The notes beneath the pieces are model-generated. The model did not search any database, was not told the origin of the DNA, and was given only the letters and a program-made list of their open reading frames with translations. Both the position numbers and the translations under genes were made by a program. Below are positions 1 to 27,744 of a DNA stretch of 27,744 bases, in pieces (the first letter of the stretch is position 1; the number at the start of each line of letters is the position of its first letter). Source of the DNA: a virus; IMG/VR virus record IMGVR_UViG_3300031823_000021, positions 1-27,744 of that record; one strand, 5' to 3'.

Positions 1-1
1 A

Positions 2-577
2 CCGATAATTCACGAATTCACCGACGTCGAGAGCGGGAAGAGAAACGACCGGCCCGAGCTCGAGCGAGCGCTCGAAGCCTGCCGCCGGCACCGGGCCCGA
101 CTGATTGTGGCCAAGCTCGACCGGCTCGCCCGTAACGCCGCCTTTCTCCTGACCCTGCACGACGGCCTGAAGATCGACGCGGCAGGTGTCTATTTCTGCG
201 ACCTGCCGCAATTGCCGGACGGTCCGATCGGCATCCTCGTCCTGTCAGTGATGGCCGCGATCGCGCAATGGGAGCGCGGCATCATATCGGAGCGCACTAC
301 CGCGGCGCTCGCGGCCGCCAAAGCGCGCGGCACGAAACTCGGCAATCCGAACCTCCGATCCGACGGCGCCGGTGTCGCTCGCCGGCGCCAGGCTCGAGCA
401 CACGCCCGCGACGTGTTGCCGGCGATCGCTAAAGCGCAAAAGGCCGGCTGCACCACGCTGACCGAACTCGCCGAGGCGCTCACAGCGCGCGGAATCAAAA
501 CCGCGAACGGCCTGGCGAACTGGAGCCCTGAGCAAGTCCGCCGAGTAATGCAGCATAAGGCCTGGGTCACCGAATGA
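2..577 (+). CDS. Serine site-specific recombinase, 5' end missing
   Basis: The frame is open from the window edge to the stop at 577, so the gene is cut at its N-terminus and about 191 residues are visible. The segment reading VAKLDRLARN and the following stretch ending MAAIAQWERGIISERT are characteristic of the serine resolvase/invertase catalytic domain; E-R-I-SER corresponds to the long helix E region. After it comes RGTKLGNPNLRS, the usual linker of phage serine recombinases, then a short helical C-terminal DNA-binding part ending in WSPEQVRRVMQHK. The catalytic serine near residue 10 lies outside the window. Such enzymes cut and rejoin DNA through a 5' phosphoserine, and in a prophage usually act as integrase or invertase. 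The short C-terminal part favours a small resolvase-like enzyme over a large integrase. Its stop overlaps the next start (ATGA). Confidence 0.9.
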   Translation, partial: PIIHEFTDVESGKRNDRPELERALEACRRHRARLIVAKLDRLARNAAFLLTLHDGLKIDAAGVYFCDLPQLPDGPIGILVLSVMAAIAQWERGIISERTTAALAAAKARGTKLGNPNLRSDGAGVARRRQARAHARDVLPAIAKAQKAGCTTLTELAEALTARGIKTANGLANWSPEQVRRVMQHKAWVTE

Positions 578-837
578 CCGAAACCGTCACCGTGATCGAG
601 GACGCCGACGGCAAAACGATCGCGAGGTTTCGGCGCTTGAACGAGACGGTTCCGATCGCGGCGCTGGCCGACGAGCTCGAGCGCCCGAAGCGCCGGCGAC
701 GGAGCAACGGCGGCCCTGGTGCAGCGCGCCGCGAGAAACGCGATCGGACGCCGATGTCTGCGCGAGTGCTGCCGCTCGCCCGGCCCGACTGGTTTGACGA
801 ACGCATCGATCGCGCCCGGCTGATGGCCGGCCGGTAG
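574..837 (+). CDS. Small basic hypothetical protein
   Basis: Eighty-seven residues; the ATG overlaps the recombinase stop as ATGA, implying translational coupling. The N-terminal half (TETVTVIEDADGKTIARF) looks like two short beta strands. The middle is very basic, with a KRRRR cluster at about residues 39-43, and there are further Arg-rich patches. No family was recognised. Composition would suit a nucleic-acid-binding accessory protein, but that is inference only. It is followed after 8 bases by a start with a good ribosome site. Confidence 0.6.
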   Translation: MTETVTVIEDADGKTIARFRRLNETVPIAALADELERPKRRRRSNGGPGAARREKRDRTPMSARVLPLARPDWFDERIDRARLMAGR

Positions 838-845
838 GAGATTGC

Positions 846-1016
846 ATGTTCCTGTTTTCGAAAGCCGAGATGCTGCTCATTGCGCTGCAGCAGGAAGTGG
901 CGCTGCGTCGCCATTGGCAGCGCCTCGGCCTTAGCGGTCAGCTGCAGCGGCAGGACTGGCGCAAGCATCGCCGGCGCGGCTGGAAACAACGCCGCAGCGC
1001 GGGGATTGCCCGATGA
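846..1016 (+). CDS. 56-residue hypothetical protein
   Basis: Start ATG at 846 is preceded by a clear Shine-Dalgarno (AGGAGA, about 836-841). The stop TGA at 1014-1016 overlaps the next ATG at 1013. The peptide begins MFLFSKAEMLLIALQQE and continues as an amphipathic, Arg/Gln/Trp-rich helix. There is no transmembrane segment and no recognised family. The ribosome site and the overlap with its neighbour are the main reasons for calling it real. Confidence 0.6.
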   Translation: MFLFSKAEMLLIALQQEVALRRHWQRLGLSGQLQRQDWRKHRRRGWKQRRSAGIAR

Positions 1017-1255
1017 TCCGCTGGCCGTGGCGCCGGAAGCGCCAGACCGTCGAGATACCGCGCGTCGGTCCCGACGAAGTAATGCTGCTGACTTGCGCGC
1101 GAAGCCTCACCTCTCGGGAAGCGGATCGCCTGCAGCAGCTGTTCAGCGAGGCGTATCGTAACAGGAGCAGCAGCGCCGCGATCATCGTCGATCTGCCGAT
1201 CACGGTCGCGGCGATTGTAAAGCGCAGCGCCGTTGACCCGGGGCCGATCGCGTGA
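1013..1255 (+). CDS. Hypothetical protein
   Basis: Eighty residues, starting in an ATGA overlap with the previous gene and ending in a GTGA overlap with the next. It begins MIRWPWRRKRQ, a basic N-terminus; residues about 38-62 predict a helix followed by a strand (AAIIVDLPITVAAIVKR). No family was recognised. Its place inside a run of overlapping frames supports co-translation with the neighbours. Confidence 0.6.
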   Translation: MIRWPWRRKRQTVEIPRVGPDEVMLLTCARSLTSREADRLQQLFSEAYRNRSSSAAIIVDLPITVAAIVKRSAVDPGPIA

Positions 1256-1683
1256 TGGCGCAGTCTCCGCAGATGCCGCGCACGCCCAACCAAATGCGCG
1301 CCGAGGAAGGCCTGCCGGCGCTCCCACGCGGGCTCGCCCAGGCCGATCGCATCGTCAACGCGGCATGTCCCGATGTCGGCGAGGAACCGAGTTTCGGCGC
1401 GTTGGTTGACGCCGCGACGGCCGAGATCGCCGAAGCGTTTCGCGTGCCGCCGCCCAAAGATCCTACGGTCTACGCCTTCACGCCAGCGGGCGGCTATCCG
1501 CCATATCTGAACATCAGGCGCGGCGATCCCGGCGTGTATGTGATCACCGTGCGCAGCCCAGCAGGTGCCGCCGGCGATCGCTGCGGCGATACGGCGACCA
1601 TCGCAATCGGCCGCGACCAGCTGCTCGAGCTCTTCAAAGCGCTCGCCGGCGAGCTCGAGGTCCCGGTGAGCAGGCGGCTATGA
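1252..1683 (+). CDS. Hypothetical protein
   Basis: Starts at GTG 1252 (GTGA overlap with the upstream stop); an ATG directly after it at 1255 is an equally plausible start. Product is about 142-143 residues. The first third is helical (AQADRIVNAACPDVG, then FGALVDAATAEIAEAFRVP). The C-terminal half looks beta-rich (YLNIRRGDPGVYVITVRS) and ends in a helix (DQLLELFKALAGELEV). No motif allows a function. Its stop overlaps the next gene's start as ATGA. Confidence 0.65.
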   Translation: MMAQSPQMPRTPNQMRAEEGLPALPRGLAQADRIVNAACPDVGEEPSFGALVDAATAEIAEAFRVPPPKDPTVYAFTPAGGYPPYLNIRRGDPGVYVITVRSPAGAAGDRCGDTATIAIGRDQLLELFKALAGELEVPVSRRL

Positions 1684-2051
1684 TCGACGCCGTCGAAGAC
1701 GCCCGTCAGCGCCGCGCCAGGATCGATAAGCCGCGCTGCATGGTCGAGCAGCTGCGCGACGACCGGCTGATCTCAATTCGCGAGTTCGACGTCGGCATGT
1801 TCCTGCGGGCGACGAACGATAAGCTGATGCGCCGGCGCGACATTAGGGCCGAAGCCGTGCTGCAGCTGATGCGCGACGAGCTCAACAAGATCGAGCGCGG
1901 CACCTGGGCGATGGTCCGCGAGGTTTGCATCGAAAACGAGCCGTTGCGGACGGTCGACGGCACAAAGCGCTTTCGTGAAGCGCTCCAGGCTGTCGCGCTG
2001 AAGGTCGATGTTCTGATGGCTCACTTCGCCGGCGCCGACGGCGTCGCATGA
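1680..2051 (+). CDS. Hypothetical helical protein
   Basis: One hundred and twenty-three residues, ATGA overlaps at both ends. The protein is almost wholly alpha-helical and charged. Segments such as DDRLISIREFDVGMFLRA and GTKRFREALQAVALKVDVLMAHF are faintly reminiscent of the DUF6456-type C-terminal helices found in alphaproteobacterial phage-associated proteins. That resemblance is by eye and weak. Its place in an early-type run of small genes would fit a regulatory or replication-accessory role, but this is inference. Confidence 0.6.
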   Translation: MIDAVEDARQRRARIDKPRCMVEQLRDDRLISIREFDVGMFLRATNDKLMRRRDIRAEAVLQLMRDELNKIERGTWAMVREVCIENEPLRTVDGTKRFREALQAVALKVDVLMAHFAGADGVA

Positions 2052-2212
2052 ACGAGATGGAAATCAGCAAAGCGTGCAAGCGCGACCGGACCTGCATTAC
2101 GGCCTGCGCCGCGCTTTGGAGCCTAGGCGTCTGCGCCGAGCGAGCGAGAGATGCGCCGCCGGCGGTTCCTCCGGTCACAGCCGCTGACACAGCTTGTGAA
2201 AAGCCGAACTGA
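2048..2212 (+). CDS. 54-residue cysteine-containing hypothetical protein
   Basis: ATG at 2048 overlaps the preceding stop (ATGA) and the frame ends with TGA at 2210-2212. The peptide MNEMEISKACKRDRTCI has cysteines at residues 10, 16, 20, 29 and 50 and ends Pro/Ala-rich. Spacing of the cysteines does not match a zinc finger that I recognise. It closes the chain of overlapping genes that begins at the recombinase. Support is mainly positional. Confidence 0.5.
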   Translation: MNEMEISKACKRDRTCITACAALWSLGVCAERARDAPPAVPPVTAADTACEKPN

Positions 2213-2242
2213 GCCGGCGGCGCGCCCGGTGTGTTAAAATGT

Positions 2243-2252
2243 GAGTCGACTC
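2243..2252. promoter_or_regulatory. 10-bp palindrome, possible operator
   Basis: GAGTCGACTC is a perfect palindrome, 2 bases after TAAAAT (2235-2240), the only AT-rich run nearby. It could be an operator over a -10 element of the gene starting at 2292, but no convincing -35 sequence is visible. Confidence 0.2.
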
Positions 2253-2291
2253 GTGCTGGGGGGCGCGAACCACTGTGAAGGGTCAGCCCCT

Positions 2292-2444
2292 ATGACCGAC
2301 GAGGAAATCGCCTGGGAGCGCATGCGCCTGGCGATCTTGCGGGCGCAGCAGGATCCGAGCGACCGCAACCTGGCCGAGGTCACCCGGCTTAAACACAAGA
2401 TGGTCGAGGCGATGGAACGGCCGCAGCGAGACGACGCGGCTTAG
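2292..2444 (+). CDS. Small acidic/charged hypothetical protein
   Basis: I prefer ATG 2292 to an upstream GTG at 2241 because AAGGG (about 2278-2282) sits 9 bases before it. The product is 50 residues: MTDEEIAWERMRLAILRAQQ, then a charged helix ending QRDDAA. It is likely one helical hairpin. No family was recognised. Its stop codon shares four bases (TTAG) with the stop of the reverse gene at 2441-2620, so the two are exactly tail to tail. Confidence 0.5.
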   Translation: MTDEEIAWERMRLAILRAQQDPSDRNLAEVTRLKHKMVEAMERPQRDDAA

Positions 2445-2620
2445 CTCCAATTCAGCGCGTCGTCGCGAGTGGCGATCGCGGCGTCTATCGTTTCGCCGAT
2501 GTCTTTTCTCAGCGCAGCCGCGGCCTCTTTATTTCCGTCGAGAAAGCCGCGCTCCTTCAGCATTTGCATGATGATTTGGACCGCGTTGTACGTCTCGGAA
2601 TAGGTCCACGGATTATCCAT
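2441..2620 (-). CDS. 59-residue hypothetical protein, reverse strand
   Basis: Minus-strand ATG at 2620 preceded by GGAAGGA about 12 bases upstream; stop TAA at 2443-2441. The peptide MDNPWTYSETYNAVQIIMQM continues LKERGFLDGN and ends DDALNWS. It looks like a folded helical protein of normal composition rather than a shadow, and no competing plus-strand gene covers it. Function unknown. It lies downstream of, and in the same direction as, the regulator-like gene at 2703-3200, with a long inverted repeat between them. Confidence 0.6.
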   Translation of the reverse strand: MDNPWTYSETYNAVQIIMQMLKERGFLDGNKEAAAALRKDIGETIDAAIATRDDALNWS

Positions 2621-2660
2621 TTTGCCGCACGGTCCTTCCCCAGGCTGAAGGCGGCTGAGC

Positions 2661-2697
2661 GGTCGGGACTGTGTGGCGGGAACCCACAGTCCCGACT
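2661..2697. repeat. 12-bp perfect inverted repeat between two reverse genes
   Basis: Left arm GTCGGGACTGTG at 2662-2673 and right arm CACAGTCCCGAC at 2685-2696 are exactly complementary, with an 11-base loop and an outer G-T pair. On the plus strand it is followed only by CCTTT, and on the minus strand by no T-run, so it is at best a weak terminator. It could be an operator or an RNA processing/stability element of the minus-strand pair. Confidence 0.7.
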
Positions 2698-2702
2698 AGC
2701 CT

Positions 2703-3200
2703 TTAACCGCCCGTTCCAGTCCGTGCTTCGGCGGCCTGGCCGCCGGCTGCCTTCTGCGCAGGTCTGCGGCCTCGCCGGCGTTGCCCGGTCTGGATGCTAG
2801 TGGCGCCCGGCGACTGCGCCAGGTTCCAGCCCTTCATTGCATCACCGATGACCAGCTTTTTCGTCACAAGCGAACCGGATACGCCACCGAGCGCGGTGCC
2901 GATTTGCTGTGCGTTGAGCCCCGTCTCGATCTGAAGTTCGGCGCTCGTGATGCCCGGCCTGTTCTTGATCGCGGTGAGGATTTTCCCGCTCGTGGTGTTC
3001 GCGCTCGGCTCTTTGACCGCCGTCGAACGTTTGGTCCGTCGAGTTGATACCGTTCGGTCCACGATCGCGATGCCGTTCGTCAGCGAGAGCTCGGCATTGA
3101 GAACGCCCAAAGCGAAAAAGGCGCCATCCCTAAAGTCCGTCGGGCAACCTGGCGGCAAGATCGCCACCATGCCTTGATAGGTCGTCGTCTGTTGGTTCAT
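2703..3200 (-). CDS. Winged-helix-like putative regulator
   Basis: The frame opens further upstream, but ATG 3200 has a strong ribosome site (AAGGAGGG, 6 bases before) and starts MNQQTTTYQGMVAILPPG, giving 165 residues. Residues about 88-145 (SGKILTAIKNRPGITSAELQ, then a second helix LNAQQIGTALGG and a beta hairpin region GSLVTKKLVIGD) look like a winged helix-turn-helix. The last 35 residues are basic and Gly/Ala-rich. A DNA-binding regulator is therefore inferred; no precise family was recognised. It is divergent from the plus gene at 3261 with 60 bases between, a layout suited to control of both. Confidence 0.65.
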   Translation of the reverse strand: MNQQTTTYQGMVAILPPGCPTDFRDGAFFALGVLNAELSLTNGIAIVDRTVSTRRTKRSTAVKEPSANTTSGKILTAIKNRPGITSAELQIETGLNAQQIGTALGGVSGSLVTKKLVIGDAMKGWNLAQSPGATSIQTGQRRRGRRPAQKAAGGQAAEARTGTGG

Positions 3201-3260
3201 CGCACTGCCCTCCTTTTTGCAGCAGTGCTTGCGTTTACTCTCACAACCGCAGGTGCCGCA

Positions 3261-3497
3261 ATGGTGAAGACGCGCGCCGGCGAACTTACCGAGTTCAATA
3301 CGCTGCTGCGGCGCGCCGCCTATTTGCGGAAGATCGACGGCGACAAGCGCGACGCCGAGATAATCATCGACGATTTTATTCACCTTCTGGAACTGCCGTC
3401 GCTGCTGCCGCTAACGGAAACCTTGCGCGGGATCGTTCAGCGCCTGGCGGTCAAAGTCGGAGCCATAGAAAACGACCCGACAGCGAGCGCGCTGTGA
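3261..3497 (+). CDS. Hypothetical protein
   Basis: The frame extends upstream to an ATG at 3174, but that would overlap the start and ribosome site of the reverse gene, so the ATG at 3261 is preferred (78 residues). A weak AGGTG precedes it by about 6 bases. The protein is helical, with segments DFIHLLELPSLLPLTETLRG and VQRLAVKVGAIEN. No family was recognised. Its stop overlaps the next gene's GTG (GTGA), so the lipoprotein gene that follows is probably co-translated. The longer form would begin with a hydrophobic signal-like stretch (ALLFAAVLAFTLTTAGA), so the alternative start deserves attention. Confidence 0.55.
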   Translation: MVKTRAGELTEFNTLLRRAAYLRKIDGDKRDAEIIIDDFIHLLELPSLLPLTETLRGIVQRLAVKVGAIENDPTASAL

Positions 3498-3721
3498 AAT
3501 TCGCCGCGATCGTCGCCCTGACCGCGCTTGCCGGCTGCAGTCCTTATCTCGTCATGGATCCGCGCGACGACACCAAGGTCGTTGCACTGTGCTACCGCGA
3601 TTCCACGAACGCCTTCTGCAGGGTTGAGGACGTCGATCACAAGACGGTCACCACCGGCTCAGGCTACCTCTCGTCGCTTGGCGGGATCGCATCGCTCTTC
3701 GCGCTCGTCGCCAAGCCGTAA
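3494..3721 (+). CDS. Small lipoprotein
   Basis: Seventy-five residues from GTG 3494, overlapping the previous stop. The N-terminus MKFAAIVALTALAGC is a short type II signal peptide with lipobox L-A-G-C and acylation at Cys15. The mature part is about 60 residues with two more cysteines (CYRD, FCRVED), so it is probably an outer- or inner-membrane-anchored periplasmic protein. Phage lipoproteins of this size include Rz1-type spanins and superinfection-exclusion or lysogenic-conversion proteins. It is not proline-rich and has no Rz partner beside it, so conversion or exclusion seems likelier than lysis; that is inference. Confidence 0.65.
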   Translation: MKFAAIVALTALAGCSPYLVMDPRDDTKVVALCYRDSTNAFCRVEDVDHKTVTTGSGYLSSLGGIASLFALVAKP

Positions 3722-3757
3722 AGACCCCCCGCGCGGATGAAATTCGCCAAGCGATCG
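3495..3757 (+). repeat. Short direct repeat at two gene starts
   Basis: The 11-base word TGAAATTCGCC is at 3495-3505 and 3738-3748; after it comes GCGATCG directly in the first copy and after two extra bases in the second. Both copies cover the start codon region of a frame (3494 and 3737), giving both products the N-terminus MKFA. Confidence 0.6.
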
Positions 3758-3934
3758 CACACGTTTCGGCTGGTGCTGCCAGGCTGCTATCCGCTTCTGT
3801 TCGAGCTCAACTCTTGGCATTGGAAGCGGAACGGCAACACAGCACGGGAAAAAGAGCAACCCGAAGCTGATGGCTGTAAGCTGGGTGCAACAGGCCGGGT
3901 TCTACGAAGACGAGCCCGGAAAGTGGACCCATAG
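3737..3934 (+). CDS. Doubtful small hypothetical protein
   Basis: Sixty-five residues starting MKFAKRSHTFRLVLPGC. The first 40 codons have the high third-position GC of the neighbours, but later codons do not, and the last 65 bases are overlapped by a better frame starting at 3870. No good ribosome site is visible. It is Trp/His- and Arg-rich with no recognised family. It may be a real short gene, or the degraded remnant of a longer one. Confidence 0.3.
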   Translation: MKFAKRSHTFRLVLPGCYPLLFELNSWHWKRNGNTAREKEQPEADGCKLGATGRVLRRRARKVDP

Positions 3935-4022
3935 GCCGACCCCAGGCGCGCGGCGTCTGTGGCTCTATTTCCGAGGCGGCTATGCGCTACATGCCGACTT
4001 TCGTGTGGTGCGCACGTCCTGA
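3870..4022 (+). CDS. 50-residue hypothetical protein
   Basis: ATG 3870 to TGA 4020-4022. The peptide starts MAVSWVQQAGFYEDEPGKW and includes RRLWLYFRGGYALHADF, with balanced composition and GC-rich third codon positions. A compact beta-rich fold is plausible. There is no clear Shine-Dalgarno; coupling to the frame above is possible. The 3' end overlaps the next small gene by 41 bases. Function unknown. Confidence 0.45.
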   Translation: MAVSWVQQAGFYEDEPGKWTHRPTPGARRLWLYFRGGYALHADFRVVRTS

Positions 4023-4146
4023 TCCCGTTCTTTGGTTCCGTCAATGGGCTGACGAAGTCCGCGACGAGACTGAACAGCGCGTCTATGGCAGCACGCCGCG
4101 CCATGAATACCCATCACAATTCGAACCAAGCGACAGCGATGGCTGA
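3982..4146 (+). CDS. 54-residue hypothetical protein
   Basis: ATG 3982 has GAGG (3973-3976) 5 bases upstream. The product runs MRYMPTFVWCARPDPVLWF, then RQWADEVRDETEQRVYG, and ends QFEPSDSDG. The charged, well-mixed composition argues for real coding and against the frame that would otherwise extend the HNH gene leftwards. Its stop (4144-4146) overlaps the proposed HNH start at 4139 by 8 bases. Confidence 0.5.
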   Translation: MRYMPTFVWCARPDPVLWFRQWADEVRDETEQRVYGSTPRHEYPSQFEPSDSDG

Positions 4147-4453
4147 TAGCCGCAGCGACGCGGCGCGGCAGTATCGTTGCTGGTACTACACGACCCGATG
4201 GCGCGAGCTCCGCAAGGCGCAGCTGCAGCGCGAGCCGTTGTGTCACCTATGCCGAGCGGGAGGACGCCGGACACCGGCGACGATCGTCGACCACCGGCGG
4301 CCGCACCGTGGCAGCGCCGCGCTTTTCTTCGACGCCGGCAACCTCGCCTCCCTGTGCAAGCCGCACCACGACGCGACGAAGCAGCGACAGGAGCGCGGCC
4401 GTAAGCAAGTCGGCGTTGCCAACGATGGCTGGCCGGCCGAACCGGGGGGATAG
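4139..4453 (+). CDS. HNH endonuclease (packaging-associated)
   Basis: One hundred and four residues from ATG 4139, the usual size for terminase-linked phage HNH proteins. The frame is open back to 3959, but the upstream part is covered by another credible gene in a different frame. Visible motif: C35-x2-C38 (PLCHLC), then IVDHRRP with D51-H52, N68 in AGNLASLC, C73 and H76-H77 in CKPHHD. This is the beta-beta-alpha metal fold with zinc-knuckle cysteines. HNH proteins beside P27-type terminases in HK97-like phages are known to help the terminase cut cos DNA. Its position 96 bases before the small terminase fits that job. Confidence 0.9.
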   Translation: MADSRSDAARQYRCWYYTTRWRELRKAQLQREPLCHLCRAGGRRTPATIVDHRRPHRGSAALFFDAGNLASLCKPHHDATKQRQERGRKQVGVANDGWPAEPGG

Positions 4454-4549
4454 GGGTTTCGAGCAACGTCTCGAGGCGCCGAGCAACCGGTCAACCGTTT
4501 TCTTTTTTGGCCCGCGATATTCGAACAGGGGGTCAAAAGGATAAAAAGC
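4454..4549 (+). other. HNH-terminase intergenic region, candidate cos neighbourhood
   Basis: Ninety-six bases with a GATAGGGG run, a CGAG/CTCG hairpin (about 4470-4483), the repeated word CAACCG (4485-4500 region) and a pyrimidine tract TTTTCTTTTTT at 4498-4508. HK97-type phages often keep cos just upstream of the small terminase, so cos could lie here. No cleavage site can be read from sequence alone. AAAGG before GTG 4550 is the terminase ribosome site. Confidence 0.25.
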
Positions 4550-5011
4550 GTGGAAAGAGGCAGAAAACCTAAGCCTTCCGCGCTGAAGCTAGTGACAGGG
4601 AACCCTGGGCATCGCGCCGTAAATTCCGCGGAGCCAAAACCGCGGCCAGGACTGCCGACACCGCCGGCGACGCTCAACGAAGACGCGCTGCGGGAATGGC
4701 GCCGGGTGGCGCGAGAGCTTCATCAATGCGGGCTGCTGACGCTCGTCGATCGGGCCGCACTCGCCGCCTACTGCCAGGCTTACGGACGATGGGCCCAGGC
4801 CGAGCGCGAGCTCGCGACCGAAGAGCTCGTCATCACCACCGACAAGGGCAACCTGATCCAGAACCCGCTGGTCGGCATCGCCCGGCGGGCTCAGTCCGAC
4901 ATGGTCCGCTACGCCGCAGAATTTGGGATGACCCCGAGTGCAAGATCGCGAGTCCACGCCGAAGGGAAGGGCAAAGCATCCGCCCAGGATCCCGCACGCA
5001 AATACTTCTAG
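4550..5011 (+). CDS. terS: Terminase small subunit, P27 family
   Basis: One hundred and fifty-three residues from GTG 4550, with AAAGG 9 bases upstream. It opens MERGRKPKPSALKLVTGNPG, the family signature of P27-type small terminases (basic, R/K-G-x-K-P, then LxGNPG). The following helices (DALREWRRVARELHQCGLL, then VDRAALAAYCQAYGRW) and the segment ITTDKGNLIQNPLVGIARRA are also typical. The protein recognises phage DNA ends and recruits the large subunit. It lies between the HNH gene and the large subunit, whose start overlaps its last 74 bases. Confidence 0.95.
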   Translation: MERGRKPKPSALKLVTGNPGHRAVNSAEPKPRPGLPTPPATLNEDALREWRRVARELHQCGLLTLVDRAALAAYCQAYGRWAQAERELATEELVITTDKGNLIQNPLVGIARRAQSDMVRYAAEFGMTPSARSRVHAEGKGKASAQDPARKYF

Positions 5012-6803
5012 GGACCCCGTCACCGATTTCGCCCGGGTCGTGGTCGCCGGTGACCTCATCGCTGGCCCGCACGTGCGCAATGCCGCCCGCCGACACTTGC
5101 ACGACCTCGAGCACGCGCCAGGCCGCGGCTTCACGTGGAACATCGAGGCCGCGCAGCGCGCGATGCGGTTTTTTCCCGACGTGTTGAGGTTGAACGGCGG
5201 CCAGTTCGAGGGCAGGCCTTTCGAACTGCACGCGAGTCAGCTGTTTATCATCGGATCGCTGTTCGGCTGGCAGCGCGCGGACGGGACCCGCCGGTTCCGG
5301 CGCGCTTACATCGAGATCGGCAAGGGCAACGGCAAGTCGCCGCTCGCGGCCGGGATCGGCATGTACTGCCTCCTCGCCGACAATGAGCCCCGGGCCGAGG
5401 TCTATGCCGCCGCCTCGAAAATGGATCAGGCGATGGTGCTCTTTCGCGACGCCGTCGCGATGTACCAGCAATCGCCGTCACTGTTCGAGCGGCTGGAATC
5501 TTCAGGCGGCGCTGGCGCCGTCTGGAACCTAGCGGATTTGCAAACGGGCTCATTTTTTCGGCCGATCTCTTCGGAGAAGGGGCAATCGGGCCCGCGCCCC
5601 AGCTGCGCGCTCTGTGACGAGGTTCACGAGCACCGCACCGGGACCATGATCGAAATGCTCGAGCGCGGTTTCAAATCGCGCCGCCAGCCGCTGCTGGTGC
5701 TGATCACGAACAGCGGCACCGATCGGGAGTCGGCTTGCTGGGGAGAGCACCTTCACGCGGTCCGCGTCGCCGCCGGGACGATGGCACCCGATGATGATTT
5801 CACCTGGGTCGGCGAGCCGATCGACGACCAGGCCTTCAGCTTTGTGTGCGCCCTCGACAAGGGCGAGGATCCGCTCACCGACCCGGAATGCTGGGCCAAG
5901 GCGAACCCGCTGCTCGGGGTGACGATCAAGCCGGACTATCTCGACAGCGTCGTGAAGCAAGGCCTCGCGATCCCGGGCAAGCTGAACAACATCCTGCGGC
6001 TTCACTTCTGCGTCTGGACCGACGCCGACTCGGCATGGATGTCGCGCCCGGCGCTAGAGGCCTGCCTCGCCGATTTCGACCCGCTCGAGCACATCGGCAA
6101 GCTCTGCTATCTCGGCCTCGATCTGTCGGCGACCCGCGATCTGACCGCGCTCGCGTTCATGATCCCGACCGGCTTTGTCCACGTCGACCGCATCGATCCC
6201 GAAACGGGGCTGATCCGGGTGGTGCGGTTGCCGACTTACGATTGCTGGGTCGAGGCCTGGACGCCGGCGGACACGCTCGACGAGCGAGCGCGCGCCGACC
6301 AGGCGCCCTATGACGTATGGGTCCGCGAGGGCTGGCTCGAAGCGACGCCCGGCAAGGTCGTGCGCTATGACTTCGTGGTCGGCCGCATCGCCGAGGCGCA
6401 GCAGGAATACGACATCCGCGCGCTCGCCTTCGATGCCTATGCGTTCAACCGCAACTTCCGGCCCGAGCTCGACGCCTTCGGGGTGCAGGTCACCTTGCTC
6501 GAGCACCCGCAAGGCGGGAAGCGCAAGGCGGCCGAGAGCGGGTTGTGGATGCCCGGCAGTCTCGATTGCCTCGAAAAGCTGATCCTCGAGCGGCGCATCC
6601 GCATCCGGCGATCGCCGGTCGCGATCGCGGCGATCATGTCAGCTGCCATCGAAGAGGACGCCTTCGGAAATCGCTGGTTTTCGAAGCGCAAAGCAGCGAA
6701 CCGGATCGACCCGCTCGTCAGCCTTGCGATGGCCGCCGGCGCAGCCGAGGTCGGCGACGACACCAGGTCGGCCTATGACACCCGCGGCGTGCTGGTCATC
6801 TGA
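4938..6803 (+). CDS. terL: Terminase large subunit (ATPase and nuclease)
   Basis: Up to 621 residues. GTG 4938 is the earliest reasonable start; it overlaps terS by 74 bases. The family motif RDPVTDFARVVVAGDLIAGP near residue 25 requires a start at about this point. Walker A is GKGNGKS (128-134); Walker B is ALCDEVHE with D227-E228. The nuclease domain shows the acidic set D395 (YLGLDLS), D499 (FDAYAF) and D591 (RIDPLVSLAMAAG), as in Terminase_1 proteins. It pumps DNA into the prohead through the portal, using ATP, and makes the packaging cuts. Length matches the family. Confidence 0.96.
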   Translation: MQDRESTPKGRAKHPPRIPHANTSRDPVTDFARVVVAGDLIAGPHVRNAARRHLHDLEHAPGRGFTWNIEAAQRAMRFFPDVLRLNGGQFEGRPFELHASQLFIIGSLFGWQRADGTRRFRRAYIEIGKGNGKSPLAAGIGMYCLLADNEPRAEVYAAASKMDQAMVLFRDAVAMYQQSPSLFERLESSGGAGAVWNLADLQTGSFFRPISSEKGQSGPRPSCALCDEVHEHRTGTMIEMLERGFKSRRQPLLVLITNSGTDRESACWGEHLHAVRVAAGTMAPDDDFTWVGEPIDDQAFSFVCALDKGEDPLTDPECWAKANPLLGVTIKPDYLDSVVKQGLAIPGKLNNILRLHFCVWTDADSAWMSRPALEACLADFDPLEHIGKLCYLGLDLSATRDLTALAFMIPTGFVHVDRIDPETGLIRVVRLPTYDCWVEAWTPADTLDERARADQAPYDVWVREGWLEATPGKVVRYDFVVGRIAEAQQEYDIRALAFDAYAFNRNFRPELDAFGVQVTLLEHPQGGKRKAAESGLWMPGSLDCLEKLILERRIRIRRSPVAIAAIMSAAIEEDAFGNRWFSKRKAANRIDPLVSLAMAAGAAEVGDDTRSAYDTRGVLVI

Positions 6804-6819
6804 AATCGGAGTGTTCCCC

Positions 6820-7050
6820 GTGAAACTGCTGCGCCGCTTCCGCCGCGCCGCGGCGACACTCGCGACCGCCTGCCTGCGCACCCTGCCCGGGCTGCTGCGC
6901 GACCTCACAGGGCTCGCCGGCGCCGCCAGCGTCGCCTATGGCGCCTGGCAGGTCTACCCGCCGGCCGGCTGGATCGTCGGCGGTGGCTTGGCACTCATTG
7001 CTGCGTGGCGCCTGGTGCCTCGCGAACCCGAGACACCGCCGAGCAATTGA
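6820..7050 (+). CDS. Small membrane protein
   Basis: Seventy-six residues from GTG 6820; CGGAG (6806-6810) lies 9 bases upstream. The N-terminus is basic (KLLRRFRRAAATL), followed by hydrophobic segments around GLAGAASVAYGAW and PAGWIVGGGLALIAAWRLV, which could form a two-helix membrane hairpin. Short membrane proteins between the large terminase and portal are frequent in related prophages; their role is not known. It is 17 bases after terL and probably in the same transcript. Confidence 0.7.
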   Translation: MKLLRRFRRAAATLATACLRTLPGLLRDLTGLAGAASVAYGAWQVYPPAGWIVGGGLALIAAWRLVPREPETPPSN

Positions 7051-7059
7051 CGGTAAAAT

Positions 7060-7080
7060 CAGTGCATGGGGGATGCACTG
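7060..7080 (+). promoter_or_regulatory. Perfect hairpin over the HNH start codon
   Basis: CAGTGCAT (7060-7067) and ATGCACTG (7073-7080) are exact inverted repeats with a GGGGG loop. The start ATG at 7066-7068 lies in the left arm and loop edge, so the folded mRNA would hide it. See finding. Confidence 0.75.
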
Positions 7081-7869
7081 ACACCGACCAAAATCTGCAC
7101 GCGGTGCGGTGAAGAAAAGCCGGCCACACGCGAATTCTTCTACCGGGACCGCGGTCAACGAGCGGGCCTGTCCTCACAGTGCAAGCGGTGCGTTTCCAAC
7201 ACGGAACGCACCCGCCGCGTGCGCAATGCCAAGGCGATCGCCGCTAAGCGGAAGGCGTATAACCAAGCGCACGCCGAGCAAATAAAAGCCTATGGTCGTG
7301 AGTACAGGCAGCGAAATCGCGAAGCCAACCGGCTCCGAATGCGGGCTTATCGCAAGGCAAAACCGGAGATCGTCGCCAAGCACGAGCGAGCCCGGAAGAA
7401 CGTTACCGAACGTCGTGGGCAACAGAAGCGGTACTACTCCGAGAACCGCGACCGTCTGCGCGCTCAACAGGCCGAATACCGCGCCGCGAATCGAGAGCGG
7501 CTCCTGGCCGCTCGGCGAGCGAAGCGTGAGATCGAAAAGCACGACCCGAAATTCAAGGTCGCGAAGGCGATATCCGGTAGCCTGCTGCAGGCGTTGCGGC
7601 ACAAGAAAAACGGCTCAATGTGGGAAACGCTCGTCGGGTATGACCGCGAGCAGCTGGTCCAGCACATCGAGCGTCAGTTCAGGCGCGGCATGTCCTGGGC
7701 CAACTTCGGAACCAAATGGCACATCGACCATATCCGGCCGGTGTCGTCTTTCGCCTTCGCATCGGCCGATGACCCGGAGGTCACGGCCTGCTGGGCGCTC
7801 ACCAATCTGCGGCCACTTTGGAAGCTCGACAATCTCTCGAAGCACGCCAGGCGGACGCACCTGATCTGA
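7066..7869 (+). CDS. Free-standing HNH endonuclease, homing type
   Basis: Two hundred and sixty-seven residues. The N-terminus has a four-cysteine zinc module, C11-x2-C14 (CTRCG) and C39-x2-C42 (CKRC). A long, very basic helical middle follows (residues 45-160, rich in R, K, Q and N with recurring Y-R-x-x-N-R-E patterns), likely to wrap DNA. The C-terminal nuclease shows WHIDHIRP (H219, D221, H222), N247 in LTNLRPLW and N256 in KLDNLSK. This layout is known from phage mobile HNH endonucleases. It lies between terL and portal, two essential genes that are often adjacent, as expected of a homing gene. No Shine-Dalgarno is visible and the start is in a hairpin. Confidence 0.9.
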   Translation: MGDALTPTKICTRCGEEKPATREFFYRDRGQRAGLSSQCKRCVSNTERTRRVRNAKAIAAKRKAYNQAHAEQIKAYGREYRQRNREANRLRMRAYRKAKPEIVAKHERARKNVTERRGQQKRYYSENRDRLRAQQAEYRAANRERLLAARRAKREIEKHDPKFKVAKAISGSLLQALRHKKNGSMWETLVGYDREQLVQHIERQFRRGMSWANFGTKWHIDHIRPVSSFAFASADDPEVTACWALTNLRPLWKLDNLSKHARRTHLI

Positions 7870-7881
7870 AGGATTTCACCG

Positions 7882-9408
7882 ATGGGGCTGCTTGACCGCA
7901 TCGCAGCCCCGACCAGAAAGCGCGATGTTTCTGGTGTTCCAAGTTTTGGAATGATTCCACCACTTGGCAGTGTTCAATCAGCATCTGGTCTGCTTATTTC
8001 GCAGGCGACCGCGATGACGGTCCCGGCCGTCTATCGCGCCGTTTATGTGCGCGCGACCGACGTCGCCCGCTGCTCGCCGAGCGTGTTCGCCGAACAAAAG
8101 GACGGCACCAGGACGAAACTCGCCGGCGACGATCACGCGCTCGCGGCGCTGATGCTGCGGCCTAATCGCGTTCAGACCTGGTTTGAATTCATCAGGGATT
8201 TGTGGGTCGCCTATCTACTGCGCGGAAACGCGTATGCGGCGATCCTGCGCGACGGCCGCGGCAACCCGAAAGAGCTCATCTGGATCAACCCCGACGCCGT
8301 GATGGTGCTCGAGGCGGTCGATGGTCAGTGGTTCTATAACGTCAACCGGATCGGGCTCTTCCAGCTGGCGATGCTGCGCGATTTCCCGGTCGCGATCCCG
8401 GCCGACGATATTCTTCACTTCCGCGGCATTAGCTTCAACATGCTGGTCGCCGCGTCGCCGATCGGCCTGGCTCGCGACACGATCGGCCTCAACATGGCGA
8501 TGTCGCAGCAGCAGTCGCGCTGGATCGCCAATGGCGCGCGCCCGTCGGTGGTGCTGGAGGCGAAAGGTAAGCTGAACGACCAATCCGCTGCCCGGCTTAA
8601 GAAGTCGTGGGAAGATTACGCCGGGGGCATTCAGAACATCGGCCGCACCGCGGTGCTCGAAGATGGCGTCGAAGCGAAAGAACTCAAGCTGACCTCGGTC
8701 GATCTGCAATTCATGGATCAACTGTCGATGTCGGTTCAGGACGTCGCTCGTGTCTTCGGGGTCCCGGTTCGAAAATTGATGCAGCCCGATACTTCGAAGG
8801 GCTCGTCGATCATCCAGGAAGATCAGTCGTACATCAACGAAACCGTTTCGCCTGACCTGACGCTGATCGAACAAAAGCTGGTCATCACGTTCGACCTCGA
8901 TAAGGAAGGCCTCGGTGTCGATCTCGACGAAACCCCGCTCCTGCGCGCCGATCCGCTGACCAGGTACAACGTCGGCCGCATCGGCATCCTCTCGGGCATG
9001 ATCGCCACAAACGAGTGGCGCCGCGGCGAGAAACTGCCGCCGGTCGAAGGCGGCGACGAGGTCCGCGCGCCGGTCAACCTGGCGGCGCTCGGCAGCGACA
9101 TGACCGGAACGGCGCCTGACGCCGCCGGCCGGCCGCCGCAGGGCCAGGAGCCAGCGCCTGGCGTACCGAACCAAAGCGATGCCGACGACACGGCTAAGAC
9201 CGGCGCCTACGAGGGCGGCCTGCAGCACGGCTGGATCCCGCTGCGGATCCTGCATCGCTGGGAACAGCGCGCGCTGAAGCGGCTCGAGCAGGACGGAAAG
9301 CCGGCGATCGAACCGGATCCGCCCGAACCGGTCGAAGCGCCGCCGGCGCCCAAACCCGACAAGCCCCGCACTGACGGGGCTTTTTCTTTGCCCGAGGCAG
9401 CTGACTGA
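7882..9408 (+). CDS. HK97-family portal protein
   Basis: Five hundred and eight residues, with GAAGGA upstream of ATG 7882. It begins MGLLDRI and contains family landmarks: AMTVPAVYRAVYVRATDVA (first conserved helix), LLRGNAYAAILRD, IPADDILHFRGIS, and FGVPVRKLMQPDTSKGSSI before the long clip/stem part. Twelve copies form the ring at one capsid vertex through which DNA enters and leaves. The last 90 residues are Pro/Asp-rich and variable, and the final 15 codons contain an intrinsic terminator hairpin. The stop overlaps the protease ATG (TGATG). Confidence 0.96.
   Translation: MGLLDRIAAPTRKRDVSGVPSFGMIPPLGSVQSASGLLISQATAMTVPAVYRAVYVRATDVARCSPSVFAEQKDGTRTKLAGDDHALAALMLRPNRVQTWFEFIRDLWVAYLLRGNAYAAILRDGRGNPKELIWINPDAVMVLEAVDGQWFYNVNRIGLFQLAMLRDFPVAIPADDILHFRGISFNMLVAASPIGLARDTIGLNMAMSQQQSRWIANGARPSVVLEAKGKLNDQSAARLKKSWEDYAGGIQNIGRTAVLEDGVEAKELKLTSVDLQFMDQLSMSVQDVARVFGVPVRKLMQPDTSKGSSIIQEDQSYINETVSPDLTLIEQKLVITFDLDKEGLGVDLDETPLLRADPLTRYNVGRIGILSGMIATNEWRRGEKLPPVEGGDEVRAPVNLAALGSDMTGTAPDAAGRPPQGQEPAPGVPNQSDADDTAKTGAYEGGLQHGWIPLRILHRWEQRALKRLEQDGKPAIEPDPPEPVEAPPAPKPDKPRTDGAFSLPEAAD
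9362..9389 (+). terminator. Intrinsic terminator inside the portal 3' end
   Basis: AGCCCCG (9362-9368) and CGGGGCT (9375-9381) form a perfect 7-bp stem with a 6-base loop, followed by TTTTCTTT. It lies within the last codons of the portal frame, so read-through or ribosome passage decides expression of the protease and capsid downstream. Confidence 0.75.
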
Positions 9409-10718
9409 TGTTTCGCCAGATCATCCCCGTCGAGATCCGCGCCGCCGGCGAAGGCCTGGGCGAGGACGAAGTCGAGATCGTCATGTCGACGGGCAACCTC
9501 GCCCGCGACGGCCATATCCTCGAGCCCGCCGGCGCCGACATCGACACCTATCGGTCGAACCCGATCGTCCTTTGGCAGCACGACCCGCGGACGCCCGTCG
9601 CGACCGCGCCGGAAGTGGTGCTCGACGGCAACAAGATCCGCGCCCGGGTACGATTCGCGTCTCGAGGTATTTCGGAGAAGGCCGACGAAATCCGCGGCCT
9701 CGTTAAAGACGGGATCATCAACGCGGTCAGCGTCGGCTTCGACCCGATCGACGGCGCGCCGATCGATCCGAAAAAGCCGAAGGGCGGCCAACACTTCACC
9801 CGATGGGCATTGCTCGAATGCAGCTTCGTTTCGATCCCGGCTGACACCGGGGCGATCGTCACTGCGCGCGAACACCAGGAGTCAGAAATGACAGAAGCCG
9901 TCACCACCACCGTTGAGACTGATATCAAGACGGGGGTCGTCACCGCCACGACCGCAATTGAAGCCGAAAAGAAACCCGTCGTGGTGCGCGCGCATCGAAG
10001 CGGGATCGGCGTCATGGTCCGCGGCCTATACGACATCGGCCGCCTCGCCTGGCTGCTCGATAGTCTGTGCGATGCGCACTGGTCGGCGCAGGTCGAGGCA
10101 GCGTTCGAGGGCGACAATTCGCAGGTGCCGGCAATGCTCGCCAAGGCGATGCAGGAGCTCGGCTCAGCACTGATCGCGATGACCGAAGAAGAGGTCGGCG
10201 AGGCGCTCGAGGCCGCCGGCGCCAATGTCGATGAAGACGATGGCGAGGGGCTCGACGCCGGGGCGACGGTCATCATCGAGGCCGCGCACTCGGCCGAGCA
10301 CAAGCGGTTCCTCATCGGCTACCAGCGCGCTCTGCAGGTCGCCAAGGAACGCGCGGGCAAAAAGCATTCGTCGGCGACGATCGCGACAATGGACGAGGCG
10401 CTGGGGCACCACGACGCCGGCATGAAGGCCGCGCGCGAGGCGCTGCGTTGCTTCGGACGTGCTGCCAATTGCGTGCAAGGGATGCGCGACGACAACGGCT
10501 GCGATTGCAGCAGTGATCCCGACGCCGACAATTACGACCCGGATTGCGAATGCGATCGCGCTGTCGGCAATGGCAAAGACCAAGAGGGCAGCAAGACGGT
10601 GCAGACCAGCGACGGCGTCGCCGAGAGCGAAGGCAGCGAAAACGGTCGCGCCGCGCGCCTGCGCCAGCTTGAGGCGTTCAGCCTGCGGCACGAGCCGAAA
10701 GCGCTGGCGCCAGTTTGA
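9408..10718 (+). CDS. Prohead maturation protease (S78) with long C-terminal extension
   Basis: Four hundred and thirty-six residues; typical HK97 proteases are about 200. Residues 1-155 form the S78 domain: VLWQHDP with H58, NAVSVGFDP, and the ALLECSFVSIPAD block in which S139 aligns with the catalytic serine. It cleaves the capsid delta domain and itself during head maturation. Residues 161-436 are extra: helical stretches, a very acidic segment near 275-283, and an Asp/Cys-rich segment at 361-383 with C365, C367, C380 and C382. The extension has its own ribosome site and ATG at 9888 and is also listed as a possible nested gene. Confidence 0.92.
   Translation: MFRQIIPVEIRAAGEGLGEDEVEIVMSTGNLARDGHILEPAGADIDTYRSNPIVLWQHDPRTPVATAPEVVLDGNKIRARVRFASRGISEKADEIRGLVKDGIINAVSVGFDPIDGAPIDPKKPKGGQHFTRWALLECSFVSIPADTGAIVTAREHQESEMTEAVTTTVETDIKTGVVTATTAIEAEKKPVVVRAHRSGIGVMVRGLYDIGRLAWLLDSLCDAHWSAQVEAAFEGDNSQVPAMLAKAMQELGSALIAMTEEEVGEALEAAGANVDEDDGEGLDAGATVIIEAAHSAEHKRFLIGYQRALQVAKERAGKKHSSATIATMDEALGHHDAGMKAAREALRCFGRAANCVQGMRDDNGCDCSSDPDADNYDPDCECDRAVGNGKDQEGSKTVQTSDGVAESEGSENGRAARLRQLEAFSLRHEPKALAPV
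9888..10718 (+). CDS. Possible nested scaffold-like product of the protease gene
   Basis: In frame with the protease, ATG 9888 (residue 161) is preceded by AGGAG at 9877-9881 with ideal 6-base spacing. The product would be 276 residues starting MTEAVTTTVETDIKTG. It is mostly helical and acidic with a charged, low-complexity tail, the character expected of scaffolds. In phage lambda, protease gene C contains the scaffold gene Nu3 as an in-frame internal start; that is established. Applying the same plan here is inference. The alternative is a simple C-terminal extension cleaved during maturation. Confidence 0.5.
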   Translation: MTEAVTTTVETDIKTGVVTATTAIEAEKKPVVVRAHRSGIGVMVRGLYDIGRLAWLLDSLCDAHWSAQVEAAFEGDNSQVPAMLAKAMQELGSALIAMTEEEVGEALEAAGANVDEDDGEGLDAGATVIIEAAHSAEHKRFLIGYQRALQVAKERAGKKHSSATIATMDEALGHHDAGMKAAREALRCFGRAANCVQGMRDDNGCDCSSDPDADNYDPDCECDRAVGNGKDQEGSKTVQTSDGVAESEGSENGRAARLRQLEAFSLRHEPKALAPV

Positions 10719-10936
10719 CGCCGGCCTTTTTGATCCTGCTCACATTTATGGGCGCTCGTGGGTTCTCGACGCTCGATTGTCCTGACATCGCCTGCGTCGA
10801 CAGCGTGATCGCTCACGCGCACGAGAGCCAACGATTAAGCCGGCTGCGCGTCTTCCGAAAAGACGAAGCGGCTTTCGCTGAAAAGATCGGGCTGCAGCCG
10901 GCCTACGCCCCACTGATCGACCTTCAGTTCAACTGA
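10715..10936 (+). CDS. Short hypothetical protein
   Basis: Seventy-three residues if it starts at TTG 10715, which overlaps the protease stop (TTGA); the first ATG in frame is at 10748, giving 62 residues. Residues 1-12 are hydrophobic (TPAFLILLTFMGA), so the longer form could have a membrane anchor or signal. The rest is charged (HESQRLSRLRVFRKDEAAF). No family was recognised. Position between protease and capsid suggests a minor head-assembly factor, but this is only context. Confidence 0.45.
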   Translation: MTPAFLILLTFMGARGFSTLDCPDIACVDSVIAHAHESQRLSRLRVFRKDEAAFAEKIGLQPAYAPLIDLQFN

Positions 10937-10944
10937 CGACCGAA

Positions 10945-10965
10945 ATCCCGACCGAGAGGCGGGAT
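10945..10965 (+). promoter_or_regulatory. GNRA-capped hairpin upstream of capsid
   Basis: ATCCCG/CGGGAT arms (10945-10950, 10960-10965), one unpaired A, then CC-GAGA-GG: an 8-bp stem with one bulge and a GAGA tetraloop. It precedes the repeated leader hairpin of the capsid gene by about 36 bases. No T-run follows, so it is not a terminator. Confidence 0.55.
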
Positions 10966-11001
10966 GCCCTGAAGACTGCCGCCTGGGCAACGGCCCCCGC
11001 C

Positions 11002-11041
11002 GCGCTGTGAAGCGCCGCATTCCCACTGACGGAGTAACCCG
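11002..11041 (+). promoter_or_regulatory. Repeated GNRA leader element, copy 1 (capsid)
   Basis: Stem GCGCT/AGCGC with GTGA loop (11002-11015), then CGC, ATTCCC, and the ribosome site GGAG (11031-11034). The start codon is 26 bases after the stem. Same arrangement as at 18658, 21239 and 23172. Confidence 0.7.
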
Positions 11042-12472
11042 ATGCCAAAGGTCGCTGACCTGCTGAAGCAGCGCGGGGTCGCCTTCGATGCGTTCAAGGC
11101 ACTCGCCGAGAAAGACATCCTGACCGCCGAGGAACAGGCGGATTACACCACCCGCCGCGACGAGGTCAAAAACCTCGACAATCAGATCGATCGCGCCAGG
11201 GAAGCGCAGGAGCTCGCCGCGCGCGATGCGCGCCCGGTCGGTGGGCAGGCCCGCGTCCCGGCAGCGCCCGAAAAAGACCCGTATCTGAGCCTCGAGGCGG
11301 CGCAGGCCCGCGGTCTGACGACCCACAAGGGCCTGATCGTCGGCGGCATGATGCGCATGGTCGGCCTCGCTGCCGAGCGGCACGCGAAACCGATCGAGGT
11401 CGCAACCGAACTCTATGGCGCGGATCACCCGATCGTCCGCGCCCTCGGCGTCGGCACTGGCCCCTCGGGCGGCTTCATCGTCCCTCCCGACTACATGAAC
11501 GAGATCATTGAACTGCTGCGACCGCTCGCAGTGGTTCGCGGTTCCGGCCCGCGCACGATCCCGATGCCCAGGGGCACGATGCGGCTACCCGGTCAGGCGT
11601 CGGCAGCGACTGCCAGCTATGGCGCGGAAAACACCGCGATCCCGCAGACGCAGCAAGTGCTCCGCTCGATCGTCGCGACGTACAAAAAGCTCACTGCATT
11701 GGTTCCTGTTTCCAATGACATGATGAGATATTCCGACCCGGCCGTCGATGCCTTCGTCCGTGATGACCTCGTAAAGGTTGTGGCGCTCAGGGAGGACCTG
11801 GCATTTATCCTCGGCGACGGCACTCAGGACACGCCCCGCGGCTGGCTGAGCTTCGCCAATGGCTGGGTTGTCGCCGGCGGCGGCACTGCCGGCGTCTTCT
11901 CGACCACTGCGAATTCGACGCTCGCGGTGAACGGCACCGATCCGGCGAATTCCACCGGCGGCAACTTCATCACGTCAAACGAGAGCTACACGTTGTCGAC
12001 GGTGGCGACGGAGCTCGGCGGTGCAGTGAACCGCCTCGACACCGCGAACGTGCCCGACACCAAACGCGTGTGGTTCATGAACCCGCGCAGTTGGAACTAC
12101 CTCAACAACGTGCAGAACTCGCTCGGCGTCTACGTCTATCGCGACGAATTGAGCAAGGGCACGCTGCTCGGGTATCCGACCAAGAAGACCACGCAGATCG
12201 GCACGAATTACTTCGACGCAAGCGGTGCTCACACCGATTGCTCGTTCGTGTTCCTCGCCGAGATGGACGAGACGATGTTGCTCGATTCGATGCAGCTGGA
12301 ACTGGCTGTGTCGCGCGAGGGCACATACGTCGACTCGGGCGGGAACACGGTGTCCGCGTTCCAGTCCGATCAAACCATCATTCGCGCGATCGCCGAGCAC
12401 GACTTCCAGATGCGCCACGACCAGGCGGTCGCGGTCATTCAGGCGGTCCGCTGGGCGCCGGCGATTTCCTAA
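11042..12472 (+). CDS. HK97-family major capsid protein
   Basis: Four hundred and seventy-six residues. The first ~115 form the scaffolding delta domain: a charged coiled coil (AEEQADYTTRRDEVKNLDNQ) and a linker, expected to be removed by the S78 protease. From about residue 135 the mature capsid fold begins: GPSGGFIVPPDYMNEIIELL, the E-loop strand block around GTMRLPGQ, TALVPVSNDMMRYSDP, and ILGDGTQDTPRGWL. The C-terminal P/A-domain segments (VWFMNPRSWNYLNN, then TIIRAIAEHDFQMRH) are typical. It forms the icosahedral shell. Ribosome site GGAG is 7 bases before the ATG, inside the repeated leader. A terminator follows immediately. Confidence 0.97.
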   Translation: MPKVADLLKQRGVAFDAFKALAEKDILTAEEQADYTTRRDEVKNLDNQIDRAREAQELAARDARPVGGQARVPAAPEKDPYLSLEAAQARGLTTHKGLIVGGMMRMVGLAAERHAKPIEVATELYGADHPIVRALGVGTGPSGGFIVPPDYMNEIIELLRPLAVVRGSGPRTIPMPRGTMRLPGQASAATASYGAENTAIPQTQQVLRSIVATYKKLTALVPVSNDMMRYSDPAVDAFVRDDLVKVVALREDLAFILGDGTQDTPRGWLSFANGWVVAGGGTAGVFSTTANSTLAVNGTDPANSTGGNFITSNESYTLSTVATELGGAVNRLDTANVPDTKRVWFMNPRSWNYLNNVQNSLGVYVYRDELSKGTLLGYPTKKTTQIGTNYFDASGAHTDCSFVFLAEMDETMLLDSMQLELAVSREGTYVDSGGNTVSAFQSDQTIIRAIAEHDFQMRHDQAVAVIQAVRWAPAIS

Positions 12473-12489
12473 CCGCACTGAGTAACGAA

Positions 12490-12520
12490 GGCTCAGCCTA
12501 AACCGCTGGGCCTTTTCTCT
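12490..12520 (+). terminator. Intrinsic terminator after capsid gene
   Basis: GGCTCAGC (12490-12497) pairs with GCTGGGCC (12505-12512), 8 bp with one G-T, 7-base loop, then TTTTCTCT. It lies 17 bases after the capsid stop. Confidence 0.8.
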
Positions 12521-12557
12521 CACTGCAATGGTCTTCTCTATTCAAGGAAACCCTCTC

Positions 12558-13043
12558 ATGACCGACATGGTTGTGCAAAAGAACATCGGCTCTCTCATCA
12601 CTGTCCGCGAAGGGTCGGCGAGCCTTTCCAACACCGCCGGCGCCGGCAGCAACAACACCACGAAAGCCGGGATTTCGATCGATCGCCAGGGCCTCGGCAG
12701 CCCCGGCACGCCGCCCGAGTCGGCGGTCGCTAGCGTGCTCTACGCTGCGACCCTGGCTTCCGGTTCGACGCTGGCAATCCAGGTCATCGTCAGCCACGCG
12801 CCGGACAATTCGACCTGGACGACGTACACGTCGAATTCAAGCACGTCGATCGTGGTCGCGACCGGACCGTCGGGCGGTGGTGCGGTGGCCGGGCAGCTGA
12901 ACCTGTCGGTGAACCTGTCGTCGGCGCAGCGCTATATCCGGGTCGATCACGTCCCGAACCTGAGCCGCGCCGGCACCGACACCTCGATCACTCAGGCTGT
13001 CGCGGTGCTCGCCGGCTTCGACCGTCTGGCGTCGCCGACCTGA
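12558..13043 (+). CDS. Head decoration-like beta-rich protein
   Basis: ATG 12558 is chosen over an in-frame ATG at 12528 because AAGGAA (12542-12547) lies 10 bases before it; the product is 161 residues. It is Ser/Thr/Gly/Ala-rich with alternating strands (ASVLYAATLASGSTLAIQVI, then SHAPDNSTWTTYTS, then VAGQLNLSVNLSSAQRYIRV), consistent with a jelly-roll or Ig-like fold. Position right after the capsid gene is where decoration proteins are usually found. Function is thus inferred from place and composition. Its stop overlaps the methyltransferase ATG (TGATG). Confidence 0.65.
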   Translation: MTDMVVQKNIGSLITVREGSASLSNTAGAGSNNTTKAGISIDRQGLGSPGTPPESAVASVLYAATLASGSTLAIQVIVSHAPDNSTWTTYTSNSSTSIVVATGPSGGGAVAGQLNLSVNLSSAQRYIRVDHVPNLSRAGTDTSITQAVAVLAGFDRLASPT

Positions 13044-13591
13044 TGCTGATCAGGCTCGCGGTCGACTTTGGCCCTTGCACGATCGACGAAGACCTCGTCG
13101 GTCTGCAGGGCCTCGTCACATGCCTGGGCCGGCCTCGAGTGATCGAGGTCGGTTCCTGGCTCGGCCGCACCGCGCTGGCGATGGTCGAGGCGGGTGCCGA
13201 GTTCGTGCATTGCGTCGACACGTGGGACGGCACCAACGACCCGGAAGACGAGACGTTCGCGCATGGGGCAAAGCACGGCCATGCTGCGCTGCTGAACGCC
13301 TTCCGCGTCAACGTCGCGGCGCATCTTGGCCAGACGATCTATCACTATATCGGCACGTCCAGCTATTGGGCCGACCGATGGACCGTGCCCGCCGACCTCG
13401 TCTTCATCGACGCCGAGCACAGCTACGAGGCAGCGCTCGCGGACATCACGCTGTGGACGCCGCACGTGCGCCCCGGCGGAATTTTGTGCGGCCATGACTT
13501 TTGCGAGGCGTGGCCGGGCGTGAAGCGGGCGGTCGAAGAAACCGGGCCTTTCAACATCGTCGGGAATTCAGTGTGGTGGCGCCAGTTATGA
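13043..13591 (+). CDS. Class I SAM-dependent methyltransferase
   Basis: One hundred and eighty-two residues. Motif I is VIEVGSWLGRTALAM (33-47), the SAM-binding Gly loop. The acidic residue after strand 2 is D59 in HCVDTW. LVFIDAEHSYEAALADI (119-135) and GGILCGHDF (145-153) identify the Methyltransf_24 type, which includes sugar and small-molecule O-methyltransferases. No DNA-methylase motif (NPPY or DPPY) is present. It is not a usual virion gene. It overlaps the decoration-like gene by TGATG and the radical SAM gene by ATGA, so the three are coupled. A role in modifying a glycan or the radical SAM product is inferred. Confidence 0.88.
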   Translation: MLIRLAVDFGPCTIDEDLVGLQGLVTCLGRPRVIEVGSWLGRTALAMVEAGAEFVHCVDTWDGTNDPEDETFAHGAKHGHAALLNAFRVNVAAHLGQTIYHYIGTSSYWADRWTVPADLVFIDAEHSYEAALADITLWTPHVRPGGILCGHDFCEAWPGVKRAVEETGPFNIVGNSVWWRQL

Positions 13592-14784
13592 CCGATGGGA
13601 TCTACCGGCATCCGCCCGGGCGCTTGTCGCGCTGGGGGGTTGTCGACGTCGGCCTGAAGTGCATGCACTCATGCCAGTTCTGCTATTACGCAGGCGGCAT
13701 CGACGACCACGCCGACCCCTTTCACGGGATGCGGCATGCGAAGTTCCTGCCGACCGAGCACCTGCTCGAGCTCGCCCGTTCATTGAAGCAGAACGGCTTC
13801 GTCGGCTTCGATGTCACCGGCGGCGAGCCTTGCTTGCATCCGGGGATCGTCGAGCTCGCCGCCGAGGCAAAGCGCCTCGGCCTCGCCATGCGCGTCATCA
13901 CGCTCGGCCAGTACCTGAACCGGCCGATGAAGCATTCGTCGCCGGACCGGCCGCTGATCGAAGCGCTGCTCGACGCCGGCGTCGCTGACTTTCTCTTGTC
14001 GGTTCACGCCGTCGAAGACGCCGATTTCAGGCGCATCACCGGCGAGTCCTGGTCAAAGCTGCGCGATGCGATGGTCAGTCTCGACCTGAGCGATTTCGAC
14101 TACTGCACCAACACCACCGTCCACGAGGGCAACTTCCGGCAGCTGCCGGAGATCGCCGACGAGATCATTCGGCATCGGGTCTATGCCTCGAACCTGATCG
14201 TGATGAACGCCTATTATGCCTGGTCGAAACCGGGCGGCGGCGCCGGCGACGTCCAGGGCCACTACGGCCAGATCCGGCCTTATCTGATCGATGCCCGGGG
14301 TCGCCTCGAAGCGGCCGGGATCGCGGTCAATATCCGATATGCGCCGCTGTGCACCGTGAAGGGCGCCGAGCGCAACCTGGTCGGCATCACCGGCGTGCGG
14401 CACGACCCGCACGAATGGATGAATGAGATCGATCATACCTCGCCGGGACCGGCCGAAGAGATGGGCCGGAAAATCGGCATCCGCGATTTCGACACCGGCA
14501 CGCCGCTGATCCCCGTCAGCGAGCCGGGCATCGTCGCGCGCCGCGCCGGCAAGGTCTACCCGGAGAAGTGCCACTCCTGCGCCGCCGCCTTCGTCTGCGA
14601 CGGCATCGATCCGCGATACCTGGCTGAGCGCGGCGACGCCGAGCTCGAGCCTTACACCGAGTTTCGGGGCGATCTGCTCGACCGAGAGCGGCTCGCTTAT
14701 CTGCCCGCCTTCATCTGCAAAACCGCGCCGTTCGCCGACGCGCGTGGCGCAGTGCGGGCGGCTTTTGGGAGGTCAAATCGGTAA
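13588..14784 (+). CDS. Radical SAM enzyme with auxiliary cysteine cluster
   Basis: Start ATG 13588 (ATGA with the methyltransferase stop), 398 residues; the frame extends further upstream without need. The radical SAM motif is C25-x3-C29-x2-C32 (KCMHSCQFCYY), with GGEP at 78-81 in FDVTGGEPCLHPG. The C-terminal part has C255 (PLCTVKG) and C328-x2-C331-x5-C337 (KCHSCAAAFVCDG), like a SPASM/twitch auxiliary iron-sulfur cluster. Such enzymes use a 5'-deoxyadenosyl radical to modify peptides, sugars or nucleosides. The substrate cannot be read from the sequence. The glycosyltransferase gene follows its stop without a gap. Confidence 0.93.
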   Translation: MTDGIYRHPPGRLSRWGVVDVGLKCMHSCQFCYYAGGIDDHADPFHGMRHAKFLPTEHLLELARSLKQNGFVGFDVTGGEPCLHPGIVELAAEAKRLGLAMRVITLGQYLNRPMKHSSPDRPLIEALLDAGVADFLLSVHAVEDADFRRITGESWSKLRDAMVSLDLSDFDYCTNTTVHEGNFRQLPEIADEIIRHRVYASNLIVMNAYYAWSKPGGGAGDVQGHYGQIRPYLIDARGRLEAAGIAVNIRYAPLCTVKGAERNLVGITGVRHDPHEWMNEIDHTSPGPAEEMGRKIGIRDFDTGTPLIPVSEPGIVARRAGKVYPEKCHSCAAAFVCDGIDPRYLAERGDAELEPYTEFRGDLLDRERLAYLPAFICKTAPFADARGAVRAAFGRSNR

Positions 14785-16221
14785 ATGTGGCTCCTACCTT
14801 CGCGCGGCCGGCCGGGCAATCTTGCCCGGTTTTTTAATGCCTATCGCCAGACCGGCGGATCGACGCCGGGCATGGTGATCGTCGATACCGACGACTACCT
14901 CGCGCATCGACCAGCCTATAGCGAGCTCGCGCTCCCGATGGGCTGGTTGCTTAAGATCACCAGCGGCGTCACCCAAGGCGAAAAGATCGCCGAGGTCTGG
15001 CATCAGGTCAAAGACTGCGCCTGGCTCGGCCTTATCGGCGACGACTGCGTGCCCGAGACGATGGGCTGGGATCGCAGGCTGACGGAAGCTCTCGACGGCA
15101 CCAACTTCGTCAGCTGCGACGATGGCTGGCAGGCGCCGAAACGGGTCGGCAATTGCTGGGTCATGTCCGGCGACCTGGTGCGCGCCGTCGGCTGGATCTT
15201 CCCGCCCGGGCTGCAGCACCTTTACGTCGACGACGTATGGGAAGAGATCGGCCACGAGGCCGGTTGCTGGCGCGTCCTAATGGACGTCAAGGTCGCCCAC
15301 CGTCACGTGCTGAAGGGCGAGGCCGCGCCCGACGATACGCACCGGGCCGTCTATGGCAGTGACGGCAGCGATCCGCAGGCCGGCATGTGGCCGCTCGATG
15401 CCGCCGCCTATACCGGGTGGCAGAAATCGGGAAAGGCCGACACGATCGCCGCGGTGCGTGCGCTCAACCCGGGGCGCAACGCAGCCGATGCTGACGAAGA
15501 GCAAAAGGTGCAGGCCCGGATGGCGCGCGCCAAATCGCGCTTCGTGCTGATCGCCTCGCCCGTTCACCGCGGCTTCGAAGAGCCGTTTGTTACCTCGATC
15601 ATCCAGACGGTGATCCTGCTCGAGCGCCTCGGCGTCCGGCAGGATTGTCAGTGGGTGAAGGGCGGCAGCAACCTTCCGAAAAGCCGCAATCAATTGGCGG
15701 CTGGCTTCCTCGCCGGCGACTGGACCGACCTCATTTTCATCGACACCGATATGGGGTGGGACCCGAACGCGGTGGTGCGCCTCCTGGCATCGGATAAGGA
15801 TGTCATCGCCGCCGTCGGCCGGCGCAAATGCGAGGAGGTCAGCTGGTGCTGCAACCTCCCGGCGGGCCCTCTTCGGCAAGACGACATGGGTGCCCTCGAG
15901 GTCCCGCGCGCCGGCACCGGGCTGATGAAGATCACCCGCGATGCGCTGGAGCAGATCATCGCCGCCAGGCCCGACCTGAAGGGCCCGGGCGACGACAACA
16001 TGAGCCCCGGCGAGCGCGCCAATTATCACCACTTTTTCCGCTTCGGCGATGACGACAGCGGCGAGGATTATGTGTTCTGCGACCTCTTCCGCTCGGTTGG
16101 CGGCGAGGTCTGGATCGATCCCGAAATCTGGCTCTCGCATACCGGCGAGAAGGCCTATGCCGGCAAGTTCGCCGACGCGCTGAAGCCGGTCGTCACCGTC
16201 ATTCAGGACAAGGCCGCTTAA
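14785..16221 (+). CDS. Two-domain GT-A glycosyltransferase-like protein
   Basis: Four hundred and seventy-eight residues; ATG directly follows the upstream TAA, with GGAGG 12 bases before. The N-terminal domain (1-215) begins LPSRGRPGNLARFF and has LIGDDCVPETMGWD with D86-D87 as a DxD-like site. The C-terminal domain (252-478) has KSRNQLA, then LIFIDTDMGWDPNAVVRLL with D320-x-D322, and GEDYVFCDLFRSVGGEVWIDP, the usual acceptor-side motif of GT2-like enzymes. It is therefore likely a fusion of two glycosyl transfer domains, making either two successive transfers or one catalytic and one regulatory domain. Phage enzymes of this sort glycosylate virion proteins, DNA or host surface. A terminator hairpin lies in codons 10-17. 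Its stop shares four bases with the reverse gene. Confidence 0.87.
   Translation: MWLLPSRGRPGNLARFFNAYRQTGGSTPGMVIVDTDDYLAHRPAYSELALPMGWLLKITSGVTQGEKIAEVWHQVKDCAWLGLIGDDCVPETMGWDRRLTEALDGTNFVSCDDGWQAPKRVGNCWVMSGDLVRAVGWIFPPGLQHLYVDDVWEEIGHEAGCWRVLMDVKVAHRHVLKGEAAPDDTHRAVYGSDGSDPQAGMWPLDAAAYTGWQKSGKADTIAAVRALNPGRNAADADEEQKVQARMARAKSRFVLIASPVHRGFEEPFVTSIIQTVILLERLGVRQDCQWVKGGSNLPKSRNQLAAGFLAGDWTDLIFIDTDMGWDPNAVVRLLASDKDVIAAVGRRKCEEVSWCCNLPAGPLRQDDMGALEVPRAGTGLMKITRDALEQIIAARPDLKGPGDDNMSPGERANYHHFFRFGDDDSGEDYVFCDLFRSVGGEVWIDPEIWLSHTGEKAYAGKFADALKPVVTVIQDKAA
14812..14835 (+). terminator. Intrinsic terminator inside the glycosyltransferase 5' end
   Basis: CCGGGCAA (14812-14819) and TTGCCCGG (14822-14829) are exact complements (7 bp with an ATCT loop), directly followed by six T. 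It begins 27 bases after the start codon, within the codons for RPGNLARFF. Confidence 0.75.
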
Positions 16222-16400
16222 GCCGCTTTCGCCGGCGCTTTCGGCCGTTCGCCCCAATTTCGCAGCTTGGCAATGTTGCGAACGTTCCTTCCGCTTACGC
16301 CGTGCTTCGCGCCGACCTGATCCACGGTCAGATGGGGCGACTGCCAATCTTCACGAATTGCCTCGGCCGTCTCGAAATCGACGACCCGCTTGCCCTTCAT
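16218..16400 (-). CDS. Small HTH protein, reverse strand
   Basis: Sixty residues from minus-strand ATG 16400, preceded by GGAGGT about 8 bases upstream, a strong site that settles the start. The peptide starts MKGKRVVDFETAEAIREDW and has LTVDQVGAKHGVSGRNVRNI, a clear helix-turn-helix of the homeodomain/resolvase type, then a basic tail. It could be a small repressor or a terminase- or transposase-derived DNA-binding protein. Its stop overlaps the glycosyltransferase stop (shared TTAA). It diverges from the gene at 16452 with 51 bases between, where both promoters would have to lie. Confidence 0.75.
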   Translation of the reverse strand: MKGKRVVDFETAEAIREDWQSPHLTVDQVGAKHGVSGRNVRNIAKLRNWGERPKAPAKAA

Positions 16401-16451
16401 CGCTGATGACCTCCGCGCCTGCGAGGCCCCGCTTTTACCAAAGGTCGAGAC

Positions 16452-16640
16452 GTGAAACTCGTGGAATTTACGCGCGACATGGCCCCGCACGTCGCCGGCG
16501 AGAGCCGCCTCGTGCCCGACACGCTGGCCGACACGCTCGCGGCCGAGGGCGCCGTCATCAACGTCCGCCCCTGGCCTGACCACCAGCCCGATCCGAAACG
16601 CTACCTGCCGCGCGTCAAGCGGCCTGAGAGGACGCGATGA
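16452..16640 (+). CDS. 62-residue hypothetical protein
   Basis: Starts at GTG 16452 with AAGG 7 bases upstream. Sequence MKLVEFTRDMAPHVAGESR, then a helix PDTLADTLAAEGAV and a basic end PKRYLPRVKRPERTR. Short proteins of this kind are frequent in head-tail regions of related phages, but I do not know a function. The stop overlaps the next ATG (ATGA). Confidence 0.6.
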   Translation: MKLVEFTRDMAPHVAGESRLVPDTLADTLAAEGAVINVRPWPDHQPDPKRYLPRVKRPERTR

Positions 16641-17038
16641 CCCAGCTGCTCCCGGCGACCGCGATCACCGCTCCTGTCACCGCGCAAGTCGGCCCAACCG
16701 TCAAATTCAACGCCCGGCCGGACACCCTCGCGATCCAGGCGAACCTTATCGGCGGATCGAGCGGCAGCAGCATCGCGCTCTACGTGCAAACCTCCCTCGA
16801 TAAGGGCGCGAACTGGATCGATATCGCCTCGCTTGCTTTCACCACGGCGGCGACGCGCGTTGTGGTGAACCTGTCCTCGCGCACGCCGGTTACGACGCCA
16901 CTTGTCGCGACCGATGGCTCGCTGGCCACCGGACAGAAAGACGGCATTCTCGGCGACCAATTCCGCACCAAGCTGACCACGACCGGCACCTATAGCGGCA
17001 CGACGATCGCCGTCGATATCAGCGGCAATCAGGTCTAA
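16637..17038 (+). CDS. Beta-rich hypothetical virion protein
   Basis: One hundred and thirty-three residues, coupled to the upstream gene by ATGA. Alternating strands (VKFNARPDTLAIQANLIGG, then SSIALYVQTSLDKGANWIDI, TRVVVNLSSRTP, TGTYSGTTIAVDISGNQV) resemble the composition and probable sandwich fold of the decoration-like protein at 12558, including the pattern of a strand, then S-x-D-x-G/N-x-x-W. It may be a second decoration or stabilising protein; this is inference. Confidence 0.6.
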   Translation: MTQLLPATAITAPVTAQVGPTVKFNARPDTLAIQANLIGGSSGSSIALYVQTSLDKGANWIDIASLAFTTAATRVVVNLSSRTPVTTPLVATDGSLATGQKDGILGDQFRTKLTTTGTYSGTTIAVDISGNQV

Positions 17039-17044
17039 CGGGAG

Positions 17045-17058
17045 CCCGGCCGGCCGGG
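17045..17058 (+). promoter_or_regulatory. 14-bp perfect palindrome overlapping a ribosome site
   Basis: CCCGGCCGGCCGGG reads the same on both strands. Its 3' arm runs into GGGAG, the only Shine-Dalgarno of the gene starting at 17066, so a hairpin could hide it. Confidence 0.4.
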
Positions 17059-17065
17059 AGCGAGC

Positions 17066-17335
17066 ATGGCCGATTTTGACACCAAGCTGTCGGTCAGCGG
17101 CGTCAATTCGCCCTTCGGTATATCCACCGACGTCTCGCTTCGCGATGTGATCGCCGCGGAGAGCGGCGACGCCGCGGAATGCCTCTGGGGCGATGGAACA
17201 TTTCGGGCGCCGACCGGCGGCGGTGGCGGCAGTTCGGTGCAGATCGGCGGGTATACGATTTTTGTCGATACCGACGGCAGCTTAAAGATCAAGGCGCCCG
17301 ACGGTTCGGTCACGCCTCTGGTGATCAAGACATGA
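17066..17335 (+). CDS. Hypothetical fibre-associated protein
   Basis: Eighty-nine residues; GGGAG lies 5 to 7 bases before the ATG. It begins MADFDTKLSVSGVNSPFGIS, has ECLWGDGTFRAPTGGGGG, and ends with short strands (QIGGYTIFVDTDGSLKIKA). The W-G-D-G-T-F-R-A-P segment followed by polyglycine is of the kind found at the ends of phage fibre proteins. It probably belongs with the fibre-like protein that follows 13 bases downstream. Confidence 0.6.
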   Translation: MADFDTKLSVSGVNSPFGISTDVSLRDVIAAESGDAAECLWGDGTFRAPTGGGGGSSVQIGGYTIFVDTDGSLKIKAPDGSVTPLVIKT

Positions 17336-17348
17336 GGGATCGGGGTCA

Positions 17349-18008
17349 ATGAGACATTCTTTCGGCATTGTCGCCTGTCCGCGTGGACATAGCGCACGCC
17401 GGCGCGCCGCCTGGCGCTGGGCACTATGGGCGATGGCCATCGTCTTCACGCCGGTTCTGGCGATGGGCGCTTACCAGCCCGCCTTCGTCCCGACCACATT
17501 TCTGAGCAATTCGGCGAAGACCATCGTCGCCTCCGTCACTGGCAGCATCACTTCCGGCCATCTGGCAACTTTTGCCGATAACGTCGGCACCATTCAGGAC
17601 GGCGGCGCCGCCCCGACGGGCACGGTATCGAGCGTCACCTGCGGGACCGGTCTTTCAGGCGGTACCTTCACGACCTCGGGAACCTGTTCGCTGGCCAACA
17701 TTGTGCCCACGATCTTCACCGGGTCGAGTCCCCTCACTCTCGGGTCGACCAACAATCTCGAAGAGATCATCGAGATGGGGACGCCGGCGGCACTCACCAT
17801 AAACCTTCCAGCCTCGCCGGCCGATGGGACCTATCAGTGCGTCAAAGACGGGCTGAAGAATTTCGCCACCGACAACGCCACGATCAAGACTACCGACAGC
17901 AGCACCATCGACAAGGTCGCCGGCGCGACCGGGTATGTGATGAACCAAAACGGGCAGCAGAACTGCTTCTATTACAGTGCCTCGAAGACGAACTGGTACA
18001 TCTTCTAA
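17349..18008 (+). CDS. Fibre-like protein with N-terminal hydrophobic signal
   Basis: Two hundred and nineteen residues. The N-terminus is basic (PRGHSARRRAAWRWALW), then AMAIVFTPVLAMGA, a plausible Sec signal or anchor. The next part, SITSGHLATFADNVGTIQDG followed by TGTVSSVTCGTGLSGGTF, is a repeat pattern well known from phage tail fibres and head fibres. The C-terminal third (ALTINLPASPADGTYQCV, then NCFYYSASKTNWYIF) is beta-rich. Four cysteines follow the signal region, as would suit disulfides outside the cytoplasm. A signal on a virion-type fibre is odd and is noted as a finding. Confidence 0.65.
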   Translation: MRHSFGIVACPRGHSARRRAAWRWALWAMAIVFTPVLAMGAYQPAFVPTTFLSNSAKTIVASVTGSITSGHLATFADNVGTIQDGGAAPTGTVSSVTCGTGLSGGTFTTSGTCSLANIVPTIFTGSSPLTLGSTNNLEEIIEMGTPAALTINLPASPADGTYQCVKDGLKNFATDNATIKTTDSSTIDKVAGATGYVMNQNGQQNCFYYSASKTNWYIF

Positions 18009-18012
18009 GCCG

Positions 18013-18573
18013 ATGTCCCGTCTCCTAGCAGCGGCAGCCCTGTGCGCGTTTTTCTATTCGAGCGCAGGCTGGGCCGGGCATGCCGAGATCGCCCCGGCGG
18101 TTGCATCGGGCGCGACGCTGCCCGATACGCTCAACCAGGAATTCCATGTCTCGACCGCGCAGCTGGGCGCGGCATCGACGACAACACTCGGCGTTGTTAC
18201 CGGCCTTTCCCAGGCACTGACCGCCGGGAAGACCTATCTCTGCGAAGCGCATCTTTCCGTTTCGACCGGGTCGAGTTCGGCTGGCGCCAAAGCCGGACTG
18301 GTCGCCACCAACAGCCTTTCCGCGACATCGATCAGCTATACGGCACTGGTCTACTCGGGAACCACGCTCTCGGCCAATACGACCGCGACGGCCCTCGCCG
18401 CAACCTCGGGCGGCATCGGCGCCACCGCGAGCGTCACTGACATCTTCATCACCGGGGCGATTGTCGTGAACGCGGCCGGGACGATCAACGTAGAGGGCGC
18501 TCAGAACGTCAGCAGCAGCACCGGCACGAATTTCCTGATCAATTCGACATTCAGCTGCGTGCGGGTGAACTGA
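18013..18573 (+). CDS. Secreted beta-rich protein
   Basis: The frame is open upstream, but ATG 18013 gives a perfect signal peptide MSRLLAAAALCAFFYSSAGWA, with probable cleavage after the AGWA region; the product is 186 residues. The mature part is Ser/Thr/Ala-rich beta sequence (TTTLGVVTGLSQALTAGKTY, then SVTDIFITGAIVVNAAGTIN) with two cysteines, CEAH and SCVRVN, that could form one disulfide. It looks like a jelly-roll or C1q-like module. It is 4 bases after the previous stop and probably works with that protein. Confidence 0.6.
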   Translation: MSRLLAAAALCAFFYSSAGWAGHAEIAPAVASGATLPDTLNQEFHVSTAQLGAASTTTLGVVTGLSQALTAGKTYLCEAHLSVSTGSSSAGAKAGLVATNSLSATSISYTALVYSGTTLSANTTATALAATSGGIGATASVTDIFITGAIVVNAAGTINVEGAQNVSSSTGTNFLINSTFSCVRVN

Positions 18574-18657
18574 GGGCGCTTAAAGAACGCGGCACCGCCC
18601 GGCCCAGGCCGGCGAGCGGATCGCGCAGTAGGCCGCCGCCGCGGTCGATCCCGTGTA

Positions 18658-18698
18658 GCGCTGGGAAGCGCCGCCAGCCCCTTAGATGGAAGTGATCG
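18658..18698 (+). promoter_or_regulatory. Repeated GNRA leader element, copy 2 (connector)
   Basis: Stem GCGCT/AGCGC with GGGA loop (18658-18671), then CGCC, AGCCCC and ribosome site GGAAG (18688-18692). The start codon is 27 bases after the stem. The preceding intergenic stretch (18574-18657) holds GC-rich inverted repeats but no gene. Confidence 0.65.
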
Positions 18699-19592
18699 AT
18701 GGGCCTGCAACGCGTCACCACGCTGATCACGCCCGCGGCGACTTACGCTCTCGTTGCGCTCGAGGATGTGAAAATCGAGCTCGGCATTCCCGACACCGAC
18801 ACCTCCAAAGACGCGCTGCTGACCCGGTACATCAATGAGGTATCGGGCGCCATCTCGCGCTATTGCAACCGCTCGCCGCTAGACTTCAACGAAGCATCGT
18901 TCCCGGTCGAGCTCGTCCAGGACCTCTTTTATCCCGATCGCGACGCCTATCCCTACCAGGTCCCGGGCGGCACTAGCGCGCTGCAGCTGGCGCGCTGGCC
19001 GCTCGTGCCGACCGTCACGCTGATGACGAGCGCCGATGCGCCGAGCGGGAATGTCCTGCCCTTCGCCAGCACCAGCGGGATCGCGCAAGGCCAGCCTGTC
19101 AACGGATTGAATTTGCCGCCCTCCGCAACGGTTGCCGAGGTCAGCGCAACAAGCGTCACCCTGAATGCACCGGTCGCCCTCGATTTGCCGGCCGGGACGA
19201 AGATCAATTTCGGCATATCGATCGTTATCGTCGACCCGCCCGGCACCAGCACCGCGCTCGTCCAGAACACCGATTTCGTCGTCAATCCCGCGTTCGGGCA
19301 GCTGATCAGGCTGGATCAGTTCCAGGCCTACCCAACCCTGTGGACGCCCGTAGCGACGACTGTCGTCTACAGCGGCGGCTATAGCTCGATCCCCGACGAT
19401 GTTCAGGGGGCGGCGATGCGCTGGATCACGCAGCGCTTTAGCGATCGCGGCCGGAACCCGAACCTGCGGGCAAAAGAAGAGCCCGGCGTCGGGCGCGAAG
19501 AGTATTGGGTCGGCGGCCCGCCGATGAGCGGTGGGGTACCGGCCGAGATCGCCGAACCGCTCGATAGCTACCGGACTCCAGTGACGGCCTGA
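18699..19592 (+). CDS. Head-tail connector protein (gp6-like) with beta insert
   Basis: Two hundred and ninety-seven residues; usual gp6-like connectors are 100-200. The helical parts are typical: LEDVKIELGIPDTDTSKDAL, LLTRYINEVSGAISRYC, then near the end DDVQGAAMRWITQRFSDRG. The core strands (FVVNPAFGQLIRLD, VVYSGGYSSIP) match the family. Residues about 109-172 are extra: a strand-rich stretch with GIAQGQPVNGLNLPPSATV that resembles a stand-alone beta module. The protein docks below the portal and closes the head. It is preceded by a repeated leader element. Confidence 0.85.
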   Translation: MGLQRVTTLITPAATYALVALEDVKIELGIPDTDTSKDALLTRYINEVSGAISRYCNRSPLDFNEASFPVELVQDLFYPDRDAYPYQVPGGTSALQLARWPLVPTVTLMTSADAPSGNVLPFASTSGIAQGQPVNGLNLPPSATVAEVSATSVTLNAPVALDLPAGTKINFGISIVIVDPPGTSTALVQNTDFVVNPAFGQLIRLDQFQAYPTLWTPVATTVVYSGGYSSIPDDVQGAAMRWITQRFSDRGRNPNLRAKEEPGVGREEYWVGGPPMSGGVPAEIAEPLDSYRTPVTA

Positions 19593-19597
19593 TCGAC

Positions 19598-19780
19598 ATG
19601 GACCGCGCCGGCCACATCGCGCTCGAAGAATACGTGCACGCTGCCGAAGAGCTCTATGCGCACCTGAGCTTTGCCGATCGCCAGAACCCGCCGCGGCTCG
19701 CCTACCTGGTGCGCCAGCTGGGCGCGGCTCGGGGAGATTTCCTCGAGGCGATCAAAAGCACCGCTGCATCACCGGATTAG
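19598..19780 (+). CDS. 60-residue helical hypothetical protein
   Basis: ATG 19598 is 5 bases after the connector stop. The sequence is two amphipathic helices, GHIALEEYVHAAEELYAHL and PPRLAYLVRQLGAARGDFL. No family was recognised. It is within a tight connector-adaptor run, so a role in head-tail joining or assembly is possible but not shown. Confidence 0.6.
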   Translation: MDRAGHIALEEYVHAAEELYAHLSFADRQNPPRLAYLVRQLGAARGDFLEAIKSTAASPD

Positions 19781-19786
19781 CACCGA

Positions 19787-20236
19787 ATGCAAATCAACAT
19801 CGCAGTCGTCGGCGACCGGGCGATCGCGCTGAAATTCGGCCGCATCCCGGTCGCGATCCATGACCGGCTACTGCAAACTATCCGGCAGCTGACCCTGCGG
19901 CTTCTCGACCGAATCCACGAGGCCGAACCGAAACTGACGGGGCGCCTCGAGGCGCGGACGAAGGCCTATTTCACCGACAAGGAAAACCTGATCCGCGGCG
20001 CGATCCGGCCGGGAAGCGCGCGCGCCGACAAGCTGAAGGCGATGGCGCTCGAATTCGGCGCCCACGGCACGGCCAGCGTCAAAGCCTACACCAGGGGAAA
20101 CGACGTCGCCGTCCAGGCCTACAAGCGGCACGTCAACATCTCCGAGCATCGCTTCCTGCGCGACCCCTTCGCCGAGATGACCTCGGAAATCGAAACCGCG
20201 ATCCGCCGGGCCTTCCAGTCTGCCGCCGACGCCTGA
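19787..20236 (+). CDS. HK97 gp10-like head-tail adaptor / tail completion protein
   Basis: One hundred and forty-nine residues. It opens MQINIAVVGDRAIALKF, then RLLQTIRQLTLRLLDRIHEA, EPKLTGRLEARTKAYF, and later LEFGAHGTASVKAYTRG and HRFLRDPFAEM. The order of a long first helix, tail strands (G-x-x-x-V-K-A-Y) and a conserved R-F-L-R-D-P-F near the end matches HK97 gp10-like proteins, which link connector and tail. It lies 6 bases after the previous gene. Confidence 0.82.
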   Translation: MQINIAVVGDRAIALKFGRIPVAIHDRLLQTIRQLTLRLLDRIHEAEPKLTGRLEARTKAYFTDKENLIRGAIRPGSARADKLKAMALEFGAHGTASVKAYTRGNDVAVQAYKRHVNISEHRFLRDPFAEMTSEIETAIRRAFQSAADA

Positions 20237-20284
20237 TCCGAAAGATTTCGCGGCGATTTTCCTTTTTGCGAAAGTCCAATTTTC

Positions 20285-20944
20285 ATGCGCGAAGACGTCA
20301 TGACGGCGCTCTTCGCGCTGCTCACTGCGCCGCCCCTGGTGATGCCGTTCACAGCGACCGTTACCGCCGGCGACGTCAACGTCCACAACGTCACGCTGCC
20401 GCCAGGCGGCTCCCTGATCCTCAACATGCCCGTCACCGGCCAGGGCGTCGCCGAGGGCAGCGTCATCGCGAACCTCGACCCGGTCCAGCTGTCGCTGCCG
20501 GCGATCACGACGACGCCCGTCGCCGAGCTCACGCAGGGTTTTCAGACGACGGGGCGCCGCCTCCAGTTTTGGAGCAATGTTAAAGAACAGCCGGCGCTCT
20601 TCCTGGTCGATAGCGACGAGGAATGGCACGAGCACCCGCCGACAAAGCCGGCGATCGTCACGCTCGAAACCGAAGTCTGGCTCTATTCGAGCGCCGGCGA
20701 GAACCCCGACATCGTGCCGGCGATCGCGCTCAACGCGATGATCGAGGCGATCGACGCGCAGCTGCTGCCCAGCACCGTGACGGCCTCGGGGCAGATCCGC
20801 TTCACCATCCCGCAAACGCTGGGCGTGCTCGGCGTCATCTGGCTCGGCATCGAGGGCCGCATTCAAAAGACGCCCGGTCACATCGGCGGCCAGGGCATCG
20901 CCGTCATCCCGGTCAAGATCGTCATCACGCAGGCACAACGATGA
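20285..20944 (+). CDS. Tail terminator-like protein with beta insert
   Basis: Two hundred and nineteen residues. It begins MREDVMTALFALLTAPPLV, the usual first helix of minor-tail or tail-terminator proteins. The core resumes after about residue 87 with QTTGRRLQFWSNVKEQPALF, then VDSDEEWHEHPPTKPAIVTL and a conserved C-terminus (ALNAMIEAIDAQLLP). Residues about 21-87 are an insert of strands (TVTAGDVNVHNVTLPP, then MPVTGQGVAEGSVIANLD) similar in pattern to the insert in the connector. Proteins of this type cap the tail tube and join it to the head. The upstream 48 bases are T-rich with only a weak ribosome site (GAAAG). Confidence 0.75.
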   Translation: MREDVMTALFALLTAPPLVMPFTATVTAGDVNVHNVTLPPGGSLILNMPVTGQGVAEGSVIANLDPVQLSLPAITTTPVAELTQGFQTTGRRLQFWSNVKEQPALFLVDSDEEWHEHPPTKPAIVTLETEVWLYSSAGENPDIVPAIALNAMIEAIDAQLLPSTVTASGQIRFTIPQTLGVLGVIWLGIEGRIQKTPGHIGGQGIAVIPVKIVITQAQR

Positions 20945-21222
20945 GACTCCCGCCGCTGCCGCCAATCGATCGGTCGCGCCGCGGCGTCCTGACGATCGCC
21001 GAACCGGCCTTTCGGATCCTGCTCGGGCTCGGCCAGGAATACGAAGTGACCGGGTTCGCGCTCGACGTCCTCGGCCACCTGCAGGTCCACATCGCCGGCG
21101 GCGACATGCCGCCGATGGGCCTTTCGCCGGCACCGGTCAGCCTCGTCTGCCACGTCCAGGAAGGCCGATCTCTCGAACTGTCCTGGGCGCACGTCCCGGA
21201 GAAACGCTGGCGGCTGCCCTAA
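20941..21222 (+). CDS. Hypothetical small tail-region protein
   Basis: Ninety-three residues from ATG 20941, overlapping the previous stop (ATGA); the frame is open further upstream in the shadow of the previous gene. Sequence MRLPPLPPIDRSRRGVLTIA, then EYEVTGFALDVLGHLQVHIA and a C-terminal strand region ending EKRWRLP. It looks like a compact beta protein. No family was recognised. It is followed 16 bases later by a leader element. Confidence 0.6.
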   Translation: MRLPPLPPIDRSRRGVLTIAEPAFRILLGLGQEYEVTGFALDVLGHLQVHIAGGDMPPMGLSPAPVSLVCHVQEGRSLELSWAHVPEKRWRLP

Positions 21223-21238
21223 ACCGCCCATACCGGCC

Positions 21239-21280
21239 GCGTCGTGAGGCGCCGCTCTTCCCCATCGATGGAGATCCCGA
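21239..21280 (+). promoter_or_regulatory. Repeated GNRA leader element, copy 3 (repeat protein)
   Basis: Stem GCGTC/GGCGC (one G-T pair) with GTGA loop (21239-21252), then CGC, CTTCCCC, and GGAG (21270-21273). The start codon is 28 bases after the stem. Confidence 0.7.
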
Positions 21281-22678
21281 ATGGCAAATCCTCTTGTCGG
21301 CACCGAGCACGTCGCCGTTCAAACGGCGGCCGGCAGCGTCGTCAGCGACACCGCCTCGAACGCGAAGGCGATCGGCCTGCTCGCCCAGGCGATCCCCGCG
21401 CGCGTCAACACACCGCTCGCGACCGCTGGCAATGGCGTGCTGTTGGCCGCGGCGCTGATCGGCAGCGTCATCACGCGGACCGGCCCCACCGGGGCCTTCA
21501 CCGATACCACGGACACGGCTGCTGCGATCATTTCAGCCCTGCCCACCGAGGCGCCGATCAACACGTCCTGGCTGCTGACGATCCGCAACACGACGCCCTA
21601 CGCGCAGACCATCGCCGGCGGCGTCGGCGTCACGCTCAATAGCGGCGGCAGCGTCATCCCGGCGAACTCGGCCGGCATGTTCCTGGTGCAATATACGGGC
21701 GCCGCGTCGATCACGCTGCAGCCGGTGCTCGTCACGCCGACCGATCTGGGGGTCATCGCGGTTTCGACGGCGATCGTCACCGCCGGCGCCGGCACCCTCA
21801 CCGCCGCGGGGATCGTGGGCGGGGTCATCAACCGCTCAGGGCCGACGGCGGCCTATAGCGACACGACCGATACCGGGCCCAACATCATCGCCGCTCTTCC
21901 CAATGCCGAGGTCGGGCAATCCTGGGAACTGTCGATCGTCAACACCGTGGCCTTCGCTCAGACCCTTGTGGCGGGCGCCGGCGTGACGCTCTCGGGTCTC
22001 TCGAGCCCGATCCCGGCAAATGCCACGGCGACTGTGCTGTGCACCTATTCGGGCGCCGGCACGGTGACTATGCAGGTCACCGCGATCAACTATAACGCCG
22101 CGAGCGGGCGCGATCCGTCTAGTGCGGTAAGCCAATTCGGCGGCGGCACCGGCACCTTTGGCCGTGCGGGCCGCATCTATCGCGAGATCGACGCCGCCGC
22201 GCCGGTCAACCCGGCCGGCACCGGCACCGACTATGTGATCTCGGTCTTCTCGCTGCCGGCATCGAGTTTCGACCTGTTGGGTCGCGGGCTGCGCGTCACC
22301 GCCAAGGGCACGCTGGGCAGCAACACCGCCAACAAGACGGTCAAGATCATCGTCAATCCCGCGACAGCGGTAGTCGGCAGCGCAGTCGGCGCCGGCGGTA
22401 TCACCGCTTGCTCGACGGGCGTCATCTCGACCAGCGGCGCCGCCGGCGGCTGGCAGGTCGAGGCCGAGATCGAAAAGTACGGCGCCAACGGTTCCAACAC
22501 GCAGCTGGTCACGCCGCACGGTGCGATCGGAGGCGGGACGCATCTCGGCGCCGGCGGCGCGCCCCAGCTGGCGACGGCCACCGAGAGCGGCGCGATTTTG
22601 ATCGCCATCACCGGAAATTGCGGCACCACCGCGACCGACATCGCCCTCTACAAGCACGACATCGACGCCTTCGACTAA
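21281..22678 (+). CDS. Virion protein with tandem beta modules
   Basis: Four hundred and sixty-five residues. Residues about 42-152 and 161-268 are two diverged copies of one module: compare SVITRTGPTGAFTDTTDTA with GVINRSGPTAAYSDTTDTG, and SWLLTIRNTTPYAQTIAGG with SWELSIVNTVAFAQTLVAG. The C-terminal domain (about 290-465) starts FGRAGRIYREIDAAAPVNP and ends ATDIALYKHDIDAFD, another beta-rich region. No enzyme motif is visible. Its leader matches those of capsid and major tail protein, and it ends at a double terminator, which suggests abundant, separately controlled expression. It may be a surface decoration, tail-tube ornament or fibre; this is inference. Confidence 0.7.
   Translation: MANPLVGTEHVAVQTAAGSVVSDTASNAKAIGLLAQAIPARVNTPLATAGNGVLLAAALIGSVITRTGPTGAFTDTTDTAAAIISALPTEAPINTSWLLTIRNTTPYAQTIAGGVGVTLNSGGSVIPANSAGMFLVQYTGAASITLQPVLVTPTDLGVIAVSTAIVTAGAGTLTAAGIVGGVINRSGPTAAYSDTTDTGPNIIAALPNAEVGQSWELSIVNTVAFAQTLVAGAGVTLSGLSSPIPANATATVLCTYSGAGTVTMQVTAINYNAASGRDPSSAVSQFGGGTGTFGRAGRIYREIDAAAPVNPAGTGTDYVISVFSLPASSFDLLGRGLRVTAKGTLGSNTANKTVKIIVNPATAVVGSAVGAGGITACSTGVISTSGAAGGWQVEAEIEKYGANGSNTQLVTPHGAIGGGTHLGAGGAPQLATATESGAILIAITGNCGTTATDIALYKHDIDAFD
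21404..21736 (+). repeat. Protein-level tandem repeat, unit 1
   Basis: Encodes residues about 42-152 of the protein at 21281; includes TRTGPTGAFTDTTDTA and LTIRNTTPYAQTIAGGVGVT. Confidence 0.7.
21761..22084 (+). repeat. Protein-level tandem repeat, unit 2
   Basis: Encodes residues about 161-268; includes NRSGPTAAYSDTTDTG and LSIVNTVAFAQTLVAGAGVT. Diverged from unit 1 but co-linear over the whole unit. Confidence 0.7.
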
Positions 22679-22684
22679 GGCACT

Positions 22685-22740
22685 GGCCGCCCTTGCAGGC
22701 GGCCGGCACCGGGCCCGCTTCGGCGGGCCCTTTCTTTTTC
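22685..22740 (+). terminator. Double hairpin intrinsic terminator
   Basis: First hairpin GGCCGCC/GGCGGCC (22685-22691, 22698-22704). Second hairpin GGGCCCGC-TTCG-GCGGGCCC (22711-22730) with an extra-stable TTCG loop, followed by TTTCTTTTTC. It is the strongest terminator in the window and lies 6 bases after the repeat-protein stop. Confidence 0.9.
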
Positions 22741-22758
22741 TCCTGAGAGGATCCGGCA

Positions 22759-23154
22759 ATGACGCAGCAGATATTCACGCACCTGCGAAGCGTGAGCTAT
22801 TCGGTCGATGGCGCGCAAGTCGTCAACGTCAACACGACACAAACCGGCACCGAAGAGCAGAACGTCGATGTCGAGATTTCGGCCAGCACCACGAACGAAC
22901 AACTGAATTTCGCGATCACGCTCGCGAACCTCAAATCAGCGATGCTCTACGCCGACAACCCGGTCGCGCTGAAGACCAACAGCACCGGATCGCCGCAGGA
23001 AACGATCACCCTTGGGCCGGGGCAGGAGATCGCCTGGCAGACGGGCGACCCTGGCTCGGCGCCGTTCGCCGGCAATGTGACGACGGTCTTCGCCACCAAT
23101 TCGAGCACGACGACGCCGGTCAACGTAAAGATCCGCGCGCTGAGCGCCCAATAA
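22759..23154 (+). CDS. Hypothetical virion protein
   Basis: One hundred and thirty-one residues; GAGAGGA lies about 8 bases before the ATG. It starts MTQQIFTHLRSVSYSVDGAQ and is beta-rich throughout (VNVNTTQTGTEEQNVDVEIS, then QLNFAITLANLKSAMLYADN, ETITLGPGQEIAWQTGD). Composition and location between two leader-controlled structural genes suggest a capsid- or tail-surface protein. No family was recognised with confidence. Confidence 0.65.
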   Translation: MTQQIFTHLRSVSYSVDGAQVVNVNTTQTGTEEQNVDVEISASTTNEQLNFAITLANLKSAMLYADNPVALKTNSTGSPQETITLGPGQEIAWQTGDPGSAPFAGNVTTVFATNSSTTTPVNVKIRALSAQ

Positions 23155-23171
23155 CCGGACCGATCCCCGCA

Positions 23172-23213
23172 GCGCCGTGAGGCGCCGCATTTCCCGCTGG
23201 ATGGAGCCTTGCG
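23172..23213 (+). promoter_or_regulatory. Repeated GNRA leader element, copy 4 (major tail protein)
   Basis: Stem GCGCC/GGCGC with GTGA loop (23172-23185), then CGC, ATTTCCC and GGAG (23203-23206). The start codon is 28 bases after the stem. Starts 17 bases after the previous stop. Confidence 0.7.
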
Positions 23214-23720
23214 ATGCCCGCTGCATCAATCACGAATTATTATGTCGGGTCCGGTGTCGTCACCTGGACACCGCTTGGCAGTTCCACTGCCCTCGATCTC
23301 GGCAACTGCCCGAAGTTCGAGTTCGATCCCAAAGTCAACACGATCAAGCACAAGTCGTCGCGCCTGGGCCGCCGGTTCACCGACGACGTGCGGATCATCG
23401 ATGGGGATCCCGAGGTCGCGATCACGCTCGACGAGTGGACGCAGGAAAACCTGGCGATGCTGCTGATCGGCAGCCAGGTCGGCAACACCGTGAACATCAT
23501 GGATCAGGCGGATCTCAGGGGTCAGTTGGTGTTCACCGGCGCGAACCTGGTGGGCCCCAAAAAGCAGATCACCCTGCCGCTCGTGGTTCTGACGCCGACC
23601 GGAAAACTCGAATTCATCAACGCCGGCAACTACGGCGAGATTGAAATCATGGGCCAGGTGCTCGGCAACCCGACCACTGGCAGCTTCGGCACGATCGTCG
23701 ACCTCGGGCCGCCGACCTAA
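23214..23720 (+). CDS. Major tail (tube) protein
   Basis: One hundred and sixty-eight residues. The opening MPAASITNYYVGSGVVTWTP, followed by SSTALDLGNCPKFEFDPKV and KHKSSRLGRRF, is the usual start of siphophage major tail proteins (Y-x-G-x-G-x-V-x-W, then L-G-N and the F-x-x-x-P strand, then H-x-S-S-x-x-G). The remainder is a beta barrel-like series (VAITLDEWTQENLAMLL, KLEFINAGNYGEIEIMG). It polymerises into hexameric rings around the tape measure to form the tail tube. Position just before the tail-assembly chaperone genes is the conserved one. Confidence 0.88.
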   Translation: MPAASITNYYVGSGVVTWTPLGSSTALDLGNCPKFEFDPKVNTIKHKSSRLGRRFTDDVRIIDGDPEVAITLDEWTQENLAMLLIGSQVGNTVNIMDQADLRGQLVFTGANLVGPKKQITLPLVVLTPTGKLEFINAGNYGEIEIMGQVLGNPTTGSFGTIVDLGPPT

Positions 23721-23777
23721 AAAGGTCCCTCGGTCGGCCCCGCATAGAATTCGCATAATTTCAGGCGGTTTCTGCAG

Positions 23778-24167
23778 ATGGTCAGCATTGTCGAGATTGC
23801 CCCGCCGCCGGCCGGGCAAAAGGTCCTTGTTCTCGGCCAGGAGGTCGAGATTTTCGGGATCACCAATCGCATGTGGGCGGTGCTCGCGCGGCGCTACCCG
23901 GAAATGAAGCGCAGATTTGCCAGCCTCGAGGTCCCGCCGGAAGACCTGAAGATCAGCGGCATGGAATCGGCGCCGGCGATCATCGCCGCCGGGCTCGGCA
24001 AGCTGGGTGATGATGAGGTCGAGGCGGCCGTCGATCGGCTGCCAAATGAGGCGCAGATCGCTCTGATGAAAGCGATCATGGAACTGAGTTACCCGCCAGA
24101 AAACCCTACGCCGGCGGCGACCCCGACGCCGCCCTCCGAAACCGAGGCCTCGACCATCTCGCCATAG
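23778..24167 (+). CDS. Tail assembly chaperone, short form (gpG-like)
   Basis: One hundred and twenty-nine residues. The N-terminus VLVLGQEVEIFGITNRMWAV and the helix EMKRRFASLEVPPED are like other siphophage gpG analogues; the end is Pro/Thr-rich (PTPAATPTPPSETEAST) and unstructured. The protein coats the tape measure during tail assembly and is absent from the virion. Ribosomes that shift at 24101-24107 make the longer fusion listed next. No strong Shine-Dalgarno is seen before ATG 23778; 57 bases separate it from the tail protein. Confidence 0.82.
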   Translation: MVSIVEIAPPPAGQKVLVLGQEVEIFGITNRMWAVLARRYPEMKRRFASLEVPPEDLKISGMESAPAIIAAGLGKLGDDEVEAAVDRLPNEAQIALMKAIMELSYPPENPTPAATPTPPSETEASTISP

Positions 24168-24364
24168 CGATCGAGGAACTGATCGCGCTCGGACATCCCG
24201 GCGAAGCGGTATGGGATTACACCCCGCGGCGCACGATGGCTTTCGTCCGCCTGGCGCAACGGCGAAGCAATCGGGCAAAAGCCGATCGACTGTCACTGGC
24301 GCGCCTCGCGGCGCATGGCGACGGCGACGACGTGAGAAAGACGCTCGATCGACTGAGCCGGTGA
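23778..24364 (+). CDS. Tail assembly chaperone, frameshift fusion (gpGT-like)
   Basis: Joined as 23778..24107 and 24107..24364 by a -1 shift, giving about 195 residues. After Pro110 the second frame reads YAGGDPDAALRNRGLDHLAI, then EELIALGHPGEAVWDYTPRR and ends DDVRKTLDRLSR. This second frame has no start codon of its own near its beginning and opens only at 24050, so it is expressed by frameshift. The fusion ends 7 bases before the tape measure gene. The ratio of short to fused chaperone is known in lambda-like phages to matter for tail assembly. Confidence 0.85.
24101..24107 (+). other. Programmed -1 frameshift site
   Basis: A AAC CCT in the reading frame of the short chaperone: an exact X XXY YYZ heptamer. 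Both codons (AAC, CCT) can re-pair one base back as AAA and CCC, moving ribosomes into the downstream frame. Confidence 0.85.
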
Positions 24365-24371
24365 GGTCCTG

Positions 24372-26468
24372 ATGCCCAGCAACAACATGGACCTGACCGT
24401 CGCCCTTTCTGTCGGCGGCAACGCAGACGTAAAGCGTGCGCTCAACGACCTCGGCAAAGCAGTCCGCGACACCGGGAAGCAGATCGAGGATGCCGGTCAC
24501 TCGGGCGACGGGTTCGCTGAAGCCGGCAAAGCCTTGTCCGAGGTCATGAGTCGACTCACTGGCCTCGCCGGGCCCGCCGGTGCCGAAATCGGCGAGCTCG
24601 CGACCGCGTTCACTACCCTCGGCGCTGGGATCGGCGGCGCACTCGCCGCAGTAATTGGCGCCGGCGCCGCGCTCGCCGGCCTGGCAGTGCACGCGGCCGA
24701 AGCGGCGAAGAAAATCGAAGAGGGCGCAATCCGCGCCGGGACGTCAACCGACAGCTACCAGGGTCTCAGCTTTGCACTTTCGCAGAGCGGTTCCAGCGCC
24801 GAGGGCATGGAAAAGGCCCTCAGCAAAATTTCGGAAGCGCAGTCGAAGGCGATCGAGTCCGCGAAAGATTACGGCGAAGCGGCGACCAAGATCAAACAGC
24901 ACAACGAAGCGATGCGCGAGTCGGCTGAGAAATACGCCGACGCCGTCGCGCGGATCAACAAGGAGCACGCCAACTCCAAGGAGGACCGCACGCGCGACAC
25001 GGCCGAAGCGCTCTACCGTAACCAGGTCGAAACCGATCGGGCGCTCGAAAAAGACGCGCAGGCCGGCGGCAAGCGTCGCGCCGAGATCGTCAAGGATCAG
25101 GAAGACAAAATCTTCTGGATCAAACGCGAAGCCAGGCTGAGAGAGGAAGAGGATCAGCGCCGCGAGCAACGCGAGCAAGAGCGCCTCGCGGAAGAGCGCT
25201 ACCGCGAGCAGCAGGAAGCGCTACGCAAGTACAACCTCGAACTCGAGGCCGCTGCCGACAAAGCCGCCAAAAGCCTCAGCAAGTTTTCGAAGCTCGGCGT
25301 CGAGCTCCTTAACGGCACCACCGCGCGCGACACGGTCGAGGTCTATAAAGACGTCGCCAACGCGATTGCGCGGATCGAGGAACCCGCAGAGCGCGCCGCC
25401 AAGGCGGTCGAACTGTTCGGCCGCCGCATGGGCACGCAACTGACCGAAAGCCTGGCGAAGGGCTCGAAGGGGATCGACGATCTCATCGAGGAAGCAAGAA
25501 AGCTCGGGATCATCCTCGGCCCTGAGCTCCTGAAGGTCGGCAAGGAAGCCGGCGAGTCCTTCGAGAAAATGGAGGCCGTGATTGGCGCGGCGCTCAACCG
25601 GGTCGGGCTTGCCTTTGCGCCCCTCTTACAGAAGATCACGGACGCGATCTCCGAACGGCTGGGCGCCTCGTCAAAGTCGATCGGCGATTGGGCCGACTCG
25701 GTGGCGAAGACACTGGAGCCGATCTTCAACGACATCGCGAACGCGATACGGGGCGATCTCGACAAGATCCAAAGCCCGCAAGTCCGCGTTATGGTCGACG
25801 AATTCATCGCCCTCGCGCACGCGATCGAAATCGTCGCCGCGGCGCTGGAGCCAGTCATCAAATATCTGACTCTGTGCATCGAGGTCGCGGCGAAGCTCAC
25901 TGACTTTGTGCTCGGGCCGCTTTTGGACGCGTGGGAAAAGAGCTCCCCGATGATCGTCGATGCAATTAAGGACGTGATCGGGTGGGTCGACTGGCTCATC
26001 GATAAGCTTGAAGCCGCGGCGAAGGCTCTAGGCTTTGTCAACAGTAAAGGCAGCGGTCCTCCTGCAGGAGCGCCAGCGGAAGGTCACGCCACTGGTGGCA
26101 TGATCCACGGCCCGGGTGGCGTCGACCGGGTGCCGGCGATGTTGACTGCCGGCGAATACGTCATATCGAAGCCAGCGGTCGACCACTACGGCTCGGGCAT
26201 GATGAGCGCCATCAACGCGCGTCACTTCGCGCTTGGCGGCTACGTCGACCGGATCGCCGATTTTATGACCCCGGCACCGCTCGCCTTCGCCGGCGGCGGC
26301 TCGGTCCCGTCTGCCGGCGCGCGGACACCAGTGCACCTGCATATCGACGGAAAGTCATTCGCGATGAGCGCCGATGATCACGTGGTCGGCAGCCTGACCC
26401 GCTACGCGGCGGGGCGGCAGATGTCGAGCGCCGGCCCGAAGCCGTCATGGTACGGCGGCCGATCGTAA
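24372..26468 (+). CDS. Tape measure protein
   Basis: Six hundred and ninety-eight residues. The N-terminal part is helical (DVKRALNDLGKAVRDTGKQI), followed by a Gly/Ala-rich hydrophobic stretch near 75-110 (GAGIGGALAAVIGAGAALAG) of the sort tape measures use for membrane contact. A long, highly charged coiled coil (about 165-310, with EEEDQRREQREQERLAEERY) comes next, then amphipathic helices. The C-terminus has ATGGMIHGPGGVDRVPAMLT and GEYVISKPAV, a widespread tape-measure signature. At about 0.15 nm per residue a tail near 100 nm is expected (rule from known siphophages). Ribosome site GAGG is 5 bases before the start. Confidence 0.93.
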   Translation: MPSNNMDLTVALSVGGNADVKRALNDLGKAVRDTGKQIEDAGHSGDGFAEAGKALSEVMSRLTGLAGPAGAEIGELATAFTTLGAGIGGALAAVIGAGAALAGLAVHAAEAAKKIEEGAIRAGTSTDSYQGLSFALSQSGSSAEGMEKALSKISEAQSKAIESAKDYGEAATKIKQHNEAMRESAEKYADAVARINKEHANSKEDRTRDTAEALYRNQVETDRALEKDAQAGGKRRAEIVKDQEDKIFWIKREARLREEEDQRREQREQERLAEERYREQQEALRKYNLELEAAADKAAKSLSKFSKLGVELLNGTTARDTVEVYKDVANAIARIEEPAERAAKAVELFGRRMGTQLTESLAKGSKGIDDLIEEARKLGIILGPELLKVGKEAGESFEKMEAVIGAALNRVGLAFAPLLQKITDAISERLGASSKSIGDWADSVAKTLEPIFNDIANAIRGDLDKIQSPQVRVMVDEFIALAHAIEIVAAALEPVIKYLTLCIEVAAKLTDFVLGPLLDAWEKSSPMIVDAIKDVIGWVDWLIDKLEAAAKALGFVNSKGSGPPAGAPAEGHATGGMIHGPGGVDRVPAMLTAGEYVISKPAVDHYGSGMMSAINARHFALGGYVDRIADFMTPAPLAFAGGGSVPSAGARTPVHLHIDGKSFAMSADDHVVGSLTRYAAGRQMSSAGPKPSWYGGRS

Positions 26469-26483
26469 GCAACGGAGGGATAG

Positions 26484-26768
26484 ATGGCTGAAGCAAACCG
26501 GAACACTCAGGTCGGCAGCGCCGGCGGGACCGTGATCAACGTCGACCTGCGCCCGATCAATCACGCGGTGTCGAAAAAGGTGACGCTCTCGGCCAACTAC
26601 ACGACCGCATACCCGCCCGGGTACCCGTCGCCGCCGGATATGACTGGCGCCGAGGTCAAAGCCGGCAAGCTGAACTATCCGAAGACGATCAACAGCGGCA
26701 CGACCATCGCGCTGCTCGGCGCCGAGGCCGATGCTCTGGTCGCCGCCGGCAAGGCCTCATACGCCTAA
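26484..26768 (+). CDS. Hypothetical tail-region protein
   Basis: Ninety-four residues; GGAGGG lies 5 bases before the ATG. It starts MAEANRNTQVGSAGGTVINV and has a Pro/Tyr-rich middle (YTTAYPPGYPSPPDMTG) followed by a helix at the C-terminus (ALLGAEADALVAAGKASYA). No family was recognised. It follows the tape measure gene by 15 bases and is likely co-transcribed. Confidence 0.65.
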   Translation: MAEANRNTQVGSAGGTVINVDLRPINHAVSKKVTLSANYTTAYPPGYPSPPDMTGAEVKAGKLNYPKTINSGTTIALLGAEADALVAAGKASYA

Positions 26769-26782
26769 AAGCGGGCTGTCCG

Positions 26783-26950
26783 ATGGATGAGCATCAGATG
26801 GATACCGATGGCGGCCATGACCGCGCCGCCCGCCGACGCGAGCTGAAGCGCGAGTGGAAGAAAGCTGCCGCCGCATTTTGCGCCGAAGAGAGCTACGCCA
26901 CTTACGACCGCATGCTCGATGCTTACCGCGCCTGGAAGAATGCTTGCTGA
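26783..26950 (+). CDS. 55-residue charged hypothetical protein
   Basis: ATG 26783 to TGA 26948-26950, 14 bases after the previous stop; an in-frame ATG at 26798 is a possible alternative. Sequence MDEHQMDTDGGHDRAARRRE, then a helix of mixed charge (ELKREWKKAAAAFCAEESYA) and DRMLDAYRAWKNAC. The helical composition is protein-like. No ribosome site stands out. Function unknown. Confidence 0.5.
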   Translation: MDEHQMDTDGGHDRAARRRELKREWKKAAAAFCAEESYATYDRMLDAYRAWKNAC

Positions 26951-27112
26951 CGAGCAGATGGGGGGGGTCGGTCGGCTTGTTGATTGTTTTGCAACTCTTC
27001 GCGCCATAGGGTTGCTGCTTCCGTCTCACCGAGATGGCATGTCTCCCTGAAACTTTTAGCCGGCCAGGCCCCGCGCCTCGGCCGGTTTTCTTTTTGACCG
27101 GAGGCAAGCGCC
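26951..27112 (+). other. Intergenic region with G8 tract and terminator
   Basis: One hundred and sixty-two bases without a convincing gene. It includes eight G in a row (26960-26967), an AT-rich patch (TTGTTGATTGTTTTGC, 26978-26993) that could hold a promoter but lacks a matching -10 box, and a terminator at the right end. Confidence 0.5.
27060..27095 (+). terminator. Intrinsic terminator before the last tail gene
   Basis: CCGGCC/GGCCGG (27060-27065, 27080-27085) extended inward by AGGC/GCCT with one bulged C, then TTTTCTTTTT. The next gene's ribosome site (CCGGAGG) follows at once, so that gene needs read-through or antitermination. Confidence 0.85.
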
Positions 27113-27580
27113 ATGTCCGACCTGCCGCCGGTCTCGGTCCTGCAGATCGAGTTCGTCGCCGGCAGCGGCATTCCCGGCGTCAATCCCTATTCGGCGCGCG
27201 GCGTCCATCAGACTCTCGACTGGATCGAGGCGGTCCAAGGAAACAAGGTTTTCAGGCGCAACGTCAACGGCGGCCTCGTCGACGTCAGCCCGCATCAGAT
27301 GCGGAAATATCGCTCGGAGATCACTTGCAGCGACCAGGCGCCGCCGGCGATCGACGGCGTGCCTACGGGCACGATCGTCGTGGTCAGCTGCGTCGCCGAG
27401 CTCTCCTATCAGACGGGAACCGAGGTCCCGAGCCGCACGCCGGTCACGGGCAGCGAGCGCACCGAGGGCGCCTACACCTACTACAATCCGCAATTGACGA
27501 TGATGGTCCTGGCCTCCCCGGTCGATTTCGACGAGTGGGGCGCGGTCGTCGGTTGGAAGCTGCTGCTCGAAGAGGTCTAG
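27113..27580 (+). CDS. Hypothetical distal-tail protein
   Basis: One hundred and fifty-five residues; CCGGAGG lies about 8 bases before the ATG. Sequence MSDLPPVSVLQIEFVAGSGI continues through RGVHQTLDWIEAVQGNKVFR and MRKYRSEITCSDQAPPAIDG to a C-terminal strand region (GAVVGWKLLLEEV). I read it as a small beta-rich tail protein; its place downstream of the tape measure supports that. No family was recognised. Its stop shares CTAG with the stop of the reverse gene. Confidence 0.65.
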   Translation: MSDLPPVSVLQIEFVAGSGIPGVNPYSARGVHQTLDWIEAVQGNKVFRRNVNGGLVDVSPHQMRKYRSEITCSDQAPPAIDGVPTGTIVVVSCVAELSYQTGTEVPSRTPVTGSERTEGAYTYYNPQLTMMVLASPVDFDEWGAVVGWKLLLEEV

Positions 27581-27744
27581 CGCGGGCCGTAGTGTTCGAT
27601 CAGCCTGACGATCGCCTGGCGGTCGGTGAGCTCGATCGCGCCGAAGAATTCTAGCGGGCCGCCTTCTCCGTGGATCCTGCGCCTGGTGTATTCGGCGACC
27701 TTGGGGCGGGGCGCCGTGCTCTGCACGCTCGGGAAATTGACCGC
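27577..27744 (-). CDS. Reverse-strand hypothetical protein, 5' end outside window
   Basis: The minus frame is open from the window end to TAG at 27579-27577, at least 55 residues. It reads AVNFPSVQSTAPRPKVAEYT, then RRRIHGEGGPLEFFGAIELT and ends DRQAIVRLIEHYGPR. Composition is that of a folded protein, with a C-terminal helix. The exact four-base stop overlap with the tail gene at 27113 repeats the arrangement seen at 2441 and 16218. Function unknown. Confidence 0.6.
   Translation of the reverse strand, partial: AVNFPSVQSTAPRPKVAEYTRRRIHGEGGPLEFFGAIELTDRQAIVRLIEHYGPR

Follow-up and report, generated by a model that had tools for sequence, protein, structure and literature searches.

The stretch of viral DNA analysed here (27,744 nt, IMG/VR record IMGVR_UViG_3300031823_000021; the window in what follows) carries a short GNRA hairpin before the genes of a capsid protein, a head-tail adaptor, a repeat protein and a major tail protein, and the question is whether these hairpins belong to a functional RNA element or are what chance leaves in GC-rich DNA. 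The initial annotation placed them at 11002, 18658, 21239 and 23172, and we found their sequences, stem variants and GNRA loops, as well as the 26-28 nt from stem to start codons, exactly as it described. It also reported that CGC always follows the hairpin. The triplet is indeed constant, but the stem is longer than was thought and CGC is constant because it forms the 3' strand of an outer stem. The complete element, which we call module B, consists of 5 bp, a kept 1x1 mismatch and then 2 bp, and in the window it follows the pattern GC-N-GCGYY-GNRA-RRCGC-C-GC with a C.C or A.C mismatch; in copy 2 one outer pair is G-U.

For the bare hairpin, chance is an objection that holds. At the 65% GC of the window we counted 11 GNRA hairpins with 5-bp stems on the plus strand and 9 on the minus strand, so that such a hairpin is not significant by itself, and we rejected it as evidence on account of these 20 occurrences. 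The extended motif behaves differently: GCGYYGTGARGCGCCGCNTTYCCC, allowing up to three mismatches, matched the four sites only and had no match in 100 shuffles, the motif being derived from the same four copies on which it was scored. A hold-out covariance model (R2), trained on 25 leaders from other phages, the window being left out, and run with filters off, ranked the four hairpin sites first in the window, with E values of 3.7e-10, 1.1e-6, 1.7e-5 and 0.007, the fifth-ranked match having an E value of 0.25. Energy folding in a 135-nt context gave little support for the window copies, the predicted pair probabilities of module B ranging from 0 to 0.47.

The coordinates of these features and of the genes behind them are collected in the table below. 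The 465-aa protein contains two repeats of ~100 aa each; its single-sequence structure prediction had a pLDDT of 35 and gave an unusable model, and the protein is probably an abundant virion protein.

Table. Features of the window discussed in the text
Feature	Position	Strand	Remarks
P0, variable hairpin ATCCCG...CGGGAT	10945..10965	+	predicted in the minimum-energy fold; 5' of the conserved leader parts
GCCC, candidate partner of the P1-loop GGGC	10966..10969	+	pseudoknot or kissing pair
Module A (P1), stem GCCG/CGGC	10978..10994	+	loop CCTGGGCAA; consensus loop CTTGGGCAA
Module B copy 1	10999..11018	+	loop GTGA; C.C mismatch; 5 bp + 2 bp
Shine-Dalgarno GGAG of the capsid gene	11031..11034	+	consensus GATGGAGCC in relatives
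Major capsid protein	11042..12472	+	HK97 fold; phrog_10, Phage_capsid
Module B copy 2	18655..18674	+	loop GGGA; A.C mismatch
Head-tail adaptor / connector	18699..19592	+	phrog_442; Phage_connect_1
Module B copy 3	21236..21255	+	loop GTGA; C.C mismatch; one G-U pair
465-aa repeat protein	21281..22678	+	partial match to phrog_673; no clear family
Module B copy 4	23169..23188	+	loop GTGA; A.C mismatch
Major tail protein, Ig-like domain	23214..23720	+	phrog_807

The hairpin before the capsid gene turned out to be the 3' half of a larger leader, so the annotated element was right as regards the GNRA hairpin but missed a second conserved stem-loop and a GCCC at this gene. The capsid leader runs from the upstream hairpin P0 through GCCC, the P1 stem-loop, module B, TCCC and GATGGAGCC to the ATG, and in related capsid leaders (T)TCCC forms the block between module B and GATGGAGCC. 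A search of IMG/VR with the capsid protein yielded 80 loci, and P1 lies upstream of the capsid gene in 58 of the 77 related loci with the start codon in reach. A hairpin at the place of P0 also recurs in the relatives, with a different sequence. Window copies 2-4 have module B and no P1 loop; a GCCC is found at 23146-23149 upstream of copy 4, where there is no P1. Relatives carry a second leader on the same contig, before a phrog_8234 gene of ~257 aa, which we take to be tail-tube-like from its position and size, PHROGs giving no function for it. Part of the Shine-Dalgarno (SD) sequence is paired in the fold of window copy 1 (AUUCC/GGAGU), an arrangement as compatible with repression as with enhancement.

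Several lines of evidence speak for an RNA fold. In module B, seven of the eight stem pairs change on both sides among 22 sequences, with a covariation score of 0.436 against 0.189 in shuffled alignments and at most 0.082 in slid controls, although the shuffle tests are inflated by related sequences. One leader alignment, in which MAFFT had misplaced the stems, was excluded. In P1, three stem pairs each show up to five standard pair types among homology-collected leaders. Furthermore, we searched all of IMG/VR for defined P1 stems followed by GATGGAG: the stem GCC/GGC was found in at least 120 stretches and the compensated stem GCG/CGC in six, while neither kind of half-swapped stem (0 and 0) nor a loop-core mutant of P1 gave any match in this search. 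The six compensated contigs carry leaders of the standard layout, five of them with module B. That the leader is a structured RNA is thus well supported.

The loop of P1 appears to have a partner. Of 149 leaders whose P1 loop contains GGGC, 141 have a GCCC upstream where 69 would be expected, in some of them inside the loop of the P0 hairpin. A further scan, directed at CGGC loops, showed the partner to be mostly gone where the loop has changed: GCCC lies within 25 nt in 111/117 GGGC leaders and in 8/33 changed-loop leaders (Fisher p 4e-16), and within one capsid family in 58/60 and 2/8, respectively (Fisher p 7e-6), both p values being left uncorrected for relatedness. A clade with the P1 loop TTCGGCAA has GCCG in the P0 loop, and in one of its members (L036) the P0 loop TTGCCGAA is the exact reverse complement of the P1 loop. 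Outside this clade the fourth base is often T instead of G, and AGGC and TGGC loops keep a mismatch, so the core pairing is GCC:GGC. These data support, without proving it, a pairing of the GGGC of the P1 loop with the upstream GCCC, either as a pseudoknot or as a kissing pair. A GCC directly after the SD is a second candidate partner of the loop; it is present in 125 of 144 GGGC leaders and in 3 of 17 CGGC leaders, which come mostly from one clade.

The spacing to the SD and the start codon is near-constant. In 113 of 177 leaders, 11-12 nt separate the end of module B from the SD, and in most leaders the ATG follows the SD at a distance of 6-9 nt, in both cases irrespective of the gene. The SD block has a consensus around GATGGAGCC; the pattern used to collect part of the leaders prescribes GATGGAG and a gap of 10-40 nt, but those found by homology have the same SD block. 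In addition, 155 of 179 leaders have a TCC 3-14 nt ahead of GGA.

What the leader precedes is a class of genes and not a gene family. Our set comprises 181 unique leaders, and the downstream proteins of 179 of them fall into 20 unrelated clusters. Almost every cluster that could be identified belongs to the virion or its assembly: there are seven PHROG major-head families and one protease-capsid fusion, and the others include major tail or tail-tube families, a tail sheath, a tail assembly chaperone and a virion structural protein; a few clusters have no annotation. The full set, or either module alone, recurs before unrelated capsid, tail-tube and sheath genes, and one contig (L212) carries the leader three times, ahead of a capsid gene, a 507-aa gene and a tail tube gene. 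As unrelated clusters, mostly of virion genes, share the same layout, the leader tracks gene class. Together with the covariation, the stem-swap test and the SD spacing, this recurrence gives good support to the proposal of the initial annotation that an RNA element marks high-output structural genes. Against this stands that the head-tail adaptor of the window and the tail assembly chaperones found elsewhere are not among the highest-copy virion proteins.

The near-constant SD spacing, the conserved SD context and the compact upstream fold point to translation initiation. From these sequence features we lean, with little more than even confidence, towards a new family of cis-acting mRNA leaders that would raise or coordinate the translation of high-copy virion genes. 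The folded domain would sit directly 5' of the 30S landing site and act on initiation, insulating the SD from upstream sequence and giving the ribosome a fixed standby edge, that is, the 5' border of the landing site; the fold could perhaps also protect the 5' side of the mRNA. Translation of the high-copy virion proteins from the late polycistronic mRNA would thereby be both strong and proportionate.

A different role follows if a single trans-acting factor, be it a phage, host or ribosomal protein, binds the leader and represses or activates the late virion genes as a group, so as to time or balance their translation. The fixed loop CTTGGGCAA and the conserved mismatch do resemble recognition features, and with TCC before GGA and GCC after the SD, TCC:GGA and GGGC:GCC pairings are possible, so that the SD could be sequestered. 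Hairpins on one contig also tend to be alike: 21 of 27 pairs have the same loop class (GNRA or GNRA+N) where 13.7 are expected, a level reached in only 13 of 2000 shuffles, but the contigs in this test are related and the window supplies 6 of the 27 pairs. Unrelated phages would moreover have to share the factor, and autoregulation by the gene product is unlikely given that the downstream proteins are unrelated. We regard control by one such factor as unlikely, though it is the main rival reading. There is also a broader proposal, for which our confidence is slightly higher and still low: the leader may be an RNA tag, exchanged horizontally, on high-output virion genes in many unrelated phages. 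A common factor, whether ribosomal, host or phage, would read the tag and the GGGC loop could switch between the upstream GCCC and the SD-adjacent GCC, which would amount to an RNA regulon of virion production spanning the whole gene class.

The remaining explanations place the function elsewhere than in translation. Cleavage near P0 could leave a folded, decay-resistant 5' end on the virion mRNAs, which would agree with P0, P1 and the GNRA hairpin standing in series between genes and with the need of these genes for abundant mRNA; such a role in processing or stability does not require the near-constant spacing to SD and start codon, the leaders have no evident cleavage site and the P0:P1 pairing would span the cut, all of which makes it improbable. 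The same spacing, and the repetition of the leader before single genes, speak against an attenuator or an antitermination RNA like put. Terminator-like hairpins do exist between P1 and the SD in L030 and L044 (and similarly, by eye, in L037), and they replace P0 in a small number of leaders (L104 and L057 among them), but a terminator-like P0 is rare (6 of 151 leaders with a P0 hairpin) and most leaders lack a terminator, so we consider a transcription element very improbable. Least credible of all is a DNA-level element, operator or promoter, or a chance similarity. In its favour, simple GNRA hairpins are frequent in GC-rich DNA and the loop TTGGGCAA forms an imperfect dyad; however, the stems vary freely yet stay complementary, with zero half-swaps, the strong model matches at capsid-anchored loci are on the coding strand before start codons, and the extended motif is without a match in shuffles.

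A general problem is how phages set the ratios of their virion proteins, since capsid and tail-tube protein are needed in much larger amounts than the rest of the late proteins and frequently come from the same transcripts. A leader that recurs in front of high-copy genes in unrelated phages makes this question directly testable. The leader would also serve as a marker for virion genes in uncultivated phages, and it is a possible expression part for Alphaproteobacteria.

Several described phage leaders invite comparison. The T7 gene 10 leader lies upstream of the major capsid gene and boosts translation, with a hairpin near its 5' end; our leader similarly stands immediately in front of the SD of high-output genes, whereas that of T7 belongs to one gene in one phage group, has another sequence and fold and is not found before tail genes. 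The T4 gene 32 leader has a pseudoknot upstream of the SD that controls translation and is autoregulated by the gene product. The candidate pseudoknot of our leader also lies upstream of the SD of a phage gene, but here one leader is common to the unrelated products of 20 clusters. The put RNA of HK022 consists, like P1 and module B, of two stem-loops in a cis-acting phage RNA; it targets RNA polymerase and, in contrast to the leader, is not placed at a fixed distance from a start codon. The nearest described case is that of the SAS and ESAS of cluster K mycobacteriophages, in which a conserved block covering the SD recurs at selected phage genes, some copies carrying an upstream inverted repeat (PMC3203893). 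The SAS consensus is the 13-bp GGGATAGGAGCCC, a few nucleotides upstream of the start codon. SAS occur only at non-structural genes of the right genome half, and the authors who described them saw nothing to support a pairing of the inverted repeats at the RNA level (PMC3203893). GGAGCCC is common to GGGATAGGAGCCC and the GATGGAGCCC of the leader, with nothing more shared in the SD block, which in the leader is GATGGAGCC and departs from the 13-bp SAS consensus. The two also differ in sequence and hosts, in the genes preceded (capsid, tail and connector genes as against non-structural ones) and in structure, the leader stems covarying without half-swaps while RNA pairing of the SAS repeats is unsupported.

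We class the leader as a new family within a known kind of RNA, the structured cis-acting leader, although the breadth of unrelated genes that carry it is unusual. The literature searched contained no description of it, and an unnamed entry in the large RNA-motif surveys is possible. Rfam 15 had no relevant match to the window, seven related loci or, at permissive thresholds, leader-only stretches. Against isolated phages, blastn with 12 joined leaders gave five weak matches, none credible: the best one, from Variovorax phage V45v66, contains CCCTTGGGCAAGGC but nothing else of the leader and was taken as chance, and the other four are shorter. In GTDB genomes the exact pattern matched 26 times, many of the matches being in alphaproteobacterial MAGs and a few in isolates, three of these genomes having a second, partly weak copy nearby. 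This scarcity and the lack of a credible match in isolated phages place the leader mainly in uncultivated phages, and we infer that its carriers are probably phages of Alphaproteobacteria. The three short-spaced matches in Paracoccus, Falsiroseomonas and Rubritepida, at first read as chance, may be module-A-only leaders before tail-like genes. An origin from host genes was rejected, since strong matches to the model turned up in only two of the 289 genomes scanned, all of one class, one of the two being the known prophage. In the other of these two genomes, the leader layout stands before a gene.

Module A, the P1 stem-loop with its conserved loop, can occur on its own, as module B (the mismatched GNRA hairpin) does in the window, since in the leaders of six stretches (L177, L243, L255, L259, L261, and L263) the SD follows the P1 stem-loop directly, without a GNRA hairpin. 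In two other stretches, L071 and L077, this hairpin type is doubled. According to the terminator-like hairpins found in L030, L044, and L037, where they substitute for module B just 5' of the SD, there are hints of a transcriptional variant of the leader. At the SD itself, GGAGCCC is common to the start-associated sequences (SAS) of cluster K mycobacteriophages (GGGATAGGAGCCC; PMC3203893) and to the present leader (GATGGAGCCC), and its GCCC lacks a 16S partner in both.

Features of the leaders and of the window
Stretch	Position	Feature
L030	near 9943-10003	Capsid leader; terminator-like hairpin and T-run instead of module B
L044	near 3244-3303	As L030
L037	near 9943-10003	As L030 (by eye)
L071	near 7243-7380	Two tandem GNRA-type hairpins, P1 to capsid SD
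L077	near 9735-9810	As L071
Window	within 13043-16221	Family matches between capsid and connector: methyltransferase (phrog_2675), radical SAM (phrog_27238), glycosyltransferase (phrog_14945)
Window	21281-22678	465-aa protein gene
Window	22711-22740	Strong hairpin resembling an intrinsic terminator, with 8 GC pairs, the loop TTCG and a T-run

The 465-aa protein contains two ~100-aa repeats and has no clear family; its leader, which carries copy 3, suggests that it is an abundant virion protein. The terminator-like hairpin of the window lies directly 3' of this gene. The three enzyme matches between capsid and connector represent unusual cargo for a structural gene block.

What the first reader, a model, noticed from the sequence alone, without database searches (positions are those of the whole stretch)
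13043..16221. Coupled methyltransferase / radical SAM / double glycosyltransferase cassette in the head module
Three enzyme genes not needed for virion assembly sit between a decoration-like gene and the connector. They are joined by TGATG, ATGA and TAA-ATG junctions, so they are translated together. The radical SAM enzyme has both the CxxxCxxC site and a C-terminal C/CxxCxxxxxC group like a SPASM or twitch cluster. The glycosyltransferase has two GT-A-like domains with separate acidic sites. Together they look like a pathway that builds and attaches an unusual, methylated sugar or modifies a peptide. A virion surface protein encoded next door, for instance the Ser/Thr-rich protein at 12558 or those at 16637-18573, would be a natural target. 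The substrate and the link are inference.
Basis: partly seen in the sequence, partly recalled or inferred. Interest (0 to 1): 0.8.

Follow-up and report, generated by a model that had tools for sequence, protein, structure and literature searches.

The report
Phage capsid-coat sugar-decorating gene cassette
Next to its capsid genes this phage carries enzymes that most likely build and attach an unusual sugar to a small protein coating the outside of the virus head, and related phages swap the sugar-tailoring enzymes while keeping the coat protein and its sugar-attaching enzyme together.

Summary
Three coupled genes follow a small head gene: a class I methyltransferase, a radical SAM enzyme with one extra four-Cys site, and a two-domain glycosyltransferase (GT). 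A fixed three-gene cassette does not hold. The radical SAM gene recurs in 9 distinct phage contig groups, with the same GT in all 8 that reach it, but this methyltransferase in only 2; two others carry an unrelated FkbM methyltransferase. In 61 related head loci, presence of the GT follows the tree of the upstream head protein almost perfectly: 2 changes, against 14 on the capsid-protein tree and 20.6 by shuffling. That head protein is a probable relative (E 0.014) of the BPP-1 capsid cement protein. The GT C-domain folds like STIV A197 and collagen hydroxylysine GTs. Bacterial homologues of the radical SAM lie in surface-glycan loci. Best reading: the GT glycosylates the cement protein on the capsid surface; the radical SAM enzyme and interchangeable methyltransferases tailor the sugar. 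Sugar, acceptor residue and activity are inferred. Virion glycosylation is known; radical-SAM tailoring of it and a co-inherited cement-GT pair were not found described in the searches made.

The parts
11042..12472 (+). major capsid protein (HK97 type); control gene for the co-inheritance test
   Evidence: phrog_10 1.5e-51
12558..13043 (+). cement-like head protein, proposed acceptor of the sugar
   Evidence: profile of 61 homologues: best PDB hit is the BPP-1 cementing protein 3j4u, E 0.014; co-inherited with the GT
13043..13591 (+). class I methyltransferase, Methyltransf_24 (proposed O-methylation of the sugar)
   Evidence: PF13578 3.2e-17 over its full profile
13588..14784 (+). radical SAM enzyme with one auxiliary four-Cys site (proposed sugar tailoring)
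   Evidence: PF04055 7.6e-15; seven Cys in 15 of 15; model pLDDT 89.2
13660..13683 (+). radical SAM site C25-x3-C29-x2-C32
   Evidence: invariant in 15 of 15; positions
14569..14598 (+). auxiliary site C328-x2-C331-x5-C337, with C255 at 14350-14352
   Evidence: invariant in 15 of 15; positions
14785..16221 (+). two-domain glycosyltransferase
   Evidence: phrog_14945 6.3e-22, phrog_1574 1.1e-14
14785..15429 (+). GT N-terminal domain (GDD at residue 85, VDD at 148); in every rSAM-bearing locus with a readable GT
15499..16158 (+). GT C-terminal GT-A domain (IDTD at residue 319, GED at 426, SHTG at 451); the part shared by most related phages
   Evidence: STIV A197 Z 17.5, rmsd 2.4, 162 aligned
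18699..19592 (+). head-tail connector, downstream border of the variable slot
   Evidence: phrog_442 1.5e-16

Best explanation
A capsid-surface glycosylation module. Shown here: the genes, their motifs, the fold of the GT C domain, and the co-inheritance of the cement-like protein with the GT. Inferred: the C-terminal GT-A domain transfers a sugar from a host nucleotide-sugar to the cement-like protein at 12558, which coats the capsid. Where present, the N-terminal GT domain adds a second sugar. The radical SAM enzyme converts that sugar (epimerisation, deoxygenation or decarboxylation) on its nucleotide carrier or on the chain, and the methyltransferase O-methylates it. Tailoring enzymes are exchanged between phages, which would give each phage a different capsid glycan. 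The benefit (shielding, or binding to host or environmental surfaces) is a guess.
For: GT state needs 2 changes on the 12558 tree of 61 distinct rows (shuffled mean 20.6) against 14 on the MCP tree; connector, protease and two other trees give 5 to 13. GT and 12558 distances correlate at 0.65, partial 0.58 given MCP (26 rows). The 12558 family profile hits the BPP-1 cement protein first (E 0.014). GT C domain closest to STIV A197, then protein GTs LH3 and COLGALT1. rSAM with GT in 8 of 8 readable loci, including one where the pair sits in a tail module. rSAM only with the two-domain GT: 8 of 8 against 1 of 19. Unrelated methyltransferase families in the same slot. Bacterial rSAM homologues among GT2, flippase and cytidylyltransferase genes. 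No long hydrophobic span in MT, rSAM or GT.
Against: No direct evidence of activity, donor, acceptor or virion glycan. Cement homology is marginal in E-value, and phrog_9522 'major tail protein' matches 14 of 61 homologues. The rSAM fold ties with the peptide enzyme SuiB and with viperin. Relatives of the GT in other phages lie also among replication genes. The methyltransferase is not conserved with the pair.
Confidence: 0.58

Rival explanations
1. The radical SAM enzyme modifies the cement protein itself (a peptide modification) and the GT then sugars the new group, much as lysyl hydroxylation precedes glycosylation in collagen.
For: SuiB (peptide maturase) ties with BlsE in fold, Z 19.2 against 19.7; PqqE is second by profile; the GT C domain resembles hydroxylysine GTs.
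Against: The C-type GT occurs without rSAM in 18 distinct loci, so no rSAM-made acceptor is needed there; bacterial rSAM homologues lie in glycan loci.
Confidence: 0.17
2. The enzymes alter host surface polysaccharide (lysogenic conversion or superinfection exclusion) and merely sit in the head module.
For: 7 of 14 related records carry an integrase, so part of the group is temperate; rSAM homologues belong to surface-glycan loci.
Against: Late-gene position with coupled translation; co-inheritance with a head protein; no membrane span in the GT; GtrA in 0 of 10 related records.
Confidence: 0.1
3. The link of GT and 12558 protein is only hitch-hiking of adjacent genes exchanged as one block; the GT acts elsewhere.
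For: They are adjacent; mosaic exchange of blocks is normal in phages (general knowledge).
Against: The MCP gene is adjacent too, mostly within about 40-130 bases by tblastn coordinates, yet uncouples freely (14 changes); 28 of the 29 GT-bearing rows fall in one group of the 12558 tree.
Confidence: 0.1
4. The GT and partners glycosylate phage DNA.
For: Phage GTs acting on DNA exist (Pyle 2024, seen only as a reference in PMC12619734).
Against: Thymidylate-synthase-family genes in 0 of 10 related records; the Tet/JBP search (0 of 10) had no working control and says nothing; late head position.
Confidence: 0.03

Closest known systems
STIV A197 glycosyltransferase and glycosylated coat protein B345 (PMC10551542, passages)
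   Same: GT-A domain, best fold match of the GT C domain (Z 17.5); virus-encoded, with a glycosylated capsid protein as suspected acceptor
   Different: archaeal virus, one GT domain, no rSAM or methyltransferase partner described in the passages read; there the acceptor is the major coat protein
Mycobacteriophage virion glycosylation (Freeman 2023, not held; seen only as cited in PMC12619734)
   Same: glycans on capsid and tail-tube proteins of a tailed phage
   Different: GTs not compared here; no rSAM mentioned in the passages seen; acceptors are capsid and tube subunits, not a cement protein
Actinoplanes phage phiAsp2 Pas33-Pas35
   Same: GT, GT-methyltransferase fusion and GT in a row behind tail or head genes
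   Different: no rSAM; 27% identity to the GT N half
P22-type phage MW202573
   Same: coat gene, then methyltransferase, then GT C-domain relative (annotated A197), then tail adaptor
   Different: unrelated capsid lineage, single GT domain, no rSAM annotated
Bordetella phage BPP-1 cement protein Bbp16 (PMC3863775, passages)
   Same: probable relative of the 12558 protein; small jelly roll on the capsid outside
   Different: E 0.014 only; glycosylation of Bbp16 did not come up in the passages seen
BlsE cytosylglucuronate decarboxylase (7vob)
   Same: best solved relative of the rSAM by profile (2.5e-11) and fold (Z 19.7); acts on a sugar (recalled)
   Different: 28.4 bits against the equivalog cut-off of 400; fold tied with viperin and SuiB

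Membership tests
Radical SAM superfamily | CxxxCxxC site and PF04055 above cut-off | tested here: met
   15 of 15 relatives; 55.9 against 29.5 bits
SPASM domain (two auxiliary clusters) | about seven Cys beyond the radical SAM site (recalled) | tested here: not met
   only four further Cys are invariant; fits a one-cluster, twitch-like site
Named rSAM equivalogs PqqE, BlsE, viperin, MoaA | NCBIfam curated cut-off | tested here: not met
   43.3 of 381, 28.4 of 400, 36.3 of 180, 35.1 of 284 bits
GT-A glycosyltransferases | GT-A fold with DxD-type motif, C domain | tested here: met
   A197 Z 17.5, rmsd 2.4, 162 aligned; IDTD at 319
GT-A glycosyltransferases | GT-A fold, N domain | tested here: inconclusive
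   poor model; phrog_14945 glycosyltransferase 6e-22
Anp1 (Pfam PF03452) | Pfam gathering score | tested here: not met
   best 17.6 against 28.8 bits, in L053; window GT no hit
BPP-1-type capsid cement proteins | sequence homology | tested here: inconclusive
   E 0.014, top of 177,635 PDB sequences; 8-row profile 0.095
BPP-1-type capsid cement proteins | jelly-roll fold on the capsid outside | not testable with these tools
Phage virion glycosylation systems | glycan shown on a virion protein and lost without the GT | not testable with these tools
   needs mass spectrometry
Gtr-type O-antigen conversion | membrane GT with GtrA flippase | tested here: not met
   no hydrophobic span in the GT (max KD19 1.11); PF04138 in 0 of 10 related records, controls rang in 7 of 14; the window's own record is partial and was not in that search

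The most novel reading that the evidence does not exclude
A family of partly temperate phages carries a mobile capsid-glycan module in which the cement protein and its dedicated protein GT are inherited as a pair across capsid lineages, while tailoring enzymes (a radical SAM enzyme and at least four unrelated methyltransferases) are shuffled in. Capsid surfaces would then bear phage-specific, radical-tailored sugars: a virion surface code rewritten by swapping enzymes rather than by changing the protein, and a first case of radical SAM chemistry serving a virion.
Probability: 0.4. Interest if true: 0.82.

Novelty: new variant of a known kind. Interest (0 to 1): 0.66.

Why it matters
Why phages sugar their virions, and on which proteins, is largely open. 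This locus names an acceptor candidate, its GT and a set of interchangeable tailoring enzymes, with natural presence/absence contrasts between closely related capsids. It points to chemistry (radical SAM) that the searches made here did not find reported for virions, and it offers a direct test (mismatched cement/GT pairs) that can be run with recombinant proteins.

Tried and rejected
Rejected: a fixed three-gene cassette; Ser/Thr content as a target marker (21.1% against 20.1%); homology of the 12558 and 16637 proteins (hhalign probability 0.1%). Gtr-type conversion: GtrA in 0 of 10 records. DNA hypermodification: thymidylate synthase family in 0 of 10; Tet/JBP also 0 of 10 but without a working control, so uninformative.

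Led nowhere: PDB sequence search for the GT, single or as profile (0 hits); Pfam for the window GT (0 hits); papers on radical SAM in phage glycan modules and on glycosylated decoration proteins: listings only, no such system seen; one paper was opened (PMC10783043, passages) and it mentions a phage radical SAM gene in another setting.

Errors and limits of mine: one search read the rSAM one base off, so its rSAM rows are void; one search gives the right table but then stopped on a missing file. The MCP 'careful' tree did not finish, so 14 comes from the quick tree. Dereplication and the counts 8/8, 1/19, 7/27 and 0/32 were made by hand; the 27 include L009, which is not among the MCP loci. 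Only 80 of 193 MCP loci were returned; 7 of the 80 gave no readable 12558 homologue (L048, L049, L051, L069, L088, L091, L095) and 5 rows were labelled open and dropped; L003, L014 and the window were added by hand. The label GT+ of L109 rests on its rSAM, as its contig ends before the GT.

Full report
Observation. The window is a 27,744-base virus record. The late operon reads terminase, endonuclease, portal, protease, major capsid protein (MCP), then a small protein at 12558-13043, a methyltransferase (MT), a radical SAM enzyme (rSAM) and a two-domain glycosyltransferase (GT), followed by several small genes and the connector. Junctions are TGATG, ATGA and TAA-ATG. MT is Methyltransf_24 and rSAM is PF04055, both above cut-off. 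The GT halves match phrog_14945 (6e-22) and phrog_1574 (1e-14). The family phrog_2675 matches both the GT N half and the MT, at different parts of its length, as in the GT-MT fusion Pas34 of phage phiAsp2, so GT and MT are joined elsewhere in nature.

The rSAM. Seven Cys are invariant in 15 of 15 aligned relatives: C25, C29, C32 and C255, C328, C331, C337. That is the radical SAM site plus one auxiliary site. The model has pLDDT 89.2. The best solved folds are BlsE (Z 19.7, rmsd 3.5, 274 aligned), viperin (19.2) and SuiB (19.2), which tie. By profile BlsE (2.5e-11) comes before PqqE (2.8e-9) and MoaA (7e-7). No NCBIfam equivalog cut-off is approached by the window protein. One genome scan gave 7 bacterial loci with 41-44% relatives. 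I read ORFs around six of the seven in full or in part plus a seventh edge contig and ran Pfam on ten neighbours in two of them (L018, L020): GT2 enzymes, a MurJ-type flippase, a CDP-glycerol glycerophosphotransferase and a cytidylyltransferase-like protein; 4 of the 10 had no hit. Four or five of the loci also carry a second rSAM paralogue at 26-28%. In 297 genomes of the phylum of G001 (G001 among them) 4 have the enzyme at E below 1e-60, so it is a rare accessory. In one of these it forms the N-terminus of a 3,623-residue open frame whose further stretches read, by eye, like GT2, GT4 and heptosyltransferase-type domains and TPR repeats (no Pfam scan was run on it). This points to a sugar substrate, by association.

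The GT. The C half (residues 238-459) is a GT-A domain: STIV A197 Z 17.5 (rmsd 2.4, 162 aligned), then human LH3 (16.7), COLGALT1 (14.7), Mnn9 (14.5), mimivirus R699 (14.4). The N half of the model is poor, so its fold rests on family matches.

Neighbourhoods. rSAM occurs in 9 distinct phage contig groups: window; L002/L109; L003; L004/L005; L009; L012/L037; L013/L050; L014; L015/L010/L011/L041/L043. The GT lies just downstream or within about 1.4 kb in 8 of 9; in L002 the contig sequence held ends inside rSAM. The window's MT recurs only in L012. L013 and the L015 group have an FkbM methyltransferase (PF05050, 2e-13 and 6e-14) between rSAM and GT. In the others I recognised none. In L009 the pair sits in a tail module between a tail-tube gene (PF18906) and a long tape-measure-like frame, after a small gene of unknown family.

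The slot. An MCP scan returned 80 of 193 loci. After the 12558 homologue the commonest enzyme is a lone C-type GT, without N half and without rSAM, in 18 distinct loci (21 of 80 before removing near-copies). Tailoring enzymes vary: Methyltransf_24, FkbM, Methyltransf_23 (L052/L057, also L054), Methyltransf_11 (L062, L092). Such methyltransferases were seen in 7 of 27 distinct GT loci and in none of 32 GT-free rows (p 0.003, hand counts). rSAM is found only with the two-domain GT: 8 of 8, against 1 of 19 rSAM-free GT loci (Fisher p 4e-6, relatedness ignored). This suggests that the N domain handles the rSAM-made sugar; it is inference.

Co-inheritance. 61 distinct rows (29 GT+, 32 GT-) were treed for the 12558 protein and for MCP. 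GT state needs 2 changes on the former (shuffled mean 20.6, lowest 14 of 500) and 14 on the latter (shuffled mean 20.7, lowest 14). Controls on the rows that have them: connector 13 (53 rows; 12558 tree 2), protease 12 (53 rows; 2), g20285 9 (32 rows; 2), 16637 protein 5 (20 rows; 1). The careful 12558 tree again gives 2. 28 of 29 GT+ rows form one group, next to GT-free L076; L040, with a different 12558 type and an extra unknown gene, is the exception. In GT- rows the distance from the 12558 homologue to the connector is mostly under 1.2 kb; the four longer ones (L085, L094, L102, L104) were read for ORFs and no GT homologue was found. Pairwise distances of GT and 12558 protein correlate at r 0.65 (partial 0.58 given MCP), of GT and MCP at 0.44 (partial 0.27), in 26 rows. 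MCP is nearly as close a neighbour as the GT, so adjacency alone does not explain this.

What the 12558 protein is. Its only relative among phage records at E 1e-3 is gp08 of the temperate Rhodobacter phage RcapNL (40%, in two records of one phage), where no GT is annotated beside it. A profile of 61 homologues hits the BPP-1 cementing protein first in the PDB (E 0.014), with a shared VQDSADN segment and an RRYxRV-like end; with 8 rows it was 0.095. The BPP-1 paper (passages) describes this protein as a jelly roll decorating the shell. Against: phrog_9522 'major tail protein' matches 14 of 61 homologues, though phrog_5707 (unknown function) matches 58.

Mechanism. The C GT domain sugars the cement protein; the N domain, rSAM and MT build a longer, tailored glycan. 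Order and chemistry are inferred. STIV offers the nearest precedent: an A197-type GT, a glycosylated coat protein, donor and acceptor unproven (PMC10551542, passages). Glycans on mycobacteriophage capsids and tails are reported (Freeman 2023, seen only as cited in PMC12619734).

Limits. C-domain relatives elsewhere lie in head modules (P22-type MW202691 and MW202573; L006) but also among replication or other genes (Ochrobactrum phage, Rhodobacteraceae LS06, MW202753), and an N-domain relative in Streptomyces phage EGole sits among unrelated genes; so the families are not always virion-linked. No host is named for the window. Part of the group is temperate: an integrase in 7 of 14 records. Novelty claims rest on paper searches in an open-licence library only.

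Noticed in passing
L009:6450-11890: The rSAM-GT pair sits in a tail module (tail tube upstream, long tape-measure-like frame downstream) of a 90 kb contig whose nearby genes did not match the window's head genes: the pair moves between structural modules.
   Followed up: partly
L122:8546-16000: In a genome of the Desulfocurvus phylum sample the rSAM domain heads a 3,623-residue open frame that reads like several GT domains and TPR repeats; upstream lie a Vsr-like gene and a large kinase/ATPase-like gene that look like a defence locus (by eye).
   Followed up: no
L040:8976-9755, L085:7284-8030, L104:7293-8024: An unknown protein of about 250 residues (IVGS...W.IWGLAWR) fills the same slot behind a divergent 12558-type clade; no Pfam family above cut-off.
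   Followed up: partly
L006:7848-10117: Between MCP and connector of another phage lie a GT fused to a rhamnosyl O-methyltransferase/CmcI domain (PF04989, 4e-30) and a second GT.
   Followed up: partly
L016:12244-13434, L019:1297-2451: Desulfovibrionales-type loci carry a second rSAM paralogue (about 27%) and, in L019, a further rSAM-like frame close to the homologue: a multi-rSAM glycan locus.
   Followed up: no
window 16637-17038: The 16637 protein family changes place between phages: before the connector in the window, after it in L003, L014, L056, L068 and L070; L092 and L103 show two copies.
   Followed up: no
window 7066-7869: An endonuclease VII/HNH-like gene (phrog_1035, 1e-17) lies between terminase and portal.
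   Followed up: no
phages MW074126 to HE815464 (15 records): Campylobacter phages encode a distant rSAM relative (about 22% identity over 65-85% of the query) of unknown role.
   Followed up: no
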